DNA of 64,000 nt from Tubiluchus corallicola. Its lineage: Eukaryota > Priapulida > Priapulimorpha > Priapulimorphida > Tubiluchidae. Shown here piece after piece: positions 1-64,000 of this stretch. The DNA lies in assembly GCA_030141605.1 (NCBI GenBank), contig JAQGDQ010002371.1, positions 318,547 through 382,546 on the forward strand, in the 5' to 3' direction. The translations under genes and the position numbers were made by a program. The notes beneath the pieces were generated by a model. That model did no database searches and was not told the origin of the DNA. It saw only the letters and a list, made by a program, of their open reading frames with translations. Position 1 is the stretch's first letter. Each line of letters opens with the position of its first letter.

Positions 1-53
1 CATTGACATTGCCTTTCTTGTGAACAAGCCTTTATATGCTTTGTCAATTAGCA

Positions 54-299
54 TCAAAACGTGCTTGCTGTGTCATACAAGAGTGTGACAAAACGTTCAA
101 GCACAGGCGTGAGTTCAGTCAGCTGCTCAGCTCTAATCGTGTTTCTTAGCGATACAAATCCTTCTGTTATCGCCTTAAACACTTGCCACGTAGGCCAAAC
201 CATCTTTTCCTTCTCTCTGTAAATGCTGAAACTTGGTCGGAACCAGTATTGGCATGAAATACTGACGAAGCTGGTCTCTTTAAGTCCCATGCTATTCAC
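54..299 (-). pseudogene. Transposon-like coding remnant at left edge
   Basis: An 81-codon open stretch contains the run TELTPVLERFVTLLYDTAST. From memory it resembles a repeated protein segment found in many invertebrate genomes in repeat contexts (ERF-x-V-x-L-Y-D core, followed by an x-ARK-x-LF-x-RKG-like motif). After the stop, another frame towards position 1 reads IDKAYKGLFTRKAM, which fits the expected continuation, so there appears to be a frameshift and the piece is broken. I cannot name the family with confidence, and the element runs off the left edge. No splice structure links it to the other genes. Confidence 0.35.
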
Positions 300-1868
300 A
301 GTTTCAAAGGGCCAAAGATATTGCCTTTATAAACTAGTAACAGCTATTTCGTCAGCCAACGTGAAGATGGCGACCATATCGGATATTACCCTAAAGCCTT
401 GACCTTCAAAGCCTACATATAAACAATAAAATCACCATTCTATTTGCTTCAGAATATGCAATGTAGCTAATATATTAAACAAGTGGCTACAGGCACGAAA
501 TCTTAACAGAGGTTATATTATAGGCATTTTTAGGCATTAGACATGGATTCCTTGACCTTGAAAACCTGTACTTAGACACCAAAATCGTCATCTAAACTAT
601 CTGGTCGGGCATCTTGAAAATGGCAACCATATTGGATATTTCTGATTGGTCTCATATCCCAAATTAATCACCTTGATGGGTTCTAGCAGTGTGCAAAGTT
701 TCATAACTTTTACGCAAAATTGGCAAGTTTAGGCAAATTATCTAGACTATATAAGTCGGAAACCGGGCGCACATTTTGTTTTTGTTTTTGCTTATTAAAC
801 TGTCTAAGTCGCCTTGTGTCTTTTTTGGGAGTCTTTTTTATATTCAGCAAGGTCGAATTAATAAAAATAATTTGCTTTTTGTTTTTATAACAAATCTTTA
901 AATGAAATTGCATAGTTAGCATAATTTTGTTTTGGGCGACGGCCATTTTTGAAATAAAGCTAAGAGAAACTAATTGCTTAGGCCCAGCAGCTTAAGCAAA
1001 ATGTCATGATTGCATCTTAATGATAATGTTGTGGCAATGATTTTTTTAAATTTATATTGTTTGTGCAAAAACATAGCGGTCATTTCTTTTTTATTTTGCA
1101 TTTTGAGCCCTTTCCGCTAATTTTTCAAGCCGGCTAGGGTCTTTTTGATTTCAAATTGACAAGACTGGCTATGCTGCCTAGTGCCCACTTAAAAAACGCC
1201 TCCAATGTTCCATTTTTCTGAAAAGTCGTCTAATCTAACAATTTAACTAGAATTTAAACAGCGGTACAACTCCAAATGAGCATAAAAACCGAAATCTTTT
1301 TTGGAGGATTTCATAATTTTGTTGTGTGCAATGTTGCAGGCTATAAACGGACTCTAGCAATGGAGTGACCATAAACTAACGGAGCAGAATTTAGGTGGCT
1401 ATTTGTTAGGAGCACTGACTGCTCTGTGCTATTAGAGGTTATTTATGAGAGCATTCTTAAATTGACATTGATTTGTTGAAGGTAGCCGTAGTTCAGAAAG
1501 AATTCGTTTCGTCAACAAGCACCTTCATATCTAAGATCTGACAACCAGCAAGTTGCTGATTCACATTTTTTATATATCTGTTGCTGATTTGTCGCGGATA
1601 GTACTAATGTTACTCCTGTATTTGTAGGACAAATTATCATCACTTTAATTTAGAAAAATCTACTTGCTCCGCAGCAAAATTGTTTTTGGTTTTACGTACA
1701 CGATGTCGTTTTGTTAGTTCCAAAAGGACAGAATTTTTTTGTATTTTGTTTAACGAAACTGCTATAAACTTTGCATACAAATTTCTTGCCGACTAAAAAA
1801 AGCATGTAGAAGTTCAACAGACAATGATATGAAACAGCAGCTTTCTAGATAATTTCAAAATACAGATT

Positions 1869-1937
<69 letters not shown>

Positions 1938-3988
1938 GAGTGCACTGCATTGCATGGGTGGCATCGCATTTGGTTGCGTTTTGTTTGCATTATATTTTCT
2001 GTTGCAGGTTAAATGAGAGAGTGAACACCGAGTAATTTAGCAATTTAATTAATAGTTTGTCTAATTAAAAAAACTTCAAGATCAAGCAACTCGTTAAAGC
2101 CTCAGTGGGTTTGATATCATCTTTAGATTTGATCAAGACTTTGCTAACTTAATGACATGCTTCTAAGTACGAATCGATCTGCACAAAAGCATCTGATTAA
2201 ACACAGAGTGCAGAGTGAGCATCCTCAGTGTTTATGATGACATCTCCCTCAGGATGTAAGAATCAAATAAAGAAACCCAGTCTTGATGCTTCAGCATCGA
2301 ACCAAGACCATTTTTCATAAACGTATGCATTTTTCGTTGAAATAATGTAAAACGCTATCGTAAAAGCAATCTTCTTTATTCATCCTATGCATCTCATTGA
2401 ATTTTTGATGTTGAATAGTCTGTTACGCCTAGGCACTCATGCACATGTATAGAGCACGAATGGCTATCAGTGCTCGTAACTTGCAGACCTGATTGTTACG
2501 GCATTAGCTTGACTAATAATTATTATCAGGCATCTTGTGAAGACTTCCTTAGGTTTCCGAACTAAAAAACTCTAAAATTTAATAATCCACAACAAACTGT
2601 AAAGCAATAGTCATTTACCAGTCATGCGGATATAATTTGTTCTGAGATAACCTTAAGCATCAGCTACGAATTAAGATCGATAGATGCCCTAAAATGTAGA
2701 GGCCGTAAGCATAAGCACTAGAAAAATTTCGTTGCCAACATAATTATTTTTAATTTAAAGAATACTCGGTTAACCATAAAATAAACATTTCACTTTCTGA
2801 AATAAAAGAAAACTTATACAGTAGGTTTATTTGGACATGCCTTAACCACGTGCTTACTTTTTTGCTTAATGTTAATCCAGCCCTGATACATATTAAAGCA
2901 GCATCGTCAATTTCTTCAATTTTGTTTATAATTAACGAGCATGAATTATTTTTGAAATTAATCCTTTACAGTAAAAATGCATATACATTTAACCCGTCGA
3001 GGAGCGTAATAGAAATTGATGAACAGGTTAGAGGGAACTGATAACATAATTGACAGGAGACAGACAGGTAAATGCATATAAACCCTAAAAGGCTGTAAAC
3101 CAAAATAATTATAAGATTAATATGTAATAACTATAATCAGCAATAGGCCTATATAAATAAAAACTTACTTGTATTATTTAAAGCGTTTAACTGCAGAACG
3201 GTGCACACTGATTCCTGATCCAGCTTCTCAAACATGTTAGCAACAAGTGATTTCACTGTTTATATTCCGTATATATGTCCAGAACTGCCAATACATATTT
3301 ACAGTCATTATGCACAGTTTGGGTTATTAGAATTTTAGGCCAATAGACGACAACATTTTTAAGACGCTTCAGAAACATTCGTTCAGCGCTTCAAAATAAA
3401 ATCATCTTGTCCTTATAAAACAATGTTAAAAATTGCACCTTGTTTAACGCCCATGTTTACATTTACATTTAATGAAGACAATATCTAAGTAAAAAATTGT
3501 TGCCTAATATCAAGCGTCATAATTACTGCATTTAAACAAAGATTTCAGCTTAACGCCAAAAAATAATACTAGCCTGTTTTAGTCTCACCACAAGATTACT
3601 GCATGAGTGGATCGCTTTATGAAGCCATCTTCCCTGATGTTGCTTTTCACTGAAGCCCGTTCCTGAGCAATGCTATAATCCAGTCTACGTTTCAGTTCAG
3701 CAGAGGAGCGCGCAAATGTGGTAATTAACTCGAAATTTCGATTGTAATGTTTGTAAAATGTTCGCCAGAAATAAATAGGACACCTGCGCCATTAACAGAA
3801 TTAACGACATGCGCAAACTAAAAATTATTTTGCTTAGTTATCACAAATAATCAAAAACAGATACGATTATATCTTAAGATATGGCAAATTGGTAATTGCT
3901 CATGAAAAGTGTATATGTGACAACAAGGGCACTATCGAAATACGGAAGATGATATCAATAATAAGCAACCTGTTTATATATATATAAA
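300..3988. other. Non-coding stretch with no recognisable gene
   Basis: I see no convincing coding exon on either strand. The open frames are short, low in complexity and lack plausible splice partners. The only clear structure is the GA microsatellite at 1870-1936. Confidence 0.5.
1870..1936. repeat. (AG)n microsatellite, 67 bp
   Basis: The stretch is an uninterrupted AG dinucleotide run with no substitutions seen. Perfect runs of this length are usually highly polymorphic between individuals. Confidence 0.95.
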
Positions 3989-4505
3989 CTAAATAAGAAC
4001 AACATTGCTATTGTTCTTGCAGATTAGAACTTGCACTTATTTTGACGTGAATTCATGTACTGTGCCTATAGCAGTAGCAAATTTTTATTTTACCAAAATA
4101 TTCTTGCGCGCCAGCTGGAATACAAATTGCACAGCAGTGAAGTGGTTAATTTAGATGATCTACTGGATTGTTTAATGCCCAGATGATATATATTATGTCA
4201 AACTGATATAAGCATGCCTAATTTATATTATTTGCTTGAAAATCTTATCGATGTTATATTAGCACTGATGTTTTAATGCACTGACTCACTTGCACCTGCA
4301 CTGTGGAGAGACTTGAATCAGGTACTACTGTTTTGTTAATCCACTTTAAACAAATAAAGATTATATATATGTATTCCAGCTGGCGCGCAAGAATATTTTG
4401 GTAAAATAAAAATTTGCTACTGCTATAGGCACAGTACATGAATTCACGTCAAAATAAGTGCAAGTTCTAATCTGCAAGAACAATAGCAATGTTGTTCTTA
4501 TTTAG
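3989..4505. repeat. Perfect 136-bp inverted repeat with 245-bp spacer
   Basis: The left arm (3989-4124) and right arm (4370-4505) are exact reverse complements over all 136 bases that I compared. The outer ends read CTAAATAAG and the inner ends GGAATACA. The spacer (4125-4369) is AT-rich without a coding frame. The open frames here are translations of the arms. I found no clear target-site duplication: the left flank is an AT run and the right flank is CAATAGTC. It could be a MITE with long arms, a recent inverted duplication, or an assembly fold-back. Identity this high implies youth or gene conversion. Confidence 0.9.
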
Positions 4506-7024
4506 CAATAGTCTTATTTATTTATTCTTACTCAATATTTATTTTTACTTGAACCTTTGGTTGATATTAACTAAATCTTGAACTATTGTAAATAGAACCA
4601 TATTGCAACAGTTTAAAAAATTCATCACTGAATTAAACATAGATTTATGACTAAAATTTACAATTTGCTCGTGACTAACGAAGCAATTCATTTAGGAAAA
4701 TATTGCACTCATTTGCATAACGTGTACATTCAAAAAAGTAATGTACTTAATTTTCAACGAAACTATTACTAGAACATATTCGGCTATCTGTTATGTTGCG
4801 AGAAAACAAATCAGAATTCAACTGTGTAAATTTCAAAATAAATCTATTTGTTAACATTTCATGTTTTCTGGCTTCATTCTTTTTTACACTGATATTTATT
4901 ATAGGATGTTCCCACTCCTTAGAAACAAGGCCTTTAAAGCAACCTGTTTTTTTACTGTCATAGCAAGAATCGTTCATTACAAGACGATTTTTAATAATTA
5001 TGTAACTAGCATAATCAAAGTTATGTGATATGACGATTAAAATGTGATGATGTAGCGAAAAGTAGTTTATTATATTTCTAATGTAGGCACATCATTCCTC
5101 AAATAGTATACTTATTACCTGCCAGAAAGTATAGTGTTCTGCCTAAGTGTCATTTTAAAAAACTGATATTCTAGTCAAAAATAGCCACAAGTAAACATTT
5201 TCTTAGTCTCTGATTGGCCCGTTCTATCTACTTGTAAATATACTATAAAATGCAAATATATCGATGTTAGTTAACGCTAGTTAAAAATCCTAGCTGAACC
5301 CAATCATTTCTTAGATAGCTCTTAGACCAGGTCTGCCACATCCGGCCAGATACATTCATTCCAAAGTACAAAATTACCATAGTGTTAGAGGTATATGGAC
5401 CTCTCATGTATAGGTTTTATTTGTTAGCTTTGTCTTGTACATTAATTATATTATTAACGTAAATTAATTAATTACGTAATTAAGTAATTATATTAGTTGT
5501 GTTATAACAATGTCGTTATTATCTGTGATAAGTAAGTACTTTTAGTGTGTCGTAACAAACTTGTTTTTCGTTTTCTGCTGCGTCCGTCGCGACTTAGTAA
5601 TTTAGCAAACAACACAACCCCAAGACAACAGATGTTTGCGAGATATTAGCAGATACGTGCCGTAAGAAACTTTCTGCGCACCCCAGGTGTTATGCATTGG
5701 GAATTTTCCCAGACCTGCGTTATTTCTTGGATAAACTCTGTGCTGAAAACATCTACCTCTCTCTTGAAGCAGCTGACTTCTTATTGTAATTGGTGTTCTG
5801 GACTTGATATGGTTGTCTATGAAGAACATATACGGTCTGGATGGATGATGGGTATTGGTAGCCATTTTGTTGAAGTTGTTAGTAAAGTTTATGGGACACA
5901 GCTGTCGTGTGTTGGTGCTAGAACATTATACCTAGTGGACTGTCAAACATTTGTTCGTTATTGGTGCGCAATAAAATTTTCCTTGCAAGTCACACAGCGG
6001 AAGGACGCTGCTTCAATACAGATCAGTTGGCCTACCGTTAACAGTAGTGTAACAGTATATTAATTCGATATAAGCCTGTATCTTTTCTTGTTAAATTTGT
6101 ACTGTTAATTAATAGACTAAAGTGGTTTATCATTCAGCTATAATTCCGTGTAGCTGTTTGAGTTTGAGGTTATTTTATCATGTTACGTGATAACTTGCGG
6201 TGCTAACACGTAATAGGATTGTAGTCCATTTTTGATAGTCTCTGTTTGATTTAGGATGACATTGGATTAAGTTGTATTGTGTTCTTTCCGGTTTTTAACA
6301 GCTGACGAATGTGACATTTTCGTTGGTTTTAGTACTATGTAAAGCAGTATGAAAAAGTTGAGTTTAATGGATTGAATTTGACTTGATGTGCAGTAGAGCG
6401 GTGGTTTAATGTAGATAACATTATTTGCTTTGCTGTTCAATTGGTGTAACTATTATGGTATACTATTGGAATAAAAAATTATGGCGTAGTTTGGAATTGA
6501 GCGTTCTGGTTTTGTGTGGTGATGTTCGGAATATAATAATAATAATAAGACTTACAGATTTCTCTGAATTGTGCCAGAAGGAAACAGATGCCACAGTGCA
6601 ATAATACATTTTTCCTGCCTTGTGAAACGCGCCAAATACTCCCACCTACAAAGTCCAGTGAACTGAAGCCACGTAGCAGGAATAGTAAATTACGAATAGT
6701 AGCTGCTGATAACATAACCAACGACGAGTATCTAATATTAACTAAAACATGTTAACAATGATTTAATAGTCTCAGTTATTTATTTCTCCTTTATTTATAA
6801 TCAGCATGCTGCTGTATACAAAAACAAATAATAAATTTGACTGGATTGAATAAATTTCAGTTTAAATTCATGATGAGTAATATCGTTTTCTAACAAGTTT
6901 TTGAAATTACAAGATTACGTAGTTAAGATAACAACAGAAAGTTTCCTATAAAAACTCTAAAGCTTTGTCCACTCGTACAATCCAATATTGGTACCTACGT
7001 AACCACCTTATCCCTCTTGATCTT
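4506..7024. other. Non-coding stretch, includes 3' flank of the minus-strand gene
   Basis: Overlapping open frames at about 5602-6063 exist on both strands (87 and 123 codons). Neither has a recognisable domain or splice context, so I leave them unassigned. An AATAAA occurs near 5970 on the plus strand. The part from about 6780 to 7024 is the likely 3' UTR of the RNase L-like gene. Confidence 0.45.
6779..6795 (-). promoter_or_regulatory. Candidate polyadenylation signals of the RNase L-like gene
   Basis: Two AATAAA hexamers on the minus strand (6795-6790 and 6784-6779) lie about 230-245 nt past the stop codon at 7025. They are the nearest canonical signals I found, and their use is inferred. 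Confidence 0.45.
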
Positions 7025-8241
7025 TTAGAAAAACATTGAAAAGTGACATTTTGCTCTCCACTGACTAAACCGTAACGTGTTGTACATGTAAATAACGACC
7101 AGAGGAAATCGTGTAGATATGTAACTCTCGGGGTCTCTTATAATCGTTTGTGCCACGCTGCTTAAACCATTGTAGTACTTAATCAGGTTTCTGCCAAATC
7201 GAATGAAATCAGCAAATGTATTCCTATAAGGCATCGTTGTTCCAGGGATTTCTTGCCAGAGGCAGTTGTTTACCATTTGTGTCCAATTTCCACAGGTCGA
7301 CCTAGCAAACGCTTGCTCAAGTTCGAGAGGTACCAGATCTCCACTGCCTTTGCATCGTTTCATTTCTTGACACAACGCCCCGAGAAAGCGATTGCGTTGT
7401 TTAGTAGTCCAGAAATAAGGATGCGCTAGAACTTGTGCTATCGTTGGCCTGTCCATAGGGTTTCGCTGCAACATCCAAATCACCATATCATTGTATTCCG
7501 CATTTATGAACCTCAGAAATGGCGTTCCCGCATTAACATTCGCCTCGCATTCTAAACAATTGCTACCAAATGGATGTTCTCCACCGGTTAGAATAAAGTA
7601 CGAAAGCATTCCTGAGATGAAGACGTCCGATTTTGCACTGTAGTTGGCAACTGGCTCGGCGATTCTAATACATTCCGGGGGCTTCCAGTAGTTACTGTTC
7701 GACCACACTTCGTCTGAAACAGTTGAGTTGTCTGACTGAAGAAAAAGGCTAATTCCAGTGTCTGCCAACCGTAACATACCTGACTCGTCAAGTAGGACAT
7801 TGCTAGGCTTCAAACCACCATGGAGTATAGGACCTGGCTTTTGTGAATGTAGATAACTTACACCTCGGAAAAGCTGGTAAACCAAGATCTTGTTAAAATT
7901 CTCACTGCACGGTTTCTGCCTTATAGCTTGCAAATAGCTATATAAGTTATACTCACACAACTCCATGGGCAAAAAACCTCCTTCTCTGGTTTCCAAAAGA
8001 CCCTAATAAAAAATAAATTATTAAAATTTAGATTAAAATAAAAAACGCGTTAAGATAAAAAAAACTTCTAACGCCACTTCTTACATCTATCTTCAGGATG
8101 TGTTGATCATTTAAGCTCCATAAACGAAATCTGGACACGATGTTTCGAAACTGTTGAAGTTTGTTCTTGCAAATGAACTTCAATGCTAACTCGGTTCCAT
8201 CTTCATTAATGCCAAGCAAAACGCCACCTCCGTCAACTGAT
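7025..8241 (-). CDS. RNase L-like gene, exons 8-9: pseudokinase and KEN ribonuclease-type domain
   Basis: Exon 8 (8241-8085) gives the N-lobe: a degenerate glycine loop (DGGGVLLG) and the ATP-site lysine in ELALKFI (about K1707). Exon 9 (8002-7025) gives the C-lobe and KEN domain. The catalytic loop reads HGGLKPSN (1799-1806), so the HRD aspartate is missing. DFG reads DTG (1819-1821), and W-x-x-P-P-E replaces the APE region. In the KEN part W1978, D2003 and R2009 line up with RNase L W632, D661 and R667. The residue five after the arginine, H672 in RNase L and H910 in human IRE1, is Y2014 (codon TAC at 7177-7175). RNA cleavage is therefore doubtful, while dimerisation or RNA binding could remain. 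Confidence 0.88.
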
Positions 8242-11200
8242 CTAAAAAAAGTTAATTTTTTGCAGCTGTAATGTAACCGTTCCAGAAACTTCCTGAACAT
8301 GTAGTGGTTCGAGATTTGATCTCAAAAAGATGCAGCTCAAAAATTATATTTACCTCTTTCCAATAAAGAACTCATCGGAGTAACAAAATCGTATGGTTCC
8401 CTTCGTGATTAGATCACTGGCATGCATTGAGGCTAACTTTCTAAATTTGTCATTCCAACGCTTGCTACGACTCTTCCAGTTTCCATTGGAAATGCTACCG
8501 TCACAATTGTGCAAGTCTTTCTGAAACAGCATTTCTCCAGGAGTGCTCATCTGTACGCCTTGTCTTTGGCTAGCATGGACCAGGTTATCTACTGCAGGTT
8601 CTGTTGATATACTAATTAAGGAACTAGAGGACATGCAATCAGTATCGTCAAAATCATTTTGTTGAATGTTATTGTACCTGTCACCGTTGTAGGTACTATT
8701 TGGTGGTCTGAGATTTCCTATATTCCATTGTTGCAAATCATACCCACGACCATAACTACTTGTGGCTTGTGACATGGAAAGATTTACATCTGATGCGTGT
8801 GAAACAGCTTCATTAAATCCCACCGAATTTGTGCTGCTAGAAGAAGATGTGAAATTGAATCCATTATCCTGCTGTGCAAATATTTCTGCGGGTGTAGACA
8901 TCTGAGGAAGCACTTGAGCAGTTGGTTTCTGTTTGACTGTTGGACATTCGTTTTTCCTCATTTCAACCACAACGTCAGCATTTTTTGGTAAGTACACCAG
9001 ATGATTCCTATTGGTTGAGGATAAAACACCTGGTTGACGAAATGGTTTTTCTGATTGAGGCACGGTTATAGTTTCCTGCTGAAATTCAATTCCTGGTGGA
9101 GGAATTACCATAGGAGCATTGCCACTGGAAAGTGGCATGTGATTTTTGTTCCAAGGAGGCATTGAACCAGGAAAATTGCTCCAGAGTTGCTGAATAGCAA
9201 CCTGAGGCAGTGTTGGAAAAAAACCAGGGGGTGGGGGCATCCTCCAGTATTGAACAAAAGGCGGTGGTCTAACCATGTGATTAATACCTGGTGGACATGG
9301 GATTTGACATTGGTTACTAAGATTGGGATTGTCATGTGGCACTGTACTGACATTGCATCCCACAGAAGTGGAATTTGAGTTTAGCAATGTTTCCTGCCAG
9401 TTAAAATTACTTTGTGCAGCCAGAGGAACAAGAGACTGGATTATGTTGTGAGAATTACTTTCGGAACATGTAGAACACCATTCTGGCCCAGACGGCAGAT
9501 TCTGAATTTTTGAAGTGCAAGCCTGAAAGCTTTCGGATGGTTTGGATGATAACCCTGCTTCATTGGAAGATGTAGGTGTTGTATCGGCATTTCTAAGAAC
9601 AATTTGACTGCCTGTGTTTTTGTTTGAGCAGTTTTCTTCACTGGTTGATAATTCTGGTGTTCTAACGTGATTTAGTGATGATTCCAACTCCCTATCTATC
9701 TGATCATAATTAAAACTTGAGCTGTCACTCAAATTTTGACTTTCATCACTATTTGTGTTTGTGAGTGATTTCCCAACACTTACAGTTCTTTCTGGAGATT
9801 GAACTGTAGATGTTTGCCCCGAAATATCAGACTCATTTGATTCTACTGAAAAAGATTCATCAGATTGTGTCAAAGGTTGTATTAAGCAAGACTGTGAACG
9901 AGCAGTAACAACTTCTTGAATCCAATTGTTGATCATTCCCCTTTTTATTTCATCTCTAACGGGATCTTTTTCTGGTGAAACAGCCATATTGTTAACTGAA
10001 GAACGAGACAATATGTGTGACTCAGAACTTTTGAAAATTTTCAATAAAGGGCGTGACCAGTGATCATCAAAGCCATCAAGTGTTTTCCATACGTTGGTAA
10101 TATCAGCTTGTGTAATGTTGGCATTATCATTTGCTATGTGAATTACATCAGATTGTATACCCTGGTTCACGTCAGATACGACTGGCATTTGCTGGTTCTC
10201 AAAAACCACTGTTTCTGAGGATTTTGGTGTAATTTCATTTTTTGGCGTGTCGGCTTCCACATGTTCACAGGAAATATTATTATTATTAACACTTATAATT
10301 TCAGTATTTTCTTCATATTTCACAATCCCATTATCTTGCTTGTCCTCTTCCAGTTTTTTTGCTTTTAATTGCCTTGGGAGGAACTCAGCACAATCGTCTT
10401 CAGTACCATTATCATTGTCATTCCACTGAACAACTTCAGATGGCAAATTGATTCTATATGACGTAGTATTTTGATTCACAGGTTCAATTTCATCTTTGTT
10501 GGAGATCAGGTGCAAGGTAAAAATAAAATCCAAACACAAAATTTCTTTTACGTTAGCTAATGTTAGTAATTGGTTACAACTGCATTCCTCATTGTCATGA
10601 TCATGGTCGTTACCGCTTTCATTGTTTTCATTAGTGTTGAATAAGCTTTCCAAAATTGACGTGTCATTACTGCTGCCATCTGTTAAAGGATCGTCGCCTT
10701 CTGATTCATCATTTGCAGTGTAATAACTTTCAGACGTCGATGTTGTAGATGTTGCATTTTCCACAATGACTTTATCAGCATGCTTTTCCTTTCTATCACA
10801 GAGATGATTCGCAAAGTCACTGCTTGTTGTAATCTGTGATGATTCGTTGTTTCTATATGAATTATCGTCAGTGAAATGTTCCTTTTGCTGTAATTCACTG
10901 GAATGGTCTTCCGTCATTGTCTTATTAGTTTCTTCACTGCTGATGTGAACATTCTTATCTGAATTACTTGTAGTTTTTTTAAATGTCTTCTGAGGACTTA
11001 CTGGTGCTGATTTTGCTACACATTTTCCGTTTGGCAAATCCAGTCTTTTTCTTGATGGCACATCATTAACGTCATAGTACATGCCAACTGGTTGTTGCTG
11101 AGTTGTCTGCTCCCAAACGAAGAGTTGCTTGCTTCCATAATCAGAGTGTGTACGGTGTTTGGTAGGCGTTGTTTTGGTTTGAGTTTCTCGTGGCTTGCTT

Positions 11201-14200
11201 GATTCACCCTGCCCTTTTACTCCTGTTTTTGGTTTTATTACATTACCTGGTTTAATTACTTTTGATACTTCATTCTGCGCTTTTTGTGGACTACATGTGC
11301 TCTTGTTATCCTGTGACATAGCTAAAAAGGTAGAAGATGGATGTTTTGCTTCTGCATGTTGCAAAGCAGTTGCGGTTTTCTCTGTAGCAGTCCACTTTAT
11401 GAAATCCTCTATCTCGATTCTGCTTATTTTCACGTTTTTTGGTAGCAGGTAGTCAGAATCTGTAAAAGCAAGCCAAGGGTTTAATTCTTCTTCTGAATTT
11501 TTTATATGCTTTGTCTTTTTCTTTGCTTTTTCCACAACCTCAAATCTATCACCAACATCAACCGGATAAGCAAAACCATGATTTAAACCCTTCGTGTAAT
11601 CATCATAAATAGTTTCATCAGTAGATGATTTGGAATTTTTGTCCTTATCTCCCTTGAGCTTTTTATCTTCCCATAATTTCTCAACCTCAATTGTTCCGTC
11701 TTGGCCATGTTTAAGCTTACATTGAGATTGTTTTGGTTTCTTCTTGATTTTGGACATCTTATCTGTGGCACTGTCTTCGTTATAAGGACTTGTTGTTTCT
11801 GATTTTTTGACATCTGGGGATTTATTTTTTGCCTCAAGCTGATTATGCGGCATTTCGTTTACGTCATCACTGTCTCCTTCATTTCCTAATCTTCCATTCG
11901 ATCTAGTGGAGCTGTAACTGCCATCTAGTTTTTTTGAATTTTCTCGGTGACGTCGCTTTTTTTCACGCTTCCTGGCTTTTCTGGCCTTATCGCGCTCTTC
12001 GGATTTTAATAACTCGTTCTCATGAACAGCAGCCAATTGTTGCTCGACTTCGTTAAACTTTGCTTCAAAGGCTTCCCACAGCCTCTTAATGTGTGCCTTT
12101 TCATCTTCTTTGTGTGAAATGCAATACATTCGTTCAAAAGTCGTAAGAAATGGTTTCAACTTGTGATAGTTGTTCTGGAGCCACTTGAAACCTTCTGGTG
12201 CATCGCAGAGAGCAACTACTATCACGAGGCTGGTCACCAGGACTTGAAGATTTTCCATGTGACCCTTTGAGTATTTTACAGCTACTTTGATAAAAAATTC
12301 CAGTTTAGATTTGTCTATCAGGTAAGATGCAAAACGATTGTCTATCGTATTGTCTTCATTAAGGATCAGCTCTTTGCAGAATGTGCAAGATGCCAGAACA
12401 ATTTCTTCTTGTGTCATGAACCTTTGGATGACCTGTATAGTAGCATCCAGTGTTTCGTATTCATCCATGTGATGTTTTACGTCTGGACTTCTTTTTAAAA
12501 CGGCCGTCAGGCTTGGATAAAGATACTCCGTGTAAAACCGTGAAGCGCTGCGTGCTTTTGGATCTAACATTCTCTCTGTTCTATTCTGAAAATGTAAAGC
12601 TTTATAAGAAACGACTTAGACAAAAAAGTGTGAACTTCTCTTTGAAACTGCAGGCTGAAATGTTGTGGATGCGGATGACCACACTACTTTTCGCCATTCA
12701 CCCAATGCAATATTTCATTTCAAACACACTGCAGCGGAGCCTACTTCTTTGCTTGTAGAAGACCGAAAGCAGCGTAGTGAACGACACTTCAGGCTGCAGT
12801 TCAAAGCAGAGGTTAAGTTTTAATTGACATAACTGTATGGCTTCGTTTGCAAAAGATAGGCAGTCATAGGTCTGATCTGAAATACTGGTGCGCCGTAAAG
12901 CAAGTAGCTCGTACGGAAAATGGAATTTACTACCAAGCAAGGACTATAACAAGTGACCAAGTGTTGAACAAATCAGAACGGATCTTTCTTCACTAGAGAA
13001 AGAAGAAAAGAGAAGGAGAAACATAGCGATGTGCAGCACAGTACCCACAGTTAATTAGTGCTTAAAAATGTATTTTGTTCACTATTTTAAAAACAACTAA
13101 ATGGTATTTGTTTTAGTTATACGTAAAAAACAACTAGCTAGTCCAAAACTGACATCCACTTTTTCATTGTTTTATTTGTTTTTTCGACGCTGCGTCAGGA
13201 AATGATAACCAATTTGAGCATTTTTATGAATTAACCGCATTATTTTTGAAAAGCTAATTAGCTGCTTTTTAGTAATATAGAGACGTGTCTTAAAAGTGAA
13301 AGTTTAATAACCAACAAAATTTCGTTCTTACCTTAATGTAAACTGATATACATGTGTTACAATCTTTTGGACTGCATTTGCATTCTTTCCATAGCGTTTC
13401 CTTCATCTTTGGTACTTTACTGACCAATGCCAGGCAAACAGGGGTAATCCCAGCCTAAAAATATCAGAAACATAAATTGTGTATGCAAAAACTAATTACC
13501 CTTATCAATGACCAACATTCATATATGGCAAATGCAATGGCTACATACGACAAATACACTTTTTTCTCATTTATAGCAAAACATTAAAACAAACAAGCAA
13601 ATGTGCAAACAATTAAACAAACAAATAAACAAACATATATAAACAAATTACAACCACAAATGAAAACAGATTTGGCATCACTTCTGACATTTGGGGCTAG
13701 GCGACCGAGATTTTAGCAGAGCCTCATAGGCTAGGTTAAAGTCTTTGGCCTGTTAATAGCGTTCATTATTGACACAAACGCAAATTATACGTGTAGTAAA
13801 AAAACTTGAAGCCATTGCGTGAGCTTGCGCGTTACAACAAAATTGGTAAGTACTTAGTACTAGTTATTGGTACCTTATTTTCCAGAAGAGCGTTACATTT
13901 AGCTTCAAGTAGCTTAAGCAGTACTGCTGGATAGCCGTTTTCTGCCGCTAGATGGAGTGCGGAATTACCATCGGCGTACCGCTGCAAGTTTTTAAATTTG
14001 TTCACATTGGGTCGTTTAAGAAGAAAATCAACACAGCTTTCCCAGCCTCTTTCAGCAGCTATAATGAGTACTGTTTCACCTAGCTAAAGCAAAATGTATG
14101 ATTCAGAATTGTAGCTTGGTTGCTAACACATAGGTTTTCGTATCGACGTAAACAATTGTTTGCAAGGTCTTGCTACATAATTACTGTTTATTTGTTTGCA

Positions 14201-17200
14201 ACCTTACCAAGCAAGAATAGCATAAGGAAATTTAAACAAAACAAACGCCCTGCTATTCATCATGCACTATTAAAAATTAATGAACAGCTAATAAATATTC
14301 GCGCTGGTGACTCAGCTAAAAGAGCCCATTTATAGCTAGTGCGGAAATGGCGCGCTGTCACTAAAACAATGAATTATTAACAAAAAGCGACTACATAAAT
14401 TATATTTTGCAAATGCATGAGTGCAGAACTTTTCGTGAGTGACTGTACGTAAGCCATACAGGAAAACATAGGAAACTGTGGTAGTACGTCGACGATTATG
14501 GTGCCTTGACGATCTGCTCTTTTTGAATTACATGTAGTTAGTAGTGAAAATTTGTCCAATAATTAAAAATACTTTGTGTTATCCGAATATACTTTAAACA
14601 TTCATTTACGCTCTTGCTTTTAATTGTCGAAATGTCTGATAATAACTTTTTGCTTCACTTCTTTGCCGAAGTCTTATTTCTTTGATTTCACTTCCCCTTT
14701 GCAGCACATGCTAAAACAAAGCCCGTTTCCTTACTTAGACTTTTTTATTCAGTTTAGCACTCTGCAAGCCAGGATCCAGCATTCATTGACAGATCTTACT
14801 TAATGTAGCTGCCGTGGTAAGACCAGAACCTATTTTATTGTGAAGGGTAATTCTCTAAGATATCTTTGTCAACATTGGTTCTACATATAATACGTCCTGC
14901 TTCAACAAAACAAATGATTCATGGGCAGCGTTGTAGATGAGACCGCCCAAAGGCAGTATTTCAGGTAGTCACGCACTTAGTTGCCGACCAAAATCAACGC
15001 CAAACACACGGGCAATTCTCCCTCAAAACACAACAGTGATTATTACACACACAGTAATCAATAAACAAATCCGCATGTTATCAGTAGTATCACTTTACAA
15101 GTGTATGATAAATGCTTGTGAAACTGAATCCATAACCTCTTATATGACAAGCACATCCGATATTACCATATAAGAAACTCTGGCCCATACACGAAAACAG
15201 TCCATTTATGGCATTCTAGTCCTATAATCTTAATTTTTTGTTTCTTTATATTAGTTCATAAAAACTGACGTCGATGGTAAATCACTATTTAATAAAAGAG
15301 AAGATAAAAGAAAAGATTAAAGTTTATTAAATACCACAACTAAATACGATGCAACAGGGTTGCTCTCTTTTCTCGTTCGCCTGCCAATATCGTGTCTGCC
15401 AATATAGCCTGCTAATTCGCCTGCCAATAATCTAACCCATCAACATGAGCAATAGTGCTGCCCAGCATGCGTGCAACAATAGCAAAGCATATATTTCAAA
15501 GGTAGAGATGATGTTGTACCTTGGTTAGATATCAAAGGTGAAACGATGGCAAATTAAAAAAAAACAATTATGCTAGGATGGAAGTCAACCGATATACCTA
15601 AAACGGAACCTGGGTATTGAAGACTTGAATATCCTTCACTTGTGGGTAATACTTTCTTTCATTGCCTGACACCTAGAACTTTTTTATTGAAACATGTAAT
15701 AATACTTCGAATTTGATAGCTAGTTCTAGGAATGGAATTACGGGAATGGTTTACCTTATTAGCGTAGCTAAAATCAATGTGGGGTTCATGGTTAATCAGC
15801 AGTGAAAAATTGGCCGCATTTCCATTCTTTGTAGCCATCATGATCGCGTTGGAACCATCCTATAAAATGGAAAAAATGAAAAAAAACATTCTAGTAACAA
15901 ATTTCATGTTAATTAAAAGAAATTTGTTGACTAACCAATAAAAATACGTGCTCGAGCAACTGTGTTACATAAAGGCCGAACAAAAGCGTGGACAGATAAG
16001 CGAACAATTAATTTCACAAAAACAAATCTATAAAGAAATTAACTAATGCATTAATGAACGATCGACAAATAAATGATTAAAGAATTAACAATAGACAGAA
16101 CATAACTCGCATAAACAATTGATAGAATGGCTAAACTTAAACAGCAAACAAATTAAAAAGTGAACCGACAAATCGCTGCCCAGCAGATGTTCCATTAAGA
16201 AGGTGAAAAAGTATACGAAAGCAAGAGTTGGGCAAACTATCAAATGAAAAAAGGATAGACACAGACAGAAAAAAATGGCTAGACAAATATTCAAATTTCT
16301 TTTGCTGCCAAAATTAACTTACCAAAGACGTGGCATTTACGTCAGCTCCAGCTTTCAGCAATCTCTCAGTGATTTCTGGCCAGCTGTGTTTGCAAGAAAC
16401 CAGTAAGGCTGTGGCTCCATCCTGTAATAAAATTTTGCAATATCTCTTGACTTTTTCGATAAAACTATTCAGCAGACACGTAGCCAGGGGGGAGCCTGAA
16501 AACTTCCCCTTCACTGAATTTAAAAAAAATTATGAATGTTTTGTTTCCTAGTTGTCCGATGGATCGTATTAAACAATTGAAGAATTAACGAATAAACAAC
16601 ATTTGATTTAATGTGCTAACATTTTTATTTGTTATGTGTATTTTCTCTTTCAAATGCTTTTTGTGGTTAAACTTTTAAAATACTATTTATATGCTTCTTT
16701 CGCGAGAGCTTCTGAAAGCATGTGACAAACAACAGTTTCCTAAATTATGTTTACTGTTGACAATAGGTGTTGTCATTCCAGTGTCTATAAGCACACCAGA
16801 AAGAACTTTCTCTGACTTACCTGTGCCTTATTTTCCGCGCCAATTTTCCTGTGCTATTTTTACCTGTACCATTCGTTTTTGTCTCAAAAAATTTGCTTAG
16901 CTTGAGTGCAACATTGAGTTAAAGATTTACGTTGCGTACTTCACTTTACTCAAGGCGTACCAACCTATGTTAACCCGCGTAGCTTGCGTGGTATAGTTTC
17001 AAATGTTTTACTCAAGACACTAAATTTGAATCATCTTTAAAAATTTGTCACTATTGAACACATAATTTACGACAAGCAGTTATGAAATCTAGTTAATGAC
17101 CGTAACTTGTTATGTGTGCCACAAAATTATTTATAAGAAAAAGTAACTCAAAATAAATTTATATCTCTTGCGTAATTATGTAACTTTCGCAACATAAACT

Positions 17201-19539
17201 AAATAGTATAGAAGTTCAAACAGTAGCTCAGTTTTTATAGCACGCATAAATTCATAACAATAACAAATAAAGTTATCGTTCTTACAGTTAATTTTTATGC
17301 CATTCTTTACTTATTTGTAGTAGATCCTACATGCACTTGGCGCGAAATTTGGTACGGAATTACGGTACGATATTTTATCGTACTAGTACGATACGATTCG
17401 ATTTTGTAGGTCCGGCACGGAATTATGGTACGGTATTTTTTAGAGGTACGAAGTGCGGTATTTTTCGTACCGTACCGTGCCGTACTGCCAGCCATGCCCA
17501 CATGTACCTGAACAAAGACGAAATAGACATTGAAAATGTAATACAGGGGTTTGCAGACCTCAAAAAGGCACATTATTTTATAAGTTACAGTTACAAATAA
17601 TTTTGTAATTTATTCTATTGTAATTACGATGAACTTTAAGTAAACTCTACCTTTAATAAAAATTGAAAACAAAACTTTACTTTTAATTATACATGGCGAA
17701 CCCAATTTGTTTACGAGGTATGGGAGTGCAAACTGTATTAGACTACACAGTACATCTATTAGTGACTACCTCATTCCCACTCCCATGGACTGAGCTCCGA
17801 AATTCAATTTAAGCATTGGACCAGATAGGTGTTACTGCCTCATTAAAGGGTGAGTACTACCTCTCGCAATGACCTAGGTAAATTGATAGATAAAACCACA
17901 GCTTGATGACCTGTAGAAGCGTTTTTCTCAGTTGGCCACAGATTGACGGGCCGATTTGTCAGCCAAGCGAAAACCTCGAGCAGTGGCCAGTGAATGGATA
18001 GGAGGCGCCGATACAATATTCCTGCTGAGGAATTTATCTGTCATACTGCTTATGAATATTCAAATAAAAGTCTTAGTAAACTGCTCAGCCTTTTCTATTT
18101 AGAATAACCTTAAAATTGCAATGTCAAGCAAACAGGTGATTTTTATATTAGTTTGTTAACAAAGTCGATGTTAATATCTTAATACATGAGCTTAGTGACC
18201 AAGATTAAGCAAAATCATGGTTGGAGACTATTAACACCACCGCGTTCTGTGCGATTGTATTCAAACTGTTTTCCTCTTAGAGGGACGATGCATTCACATC
18301 CGAATATGCAAAAATCATACCGGCATAGTATTACAGCTTAGAATATTAGAACCGATAGTGATAATTGATAATTCCGCCATCACCATCCACATTAAGTAGG
18401 CGCTAGCATTGAGTATTGTAGACCAGCTTGAAAGTGCCAAACTGTATAAAAATCAACTGTTAGCTGAAAGAATGCAGTTTACGGTAGCAACATGTTTAGA
18501 GATACGAAGGGTCTACTTACGTCATTGAAGCTAGCGTTGACGCAACTCTTATCTTCTATGAGCTTTTCTACAGCTTTTACGTGGCCGACAGAAGCAGCGA
18601 CTAATAATGTTGGATACGGAAAATCCTGCAAAATAAAAGAAATAAGAAAGCATGTCCGGGATTTCGCAAATTCACGGAGAGAACGTCGTTACGGTTCATT
18701 AAGTAACAAAAGATTCGTTATGGAACAGTATTATGTATCAAAGTAATACAGGGGTTGGTCTTGGTCTGTGGGTAGGCCCTGAAGACCAGACCCCAGATAG
18801 ACCAGCCGTAGACCACAGACAGACCAACCAGATCTGTGACAAATGAGATTTCAGATAAATCAGAAACCCCAGACTGATCAGCCACAAATTACACTACAGA
18901 TATATTAGATTTCAAACAGATCAGTAAAATCAACCACATACCAGACCTCTGTCGACCTTATAAGGACGTTATATTTTTAACAGCAACAACAACAACAAGA
19001 ATAAACAACGGCTTCTACTAAAGTATAAAAACACCGTTGATTTGAAATTTGCAAACAGGATTAACCAAAATGTAAGACGACTGAGAGACATGTAGTGCAG
19101 TTGATATCAAGAAACTTTTTCGATGTTTAGTAGATGAGTGTTCATACACACTATAACTGTACAAAAATCACACGCTCAATAATTTTACTTTTTACGACAA
19201 TTGTGGTTAAACGTACCCAAGGGAAAAAAGCTAAGGGTTAGAGCTAATATTAACACACTTGGCTATGACAGACCAAGATAATAATATTTATCTGACCTAT
19301 CATAACAAAAAAACTAGCTGCTATAGCTACAAGTTACTGCGTTTCACAAGAATTACCAAATTTTCAAAAGAAATAGTTCCTCTAGGGTCCAGTCGGTTTT
19401 CTTTCATTAATTCATCTAGGGCTAATCGAACATTCTCGGCTGTCACATCTACTTCTTTCTTATCCTTCTTCTTGCGAGTTCCGCATTCAGCGTCTTCAGC
19501 TTTCACTACAGGTGAGTTTTTTCTTTTTATTTCAGTCAT
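7025..19539 (-). CDS. RNase L-like protein: ankyrin repeats, giant linker, pseudokinase, KEN domain
   Basis: Nine exons join in frame: 19539-19357, 18625-18521, 16421-16323, 15859-15755, 14083-13874, 13454-13332, 12585-8354, 8241-8085 and 8002-7025, giving 2,063 residues. All junctions are GT-AG. Domains are six ankyrin repeats (about 62-275), a linker (276-1685), a kinase-like fold (about 1680-1935) and a KEN domain (about 1940-2060). In vertebrates this order occurs in RNase L (741 residues, nine ankyrin repeats), which is activated by 2-5A and cleaves RNA. IRE1 shares only the kinase-KEN part. The KEN segment is closer to RNase L than to IRE1 (W-T-x-x-V-N-x-C, IRFGRNL, RDPxxY, FPLVVIYMY). 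Here HRD reads HGG and the catalytic KEN histidine reads tyrosine, so both activities may be lost. The start is the first ATG of the most upstream exon found; a further 5' exon is possible. Confidence 0.88.
8354..12585 (-). CDS. RNase L-like gene, exon 7: 4,232-nt linker exon
   Basis: This single exon encodes residues 276-1686 without a stop. The first 190 residues or so look folded and helical (hydrophobic heptad-like, few Ser/Asn). A strongly basic stretch follows at about 473-494 (KARKREKKRRHRE), a likely nuclear signal or RNA-binding patch. The rest is mostly disordered: rich in Ser, Asn, Thr, Glu and Asp, with Pro-rich patches at about 1371-1451 (PPPP, PPPGIE). A short motif QMSTP-x-E occurs twice, at about residues 1504 and 1621. 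The exon ends FFIGK in phase 2, at the start of the kinase-like fold. The donor is GTAAAT. I recognise no known domain in the linker. Confidence 0.85.
13332..18625 (-). CDS. RNase L-like gene, exons 2-6: ankyrin repeat block
   Basis: Exons are 18625-18521 (35 codons), 16421-16323 (33), 15859-15755 (35), 14083-13874 (70) and 13454-13332 (41). All start and end in phase 0, and most begin D-G-x-T or similar. Each of the shorter ones encodes one repeat and the 70-codon exon encodes two. Typical ankyrin marks are visible: LLVAASVGHVKAVEKLI, ATALLV-x-C, LLKAGADVN, and ALHLAAENGYPAVLLKLLE. The last repeat (residues 235-275) is degenerate and Cys/Lys-rich. In RNase L the ankyrin repeats bind 2-5A; whether these bind it cannot be told here. 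Confidence 0.88.
16818..16872. repeat. Iterated CCTGTGCCATTTTT-type motif, partial MITE end
   Basis: Variants of CCTGTGC(C)ATTTTTAC recur about every 16 bases here, inside an intron of the RNase L-like gene. They match the right-end repeats of the MITE-like element at 26545-27338, so this is probably a fragment of the same family. Confidence 0.55.
17331..17505. repeat. TACGGTACG-rich quasi-palindromic repeat
   Basis: The motif GGTACGG and its relatives recur in both orientations across about 170 bp, for example TCGTACTAGTACGA and CGTACCGTACCG. The segment can fold on itself. The open frames on both strands (Tyr-Arg-Thr-rich) are by-products. It lies in an intron of the RNase L-like gene and is probably a non-autonomous element end or a palindromic satellite piece. 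Confidence 0.7.
17900..18060 (+). pseudogene. Possible hAT transposase C-terminal remnant
   Basis: The plus strand reads PVEAFFSVGHRLTGR, reminiscent of the C-terminal dimerisation motif of hAT transposases (P-x-E-R-x-F-S, then R). A stop follows after about 27 codons. The essential arginine after the glutamate is replaced, and the piece is short, so the call is weak. Confidence 0.3.
18748..18950. repeat. Degenerate CAGACC/GATCAG repeat tract
   Basis: CCAGAC, TAGACCA and CAGATC variants recur across about 200 bp of intron just upstream of exon 2 of the RNase L-like gene. No coding frame is present. It looks like an old tandem or low-complexity repeat. Confidence 0.5.
19357..19539 (-). CDS. 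RNase L-like gene, exon 1 (N-terminal lysine-rich leader)
   Basis: This exon gives 61 codons from ATG to a GTAATT donor and ends in phase 0, matching the next exon. The peptide is charged, with a basic cluster TRKKKDKK at about residues 21-28. It ends in RGTISFENL and has no signal peptide or membrane segment. The basic cluster could be a nuclear localisation signal, but that is inference. Confidence 0.7.
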
Positions 19540-22103
19540 TGCATTTACATTGAAGGTAAAAATTGAAACGTTTGTTTCTCTGCTCTGCTAAGAAGCGCGC
19601 TTACAAAGTTAAAACGTTCTTAAAAATAATTATTCTAAAACGCACGCGTTCAAACTTCTGTAGAAAAGCTTGGTTGTTTCTAGGGGAAGATTTGATGTGT
19701 TTTTCTTTGTGATGTAAGCAAATTGGGGTGCTGAGGTAGAATTTCCATTTTCAGAAGCAAAAGGCTATTAAAGAAGCGTTGCTTCTTTTAATTCAATAAT
19801 AAATTGCCTCACGTAGTAACGTCTATTTTTATGCAAATCGCCCCCTAAAAAGATTAGTGCGTAAAGGGGCTACGTACGCCAGCTCCTAAAAACATAGAAC
19901 TACAAGTAATTTGTTTGTGGTACATTTGCTAACGTTCTTTTTAAAGGCGTGAAATAACAATGTTCTGGTAATTCTAAAATTACCAGACGAAAAATGATAG
20001 ATGTACCAGCTGCTACTGATCTGCGTTTTGCATAAGATAAAATATGATGGCGATAAAAGGTTTAAGTAACAAAAACAGCAAATTTTATCACCTATAATTA
20101 TGCTGTCACTGTGCCTGTACAGTTTTTTGGTTCAGTTGTCACGTATAATGACAAAAATCGCTGTATTAGCACAATTGCATATATTTAGTATAAGCCTATA
20201 ACAAATTTTAAAGCACAAGATTATAAAAATACGGAAACTAAAAAAAATTCATGGGGTCATCGGAGACAGTGTTTATAGTGAGCTTCCATTTTACAGTTTT
20301 CTGAAATGCAGGCTGGCTGTTCGTCTAACAAAACTTCTTCCAAAATCTTCAACACTAATTCAAGCGTCACTTAAGCTTGAAAAAATATCGGATAGATTGG
20401 GACACTCGTAGATTCCTGGAAGATGTTGGCTTCTAGGAAATCTAAATAATCCCTTATATAATACCTACCGGGAAAATCGTTGGAGGAAGAAGAAACGCAG
20501 TTTATCCTAGTCTTCATCCATATATTTATTAAATGAGACTAGCTCTGTTTAACTTAAGCCTTTAAGCTGGCTATCATTACCACGTATACTCAGATATTTT
20601 CTGACTTTGAAATAAATATATCGTGGGAGACAGAATTAAAATTTAGAATAGCAAAAACCGTTCAAAAACATTTTATGCGCGAACGATGAACTATACAAGT
20701 AATGTGGTTATTGATTACATTCCATGTGCATAATTTCTCATTATCCCCTCGCAACAAAATTGCATGAGAGGATATAGTAATGCCCTCTGTTTGTAGCTGT
20801 CTGTCCATCCAAGTGTGCGTCCGTTATTCCGCCATTTGCTTTGTGGACAAATTTCAAGCCAAATCCATAAGCAAGCCGTCGACTTTAATTGGGGTCTCAG
20901 TGTCAAAGGTCAGAGTCACAGGATCTATTGCACATAATAGTACGACGGTTCGTTGGGAGGAGATGGTCGCTTTGCGGTCCATGTTTACTTTGCTGTATTG
21001 TTGAGAGAAGCCATTTGCTGACCATTGTAGAAATGTAGAAACGTTTTCAAAAGTAGCGTTTTGTAATAAGCCATAGAAATCTCTCCAAGAAACCCGTACT
21101 TACAATTTCGCAAAATATATTTGAGCAAAATTTTGAAAACGTCGGTTGGCTGAGATCACTAAAACGTCGGCAGCGGGAAGTAAGCTAATTAATAGTGTCT
21201 TATTCAGTATATGTGCAGTCAATAATTCATTCAAAAATATATTATATTATTATTATTATATTAAAATTATTAATACAAATTAATTAATAACAATATTTAT
21301 TCATTAATAGTTTGCCATTCAGTTAGCTGGTCACCCATCAATAAGCAGCCAGTAACTGACATTTCTGGCATAAAAAGTAATAAAAAGGCCAAAGATTCAC
21401 AGTAATTTAGTACTTAGCATTCTGTTACCTTAAAATGTTTGTGCTTTCCCTATAATTATTAATTATGGCATAAACTTATGCTCTTACACTTTGTCAAATT
21501 TTTTTATAGCATTGCCTATAGATCTAATGTATTTGGCCTTGCATATTTCATTCAGTGAAAGCCTCCATGAATATAAAAAAAATATGTACCTCTTAGTTAT
21601 TAAAGCAGTTTCCTGAGGCAGTCAAAATATTTCATCTGGTAAATACTACAAGATTTACTAGTGCACAAACACAGACACACAAATATATTCATTTATTTCT
21701 TCCTACTATAACAAATCACAAATTAAAGAAATACCTAAACCTCAAATTGAAGCAAAAAGCAGACACCTTTTATTTAAATCAACACTGTTTAGCATATCAG
21801 AATATTTTAATGCTAATTAGTCAACAATATACAAGTCTATGTTATTAGCTTAATTTTATAGTAGACTTTACTTGAATTGTACATACGACTAGAAACATTA
21901 AAACAGACCCAGTGAATTGTTACTCGTTGGTAAATTAAAAGAGCCACTAAACAATTATAAGAGCAAGTATTTCAATGATAAAATTATTTCTACACTATAA
22001 ATGCAAATATGATGCATACAGCAAAACCACAGTACAAGATTATGCAAGAATGTAAAAATGTCTAGTTATCACAGTTTTCTTTATCTTTCCAATGTTTGAT
22101 TAT
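19540..22103. other. Intergenic region between RNase L-like and EFHC genes
   Basis: About 2.5 kb separates the minus-strand EFHC stop from the start codon of the RNase L-like gene on the same strand. It should hold the RNase L-like promoter and the EFHC 3' UTR. No coding exon was recognised. An AATAAA on the minus strand at 21774-21769, about 330 nt past the EFHC stop, is a candidate polyadenylation signal. Confidence 0.5.
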
Positions 22104-22359
22104 TCATTCTGCAGAGATAAAAAATTGCTGGAACTTTTTGAAGTTGATGAGGTTGTCATCATAATCGGTGCATTGTGCAATAACCTGAAATAAATTTAAT
22201 ATTATTTATAACTAACTGTTTCTGATGTTGGACAGTAAACTGTACTCCATCCTTGATCAAGCCTGGCAATGTACTGTTGTTCAATCATAAGTGCTATGCT
22301 ATGTTAGTGTATTTTGCTTTATATATATATATTTATGTATATATATATATTTATATATA

Positions 22360-22392
<33 letters not shown>

Positions 22393-25300
22393 CAAGTATA
22401 TAATACTTGTATGTTTAAGAACATAAAAGTACCAGAAAACAAACATCTTGGTTATCATCACCGAGTTTTCTTCCTTTTGGTCAAGTAACAATCCAGCAAA
22501 CAAAGATATGAGTGATTTAATTAGTCAGAATCAATAATTTGTGAATTTTTACAGATCATGCTAACAATTAGTTCTATCAAGACATGTTTCTAGGTTTTTT
22601 TGATGACTCAGCCATTTTTAATAATTAAAGGTGTTTTTCCAGCATGTTTTTCATGCGTGTACTATCTTACACATGCATTATGCAAGTACGTATCTCTTTA
22701 GACATTTTCCAAAGTTATGCAAAAGAATGAGTTTAAAACAATTTTTTAAAATATTTACCAAATCCAGTATGTCATCGTCCAAAGGAATATTGGCACGTCG
22801 ACAAAGGACTTTCAGCTCATTTTTCTCAATGTAGCCAGATTTGAATCCACTCCTAAAAGAACAATTTATACCAATCAAACTTTTATCTTAACAGATTTGC
22901 CGTCATTAACACGTACATATACTTGCTTGTGCCAAATGCTTGTGTTGCCTCGACCGAACAATATGACTTTTTTGCACAAAATATCAAACACCAAAATACC
23001 AGTTTCTGGTGTAATGGTAAAAAGTTACTGCAAGGCTTATAATTAAAGCACACTTATCAACACTGTTTACTTTGGAATTTCAAACTTAATGCTTTCCTCT
23101 TACATAGTTGTAAACACTTATGAAAGTTCAACTCTATGGCTCATTTAATTAGCCTTGTTAGCCCATACTGCCCAGGCTTAATTACCTATAATTATCTGCA
23201 TTTAAAAACTCCTTTTTCAAAGCATCTTTCTGCATTGAACACCACTGTTGTAGCATTTTTTGAACACGATTCAGCAACCTTTCTGCATCATCATCTTTTC
23301 TGAAATGTATAAATCTATAAATTTAACTATATTAAATTTAATCATCCTATGCAATATGCATAGGGAGATAAAAGATGTTCATTTTAAATTTGTGAGTTAA
23401 AAATTGCAGCTTCTGACACCAGTTTTATTGCATTTTACACAGACTACAATAATATTATCTACATATAATATATGTGTTATATACAGACAGGATAATAATC
23501 TCGAATGCAAAAAATTCAAAAACTTTTCAGGCTATTTAATCTTAATAGCTGTTTCTCTAGACAACCTGATAATGTACCAACTTGAATTCAAAATATTGCT
23601 ATCAGTGTGCAACTGGAAAAAGTACGAAAAGTAGGGTATGAATGAAACATACATTTATTCACAGATGCCAAAAAAAATGTCTCATCAACTTAAGAGCACT
23701 AAGTGAACTTATACAGCTTGCTCAATAAGTGCTAAATGAGTCTCAGAAGCTTTTAACCATGTAAAATAAAACTAAATGTCTTTATGTATTTAATTTTCCA
23801 TAATGCCTTAATTCAAATACACTGAAAAGGCCATAGCAAACTAACAAATTATCAACAGTTGAATATTATTGAAACAATCATGTTCAAAATACAACTACAT
23901 TTAACACAGTTCCAGATTATCTTGTACTTACTTATATGCAGTAGACCCTTGAGAAGTTGGCCCTTGTTTCTCCAAATGAGCTTTTAATGACAGCACAAGA
24001 GACGCTATTAAAAAATACAGCCAGGAACTTTAAAATATTGAAAAATCTTACCAGAAGGTAAAAAATAACAAAGTAACTTTAAATAAGTATGAGATGAAAT
24101 AAAACTGTATGAATAGATACCAATTTAATTTCATTCACTAAAAAATGAAATTTGCAACAACACAATGTTTGATTTACGCTTTTGTAAAGATGAAATATTA
24201 TGGTATTAAATTTTTAGAGTAAATGCAGTTTGCAGTAAATAACTTAGGCAGCAGAATCATAGATCTTTGTGAGTTGCATTCTAAGCTTGGATGATCCTTT
24301 CTTTAACACACAGACATGTCAACAAACTAGGCTATTACCATGCAAGCTTTAAATTGTATTTACCCGGAAATTTGTCCTTGTGTAGCTCTACATATTTTAC
24401 TACATATTCATCAACATCAACAATTTTGAAGCGATTGTTGAATACAACTATTATGCTTCCAATGTCAAAATCCTGAGGTCCATAAAATTCAGGATTTTGC
24501 ACTGATGATCCTGGCTTTTGAAGCCTTGTTCGTTCTAAAAATTTCCCTGAAATTTATTTAAATGGATTCAAGATAAAATGCTATTATGATGACATTGAAA
24601 AGTTTTTTACCTGATAGTAGAGACAACAGATATATGAATGAAAAACAAAATGTACATAGTTGTAGTTGGATGTTTTAGCCTAAAAATGACTGTTTCACAT
24701 TATTTTTCACATTCTAAGAGTGTGCATATAACTTACCTCCAAGAATTCCTGAGTTTCTCACAGGTGGTTCATATATTGTGACCATGTCATCAGCAAGTCG
24801 GTATGAAATAACGAACCTTCTGTTTTTGTCCTCTTGCTTGACTGTATCCTAATCCATGAAAATATTAATATTAATTCACAAAGATAGGGCAAAAAGTTGT
24901 TTTAACAACTAAATTCGAATATGTAACTCAAAAACAGTACGGCATGCATTTCTCGCTAAAATTTCTGAAGTCCAGATAAAAATGAATCTAATGACAACAA
25001 AAGAAATTAAGCACTATATCAGCAATATTACATTTATCAAATACGTACAACATAACTGAAATGGTATAAAAGAACTTACCAGAATTGCAGCATAACGCAA
25101 GACATTATGGTCATTTTGCAACATCTTAACAACGTCTTTCTTGGGTGGTTGAGGTATAAGTGACAGACATGATTGCAAACTATCTTCCACTGAGCCGAAA
25201 CCAGTGTAAGGTGGTACTTCCTAAAGAAAATGTGAAAAAAAAATCAGAAAAAAATATGACTAAAAATTATTGAGGTTTTTATATCAGAACATTTTAATAA

Positions 25301-28300
25301 TAATAATAATAATAATAATAATGCATTCTTAAATCAGGGAAATCAAAATCTCGCTAGATACACTTATAATGGTAATATGGATAGCTTAGTTAAAACACGT
25401 GAATTTTTCATATGAAAAATATATGTACAGAGCTGTTATTCAAAGAAATGAAAATTGTGATGGTTGTAAATGTTTGTAAATTGAGAATGGCTTGTTTTGT
25501 GTACAGATATACAAATAATTTACTACCAAATACCTTCCAGTAATTTCGAATAGAGATTGATGTTCTTATAAAACAAAACTGCTAAACGATTGTCATTTTC
25601 ATAAATGTAGAACTAATGTAAAATTACAATTGCTGATGTGTAGACAAATTATGCAAGGAATAGAAAACTATTAATATTAATCAAGTTACTATGGTCTAGT
25701 CCCTAGGCCATTTCTTACCCTAGAAAAATTGTTTATTTTTGTTGACTTTTTTCAGCAATAGACCTGGATTTTAATGTGTATCAAATAAAAGCCCTGTTAG
25801 ATAGTTCTATCTTGGGCAAATATGGTAAAATGTGATAAATAGATAGCATACAAAACAACAAATTCTATTGTTAATGCATTAGAAGAACATGCATTCCTGC
25901 TTCGTAATGGTATTATGTAGCACACATCTACCTTCTTCACTACACGTTTCTCTTGTCCGATGATCTTCTCTCTATCTATTGGTGTAAAATCTGAGATGTC
26001 AAAATGTGCTTTATAAAAATCACGAGTATATGCATCGCAGTCACAAATCAAGAACCTAGTTAGGAAATATAATTTATGCCATTAAAAGAAGATTTCATTA
26101 CGTTGTTCATTAAGTTATAGTAGTTCATTAATTATAGTTTCTCTGATGTATGCATGTAACTACTTATATTAGATCATATCGTAGCGATGATCTAAGCAAT
26201 ATGATTGCAACAATAATTATTATTGTGCAGGTCTTCATTAAAACCCTTTCAAAACTGCTCAACCAAAATGGTTACACGTAGCATTTTAAGAAAAAAAAAG
26301 AAAAGTGCGCACATACACAAACTTTCAATATACCAGGACATTCTCATTAACTTTAAAAACCCTTACTCAAAAAAAGACAGCTGGAGGTGTGGTTGTGTGT
26401 GGAAGTTTTAAAAATGCTGACATTACATTAGTGCATTTAGTCCTGAAGACACAACCCACACCTTTAAATCAAAAAAGTCATGTATGGATTCACAACCATC
26501 CACCTTTAAATAGTTAGTGCAAAAAAGCCGGCCACTAACGAATGTAGGTAAAAATGGCAACAGAAAAAATGGCACGGTAAAAATGGCACAGAATGAAAAT
26601 CACACAGGAAAAAATGGCACACTTAGTAAAGTATGCGCTTAGGGTTAGGGTTACAGTGGGGATAATTATTTTAGTTATTTTTACCTCTGCCAAAGAAGTT
26701 ACTTTCAACACAGTTTGTTTGTTTGTTTGTCTGTTTATTTGGTTGTCTTTTGTCTGTTATGGTAATAAAAATATTACACAAAAACTATCTGACAGTTTTC
26801 CAAGAAACTCTGTGAACAAAAGTGGGCATAGGGTACTGAAGTTGGAATCTTTTCGTCGGTTCTTTTTTCTCAAAGCTTGACCGAACACCATATACAAAAA
26901 AACATTTGTGGAGTGCTTCATGGGGTCTTGGAGGGAGTGTTTAGTACTTCTTTTTTGTTATCTCCACTGGACACACAACTACGAGTTAGTTCCAGCTGCA
27001 TTTTGAAAAATTCTGTCTTGTAAAACTGTGTACCACACTGCACCAGAAAGTCACTTTCACACTGCACACTGTCTATACCATTGGCTTATTAGTGTGTATA
27101 GGCTTATAAGGTAATTTGGTATGTATATATTTGTCAGTCTATTACCATCGCCAAAATTAATGGTGAAAAGTTGGATAAACACCATGTGGAACACTCGTGC
27201 ATTATTGACTATAAATCCATTTAATGAAAATTTTTTCCTGTTCCATTTTTACCTGAGCTATTTTTTCCTGCACCATTTTTTCCTGTGCCATTTTTACTGT
27301 GCCATTTTTACCCATGCCATTTTTACCGCATATTGGGTACTAACTAATGACTATCTCGTTAAGTCTTTAAGAAGGAAGTTTCAGAAAAGGTGACAAAATA
27401 ATAAACATTCTAGAAGATGATAGTGAACACTTTTCTGAAAAGACTAACTGTTTCACGTCATTTTTTATTTTTCCTGATACTTTACAGGAACCATTATGAG
27501 GTTATAGGCCATATATAAACACATTATTTCATTTAACCTCCAAAAGCATAATTACTTTCTGCCATAAATGACAAGAGAGTCCCCAATGCGAAAATCTTTT
27601 GGTGTGTACCACTCAGAAATGTCACTATCTGTCACCTCCATTGCTATGGTGGGAAACAATGCTGTAATTAGAATAAAGAAGTACATCAAAAACAAAAATT
27701 AGACACTGGTAATTAGTAATTTTAAGAAAACACTGAGATGTTTAAGCAACAAGTATTGGCTTACATGGAAGTTTTCCTCTGTTTTTTGCAAGTTTTTGCC
27801 TTCGCATCAGAACTGGAAAAGGGTCCCTTCCATTATTTGCTGAATGTTGTTCTCTAATTTCTACTGTGTCATCAACTAAATAGTACTAAATAGAAAAGAA
27901 CAATAAATAAGAAACAAGTAAAATTATATTAAATGACATTAAATGAATGCCCACTAGTCCAAAGCAATTTTTGTTAAATCAAGATGCATTACATAGACAA
28001 AAACAACAAAATTTCTCTTGAATTTAATTAGGTACTACCTTACAGAACTATCACATGCATGCAACATTTTTTAATTAAGCTATATTGAAACTTATTAACT
28101 TACATGAAGAACACAAGGTCGTACTTCGCCAAACATGCTATCCCTATCATCCCAAACACAATAAAATCGTAAAACTTTTCTATCCAATTCCAGAAACTGA
28201 CGAGTTTTATCAAATGTTGAGGGTGTTTTGTAGTTAGCAATAGCAGTTCTCTTTGCACGTGCTGTTGTATATGGATCATCTGGGATCAGTTCAGGATCAT

Positions 28301-31300
28301 TGAGTTCAATGCCCTCACTTGCCATGAATTCCTGCAAAAGCCGCACTAATAAAATGGAATAGTAGACAACTTTTTACAGGTTTGCTTAATTAGTGTAAAC
28401 TAAAGACAGACGATTCACTAATGATTGAGTATAAATGGAGAATCAGCGAGTCTCTGTGAGGTCTTAAAATGAATAAGATTAATTGTTCAAACTCCTACAT
28501 AATACAAGATGCTCCCACATGGAGTAGGCAGTTGAGAGTGTAATGACAAACCACTTACAGAGCAGCAAAGATTTCCTAAAACGAGAGAGATTTATGGGGT
28601 GGCTTGCAGCCTGTCAATGAAGTTCAAACTACAGAGTCTGTGAGCGCATCCAGTGAAATTCGCGGGGTCAAAGCCTAGACTGCGAATGCGTTTTTATGCC
28701 ATTCAGAAAATTTTGGAAGATTTAGGTACTCTTATAACTTATAAATTTTTACAGATCATCTGAAAATGTCCAAGTATAATTTTAAATTTTATGACAAAGT
28801 CCTCAAACCCTAGACTTTAGGTTTTAGAAATTTCTAACACCAACAAAAAGCCAAAATCTTCGTAAGGCATCAGTGAGTAGCGTGGAGGGCTTCTTGACCT
28901 TGCAAAAAGCATTGATCTAATGACTGACAATGATAATAAAGTTTCCTTGTGTGACTAATTATTAGTGATTATTAGTTATAATGTAAAGTTACACGAATTT
29001 TTATTTTTGTATTGCATTTCTGGATCACAATTTCACAAATCTTAAATATGCTAACATTTATCATATCATATTAACTATCGTACTTCTGCTCACATATAAC
29101 AATTTCTGATCATATTACATTGCCATAATCACTTAAATGCACATTCAACAACTCTATGAAATGACACTTTCAGTAGCTGATGTTTGAAACCTACAAGTCT
29201 CAAAAAAAATCTCCAAGATCATTGCAGGCTTTTGCTTGTTTTTATAAATTGACAAAATAAGAAGTCTGCATAAAATTTCCATGATTTGTGAACAAAAAAA
29301 GTTATTATTTTAACAGATGTATCAAAATAATCCTATTTCATGTGTTCGTCAAGATTTACAAATGGTGGCAAACCCATTAATCAGAATTGAAGGTTTTAGC
29401 TACATTAGCCAGTGCTCAAATTGAGGGTGTATGGGGGTATACAATGTGTATATTATTGAAAAAGTAAATGCAAGCAAAATTGAGTGCGAGTAGAACACAC
29501 AATAAGACAAAATGAAAATGATAAATGAATGGTTATCAATTACCCATAAAAATTACCAATGAACTATTGCTCAGATTTTAGATTTTTAGGTTTAGAAAAT
29601 AACTTTTATTATATTTGTTGACCAAAACATGTAGCGAAAATGAGTTATAAAATAAGCGGAAAACTTTCTTACGAATACTCCCACATACCTTTCGGCTCAA
29701 AATACCCTTAAATGGTGTAAAATGCATTAACAACCGAAGCACTGCCACAAACTCTGCTGGGGAGACCCTATGCAGAGATCGGAAAACTCGGGCAAAGTGA
29801 CAATTTTTTTAATTTTAATCAAGTTTGCTTATTCAAGTTCGCTTATTCTATTAACATTTTAAATGTGAGAGAATAACATGCTGGCCAGCAGAGCGGGATA
29901 ACACTTGCAAATGTGGATGGCACACACACCGAATTGGGGTGTCTTGGTACATAGAAACTTACATGTTAAAATGTACAAGAAAATCAATGGTTTTCACATA
30001 GACAATCCCTAATGCTGTATCTCCAGTAAAATGTGAAACAGCTGCAAAATCCTGCAATTTCAGACATGAAGATTTTACCAGACACAGATGAAACATGATG
30101 GAGTTAGGAAAGCACAGAAAGAGAGGAATCGGGCAAAATACCTTTGTCCAACCATCGCAGTCAACAATATGAAACACTTTCCCATAAAAGACGACATTAA
30201 TGCCAACATTAAAGTCTTTCCAGTGCCATGGAGTGCCGTCATCTAGTTTTGGAATTTTTTGTCGTTTTAACAACTTGCCCTGAAAATAAAACATTTGAAT
30301 GTTGATGTAGTGGAAGTTCAGGGCAAATGAACAGAAAGGTGATTTTTGTAATGTAAGGATCAGGAATAGTGTAACCTAACTACGTAAGAGCAAGCTTAAC
30401 CCATTTACATTGAGGGCAATGTCTCTCTGCACCAATGTTAATTGAAAGTTCTTCCCTTAAATTTTCAGAACACTTCTCAGCTGGTTTAATTTTAGGAGTT
30501 TAAGATGACAAATCTCGGGACTCCACTCTAGCAACTGCTGCAATACACAGATTGGCAGTGCATGCAAAGCCAACCCTACCCAGCCCATTCCCGCAAAATG
30601 TTGCTCACTGACAGCAACTACAACATAAAATCTTCGACAATCCAAAAAAGCACAAAAATGCATACATGTTTAGTAGCAATTTGTTAATTATTCCAATAAT
30701 TGTTATAAACTTACCAGACTACCAGAAAATGCTAAGCAAATCACTTCAAAGAAGGATTCATTTATTTCATTTAAAAATATTAAGATTTTGTATGAAAGAT
30801 TAAACATTGTTACCCTTTGACCAAAATGCTAGGCGCTAACAAAAAAAGACAATGGATGTACAAACGTGTTGTAAACTTATAGTTTTTTCATATACTGCAA
30901 TAAAATTAGTTCATATGAAATTTATACATGATCAATCTAAGACTAAAGTCAGCAACAATATGGGTTTAAATGACATAAGGTACCCCAGCTATACTTTGTG
31001 AAAGGGTTCATCTCATATTCAATCTGATCCAGCAGCATATTTTTCTAAGTCTTTTTTTTGGTTTGGAGAAATAAATCTGACTCATTCTAACCTTTCCAGC
31101 CATTACATGTTGCACAATCATAAAATTCCTGTTTTATTGATAAACAAGCAGAATTAAAGCTAGTGCGGATGGAAAAAAGAATAAAAATAATACTAAGAAT
31201 GTGCACTTGATTTTGATTCTCACAGTATAGTTCAATACATTCTCCAGCTATGTTTGTGAGTAACCTTTGTCAGCTTGTCAGTTGAAAATATAAAAGAAGC

Positions 31301-33065
31301 ATTCGATTAGCCATTGCAACATAGATACACTAATTGATTTTTCCTAATCCCTCTATTACTTAAATCTTTCATTTCTTTTCTCATCACTTCAACATGGAAG
31401 AATTTTTTGCTTTTTCGCTTGTTTACAAAATTTAGTAAACAGTATGAAGTAGTTCACGACTGTAATCTAATTCATAGAATTACTAGACACAAACCAAGAG
31501 GCAAACCAAATATCGGCAAGCATAGTGTCAATTTTTTGTGCTAAGCATGTGGCGCCGTCTATTAATAAAAGAAAAAACACCATAACCTAACTGGTGGATA
31601 CCTATTTTATAACGGTAGAGACTGTTCAATGTTCATTAAACTTTAATCACCTGTGGAATGCCACTATTGATTACAGTGGGCTCATTAACGACAATGCTAT
31701 CATCTTCCAGATAATAGTAAATGTTTACAGGGCGAATTCGCATTGTTTCCTCAGCAGCTTCAACAACAGTTTCTGTGAAGTATGCATTAAATTTAAGAAC
31801 CTAAAAAAATGAATTCAAACTTCAGCTCAAAAGAATATAATAAAATTAAGAATTATAAAGTTATTAAGTGGAACAAGGACTTTGAAATCAATATGGATTT
31901 ATATGTCCAATATTGCAATTATCATAATTTAAAGGCAATAAAAGTTGACATGCTGGTTAAAAGAGTAAAAATGACTAAAAAAATCAATAGTCAGAAAAGT
32001 GGAAGACAAAAGTTATTTAAAAATTGTATAGTGTTTTAAAGAAAATACTACACGTCATAATACGTGTCACATGTAGTGAAACACATTACGTAAAACCTGA
32101 ATAAAATGTACCTTTTTGTCAAATACGAAATGGGCTGGCAAGAACTGTGTTTGAGGAACTAACTGAGAAATTTGACCTGGCCCTGCTCTGTAAGCTGCTG
32201 CAGAACGTGGTCCTGCAGCTGAAAGTGTCTTTGTTGCCCTTGCACCAATTTCATACACATATTCTGGATGCTCTGGAAGATTCTTGTCGGCTGCTTCAGA
32301 TATAGATTTTGCTTTCAAAGGCTCACCACCAATGCCAGATTTTGGAGCATTACGCATTGGATACCCATTCACATATCCAAGAGATTGTTGTCGATGAAAT
32401 GCCATTTTCTAAAAAATTGGTCGTTGCAACTAATTATAAGAATCGGTGAAACTTGGGACTTGGCACAATCAAAGAAACTTGCATACACATCTATTATATT
32501 GTAATATATACTACTAAGTGATAAACTGTTACAATGTTCATGAAAAACTGAACCAAATAACCAGCTGACTACACAATCTTTTACATCATTACATACATGC
32601 AGAATGTTACCTTTATGCATAGGTGCACACTACACACTATGCATACTATGTAGTAACTACTAAATTAGTCAGAAGACCCATAGGCCTGCACAGACATAGT
32701 AAGCCTATTAGCATATTTTCATGTTTAAGATCATGATTGAAGCAATGGTAACAGATTAGTAGGCTACTAAATTAGGAAAAAGTTTAGCGTTAAATTAAAT
32801 AAAGACAGTGATCAAGTGTGAAGTGAAGCAGATTATACGAGTACACTACAATAATTGCAAGGCAAACAAAAACCGAATCACTGTAAAACATCAATGAAGT
32901 ATATAAATGTTAGTTACAACTTGAAGTTTTAAACTGCATGTGCTTTTGAAGAATTAACAATTTACATAACGCCCGCCTTGTGGCATTTTGGAAATTTAGA
33001 AAAACAAACAAACTTACGCTAGGGTCTTTAAAACTGTAACCTGGCAGTTTTGGCATCTCCTCCAT
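22104..33065 (-). CDS. EFHC1: EFHC1/EFHC2-type protein (DM10 domains, EF-hand), complete
   Basis: Fifteen exons join without a frame break: 33065-33018, 32408-32112, 31800-31651, 30279-30142, 28331-28104, 27885-27765, 27661-27556, 26055-25932, 25220-25080, 24848-24737, 24546-24364, 24004-23932, 23299-23186, 22852-22759 and 22184-22104. They give 669 residues (human EFHC1 640, EFHC2 749). The N-terminus [16 protein letters not shown] is a family hallmark. Three DM10 domains lie at about 116-211, 265-375 and 444-545, seen as [18 protein letters not shown] and VLRYAAIL starts with [20 protein letters not shown] and IVDVDEYV ends. The C-terminus (590-669) aligns with the EF-hand region. Homologues (including Rib72 of ciliates) are inner proteins of ciliary doublet microtubules. 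EFHC1 and EFHC2 cannot be separated by eye; length favours EFHC1. The gene is divergent from the PHLPP-type gene. Confidence 0.94.
22320..22392. repeat. (TA)n-rich microsatellite
   Basis: The stretch is an interrupted TA dinucleotide run with a few TTTATG and TTA breaks, inside an EFHC intron. The short open frames across it are artefacts. Confidence 0.9.
22759..23299 (-). CDS. EFHC1: EFHC gene exons 13-14: C-terminal EF-hand-like region
   Basis: The joined exons read through [27 protein letters not shown]. The glycine and following hydrophobic residue of an EF loop are present (SGYIEKNE). The loop's first position, normally Asp, is Ser, and position 3 is Phe, so calcium binding looks weak or absent. 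The acceptor of exon 14 is TAGGAG, a tandem site whose alternative use would drop one arginine codon. Confidence 0.75.
25295..25322. repeat. (TAA)n microsatellite
   Basis: About nine TAA trinucleotide units lie in the EFHC intron upstream of exon 9. Confidence 0.9.
26534..27349. mobile_element. MITE-like element with iterated inverted end motifs
   Basis: The left end (about 26545-26630) has three or four copies of GGTAAAAATGGCAC-like units. The right end (about 27225-27332) has seven copies in the opposite orientation (GTGCCATTTTTAC). The imperfect 11-bp direct repeats ACTAACgAATG (26534-26544) and ACTAACtAATG (27339-27349) flank it as a possible target-site duplication. The interior has no transposase frame, so it would be non-autonomous. 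It includes a short TTAGGG-type pair near 26640 and a (GTTT)n patch. It sits in EFHC intron 7. A related end occurs at 16818-16872. The family is undetermined; an 8-11 bp duplication would suit hAT- or P-like elements. Confidence 0.6.
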
Positions 33066-33459
33066 GGTCGTCTTACTTTAGCTTATTGTCCTAAATTCCA
33101 CGTGTTTCTTTATCAAATTTTGCAAATTTACAATTTTTGTCAAATTTTAAGTATAAAAGTGTGCAAACAGCACTGCGACAACAGAATATTACTTTAGCTC
33201 TGTTGCCAATGACGCGTTTCTGTGTTTGTATAATTGACGTATGCTGGAACTCGGTGCGCATGCTCAATAGATTTTAGCAGGCGGGTTGCCTTTGCTAGTT
33301 TGCCATAGTTAATGCTGGTGCAAGCGACCAAGCGTTAGGCTGACAAGTTTAACAGGTTGCAAAAGCATAACCGTGTCGGCAATGGACGGATTGATGTTTT
33401 GATATCATGTTCATAGAGAAAAATCGCTGTTTAATTCCAATGAGAGTTTTTGTGATAAA
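33066..33459. promoter_or_regulatory. Shared divergent promoter region of EFHC and PHLPP-type genes
   Basis: The two start codons face away from each other with 394 bp between them, so both 5' UTRs and promoters must fit here unless far upstream non-coding exons exist. I saw no clear TATA box placed for either gene. Some GC-richer patches lie near 33200-33320 (for example GACGCG and GGCGGG). Confidence 0.65.
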
Positions 33460-33472
33460 ATGGATCGAATAG
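33440..33472 (+). other. Short uORF overlapping the PHLPP-type start codon
   Basis: An ATG at 33440 opens a 10-codon frame ending in TAG at 33470-33472. It overlaps the main ATG at 33460 in another frame. If the transcript starts upstream of it, the uORF would compete for initiation. The main ATG has the stronger context (AAAATGG). Confidence 0.5.
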
Positions 33473-34060
33473 AGAAAGACAGCATTAGATCACAGTATTC
33501 TATGCTCAGTTATAAAGTGCGCTCGGGTCAGAACTGGTGGAAAGAGTTTATGGGCGAAAAGGGTATCGACTCTGTTTCTCGTAGCTCAAGTAGCAGATCA
33601 CCAGAAAGTCGCAATATAGGACAAATAGAAGATGATATTGATAACTGGGAAATAAGTGAAAATTATGAGAAAGATAGGTCTCCTACGAGTAGTAGCAGTT
33701 CTTCGTTTTCTCGAACACATTCACAAGGTACTGAGCGCCAGTTTGAGGCTGAACATTGGCTGGGAGACACCAACCATGGTTATATCCGTGTTTATGATCC
33801 AGACACAAGCGTTTTGAAGTCTCGTTGTATACCGTGTTCACTGAGTACGACGGCACATCAGATTTGTCTAAAACTTAACGCATTGTCAAATGCTCTGCAC
33901 ATTCAGTACAATGGCGGGACCATTAAACGGTTAGAGCCGTATGACCACCCCCTTGCTCTTCAAAATGAATATCTGACGAGACTTGGTTATACCGACATTT
34001 GTAGGATACAAGAGGTTGGACAAAGCAAAGAACTAGGCTACTTAATTCGATTTTATGTTG
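33460..34060 (+). CDS. PHLPP: PHLPP-type exon 1: Ser-rich leader and RA-like domain
   Basis: This exon runs 601 nt from ATG to a GTAGGT donor in phase 1. It has two Ser-rich runs (SRSSSSRS and SPTSSSSSS). It then has the RA-like domain with HGYIRVYDPD, ICLKLNAL, a Leu-rich middle and LIRFYVG at the end, the last Gly being completed by exon 2. Reading on past the donor meets a stop after about ten codons, which supports splicing here. Confidence 0.85.
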
Positions 34061-37000
34061 GTAGGTATAAAGTGATGTTATCATGGCATTAAGAATTCCG
34101 GCAAAGTTTTATCATTCGATGAGTTCATTTATGAAGCCTCTTTAAATATTAGAACTTCCGAATTTTAAACGTGTAATAATTACTTAGTAATATGTTGCTG
34201 TAGCTGTACTGTACTAGTTAGCAGCATTCTGTACACCAGGCTTGTATCATGCCAGGATAATAGAATGGCCTGCTCTACATTTATTTTATTATAGTTGGCC
34301 ATAAAAATATCTAAGCAGTTTACAATTACAATACTTTGTGTGTATGTAAGTGTAAGTTCTTTTTCTGGGTACAAGGTACCCAAGTGAGCAATGTGGAGTT
34401 TAATTTTGAATAATTTGGAAACTTTGCAACCTGTTTTGCATGCTAAACAAGAAAAATTCCTGTTGTCTGTCTTGGCACACATATAAGACAATTATTCTCG
34501 AACAAGGAACCATTGTTCGTTAACGTTGGCGAGTGCTTGTTTTGCCCTTCGGCAATAACTTTCTACCACTTCATGGACAGCAAAAACTTAGCCAAGCATC
34601 TGAGAAAAACATAATTTTAACTACAGAAATTTTTTAATGTTCGTTTGGGGAACACATATGACAGTATGTTGCTCATATTATGTAGCATGCAGCAGTTAAC
34701 ATACTTAGCATGTAATAGTACATAAATACCCAAAGCAATAATTATACACCAATGAAATGAAACAAAATTATTTAACAAAAAGGCCAAGATAAGGAAAAAT
34801 CAAAAATGCTCTACGTGAGCTGTTTTGGCTTTTAAAAATAACTCCTTCAACTAATATGCTGCTGCTTTTGGGTGCAAAGGTTTCAGTTATAAATCTATAA
34901 TCTAACAGTACAAGCTAAGAAATAAACAAAAAAGTGAAGAAAAAACATTTCGTAAAATGACAAAATCGCGGTTCGCAAACAAACAGTTATTTTGAATTGT
35001 TTATATTTTAAAAGAAAAATTATGTATACAGCTATTAATTGTCTATCATCATACCTGGGGTCGTTTAATTGTGTATGTACTGTACACATTGCCCAGCTTA
35101 AAATGTTTGATTGGTTGACATTTGCCGTCACCCATAAGTAGGATGTAAGTCACGAACTATCAGGAAGATAGCTATCATTAATCCTGTGAATGTTTTTAGT
35201 TTTGTTTCATGCCTCGCCAGCTACGGGCCCTTATTACTTGAAATAATCTGTAATGAACAGTTTTTTGTAATCTGAAGCTAGTGTCGCAATAAGCACCCTG
35301 ATTTCCTACTGATCTCACTTGACTGTTCTGTAAAACAATTACTCAAACCAATTGGTGAAATAAAAGACACACAAAACGCTATATAAGAAGATGTGATTGA
35401 AATTAGGAAAAAACAAAATGATTTAGGCAGAAAATACTCAAACATTAAGAAACAGAAAAAAGCACTGACCGAGCAAGTTAGAAAACTCTCAGGACTTACA
35501 TTAGAGATATTAGAAAAAGAAAAATGTGCCAAAAATATCGTAGTTTTTGGGCTAGCTGAACCCGAAGCGGATGGTGACCAAAGTGATATAGGGAATGTAA
35601 TCACATCATTGATGACATCAAAGCGAGCGTACAGACCACGCCCTGTACTAGTACAGCTGTATTCAAGCAGTGAGGCAACAAGCACTGTTCGGGGCAAAGA
35701 GACTGAAAGATGCGAGTGCGCAGTACAGACGTGTCTTTATCAGTCCAAATACAAGCCCCACAGTGCAGAAGGAGCATCAAAGCCTATTGAAGGTGTTAAA
35801 AGATGAGAAAAGCAAAGTTGAAAATGAACTTGAGAATTGACTGGAAAAATAAATGTGTTCAATGAAACAACGAAACAATAATATTTTCTATACTCAGGTT
35901 TTTTTAATAACAGGGTAGATGCGCACAATAACAATGCTAAGCTACTGTCATGGAACATACACTCAGTGACTGATAAATGTGAGAACATGTTCGATAAAGT
36001 TATCACCTTGTTTTGCTTGCATGATATCATTTGTTTGCAAGAAATTAGCACTTATTGTTTTACTATCCCCAGTTTTAATGTACTAATACGTAGCAAATAT
36101 AGCAACAAACGTACTATTAAAGGTGGTATTTTTGTATATCTTAGGCAATAATATTTCTGATTATGTAATATTTGTAGATGATTCAACCCCTTGTCAAATG
36201 TGGTTAAGACTGCAATAGCCTGGCTAACATTCTTATTTGCTTCTGCTATGTTACAAGGCACAACTATTGAAGCACAAGAGAATAATGAGAAGTACTTTAT
36301 AATTGGTGATCTAAATGTAAGATGTGGTCAATGTAGAAATATACTGACAGAAGGGAACCAATGGAGGTATGCACATAATCCTGATATAAGAAGGAACACA
36401 ACAGGCACGCGACTTTTGCAACTATGTAGGGATAATCACTTGATCCCCCTTAATCATTTAGTAACATGTAACAGCTATGGTGATGGTTTGACGTTTAGGA
36501 AGCGCCAGAATTGGATATCCCAGCTAGACTTCCAATTGATGGAGTAACTTCCATTGTCTTATGTTGAACTTGTGATGATAAACTTCGAAGTTTTTGTGCT
36601 CGGCAGGATATCGACTTATCACAATATGAGTCTGTCATATATCCAACAAGATGGGATATCGACGACCTATGTCAGAATGCCAAAGACATCAAATATGATT
36701 CTGCAACCAAATGTAGAATACAAAACGATACTTCAAGTAGACGAGCAGCAAACGCGAGATGCATTAATTTATTAAAATCTGGTAATATGAAGGCAATATG
36801 ATGTGCTGTGGATGATGACCTATTCACACCAGATGAAGTCAATAATACTATCATTAGTCTAAAACCCAACAAGTCGCCAGGCTGTGATAGTGGTAATGAT
36901 ATTATTGATCAAGTGTGTATCTGCACTATGGATTACGTTTATGACTGCATGTTTTAATACGGTACTTTCATCAGTTTACTACCCTAATAATTGGACTAAA

Positions 37001-40000
37001 ACAAAGTTGGTAGTCTTGCAGAAAGGCAGTCGTCATGACTGCAATAACTACCATGGTATCTCGATTTTGGACTTATGTCCATAGATATTTGACGGACTGA
37101 TTAATACTCTCTTACAGCTCTGGTGGCAGCCTGGCCCAGAACAGGCTGGTGGAGAAAAAGAAAGAGGCTGTTTAGAACAAGCAGTTACGTTGCGCTTACT
37201 AACAGATTCAGCAAAAATAATACGATGCAAATTGTACATTGTATTCATCGATTTTGCTAAGGTGTATGGCATCGTATCAATGCACAAACTCATTCAAGAA
37301 TTAGTGAAATTAGGATGTCGTCAAACAATAACACGTAAATCCAGGCCATGTACATGAAAACTATGCAGCGCGTTAGGCTCTAGCTTGGTTACTAGTAAAA
37401 TAGGTGTAAGACAGGCTGCGTCCTCGCGCAGCATGTTCGTGTTCACGTTATTCATCAATCCTTTGATAAAAAGATTGGCTATAGTTCGGGATGACGATTT
37501 CTTGCCAAACAGACACGGTCTGTTAATGATGGTCAACTCTGTACTACTGCCTGTTCAAGAGAGCGCTGCATAGAAAAACCCACTATATTGAAGTCTTTTT
37601 GCGTTGAGCATGGTCTCGTAGTTAACGAGTTAAAGACGATGTTTCTTGTTATTACATTGCAATGGTGAATAAAATGACCGCATGCCTATAATCGTTGAAA
37701 ACTTACAAGCAAACTGGTGCTATAGCTACATCTACTTAGGCACAGTTTCTTTGTGCCGGCGGAAAATTGGCTCAGGCAATTGTGATTCAAAATAAGGAAA
37801 AACTTAACCACGAACTGAAATACGTAGCATTTGTCCGTAAGAACTTCTCCTGTCCAAGTATGGACTAAACAGACTTTGTTAAAAGCAGCTATATTATCTA
37901 GGCTTTTGTACAGCTGCGAGATATAGCTGTCCAATGATATAAGAAAATTGTCTTAATTGTGCACATCTGGAATTAAAAACTGCCTTGGAGTGCGCAAGGC
38001 AGTTCAAAATGACCTATCCCTTCTCGAGTTAGATATGCCATCGGCAGAGGCATACATTAAGAGCCAGCACTACAGGTTTTTTACTAAGATGTTCAGTAAT
38101 CCTGGTAAGCATCCTATATTAATGTATACGATAAATAAATGTCAGGCAATTTCTCTGTATGCGTACATCAACAGCATCATCACTCTGAGAAGAGACCCTG
38201 CAACTGAGGATAAACAAAACAAAGTGCAAGAATTGTGTGTGTTAACCTCTAGTAGGATAGTTACATACAGACTTTTGAATGAGGATTTATTTAGTTGGTC
38301 TATATATTCAAATAGTGCGGCGCCTGTTCAAAAACTCGAAAGAATTTCCCGGACAAAGGCCAGAATATCAGGTCATAAATTGGCTACTGAAAGTGGCAAG
38401 TGAAAAATATACCTAGGCACAGGAGCTTTTGCGACTGCCCTACTAACGAAACCAAGGCCTGATCAAGACCAAGAACTTGTTTTCTGCAATTGAGCGAAGA
38501 CTGACCTGGTCAGACCACTACCGTGGTTCTCTGATATTGATGTGGCATCGATCAGTTCTATATTCAGGCATAGCAGTAGCCAAACTGTTGTGAACTATAT
38601 TCGCCACTGCCTTAAATGTTTTGCACAATGTTTTGCACATTGTTTCTTGTAGGACTGGTAGTATAATGTAAAATACGTTAATTATATTGCGACACTCAGT
38701 TTAATCCCATTTTAGCACTTTTACGATCGGCAATGTATAAATGTTTTGGAGAAAATGGGGTCGTTTGTGTGTCTTAATGTGTTGTTTTCTCTGCATCTAC
38801 CCCGATTAAGTATAATAATAGTTGTTAGTCAATAAGTTACTTACTTGCTTATTGTTTACAAATTAATGTTTATTATGTAACAACATGTGTAGCCAGAGTG
38901 TAACCAATCGATGAATAAAATTTCACATTGAAACAACATTGTTGTGTGTATCACTGGATTTAGAAACTTTTAAAACATCTACAGGACTCTGTATGGGGTG
39001 AAATTTACCATAAATGCTATCTGCGCTGCCGAGGTTGTTTAGCGTGAAGTTTTCAAGTAGCAGACTAGCATCTTAGATAGGCAACGATAATAGAACATAA
39101 CACTTCAAGGAAGCTAATAAATGAAGTTCAATAGATAACATCGGTTTGTGTGGTTTTTGCAGCACCCGTTTATCAGACCTGCCTGATGCATTATTTTTTC
39201 TGCAGCTATTTCTTATTGATTTTTTATACGCAGCTATTCCTCAAGTGGATAACGCATAAGGCATTCCGAATGTTTGGTAAACAGCCGCGTAACGCATATG
39301 CGTTCCGGAACACCTCAGAACAAGTGAAGTTTTTGAAAAATTGACGTAGCTTAATTCACAAGCAATAATACAAAACAATTTACAAAGTAACAAGCTTATA
39401 AATTAAAGAACTTACACATGCAATTATCAGTTATCAATTTTCGTAAGAACTGATTATGTATATACAATTAGTTATGCTTCGTGTTGATATCACAAAAACA
39501 CTAATTATGCTGAAATCTTGTGAATTGTGAATCAATGTTTTTTTTCAGGAAAACCGACTCAAGATGGGACGTTTTCACGAAACAATGTTTCTGGTCAACT
39601 GTATGTTCGAAAAGGCAAAGTATTTCATCAGTGGGCCAAACGGTTTGTTGCCTTGTCTGGTACCAGACTTCTTGTATATCCTGGTAAGCGATTAACACAA
39701 AGCTTGTTATAGTTGTTAGCTATCTGTTGAAAAACTTTACGACGGGTTTATCTACATATCTGAACTTCTGCTTCTTTGACCTGAAAACCACTAATTTAGT
39801 CAAATATAGCTAAAATAAACTGCCAATATAAGAAGTTTGCAACAAAATGAACTTTTATCCTGCTGGGCGAATTTGCAGCACAACGAATATAACAGTATAA
39901 TTGTATTACCACGAAGACAATTGTCTTCTTCATGCAATCATTGGCAGCGTAATGATTATACAAGTGTCTATTGTTTTAGAGAACTACTTTCCAAGCCTAA

Positions 40001-43000
40001 CTTGACTTGGTTGGTTATGATTATTACCTATATTGAAAACTCCATTATGCACTGTATAGGATACATAAATTTATACATTTTAAGGTGAGATCCGTCTAAA
40101 TTGTACAAGTGTCATCCACCCTGCACATTTTGAATAGGGATAATATTAAAAACCCATTAAACAAATTTTCATTAATTGCCATAGCAATTTCAGCGGCATA
40201 CCCAGATTAATGATTTTCCATGCTTCCATTGTAAAATATTACTTCCTGGGCCAAACACAAATTGCTGCGCCGTCCCATACCAGTTTTGAAATCAATTTGT
40301 GTGATATTATCAGTATGCGCGATTACTGCAGAAATTGCGTGTACAGATTTTTAAAGCTATTAAGATTTTATAGAATAAAACATCGAAAACTTGAAAGGTT
40401 TTAAATTATAGAACTTATAGATGTTCAAAGACGTATCAGCGAAACAGTGTATAATATAATTAATATTTAAATTTGTTAAAAAATTCTTAACTATATGCTT
40501 AATCTACTGCATGCGTGAGCCCTTTTCTGTTCCTAACTATAACGATTTATAAGCGCTTACCTGTAGAGGGTTGAACATACAACGCCCAAACATTAATTTA
40601 TTACGAATCCACTAAAACATGGCATAATAAATGTCAGATTGCATGACATCATTTGACATGGGATATTTACTGTACTATGTGTTTCACCCTTTGGCGGCCC
40701 ATTTGGGCGGGTTATTAATTAATTGATTGTTTAAGGTCAGTGGGGCGTCCAGAATAATACGTTTCAAGTTATTTTCAAGTATTTATGGTAATGAAAGAAT
40801 GTGTTAATACTCAGCAACAATTATTTTTTATAATCTCTTGTTAGCTCGACTTATGTTACTTACTGAATGCATAGCAAATTTCTAGTTTTGTAGATAACTT
40901 AACAAACCTCTATGTACATTGAACATTCGCCAAAGTGGGACTAACAGTTACTATGCCTAGATCATTACTGCGTCTGTTACAAATTTCCAATACCTGTTTG
41001 CTTAGCAGCTTTGCAAATAAAACTTATGTGATTACTGCTCCAGTTATTAAAACTTGACATTGTGTGTTAAATTAATATTTTGCAGCTGATGGATAGATTT
41101 CTGCCTAATGTAACGTGTTCTACTTTTCAAACTAGGAATGTCTGAAAAACTGACTTGTAGACATAGTTTCTAATTTCCTGGTAGAAATAATTTTGTTAGA
41201 CTTATTGGGCTTAAATGGACTCCTCATGTTTCCGGCTTGTAATACCATCGAACCTCTCATCTACTGTTTTTGTTCCATCTCAGTTGGTTACATTTAATCA
41301 GTTTTAAACAAGATTGTGCTGGTACTTCTTCTGCTTAATTCACATTTTTATTGTCTAATGTTCCCATAACCATGGTCTCTCAGGACAATGATTACTTGTT
41401 CCACATGCAGTCTCTGAAATCACTTTGCCAAAAATTGATTTGTTAAAAGTTTTTTATTATTTGTACTTCTAGTTTCTCAGTCTACTGGTTCCTCTGTGCC
41501 ATTTAGGGTTTAAATTGTTCTCGTATTCTCAGAGCAGAAAATTGTCACCAACAAAATTAAACGTAATTGTCACTAACAAAATTGATTAACAAAAATACTC
41601 CTCAAGTCTTAGGTACCAGAAACCATATCTAACTATTAGTGTGACGGTGGCACGGGATACAAAGACAACTCACTGCTTCCGTTGCTTTGTAGTTTTGTCT
41701 GTACAAAAAAGCATAGTGATGAGTTTGAATATTCATCGTTGGTTTGGTAATTGCTTTCTAAATGCGTCAAACTCATCTAAGGCACACATTTTAGCAATTA
41801 CATGGCTGGGAGTTGTGCTTGTCGAATGTGACATGACAATACCAGTGATGAATGAGGAGTGTGACATCTAACCGCAGGCCATAAAACAATTCCGAGATGT
41901 TTGTTGGGGTCACATCTGTGAGCCTAGATTTGAAAGTTAAAACTACTGTCTGGAAATCCGATTTAAAAGTTTCAATATGTAGAGGCAATGTGCCAAAGTT
42001 ACACGCTGACAGTTTTTATTGCAAGAAGATTAGATCAAGAAGGATAAATATATATCTGTCATTAGTCTCAGTCCCTTCTAAGGCCTTTGATTTGATGATC
42101 TCGATTGTAATTTATGTTTGTTTAGCGTAGACTATTGATTAAAAATGTTTGCTGACTTTATTTTATTTTATTTTAAATTTTGCACGTTCACGTAATATTT
42201 TGTTATTGTATTCCGTGAGAAAATAGTACATTATTAATGTTAAGTCAAAGAAATGAGCTAAGTCAACCGGTCGCCAGCAATTACCCTGGATGCTTCAGGT
42301 TTCATAGCTTAAAGTTGACTCTAACACGGTGCGATTAGTAGCAAGCTCCTCAATGTACCTGCTAAATATGACACCAAACTTATGTCAATTTTTGCACCAA
42401 ACCAGAGTGAAAAAGGAGGTGAAAATAGGGAAAGATGCTGGCGAAAAAAAAACTAACTCAAGAAATCGCACCGTTACGGCAAATTAACACCAGTCGTTAA
42501 CATGCTCCATCGGGTTTTGGGGCTTAACCAATTGAAACTCTCCACGTGGCGCCACAAAAGGACGCAGCGACTCGTTTGTAATCTGAGCGACGATTTGGCA
42601 ACCTATCCCCAAATAATATCTACTCTCCTATATATATATATATATATATATATGCATTATTATGAAATTTGAAAATGCTCTCTCCCAAACTTTTTGATTG
42701 ATTTCGATTCGATAAAACGGTTCCTTTCGCTCCAGATTTGCTGTATTCATGAACTATACATTTATGTCTCTCTTGATACTTCAAAAGCAGTGAATCAGTT
42801 CTCAGTGGTTTCTTTCATCCTCAGTCTTCTCTCGAAAAATTTCTGGAGGCACCGAAGCACAATATTTTCTTTCGCTTATTCACGACTCAGACATAAATGC
42901 AGTGAAATTTTAAAGAGACTGCAAAGCTGTAATGCGCAGAATCGGTCTGCTTTTTATTTTAACCAAAAGGTCCACAGGGGATTTTTTACAGATCCGTGAC

Positions 43001-46000
43001 AGATACGCAATTGCAGTATATCTGTTGTGTTCAATGGACCTACTCACTTCATGAAGTTGCACTAGCTTTCACTTTGAGCTCTTCCACTGGTTTACACTCA
43101 GAGCCAGTGATCTTCATGATCTTCATTTCGCACCTAAGAGTTATCTGTTGTTCTGGCTTAGATGTATTGCTTATCCCTGTATGTAAAAGTAAGGTGAGAA
43201 ACCACGTCCCTCCATTCGTTAAGAAAATCTTTGAGGCCTGGGAACATTGAATATGGACCTTGCTGATGTTGCCATGATGCCATCATTGTTCTGCTTTTTC
43301 TCACTCCGTTTCAAATGCAGTAGGTTCTGTCACATACTCCAGCGACTCAGGACCCGCTTCGGAGCTTTCATCTCTATTTTTGTGGCTTGACCATGTCTAC
43401 TCAAGTGTTCTTAAGACTTTTTCTTTACTGGAACTTTCACTTAAACTGAGTAAAATTTCATTATCATGAAAATATAATAAGCATGATCGTACTTTGCCCA
43501 TTAAATTTAATAACGCCAATATTTTCTACGTGCGGCTTTTATGGTTTTTGAATTCATGGGTTTGGTCTGACCCAAATGTTTAGAAAGCTACAGTTTCGTT
43601 TATAACAAGTGTGTTTCAAGTCAAGTGAATTACTGTCTGCTTGTTATGTACACAGCTTGATTTTACAGTAGTCTAACAACAATTATATCCAAGTAACAGC
43701 TTTCCTGTACCGTGACAGTCGCTCAGTAAAATTGTAACAAGTTTTCAAAACAACCGTCGCATTGAGCTTAGACTAATGGTTTAGTGTTTAAACAATTAAT
43801 TTTAAAATCTCGGGATTGGAAGATCATTGACCAGGGACAATACCACGTTTGTTTGCCCTCATTTCCTTTTACTCTTCGTATGACCATAAACTAAGCTTAA
43901 AATGGGAATGGTATTACCTGTAAATGGTCTGTTTTGGGACGTGCAGTCCCAGGATCACTACACCTAAAAAGGTTGACATTCCACGTGGTGGCAATTCTTT
44001 ATAGAATACCTCATTTTACAAGCGCTATCCAATAAAGTTGAACTATATTTTATATACATATAACCAAGTAACCGATACTTTCCAATAAACTGCGCTCATT
44101 GTATAAAAGTATGTTCATGTAGTTTCCCTGTGGCTATATTGAAATTTTTAAACACTTTCTCACTGTGTGCCAAGATGGCATGCGTGGCAATTTCGGACAA
44201 TAAATTTTAAAAAAATCATTTTTGCTGGTGTACGTTTTTGTATTCAAAGCACAACCAGAAATCTGAGAATACGTCTGACAATGTAATTGGATACAACTTG
44301 GCTTTCGGTTGACAGACCACTTGCGGAATGCAGCAGTAAACTTACTGTGTTTTGTTACTTTTCTAAATTGTATTATTGTAACAGTCACAAATGTTCGCAA
44401 TGCCTGTTTACCCGCCGGGTCATTGGCTTGCATCAGTTACTTGTTATTCTATTTCAGTTAGTGTAATTGGCCGGATAATTATGTCTCGTATAGTAAATTT
44501 ACTATCAAGCAATAAACGCTGTACAAGCAGGGACAGTCTTTGTTTTCCAAACTGCTGGCACGTAAATATCACTGGTTAAACGAGAAAACCCTTTTTTATG
44601 ATTGGTTCTAAATTTTGTTAGCACTTTTTATTTTTTCAGCGTAACCATGGATGCGTTCAAGGACACGTCAACAAAAAAGTATAGCATTATTAAGAGTGGT
44701 TCATTATGTTGAAACCATTCTGTTACTTGGCATGCTTTGAACAAATATATTTGTTTCTAAGCTGATGCTTGTTTTTGACCAAGATTGTGTTTCAAACCTT
44801 GGATGTTTATCCTTTGAAGCTCATATTGAAACTCTTTCTTTCATTGTACAGGATTTTGTTCTTAATTAATTGCACAACTTTCCTTTCTCAGGATTGGAAA
44901 AAAGAGGGCAACCCCATGTTTACATGTTGGCAAAGGGGAAAGTGGAGGAGATGAAATTCAAAAATCACGAGCGATGTCTAAAAATTACTGCTGAATTGCA
45001 AGCAGGTCGAACAGTGTTTCTTTCTTTTGGAAGTGATGCTGAAATTTCAAAATGGCTGAGAAAATGCATGAAGGTAATTAGCCATTATCTGTTAGACATG
45101 TACAGTGGCAAGGATGATAGTCTTTAAAATATTTAATTTAAGTGGACCAACAACACTACCCCTAATTCCAGTAATCACAAGTTCGTGTGAGGTTGGCACG
45201 ATTTTGTCTGCCCTTAATGACTCAAAATTATAACACCCTTTATGTGTTCTGGTTTACGTATTTTTTGCTGTTAAATTACAGTTTGTAAACTTTAGCAGCT
45301 TATTATCGGTAGTTTTTTTACTTGTTAACTTACTTCTTTAGTTTACCTGTGTTATTTTGTTCAACACTTCATGAGACTAACAACCCATTTACGTCATTAT
45401 TAATTGGACAAATTTGTGCAGTGCTGCAACAAGCAAAAGTTTTGTGACTTGGGCTATTTCTATTAATGTATAGTAAAATATTATTAATATGATATATCTA
45501 TTCCTCCGTAATATGACTAAAATGTGCAAACCGTTCTGAAACTGGACTTTTAATGGCCTTTTTCTTGGGTTTTGAGGCCACTTGTGTAACTTCCACTAAC
45601 TGCTTAATTTTTACATTATATGTGTTCCTAATTTCAGGCAGTAGCAAAGTTACCAAATTTAGCAGATTTGTCCAATAACCATTTGGAATACATCCCAGAA
45701 AATCTGTTTGTGAATGATCGCTTATCTCAGCTGAATCTTCGACACAATGCACTAAAGGAAAGACCTATAGAGGAAGATATTTACACAATTGGTAGGTGCA
45801 AAATCAAAATTGATTCCAAATTGCTTAGCTATCTAGTTATTTCTAACATAAAAAATATGGTAGCATACAATTACGTAAAATTTGAATTACTTCTTTTCGT
45901 CCAATATTCATTCGGCTTTTTCTGTTATTTAAGTGTGCCATCTGGAACGTTAGTTGTTTTAAAATTGTAATTAATGAAATTAGATTTAGTTCATTTCACA

Positions 46001-48035
46001 ACAGGTCTTAGCTTGATCTCACAATATGCTGATGTGCTGAAAGAATATGCGGGGTTTAATAAAAGTACTAAAATACAATTTAACGACTGTAAGATAGATG
46101 ATCAAAATTTACATGCAGTATTGTATGTGTGAATATAACAGACACTACTTAGCCTTAATGTATCCTAAAATAATAATGACATTGTGCAAAGCATTAATTT
46201 CACCTCCACTTGCAGCTCAGTTGATCTTTAGTTTTTCCGTGTGTTCAGAGTGTGAATTCGTTACCCACAAGTTGCGCCTCAGGCCTTCATGAATATGTGA
46301 CTGTTTTATAGTTGTTAGTCTGGCATATTTATTGACTAATGCATTATGCAAAATAACAGAACTTATATACTTTTATAACAAACCGTTATGTATGCAGTTC
46401 TATATTCGTTTAAACTTGATAATGATATATTTATATTTTAAAATTATTGAAGGTAGGACATAAGTAGCAAACATCTACATTTTAATTATTTGGATCAACT
46501 TCAATTACTATGTGGAAATGTACAATGTATTGTTTGCATATACTTCACTTTTTTCATTACTTCAACAAACTCGTTTTCATATTCAAGTAACTAAAGCCAT
46601 TGTAACAATTTCCACAAGTGTTCCACAAAGAAACACAAATTTGTTTTAAATACGAGTTTAAATTAATTTCATAAATTATTTAAAGTAGTTTTCTTAATTG
46701 CATGCCTGCTGTTTCTACAAGTCCTTTATAGTGTTCCTATTGTACCGTGACATTGAGTTTTCGACTTCATGCATTACCTAATAAATTTAGACCTGTTTCA
46801 AACCTTTACAATAAACACCATAAATTTTCTTGAGAGTCAGTTCTGCCCACTTGCTTCTGACATAAATCATAGATCAGAACACCCATATTTATTTGAAGTG
46901 TTTTCCCTTATACTGACGTTATAAAGATCATTAAAGCATTAGCCACCGCCCAGTTAACCTTGCCACCTCCGATTGTGCTTCATTGTGGCTTATAGGTATG
47001 TGGTGCATGTAAACAAACTGATTTAGTAACCTTGTTAAAAATGGACAAAAACTGTTTTGTTTCCTTATTCATCTGTGAATGTCTTTTTCTTAAGAATTAC
47101 GTAGTAAATGTGCTTTTTAAAGAAAACTTTGCTGTTTTGGGATCATGTAGAGGCGTATAATTGCACATATACAACTGGGAGAATATTTTCTATGTTTATA
47201 CCATTGATATTGTGCACAGCAACTGAACACTGAAACTATAACTAAAACAGTATAAGGAGTGTCGGGAAATGATTGTCCCACCACCACTCCCCAGGAGAAA
47301 CCAATAAGAATGGATAAATACTGATAAAACCATGAGAAAGAACATTTTATATCTGAGTAAGAAACATTAATTTTGTCTTGCTAGGTAGTACTTTGTTATT
47401 TGCAGCTTGCAGGGCCGTAAATGGACAGGGTACAATTTGCATTGGTTTCTCAGTGGGAGTGATGTCTTTATCTTTTTTTCAAGAATGTTGGTGATTTTTT
47501 CTGATAACAAGTTTCGAAAAAATTAAAAAAAACTTTAAATAAGAAATATTTTACTGATTGAAATGTGTATGTTCATATCTGCTAATGATTACTTTTAAGT
47601 ACAGCCAAAGCTTTCATTTCCAGACACCCTGTACTTAAATATAATTCATTGTATGTAATCTTTCTAGTTACCATATGAAGGTTAAGATTGGTTATAGTAA
47701 TTATATGTCATCTTTGTATCATCTTGCTATGCAAAAAGATTAAATTTGTTCTGCAATGAATATGTGTGTTGACTTCAGGCGTAAGTTAAATGCTATAAAG
47801 ATTTTTGAATACTACAGAGGTCAGCCGACCTTTCCCTCAACATTTAACAGTTTATGACTATTACAGGATGGGTGGATGATTTGCCCAGCTTTCAGAATCT
47901 CCATACTCTGAATCTATCAGATAACGACATCTTCATATTCCCCAGTGCCATATGCCACATAACTACACTGCAAGAGCTGAATGTATCCAGTAATAAAATT
48001 GAAGAACTTCCACCAATAATAGCCGAGCTTACAAA
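33460..48035 (+). CDS. PHLPP: PHLPP-type protein (RA-like, PH, LRR), 5' part of gene
   Basis: Five exons join in phase: 33460-34060, 39549-39683, 44892-45073, 45638-45791 and 47867-48035 (413 codons so far). Residues 1-100 are Ser-rich and probably disordered. Residues 106-200 form a Ras-association-like domain (GYIRVYDPD start). Residues 201-306 form a PH domain split over two exons (GQLYVRKGK, HQWAKRFV, and the conserved Trp in ISKWLRK). Leucine-rich repeats follow (LEYIPENLF, LSQLNLRHNALKERP, LHTLNLSDNDIFIFP, LQELNVSSNKIEELPP), aligning with the first LRRs of PHLPP1/2. PHLPP is a PP2C-type phosphatase acting on Akt and PKC. The remaining LRRs and the PP2C domain are not found in the window, so the gene either continues past it or is truncated. 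Confidence 0.83.
35280..38680 (+). mobile_element. Decayed non-LTR (LINE) retrotransposon in PHLPP-type intron 1
   Basis: Plus-strand frames in order read as follows. An ORF1-like coiled-coil piece (about 35393-35806, LRKxxN-type IVVFGLAE). An APE-type endonuclease (about 35935-36545; LLSWNIHS, DIICLQE, IIGDLNVRCG). A reverse transcriptase (about 36780-38400; SLKPNKSPGCD, VFIDFAKVYGIV, GVRQ followed by FTLFINPLI, SRLLYSCEI). A Cys-rich tail follows to about 38660. Several stops and frameshifts break it, and the YADD catalytic box is not intact, so it is dead. The clade is undetermined (CR1/L2/RTE-like are options). It is in the sense orientation inside the host intron. The ends are approximate because I found no clear poly-A tail or target-site duplication. 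Confidence 0.85.
39549..45073 (+). CDS. PHLPP: PHLPP-type exons 2-3: PH domain
   Basis: Exon 39549-39683 (acceptor TTTTTCAG, donor GTAAGC) and exon 44892-45073 (acceptor CTTTCTCAG, donor GTAATT) carry the two halves of the PH domain. The first supplies the early beta strands (SGQLYVRKGK, KRFVALSG, LLVYPG). The second supplies the later strands and C-terminal helix (HVYMLAKG, RCLKITAEL, RTVFLSFGS, EISKWLRKC). Phases are 1 and 0. The 5.2-kb intron between them has no recognised gene. Confidence 0.83.
39684..44891. other. PHLPP-type intron 2, no recognised feature except a TA repeat
   Basis: This 5.2-kb intron has a (TA)n run at 42629-42652. Open frames at 42694-43250 (plus) and overlapping minus frames show no domain I recognise and no splice logic. 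Confidence 0.5.
45638..48035 (+). CDS. PHLPP: PHLPP-type exons 4-5: first leucine-rich repeats
   Basis: Exon 45638-45791 has LADLSNNHLEYIPENLF and LSQLNLRHNALKERP. Exon 47867-48035 has FQNLHTLNLSDNDIFIFP and LQELNVSSNKIEELPP. Leu and Asn spacing fits LRR. The run NLRHN-x-x-x-x-RP is characteristic of the start of the PHLPP LRR array. The last codon is split after AA, so a further exon is required. Confidence 0.83.
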
Positions 48036-50976
48036 GTAAGTATGTTTGCTATTTCATTTAATATGTAATTCCCTTCCAACAAACTCGTATCATTTCTGGG
48101 AAAAAGGTCATTTTGCAAATTAAGTCTGGGTTTGCTTATTAAAAGCAGTGATGTATTCTGTTGTTTTTGCTTAGGACACCTTTTATTTATTCCTTGTTGT
48201 ACTTGTGTTTAGTGTACATACATATATAACTGTATAGTACTTAGCATGTTAAAACATGAAAAATCTAGCAGAACTGGTGCTAAAACCCACAATTACCGGA
48301 GTCTAATTCCTGCACGCACTGCGACAAAACAACTTGTGTCAAGGATGGGAGAACTACCAATTTTCGTGTGCAATCACCATATTTTACAGAAAGTATAGAG
48401 AATTTGCTGTATGTGTCGGATTTGGCAGTTGTTAGCCCAAATGGATAGCATCAGAATGATAAATTATATTTATATAATTACTGTTATCTGTCAGTTTGTC
48501 ATTAATATTAGCACACCGTAAGAATAAACTGTGGTATAACTTTATGATATTCTTTTAATCAAAATAATGCTTAGCTTTATTAAATCTGACTTGTAATTTT
48601 TAGTTCTCTGGGAACTTCTTCTTAGACAGATAGAATGTAAGCACTTGAGTGTGATATCAGAAAACCTATTTATTGAAATTGTTAAAGCATAAAGATATGA
48701 TTGATTAGGGGGCTACAATTGACTATTGAGCAAAGCATAAACCCCAGTACATGTACAATAAGCACTTCAAATAGCATTTACGAATTTTTTTGCAAAGGAA
48801 GCATGTTGTTACGTTTAAGGGGAAATAAATGTTGGCTGATCTCCTTCTAGCTAAATTACACCTTTTGTAAATTATAGTGAACGTTTTTCCAAGCATGTGA
48901 CCTGAGGTGGTCAATGTAATTATTCTTTTTACTTAACATTGATTACAGGTTGACTTTCGTTGTAATTTTTAAGCGCCGTTTAGTTGTTCTATTGTGCCTC
49001 GATACATCCGTCCAAAGCTTCGCATACAAGCTTTTCCCAATTACAAATCACCTTTAGATGCTGTCTTTCTAGAGGAACTATATGCTATCTAATTTGATCT
49101 GCAAAAGTGTAAAAAGTGTAAGAATGGTATAATAAGAACTATTTATGTCAGTTAGGACATTTTTTGCTTTTACATGACACGTTTGTTTTCTTACCTGGTA
49201 TTTCTTTGATCTGAACATGTAATTCTCAGTTGCAAATTGTTCACAGTCGTGTCGCTGAATGTCGTGTAACCTGAAGGCTGACAGGAATCTATATATTTTC
49301 TGGAAAATTGACAGTAAATTGTGTGAGAACTTGACCTATTGGTCGCTAACTGGGACGTAATCATCCTATTGAAGCTTATTAGAGTGAACCTGAGGCTCTC
49401 TAGTGGCAGCGTGAGACTAGTTAGTTTGGCGAGAACTTGTATTTTAAACAGCACAAGCGCTTTATTGTTACATTTATATCATTTTATGGCATCCTTGAAC
49501 ATTTCTTGTCAAAGAGAAGGTGTAAACGCGATTAACAGGTAGTAAAAAACTCATATCGTGTAGGAGAGAAACCTGTTTAGAAGTGGTTTAGAAGGTTTTA
49601 TTAATCGTAACCCATCAGCAGGCTTTTGCTATTTGGTAAATTTGATAATCTCTTAATTAGTTAGTTCACCATGCTTGGTACTACCGATGTATTCATAGTA
49701 TTTTACTCGTGGAACATAAGATGTTGAAATAATAGTACATTTCTAAACAGACGCTTCACGTTCTCATAAAACAGCTAAACAATAAAGCACAACGACGAGG
49801 TACTCAAACAAATACTTTTTCTTTCAAGATATAAGTAAATTTCTAAGTACAACTGACACACCTGTAGTTGGGTACTGCATACATAATGAAGTTTTGGCAC
49901 TAAAGTAAACTTACTTCAGTACTATTTTTTGAGACACAACCTTGAATACTTCTGTGTCTAGTAAACTGCATAATCATAATGTACCGTAGAGCATACCAAA
50001 ATATTTAAAATCTAAATTTGCAAAAAACGAAAGGTATGTTATTGTTTAGCTGAAAGTGTCTTAATTTTCTTTTCTTTCACTTATTAAATTCTTTCACTGG
50101 CTTAGACTCCAGTTGTTTTGTTTGTTCTATTAAGTTTCTGTGAAATACATGTTTACAAAAAAATTCTCATATTCTTTCAACGTGGTCTCAACTACCTGTA
50201 GCTGAGTCTGATGTAGGAAATTACCAAAAAATGCTTTTAAATTTAAAAAAAGAGCTAAAACACAGTTCAAGGCTGTAAAAAGTAAAGACCACTTTGCTGG
50301 TACAAAAAATTCATTTCTGCATCTGCACAGAAAACTCTATAGACACACGAAAATGTTATCTAGTTGTGAATCTTGTAATTTCTAAAGAACACGAAAGTGA
50401 CTAGAAGTTAGGAATCATGCAGAGCTGGTCCCTTAAGATGTTCATGTTGATGATGTCACGTTGGATCATCATTATGCTTTCACGGGTGATTGTTCTCTTT
50501 TTCTGAAAAGCAATTTGGTCCACCTCTAATCTGGGTAATCTGTATTTTACGTTTCACTTCCTTCAGTCCTTATTACAGTAACTTGCTGGTCTTTCTTTTA
50601 TTCAATGACCAACAGATTTTTACTTCAGTAAGTTGTATTAAGTACTGTAATTTTGTTAGCTTAACATGGCACTTTAATATCTGCATGGTAACACTAATAA
50701 AATTCATCACTAATGTGGCACGTATTCAAAATATTCTACAACATGTAATTAAAAACAGACTCTGTATATTATATTAATAGTACAATCAGGTGAAGGTGAA
50801 CTTCGCAAATATCTACTTGTATACTTAACTAGAGGAACAAGATGTTCGTGTTACATATTACCGACCTGTAAATACATGTGATATCGTGCAAAGCCACGAG
50901 CTTTTTGCACATAATTTGCTCCATCTTGTTACTTATTAAATTGAAGTAAAAATTGCTTACTTATTTATTTTCGTAG

Positions 50977-51020
50977 AATTTCGGTTAAGAAGTTAGACAC
51001 TAAAGCTTTGAAACTTAACT
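50977..51020 (+). CDS. Weak candidate next PHLPP-type exon (44 nt)
   Basis: A good acceptor (TTTATTTTCGTAG) and a consensus GTAAGT donor bound a 44-nt segment. It reads in the required phase as ISVKKLDTKALKLN with no stop. Only the KALKLN part looks LRR-like, and the spacing does not fit well. It would leave a 2.9-kb intron upstream. This could be chance. Confidence 0.25.
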
Positions 51021-54000
51021 GTAAGTTTCTAATATTCTTTGATTTTTTATTCACCTGGATATTCAATATTTTAATTCTTATCCATTTACGCTAGTAAACT
51101 TGACCCAGAATACATGCTCTTGTTTTGCTTCGCTTGCCGATAAGTAAATTTCGGTTTTGGCAGTCACGCATTCTTTTTCAAAATCGGATTTTGTGTGGAG
51201 GGGCGTCATTGTGATTTTCAGTGTCGTGGATTAAAATTCATTATGGAAATCGTGTTAAGACTTCTCTATCCATTTGTTTAAATGCCAAAACACTATGCTT
51301 TTCTTGTCATGGACGACCTCTGAAAAAGCAGCATAGTGCAGGTTTAGTAATTAGTAATTGCTGTCTTAAGAGTTAGATGGTACAGGTCGTGACCATGTGT
51401 ATATGGTCATACTGTAAGGTGATTACCCTCTGTAGTATTGTCTTTGACAACTTAATTGTCATGTAGAACCGCCATCTTGTATCATCGTCTCTAGGTGAAT
51501 CAGTTTGTTATACAAATCTCATTTGTAAATCAATTTTGTTGCTTAGTTGATTTGTCAATGCATTGTATAACTAGGACGCATCGATGGTTTAAAATTCAAC
51601 GCACAGCAATGGCGGAATTGGGTCTGTTTTTGTACCTTCCACAGTCTCATTTATAATTAGCGGTTCATTAATTACACACGTTATATTGTGTGTTTTTACT
51701 CAAGCGACGCTATTTCCGGTCTAAAAGGTGACCCGATTCTAGCATATCCGGTTGATGGACGGTGCATATACACCGGCAAAATCCGATAAGTACAATTACC
51801 GTCACCTGTAGAAACAGCTCTTAAGATGGAAAGTACTGATTGTTTCTGCATAGGAAATGGCACTCAATGCAGCTGCCTGGCATTTCTTGTGCATATAAGG
51901 GGCAGTATAGCGTACCCTCACTAGAAAAGTAAATGCCCATTCACAATTCTATGCCCTTCACTAAGTAATTCATTTTTCATTTCGATACGTTGTGTGTGTT
52001 TATGTCGTTCTATATTCCTCAAATTCAGATACCTAGGACATGATAAATATTGCTAAGTTACAATATTACTACACTCGCACGTGATTCCATATATAAGCAT
52101 ATTATTGTTTTTAGTATCACGATCAATGAATACTCTGAAGTTATGGCATTCAACAACTTAACCAATCTATAACATAATTACGCATTGTAATTGCAAGGAT
52201 TGGTTCAGAATATCTATATCTTGTGTTCTGTATCTATTGGTGTTGGCGGCCATGACATTGTCAGTAAAGAAAGGAATGATGAGTACTGAATAATAAGATT
52301 TAGAACATGTATAGCTGTAAAAATAATTACTGTTGTAATAGTGTTATTAAAGGGTAGGTCTAGTGTGATATGAGGGCACTTATACACTGAAAATCGCAAA
52401 AGTCTCTTTGTAAATTGCATTGAAATTGGTGAGGTATCAACATTTATATTGAAAGTATTATACTTCTGAGATGTTGCTATCGTAAATTGTGATCATAAGC
52501 AAGATGGACCAGGGCTTTTATTCAGCCTTTATTCATAGCCGTCGACTATTCCGCAAAACCAATTTTTCCTCATTTAATACATGACACTGATGAGTGTAAG
52601 TTATAGTCAGTTTCAGTTACCATACTACTTAAAATTTGCAGCTATATAATATATACATATATGTCTTTATTTGCCATAAATTAGATTACAATTATAATCT
52701 TCTTGCTATTTGGTGTTCACTAACTCACTAATTTCTAGAGAATAGTCTAAAGCCTAGGGATAAATATATTCTTATATAGAGTAATATGATGTGTTATTTG
52801 GAATAATCCTGAGTATTATATAGGACAGAAGTTCAACCGCTGGTGATTATGTATTTTAAAAGTCTCTTGCGTGCTGGAATCATAAATTAAATTTTTTCTC
52901 TTTAATGAAAGTGCAATTACTATTGTTGCTGTAGACACTCAAGAACATTGGAAAAGTGTTCTGAAACTCTGTGCCTGCGCCATAAACTGTAATAAACATG
53001 TCTTCGTACTGTATTTGCGGAAGTAGACTACGCATACTATATCGTGGGGGCAAATGGACACGTTTTTTCTCGAAAATGTTTGAGCGAAAGTACGTTAAGA
53101 CAGCTTCCCGCGGTTATTGGGCAGCCGGAATTACATGAACGCAAATATTAGAGGTAGAAAGTCCCGGATTAAATGCTTTGTTCGATACACGAGAAAATAG
53201 TATATCAAGATTTGCTATCTCCGGTACGAGGATACCCTGATATCTTGGTTAATCCCATGGTTATCTTGAATAACAACAACATAATAGATTTTGAAAAGTT
53301 TAAGAATTTATCAAGGTACGGTTATTGTGTCCTCTCTGCGTGTTACTGATAGAAATCTTCGGCCGTTAAACTGTCTGGTAAATGTAGGCTGCTTCTAATC
53401 AACGTAACAGTAATTGGACCATCTTTAGCCTCGCTGTAGTTGCTAGTTTATTTGATTTCAAGATGCTTCACTTTCGTTGAATGTCACTACAATACTAAGG
53501 TAAGGTAATAAACTTATCATACTATATATAAGGCTGCATAGATAGTATGATATCAGGATATTCATACAAATCACAAAGTAAAAAAGTATTCAGTTTAAGA
53601 CAACAATTTAGAAGCTATTCAAGCTAGAATAATTTATGGTATTAGCAATGATATTATGTGAGACAAATTAAAAATTCTACTATACCACTAATACTGTACT
53701 ACGATGACGGCGACGACTATTGCTGCCGCTGCCACTTATCTACTTATCTATCGTACTTACTACAACCTATTTTATTGGAATACTTTGGGTATTATACGAA
53801 TACGATCCAGTTCGATACGTGTAAATATGCTTTTGAAAATATTGAATGAAGTGTTCACCAGTTTTTTCTTCAAAGCACGTACAAAACATTTTTGTTGATA
53901 TCAGACAACAGTAACTATTATTGCACTCCCACATTACCTGTAGCGACGCTGTAAAATTCATGCAGAGTGAAGCTCTCATCATTCTCTCCGTATTCTTTCA

Positions 54001-57000
54001 CTTCCCTGTACAGTTTTGTCGTGCGACAAAAAGCTTGTTATGTATGCAAATTTACAGTTTAATGCCCGACTTCTTTAACAAAACACTGCCGTGTCTACAG
54101 TACTTTCTTTACCATGTCTGCGTTGTGTTATCATCAGCGCTTTACTTTGTGCTTCTTAGCTGAATATTTTTCATCATGTGTTCTCATTGTTATAAGTACT
54201 TTCACCGTTTTCGCAATTGCTTTGTCCAATTTCAACCAATCAGTAAGTTTATAATTATAGAAAAGTCGCAAAAATAAGAGAAACGTTTCGATGAAATCAT
54301 TGACAATATTTCACATTAGATTTTGAGAGCAGCATAAAGTTACAATTTCAGACTGTGTTTTTATATAAATTTTTAGCAATAATTGCTTTCTGCATGGTGT
54401 AAACAAGGTAAATGGCCTGAAGTACAAGATTAAAACTCAGATTAAAGACACAAATGTCACACCTAGTAAATTACTAGTTAGCTTCCATGGCGTCACTATA
54501 GCTATTTATTTTAGGTGCAGTAGACGGCTTTATTAGGGCATTCGTTTTAATATTTATTTAAAGGCCATTTACATTAATGTATAATTTACATACGGATGTC
54601 CGCAGTTATCTCAAGAGTCAGAACTCAAAAGGCCAAGAATGGCATATTTTGGCGTAGCTGCTACAAAGCTGCGTGGAGTTTATCCACTTGAGAAAAATAC
54701 CAATATTTGATGCTTTTTAGTTTTTTTTAGTTGGGACAAGTATACTAAAGAAGATTCAGTAAAACTGAATGTTGGTGACTAGTGAGGCCCCTGTTTTTTC
54801 CATTTGTGACTGTAACACAGCCTTCACATTTGTAAAAAGAAAAGATCACAGTCAGTGATGTGAAAGGGAATAGTGCTCAGGCCACTTCTCGGATTCTTAT
54901 TATAAAGCCTGCAGCTCTGATCGTTGGTGCAAATAAACTTTCATTCCTGTACATGTACATACTTCAGTTGAGCAGGCATCTCAAGTGCCCATATTCCTTG
55001 AAAAGAAATTAGACCACTCAAATTAAATGTAATTTTCTTCTCCATGTGCAATGATGCAGGAAGGTGGTTTTACCTATGTTAAATGTCCGTTTCTCGATCT
55101 GTCCTGCTAAGCAATTCACTTGTGCACGCTCGTGGGGGTAAATTTGTGCTCGTTTGCTGTTTGCTCGCTAGCTATGTCCAAGGGCAGACGTGGAGATGTA
55201 GAAATTCCCATTCTTACTGTCACCTCCGCGGGTAGTAAAATATTTTGATTTAGAAAAATGTTGTGTATGTTACTGTTTTGAACGGCTTATTGAAGATATT
55301 GCAAGACGTCTCTCGCTTGCTGCTTTTGAAAACGTTGGCAACTACACTGACTACAACAGTAATTACCAGAGGCAGCAAGAACGATAATTAGAACAAATCA
55401 TCATAGCAGCAAAAGCAACAAAAACGACAACGAAAGGCAACAGCAGAGTCATGTAAACGTGTCACATATAGAAAAATATCAAATTTACCCATTTCGTCGT
55501 TATCTCGTATTAACAATCATGCGTTATCTATATTCGTGCATTCGACCACTTTCCGATTACTCTTATTTATATCACGAAACCTACTCCTACTATTACTTTT
55601 AGCACCACTACTACAGAATTTCAAGTGCCACGTTAGTATCAGAAGCAGTGGTAGAAATCCTGTGACAACAGCAGCGTTTGCGCATAGGTCCTGTACACCG
55701 TATTACAGAAAAAATAAAAAATGTATGTCGATGGGCAATGATAATTAAATTTTTCTGGACCTATATTTATGCTTGCACTTTTCATCTATGGCCTGTTATA
55801 GCATCTGGTTGTATAATCGTAAACAATTTGTAGTAATGTTACCTCCATATGTGGACATGATTCTTAAGAAACAAATCAATCTAATCTCAAGAAATATATA
55901 ACTTGACATAAAACCAAAGCTCTTATTTATTATCATAGAATTTAGAAAAATACAGGTTTTGGTCTTCATTTATCCTTATTTCAGTTTTCATTAAAGTTGA
56001 TAGTTAATTATCTTAGCTGCAATAGAGCATCGCTTAAAATTAATGCAGTTACATATTCCATTAGTTTCACTCTCTGCTGCCAGAACTTTGAAAGAGTACT
56101 ACAAATTAGTCAGTCGTCTGTGTTGGATTTTTGTGAAAGGGCTTATCACTTAATAATCATTGCTTGGGTTAGACTGGTGATTAATTAAACAAAAAATACG
56201 CCAAGCATTTGTTTCATTAATTCTTTAGCTTTGCAACAGTTTTTTGTTCAAGCCTTACAAGACACAATTCCTGACCTAATTGTGGTTCTACTGTTTTTTG
56301 CCACCGCTTTCGTACTATGTAGTGAAAGGCGGTAAAGATTCACTGGTTAAAATGTTTTTTCGAATGACTACTTTTGAAGAACGTTAAACTAATTGCAGTG
56401 TGTCTTTTGCTTTTTGACGGTTTCCTATATTGTCGGTTAGACAGTTGCAGTCCTGAGGGCAAAGCTGTTACTGTCCCATTTTGTGACATGGAAAAGTCAT
56501 TTTGACTTCTAGATGGCACCTATTGCGATAGTGATGCACATTCACTGAGTCTATTTGTTAAAAATGTGAGTGAAATTACAACACACGTGTAACCTAGTTT
56601 AAACGCGGTTAAAAGAAATAAAATCAACATTTAAGAGTCAATTTTGCGTGATTATCTACGAAAATATGAAAGTTTACACGCATAATTTGAAAACATTATT
56701 TTGTACACCGGGCGTCTAGATTCCCGGGGTGGGGGGGGGGGGGGGGTGAAAGACGAAAAGTAGACAAAGAAAGAGGGAAAAGGGAATGTTACATGAATGA
56801 AAAAGCGAGCAAATAAAGAGTGACCAAATATACAAATGAAAGAAAGAATAAATAAATAAATGTATGAAAGAAAAATGAATGGACGGGTTGATATTTAGAT
56901 AGACTTATAAGAGAACGAAGAAACTCGCGAAGAGCGTGACCAGAACTTTCTATGTCAACCGAACAAACCATTAAGTAGTGGGTTACATTTAAACCGGTTA

Positions 57001-59300
57001 CCAAAACTCATGTTGATAATTTCAAAAACTTCTAGGTGACAGCATCTTACACGTGCTATTCGCACTGTGTCACTGACTACATTATGTGTACATTGGCTAA
57101 TGAATACCTGCCCGCCCGTAAGAATACAGGGCCAATAACCGTGATGATAATTTATGCGCATATTTGCACACACATTGTCGTCCGATTTAGACACCAACTT
57201 TATTTATTTAGTTTTGCCATAACGAAAATGGCTATATTCAAAATTTAGTAAATGAACCAATAATTCGTAATCTTGCAATTAAAATTATGCATAATTTGTT
57301 GTACTACAAAATTTTATAATATTCTTTTATAAGTTCTTTGTAATATTTTGAAAGCTTTGAGGCACGAGTAGTTGTAAATGGTGTACAGTAATGAACTTGT
57401 TGTTAAGAAATGTTGTTGTAAAAAAGACTTGTAAACAACAAACAGAAACAACCTCAAGTGATGGCATTGTCACATTTCATTCTGGTTGATTTTTAGGGCG
57501 ATACTCAAGAGTCACAAGTTTTGAATGTACTGTTAAATAATTTTGAAAATGGAACAAGGTTTTCACGTTGTTTGTATTGTTTGTTTAAATGGGCTTTTCA
57601 TTGGCGATGTCACATCAGCAGGCACACCTATCCCTGTATAGATAGTTTTCTTCATTTGGTTTTTAAAGGTACGTAGAATTTTGTTTCTATGTTGCTAGTC
57701 TTTTGTTGCTCTTTTTAAAGTACGTGATGATTTATAGCTTTTCCCATTTTTGTCTAGAAATTGTCGGTGGAGTGAACTAGCAATTGTAGCATAATGAGTC
57801 TTCTTTTGGTCCTTTTTCTAATTTTTTTTGAAGAACTGTATAGGCATATGTTTGTTGTAGTTAAATGGGCAGGCAAACCGTTGTTCCAGGCTTACACTGA
57901 CTTTTTTCGATTATCTGTGCAAGAGAATCAGACGTGAGAAAAATGAAACTGATTAAGTGAAAAGCAATTAAAACAGCTTGCAAGTTTGTGGTTTCGACTT
58001 GTTTGTCCGTATTTGTATTGTGTTTGTGGCGTTGACTGGTATTTTCGCTAAATTGTTCAGCAGATATTAAAATTAGCAGTTTTTACCTGTACTACATTAC
58101 TTCAGGATTTGAATTTTTTCTGATGCTGCACTATTAGCTTTATAATGACGAGCCTTATTCACAATCACATTCACAATTGAAACCTACTATTCGTTGAGGA
58201 TGACTAATGTTGCCGCTGATGATGGTAAGCTGGTGATGGTGGTATCCGTGTTGTGGTTGTTGTTTTCACCATCGCCATCCATCACTCATTGCCATCGTCA
58301 TCGCCATTATTTGGTCGAATTTCTCGTCATTGTTATTGTTGTCGTCGCTTTCATATTGTTGTTTTTTTAGTAGATAGGAAACCAGCGTCGACAACAACTT
58401 CTGCCTGAGGTTTGTGTTTGAAAACACATACCTGTAGGATAAAACTGTATTGCCCGCAGGTTTGAGTTTCAAATGATAAAACCTGAACAGGGGAGTTGCA
58501 AACTTCCAAATATTATTTCAGTACAGGAATGCATTTTGTGTAATTGAGCAGAAAAATCAGAAAAAATTATCCATACTCAAACGTTTATTTCCAGTTCTGT
58601 CACGCATGCCAACTACACCGCCTGTTATTTTTTCCCTTGCTTCCTGCGAAATTACGATGTTTCATATTTGTGTAATTTTCAGTAATGCGCGTATTTTATC
58701 TTTGTAATGATGCATAATTACTTAATTTCAAAAATATTCATGTGGACCGCATATTTCGTCTTTAGACAGAAGATCATTATGCTGCTAATATGATCACTTT
58801 AACTATCTTTATCTTGCACGCACATCTAAAATTAAATTGCAGTAATAATTCAAAGTTCTCATTTTGCGTCCTTCAGAAGGTAAAGAGTTACCAGTTAATC
58901 ACATACTGGGGTATGTTATTTACGTTTTCTACTATAATTATTAAAGAATTTCGAGATATGCTTAAGAAAGGGAAACAGTTGTTCATTTAGCATTCAACTA
59001 TTTACCGGTATGAAGACCCAGTGAAGGATAAAATAAACAACAACAAAAAATATTAGAAGGACGTCCACAAACAAAAAAAGAGTCGAAATATACCGTACAT
59101 CAGAGTCATTTGCAATATTTGCCGCCAGAGCACTGCCAGATTGCACAACTCTGGTAAGCAGATCACACTAACACTTGCGTCGTATATGAATAAAGTGTAG
59201 AAGAAATAAATTTACACACTCCTGAGATGCATTGCAATCATATGTGTTTAAATTTAAAAAATTTCCTTATACCATATACGACACCCTAAGTTTCTCTAGA
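51021..59300. other. Long stretch with no recognised gene
   Basis: I scanned both strands for LRR-like or PP2C-like exons and other coding segments and found none that I can support. Open frames are short and AT-rich. The stretch holds a 16-base G run at 56731-56746. It may be intron of the PHLPP-type gene or intergenic. Confidence 0.45.
56731..56746. repeat. Poly-G run of 16
   Basis: Sixteen consecutive G follow CCCGGGGT. Such a run is unusual in this AT-rich background and could form a G-quadruplex on the plus strand. Its length may be unreliable in sequencing. Confidence 0.9.
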
Positions 59301-59303
59301 ATA

Positions 59304-59813
59304 TACACGCTTGTGCAAATTAATTGAACGACTGACAGATTTTACGGCATTTTTCCCACCTCTCATGGTATTTTCCAGCCATGAACTGCGACTTGCAGAT
59401 TATGAAATCCCCTTAACAGCATTTCTGACATGAATTGGCCTAATTTTGCCTATTGTTATGCGAAAGTCGTTCCCTATGTTCCATGGGGAACGTCGCCAGA
59501 AATTTCTTGAAAAATGAGACCGCTAAAGTTTACTGACACGGCACCTCTTCGGATTTAAGCCCAGTTGAAAACTTGTGGTTGATTGTCAAGCTGCGCCTGC
59601 GAGAACAGAGTGTATCGCCAGGCAGAAGCTGATAGATGTCATCATCCAGCTGTGGTACCATGTCGCTCAGATTTTTTTGTGAATTCCATGCCGAAACGAA
59701 ATTATATTCCGAAAATTATCAGAGTGATTAAAATGAGTGTTTTGAATTATAAGAAAACAACGCATTTTCATTCATTTTTATGCATTGGTTCACTTAATTT
59801 ACACAAGGGTGTA
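59304..59813 (+). mobile_element. Internally deleted Tc1/mariner element
   Basis: Terminal inverted repeats are visible. The left one starts TACACGCTTGTGCAAATTAA and the right one, reversed, reads TACACCCTTGTGTAAATTAA, each next to TA as expected for this superfamily. Inside, the plus strand keeps the transposase C-terminus with SPVENLWLIVK at about 59560-59590 (family motif SPDLNPIENLW) and NSMPKR near 59690. At about 510 bp it lacks most of the roughly 1-kb transposase gene and has shifted frames, so it is non-autonomous and dead. Confidence 0.8.
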
Positions 59814-61599
59814 TTTGTCTAAATTAACTCAGAGTGAACAACAATAGAAGGTACAACAGTAAATTTTGAAAAGAAGGGATTTAACATTAGCAGAACAGTT
59901 ACTAAACTTCCTTATTAAAGTATTAATGCAGACATAGAACAACTGCGTTATATATTACAGAATTGCACCAGGTGGCTTGGAGAAACTACCGAATTTCAGA
60001 TCAAATAATTTCACTACTGTTTCACACTACAAAGTTTAAACAGAAGAGTGAGTTAACACACAACGGCATTGGGCCACGACATGTAACAGATATCAGATAA
60101 GTGCAACATTATGAATCACATGTGTTGTGTGATTTATATTTGTATCAAAATTGTATTTTTTATGCACATGGTAACAAATATGTGTCCGATAGTTCATGCC
60201 GTTATGCGTTCTGTGCTTCTAGTTGAAGCCTATATCAATCCTGAAGACTATCTTCTCTTTAGCTGTAAATTGAACTAATTTTTAATGTCACATTGCAAGC
60301 GAATGTCTCAAATTGAAATTGAATTCTCAAAATTTGTAGACTAGAAATTCCCCTAAACGTTTTTTGTTTGTTTGTCTGCTTGCTTGCTTGTTTGATATTT
60401 ATGTCTGCCAGAAAGCACAATATCGGTGTTGGATAGGTTAGGGTCGTTCTACGCACGTTTGTAAATACTGCATACATGTCGTTTTAACCACGTAGTTTAT
60501 GTAAAAATTGTCCTATTTTGTGTTTTGTGTGTGTCACTATTTCCTAATCCTTCTAGGTGTTGTTCTTAATACCACGTATTCACTACCTGCGGTACCAGTA
60601 CCAACCCTTGTAATTAGGAATAATTAATTCTGACACTGACCTGGTAGTAACGATATAATTTGCATCTCATTATAATACCGATGAAGCTACCGATAGAAGC
60701 GTATTCGTAATCGGTGAATTCGTCACATGTCAGCTTATCAGACAAAATATGTTTTCCGTATACAGCAAACTCTGTGAGAATTGTTTACCCATGATTGACT
60801 AAAATATCCTTTTTGCCTGTGCTTTTTCTGTGTGCATGTCAAGTTCGGGAAGTCCGTACGGCTTTTTTGTGCAGTTCGGCCTGATCCAGTGCTCAGTAGC
60901 GGACTTACTTAAAACAAAACAATCTTAAACTGTAGATCAAAACAATCTAATCTTTAAAATATTGAAGTAAACATACTATTTTTTCAAAAATGACTTACGT
61001 GAAAGAATTATTACCACACAAACACAATTTCGCGTTCGCGTTCGCGCCACTAGTTCCTCATCGTTGCATGCATTTCGCCATTCGCTAGTTAGACAGGCAC
61101 CAGTGCCTGCATCTCGGAAGCGCATTGCACAAAAAACAGATGCTGTACTTCTCAATTCAGATGTATTAGTTTGTGACGAACTACACACGTTCGACAGCTC
61201 ATGCGTGAGCACAGCGGTAAATCTGAAATTTTAATTTTTTATATTAAAACTTGTCTGATTTTAGTACAACACACTGAACAACTTACAGTAGCACTGTACT
61301 TCAATTTTCGCTTTTGCAAACACGTGCAACACGCTAATGGAATATTTTTGCTGTTGAAAATTGTTAGTTAAAGATGTCATCAATAGTTGGTCTCGCCCAC
61401 CATTAATTAATTATCAGAAACGCTTTTGCAGTATTAATTGTGTTAAAATGTGTTTTTATTTGACTTGAAAATGAGGTAGTATATGAAAAATCATCCTGTC
61501 TTCCTTTAACCTAGGTGGTGTGGCAGTACCAGAATCTGAGTAATTATCATGTATAGACCCCTCAAATGAGACACTGAGCCGAATTGCTGCCTCATTCAC
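59814..61599. other. Stretch without recognised gene
   Basis: Short open frames only. The minus-strand frame at 60976-61212 (Cys/Arg-rich, 78 codons) has no recognisable motif or convincing splice context. Confidence 0.4.
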
Positions 61600-61619
61600 A
61601 TTCACGTATTGCATATAAC

Positions 61620-61860
61620 GGTTGTGAATAAAGGGAATATTGGAATACAAACATTACACATGAACTTGAAGCCGTCCAGAGACAGTTTATTCGATAGTCA
61701 CTTGTCCATTTGCTAACCAGTTCCGGCGTTACTTAAAGAGGAAGAAACTTTAGGCAGTTTTAAAGTATGTTCCAAATACCTGTTTGAAATACTTATATAA
61801 CTAGAAGAGAAGAGGCTTACTAATTTAAAATGTTCGCGTCTACTGATAAAATGTCACTCA
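61620..61860 (+). pseudogene. LINE reverse transcriptase 3'-end fragment
   Basis: The plus strand reads HELEAVQRQFIR near 61650-61695, matching the LE-x-VQRR-F-x-R motif found downstream of the reverse transcriptase core in many non-LTR elements. A broken LEEKRLTNL-like piece follows near 61800, in the expected order. Stops interrupt it. The fragment is short, so I am only moderately sure. Confidence 0.4.
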
Positions 61861-63245
61861 CTCACCTTCCTAGTGTTCAAGCTGATTCGCCAAAAATATT
61901 TTTAATTTTATTGACAAATGACAAGATGAAGTAAGTAATTTATATTTTTGCTTAGCTAGTGAAGTGTACCTAGGAATACTGTGATGATTTTTTCAAATTT
62001 ACGCAATGTTACCTAAATTTGTTTCAAACAATCTACCGGTCAAATGGCTGTGCCTAACGGTCACAGAGGGAGTTTAAGTTTTCAAGTTTTATACTGCGTT
62101 GCTGATAATACAAGTGCTGTGCGCAGTTAAGGAGTAAGGTGATACAAAAGCGCAACACGATTTTTTGCTTTATGTATGTAAAGGGTTCTCTTGTGCTTTA
62201 CTTTTACAGCGAAGGTCGCACAGCTAACAGTCAGCTGTTCCCGTTGCTATATAATTCTTCATTACTCACTTTTTCTGTATTGTATTTTTTACAATTGTAC
62301 CCCCCTGGTAAAATGATCGATTTCTTAAATTCCAAAGATAAAAAAGTTTTAAAAGATTTTTCAAGTATTTATTTGCTTATCTGATTTTGCGCCATACATA
62401 GGAAATAACTTCAAAGGCATGCTTAATTTAACAAACGTTTTTCTTTTGCGGCGTGGTTGTGACACTGCTATGTTTGTTTCCAGTCTTGTTTACTGTCTGT
62501 TACATGCATTTTGATGTGCTAAGACAACCTGTAGAGTTCAGGTTATGCTAATAAACCATTAGCTGTGTTAATTTCCATTATTAAACCCTAATGACACAGT
62601 AACCATTGTTTCAAACATTCTACCAAATCTTCAGTAGTGAAGTGTTGTAAATGATCAAGAGCGATCAGTTTGTTAAGGGCTCATTTGCAATGTTAAATAC
62701 TTTCTTTCAGTGACCTTTCACCCTTTAGTTTAAGGGTGTTGTTGAGAGGAGCCGATTTTAACGGTGAATTTATTCTTATTTGCTGATTAATTCTCCACAT
62801 GAATAGTTAGTTAGCGCGGCACTGCAACTTAATTAGCATTATTTGTTTAAATGATCTGGCAATAGAACATAATTATGCTATCTAAAATAATCTGACTATC
62901 TGTGAGGTCGCAATTACATATGCTGAACATGTACCTTACTAAACTTACTAAACCGTTGTATATGTAATTCTGAGATCAGGATCACGTGATTTGTTTATGA
63001 CGTGCAACAATGGCTGCCAAGATGCTCACAAAAGTTAGTTTCGATCCAACATCCTAACGCTAAATTTTATCAAACTTAATTTTTCAGTTTTGAAGAATTT
63101 TAAGTAACAAACTCTGGGTTCTGTGAAGAAACAAAGTACAAATACTTTAGTTTATGGATAACTTTGCTGTGCACATCGAATTCACAGACGTAGTTATGTG
63201 CAGGATGTCCCACACATCACTATACAATTTTCATTTTCTATATTT
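61861..63245. other. Stretch without recognised gene
   Basis: I found no supported coding exon here. It may be the 3' flank of the possible minus-strand gene at 63246-63602. Confidence 0.35.
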
Positions 63246-63602
63246 TTAGCAAAGCAAAATATTTGAAAATTTGTACAAGTGAATTAAAATCGAGTACAAT
63301 GAGTAAGCTTTGATATTTTCGCTGCCTTGTTCAAGGAACTCTATAGCTTTAGAGACCAGTCCAATGGCAAGTCGGACATTCTGCATCAAAAAGTCGCTCA
63401 CAGCCTGTGAGTGGCAAGGAATTACTGCACCTTGTTAAAAAATTATCAATATTGTCGTCCATAATTATGGTGTTCTAAATTTCCGGTAACTTCAGTTGGT
63501 GATCGAAAAACCTCATACCTGTCGTCGCTGTAGCGCCGGGGTTCCAGTCAAAATGAATAAAAACAATTGCCAAATGCCCCTTATGATTCATGTACGAGTT
63601 TG
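63246..63602 (-). CDS. Possible two-exon coding segment, unknown protein
   Basis: Two minus-strand segments can be joined: 63602-63519 (acceptor CATCAG, donor GTATGA) and 63430-63246 (acceptor TTTTTTAACAAG, stop TAA). They give a phase-consistent peptide with HLAIVFIHFDWNPG in the first and AVSDFLMQNVRLAIGLVSKA, an amphipathic helical run, in the second. Composition is more protein-like than the surrounding frames. An overlapping frame starting MDDNIDNFLTRC (from about 63460) is an alternative, so the correct frame is uncertain. I do not recognise the family. If real, the gene starts further right, possibly beyond the window. Confidence 0.28.
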
Positions 63603-64000
63603 CTGATGTCGGAGATAAATTTAAAAAGCAAATTAGAATCAAAAGTGCAAGGTGAGTTATGAGACACCTTATATAATAATCGCCTGTTAGAAAAGATGGC
63701 GCATAATCATTTAGTCCAGACAAACAGTATGACCCAATGGCAACTGCATATTAATAAGTACATTCAGATGATAGTGTATAACGGAGACTGCATGCCAATC
63801 AGATTGTAATATAAGGACTGGTATCTGATTGGCACACGTATCAGTACGACGGTCATAAATGATGACCTAAAAGTCTATATAATTGTAAAAATTGTATAGA
63901 GAGTAAAACGGCATATATAAACGGCAATTAAAATGATAATAACTTTTGATGCATGTTATTTTTGTTAGCTTAGCGTGTAGTGTAGTATATTTGAAGGTAT

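Follow-up and report, generated by a model that had tools for sequence, protein, structure and literature searches.

The minus strand of the window, the whole stretch of 64,000 nucleotides that was analysed, carries what appears to be a protostome, single-copy gene of the RNase L type, in which ankyrin repeats, a pseudokinase and a KEN domain follow one another and whose product may serve as a non-cutting, nucleotide-gated scaffold or RNA binder. We give this reading slightly better than even odds (about 0.55).

Exon structure and host genome

Nine stretches between positions 19539 and 7025 were spliced to a predicted protein of 2,063 residues with its sole stop at 7025 (Table 1). All eight introns are bounded by GT-AG, with seven in phase 0 and intron 7 in phase 2, and the nine phase-consistent exons and length of about 2,063 residues proposed in an earlier note on this DNA proved exact on splicing. 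Searches of the spliced pieces against Pfam retrieved Ank_2 (E = 6e-44), Pkinase (5.9e-30) and the KEN model Ribonuc_2-5A (1.4e-7; 32.1 bits against a cut-off of 23.3), all above the curated cut-offs, and exon 9 by itself matches both Pkinase (1.1e-26) and Ribonuc_2-5A (9e-8). These matches bear out, for the predicted splice form, the order of ankyrin repeats, kinase-like fold and KEN domain that had been read from the sequence and that characterises RNase L. The open frame around exon 1 (19330-19587) matches no Pfam family at E values up to 1.

Table 1. Positions in the window of the predicted exons and associated features
Feature	Positions	Strand	Content and basis
Exon 1	19357..19539	-	residues 1-61, charged start, ATG at 19539
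Exon 2	18521..18625	-	ankyrin repeat 1; spliced exons 1-6 match Ank_2; borders by eye
Exon 3	16323..16421	-	ankyrin repeat 2; splicing and Pfam on spliced pieces
Exon 4	15755..15859	-	ankyrin repeat 3; Pfam on spliced pieces; borders by eye
Exon 5	13874..14083	-	ankyrin repeats 4 and 5; Pfam Ank 3.4e-11, open frame 13832-14083
Exon 6	13332..13454	-	degenerate ankyrin-like repeat 6 and Cys-rich tail (by eye)
Exon 7	8354..12585	-	4,232 bp; helical start, Ser/Asn/Thr-rich linker, first part of kinase N-lobe
Exon 8	8085..8241	-	kinase N-lobe, beta-3 lysine K1707
Exon 9	7025..8002	-	kinase C-lobe (HGG for HRD, DTG for DFG) and KEN; stop 7025
Codon TAC, tyrosine 2014	7175..7177	-	site of catalytic H672 in RNase L
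Two AATAAA polyadenylation-like signals 3' of the stop	6779..6795	-	present elsewhere in the AT-rich stretch too

The genome assembly searched comprises 343.5 Mb in 2,344 contigs, and the KEN model matches seven places in it, namely one IRE1 (C2087) and six copies of the gene. The six copies are identical over 3,297 bp, and one-kilobase probes placed at three places spread across 60 kb were identical in 15 of 15 comparisons with the five other contigs. As the contigs are identical wherever compared, the copies are read as one locus assembled several times and the gene as single-copy; the same identity argues against an expansion to six copies. The IRE1 of this genome (C2087; L001) is a single open frame with HRD, DFG, RNKKHH and, by eye, a membrane-like stretch.

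The genome looks to be that of a protostome from its bantam microRNA. The bantam match scores 55.9 bits, under the Rfam gathering score of 61, and its mature sequence agrees with what we take to be that of bantam, which to our knowledge is restricted to protostomes. There is one match to let-7, which as far as we know is restricted to bilaterians, and miR-100-like and miR-125-like sequences lie inside the same 3-kb locus. A search for COX1 gave no match, and the six of 40 Hox matches that were read do not point to a particular phylum. The bantam match supports the invertebrate host that the earlier note had supposed.

Kinship of the KEN domain and the kinase part

Six sequences were aligned and placed in trees, namely the gene, human and pig RNase L, and the IRE1s of human, yeast and the genome itself. 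The KEN domain is 28.9% identical to that of human and 25.6% to that of pig RNase L, with 19.0, 17.3 and 20.0% for own, human and yeast IRE1, and it shares with RNase L a three-residue gap relative to all three IRE1s. When the KEN domain alone was compared with the PDB at E values up to 10, both of the two matches were RNase L (human, 1.9e-4; pig, 4.7e-4). The three IRE1s form one group in the tree of the KEN domain (support 99), and the AU test rejects a placement of the gene with own IRE1 (0.0022), animal IRE1 (0.022) or yeast IRE1 (0.022). The SH test rejects own IRE1 (0.017) and keeps the animal-IRE1 and yeast-IRE1 placements (0.088). A position inside RNase L, as sister to the human protein, is rejected by AU (0.029) but not by SH (0.275). 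With the C-lobe added, the AU values are 0.0016, 0.0087 and 0.0086 for own, animal and yeast IRE1 and 1.3e-7 for a position inside RNase L, and SH again keeps the animal-IRE1 and yeast-IRE1 placements (0.148). A tree with the KEN domain inside IRE1, which the earlier note had named as evidence against its reading, is thus excluded for these six sequences by AU, whereas SH is not decisive.

Long branches do not account for the KEN margin. The observed value of 11.95 log units was reached in 0 of 60 KEN alignments simulated on each of two IRE1 placements and in 0 of 60 permutations of the gene's KEN domain, the largest value being 3.0, with the alignment built from the real sequences retained in these controls. 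Identity, the shared gap, the AU tests and the simulations agree that the KEN signatures are RNase L-like rather than IRE1-like, as had been claimed; at the level of sequence the KEN domain sides with RNase L among the six sequences compared, with a less clear-cut outcome for the SH tests and for the kinase part.

In the kinase part, HRD reads HGG and DFG reads DTG, so that the catalytic Asp of HRD is lost. The beta-3 lysine K1707, the Asn of KPSN and the DFG aspartate D1819 are kept, and these would be the residues that hold a nucleotide. According to PMC4718504 (in excerpt), RNase L itself binds ATP although inactive as a kinase, and its kinase part is considered a scaffold for the dimer. 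The HGG at the HRD site and the tyrosine at the KEN histidine site are features absent from the earlier note.

The kinase part leaves room for an independent origin, in which a duplicate of the IRE1 kinase-KEN unit joined ankyrin repeats separately from RNase L and its KEN domain merely diverged. The C-lobe is nearer IRE1, with identities of 31.4, 27.3 and 26.2% to yeast, human and own IRE1 and of 25.2 and 24.1% to human and pig RNase L. The tree of the C-lobe alone is undecided among RNase L, animal IRE1 and yeast IRE1; its AU test rejects own IRE1 (0.047) and allows animal IRE1 (0.089) and yeast IRE1 (0.30). Among the best 60 of 1,631 PDB matches to the C-lobe and KEN together, yeast IRE1 comes first (1e-19), and other IRE1s and certain ordinary kinases such as PLK4 (5.7e-17) stand ahead of human RNase L (1.3e-13), a ranking that speaks against calling the gene simply an RNase L. 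Convergence nevertheless has to set aside the KEN identity, the shared gap, the AU test and the simulations, and we consider it unlikely, though a real contender.

The comparison with known systems follows the same lines. With vertebrate RNase L (PDB 4OAU, 4O1O) the gene shares the ankyrin-pseudokinase-KEN order, the nearest KEN domain among those compared, the three-residue gap and the Trp, Tyr, Asp, Arg and Asn of the KEN domain. It differs in having HGG for HQD, Tyr for the catalytic His, unconserved 2-5A residues and an exon of about 1,410 codons between ankyrin block and kinase. With IRE1, that of its own genome included, it shares the kinase C-lobe and KEN domain and the top scores for the two together (best 60 of 1,631). 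In contrast to IRE1, with its membrane-like stretch (by eye), HRD, DFG and RNKKHH, the gene has HGG at HRD, a KEN domain only 17-20% identical and, where IRE1 has a luminal and transmembrane part before an active kinase, ankyrin and low-complexity exons. A Nematostella gene is alike in being an invertebrate gene that bears the name of RNase L homologue, a comparison by name only (PMC8476169, in excerpt). Viral contigs yielded no match, and five stretches of prokaryote genomes fit the peptide pattern, none of which encodes a relative, both scans reaching close relatives only.

Ankyrin block and linker

The ankyrin repeats number six when counted by eye. Without gaps, and in four repeat registers, they are identical to RNase L in 0 of 28 cells at the seven sites of the 2-5A pocket (W60, N65, Q68, K89, F126, E131 and Y135, of which we take N65, Q68 and Y135 to be further pocket residues), and the single like-for-like change is a Tyr for W60. 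W60, K89, F126 and E131 are among the residues linked to 2-5A in RNase L, which has nine repeats (ANK R1-R9) as against the six here, and the E131A change in mouse is described as having a partial effect only (PMC5927464, in excerpt). When gaps are allowed, the six repeats align best with repeats further along RNase L (score 115, against at most 50 in 200 shuffles), but ankyrin repeats generally resemble each other. Compared with the PDB, the block matches generic ankyrins best, and RNase L is absent from the best 60 of 423 matches. No OAS was found in the genome with the OAS1_C model or with human OAS1, in exon-by-exon searches run without a positive control. The different trigger that the earlier note had suspected is consistent with the unconserved 2-5A residues and, within the reach of those searches, with the lack of an OAS match.

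Exon 7 accounts for the linker of about 1,410 residues reported earlier between ankyrin block and kinase-like fold, its length being 1,410 codons. The open frame around it runs to 1,421 codons, as against a longest frame of 174 codons among 20 shuffled versions of the window. Its start (12585-11929) is a helical region of roughly 200 residues with a weak model, followed by the Ser/Asn/Thr-rich stretch; structure prediction gave this start a mean pLDDT of 61.3 (helical, judged insufficient for comparing folds) and exon 9 alone one of 33.5, a model that was set aside. No Pfam family matches exon 7 above its cut-off, Folliculin reaching only E = 0.0078 at the start, below cut-off. Against the PDB the start gave weak matches only (E = 0.018 and 4.4), and in the contigs of the genome the helical start has no match besides the six copies of the same gene.

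Alternatively, two neighbouring genes could have been merged here, an ankyrin gene of exons 1-6 and a linker-pseudokinase-KEN gene that starts at an ATG within exon 7. Such a start is offered by an in-frame Met (MLDPK) close to the beginning of exon 7, and intron 6 holds AATAAA/ATTAAA signals at 13308, 13176 and 12824. These signals are little informative, since introns 2 and 4 contain them as well (12 in all) and exon 7 has seven; the remaining five introns have none. All exons lie on the same strand, the introns from exon 1 to exon 7 are all GT-AG and in phase 0, the exon 6-7 junction included, and the joined product shows the domain order of RNase L, which together make a merger of two genes doubtful.

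KEN active site, proposed role and significance

The KEN domain reads RNLIKYY where the three IRE1s carry RNKKHH or RNKYHH, and in the alignment tyrosine 2014 replaces H672, the catalytic histidine of RNase L. This tyrosine is identical in all six genome copies, as follows from their identity over 3,297 bp. No Rx4-6H motif occurs in the 127-residue KEN stretch, whose sole His is near the C terminus. The aligned W (CGNWT), Y (PYRNT), D, R2009 and N2010 are kept, positions that we take to be part of the KEN active site. The solved chain of human RNase L carries Asn at H672, presumably a change made for inactivation. A KEN domain that still cuts, with tyrosine 2014 or a neighbour standing in for the histidine in a working RNase with another trigger, would suit the retained positions but is improbable in view of the missing motif, the lone distant His and the Asn of the solved chain.

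Both the histidine and the arginine of the KEN domain are described as needed for activity, the histidine having been shown essential by mutation, and the Rx4-6H motif as retained in about 95% of KEN domains, while for some HEPN domains that lack it RNA binding with no cleavage is considered probable (PMC3710099, in excerpt). With the essential histidine lost, an RNase role of the RNase L kind is not supported. Since H672 is replaced by tyrosine, the gene product is probably a switch or an RNA-binding scaffold rather than a cutter, a non-catalytic reading that turns on one residue.

For the preferred reading, that of a non-cutting scaffold or RNA binder, the following mechanism can be proposed. 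A partner or a ligand, but not 2-5A, would bind to the ankyrin block, and ATP in the pseudokinase would favour the pairing of two pseudokinase-KEN units. The paired KEN domains, no longer cutting, could then provide a surface for dimerisation or for RNA binding, and the long low-complexity exon might recruit other proteins. More tentatively, and with somewhat less than even confidence, the ankyrin-pseudokinase-KEN arrangement may predate the split of protostomes and vertebrates; in this lineage the protein would have given up RNA cutting, would have lost the 2-5A pocket unless it never possessed one, and would persist as a pseudo-RNase serving as a nucleotide-gated switch that binds RNA or dimerises. 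If that is true, the beginnings of RNase L lie before the vertebrates.

Among the matches listed from the open-licence PubMed Central literature, represented by excerpts, no description of a protostome ankyrin-kinase-KEN gene was found. KEN with kinase, plus ankyrin repeats in some eukaryotes, is entered in a table of HEPN domains (PMC3710099, in excerpt). In Nematostella an RNase L homologue is named among the genes responding to dsRNA or poly(I:C) (PMC8476169, in excerpt), which counts against novelty, and similar invertebrate genes may already carry automatic database names. For 12 'lower' animals, of which four were sponges and the other eight included oyster, limpet, brachiopod and acorn worm, one survey reported OAS and no RNase L and concluded that these animals lack the pathway (PMC6307210, in excerpt), and Aplysia is reported to be without OAS and RNase L (PMC9334734, in excerpt).

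A protostome gene with the RNase L order and a KEN domain leaning towards RNase L suggests that relatives of RNase L can be missed by such surveys, and with it the origin of RNase L becomes testable. If the enzyme is dead, the gene would be a natural pseudo-RNase of the family, one that separates the scaffold role from the cutting role.

Redundancy among the contigs

The six contigs carrying copies of the RNase L-like gene (C1752, C1831, C1974, C2072, C2074, and C2107) were identical at all stretches compared, which comprised 3,297 bp and three 1-kb probes across 60 kb. Because of this identity wherever they were compared, copy numbers drawn from the Tubiluchus corallicola assembly can mislead.

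Other features of the window

The weak leucine-rich-repeat frame lies 11 kb beyond the frame with the RA domain, on the same strand, and the two are perhaps parts of one PHLPP gene. The DM10 pieces are likely exons of a ciliary gene, for which we infer an EFHC type. The weak reverse-transcriptase match may represent a decayed retroelement. The units of the two tandem arrays appeared by eye to be reverse complements of each other.

Features of the window and the separate IRE1 (L001, a stretch of contig C2087)
Feature	Positions	Strand	Details
PHLPP-type RA domain, open frame	33403-34089	+	Pfam RA_3, E 9.7e-22
Leucine-rich-repeat frame	45632-45967	+	Pfam match below cut-off
DM10 domain pieces (2)	28098-28373 and 29962-30375	-	E 2.8e-8 and 4.1e-11
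Reverse-transcriptase match	37085-37354	+	RVT_1, E 0.0023, below cut-off
Tandem arrays (2)	26546-27327		Periods 14-15 bp and 29 bp; ~600 bp between arrays
IRE1	L001:1-1914		Single frame, 922 codons

The animal's own IRE1

The membrane-like stretch, kinase, and KEN domain of IRE1 share a single frame, and this part of the gene is therefore apparently intronless.
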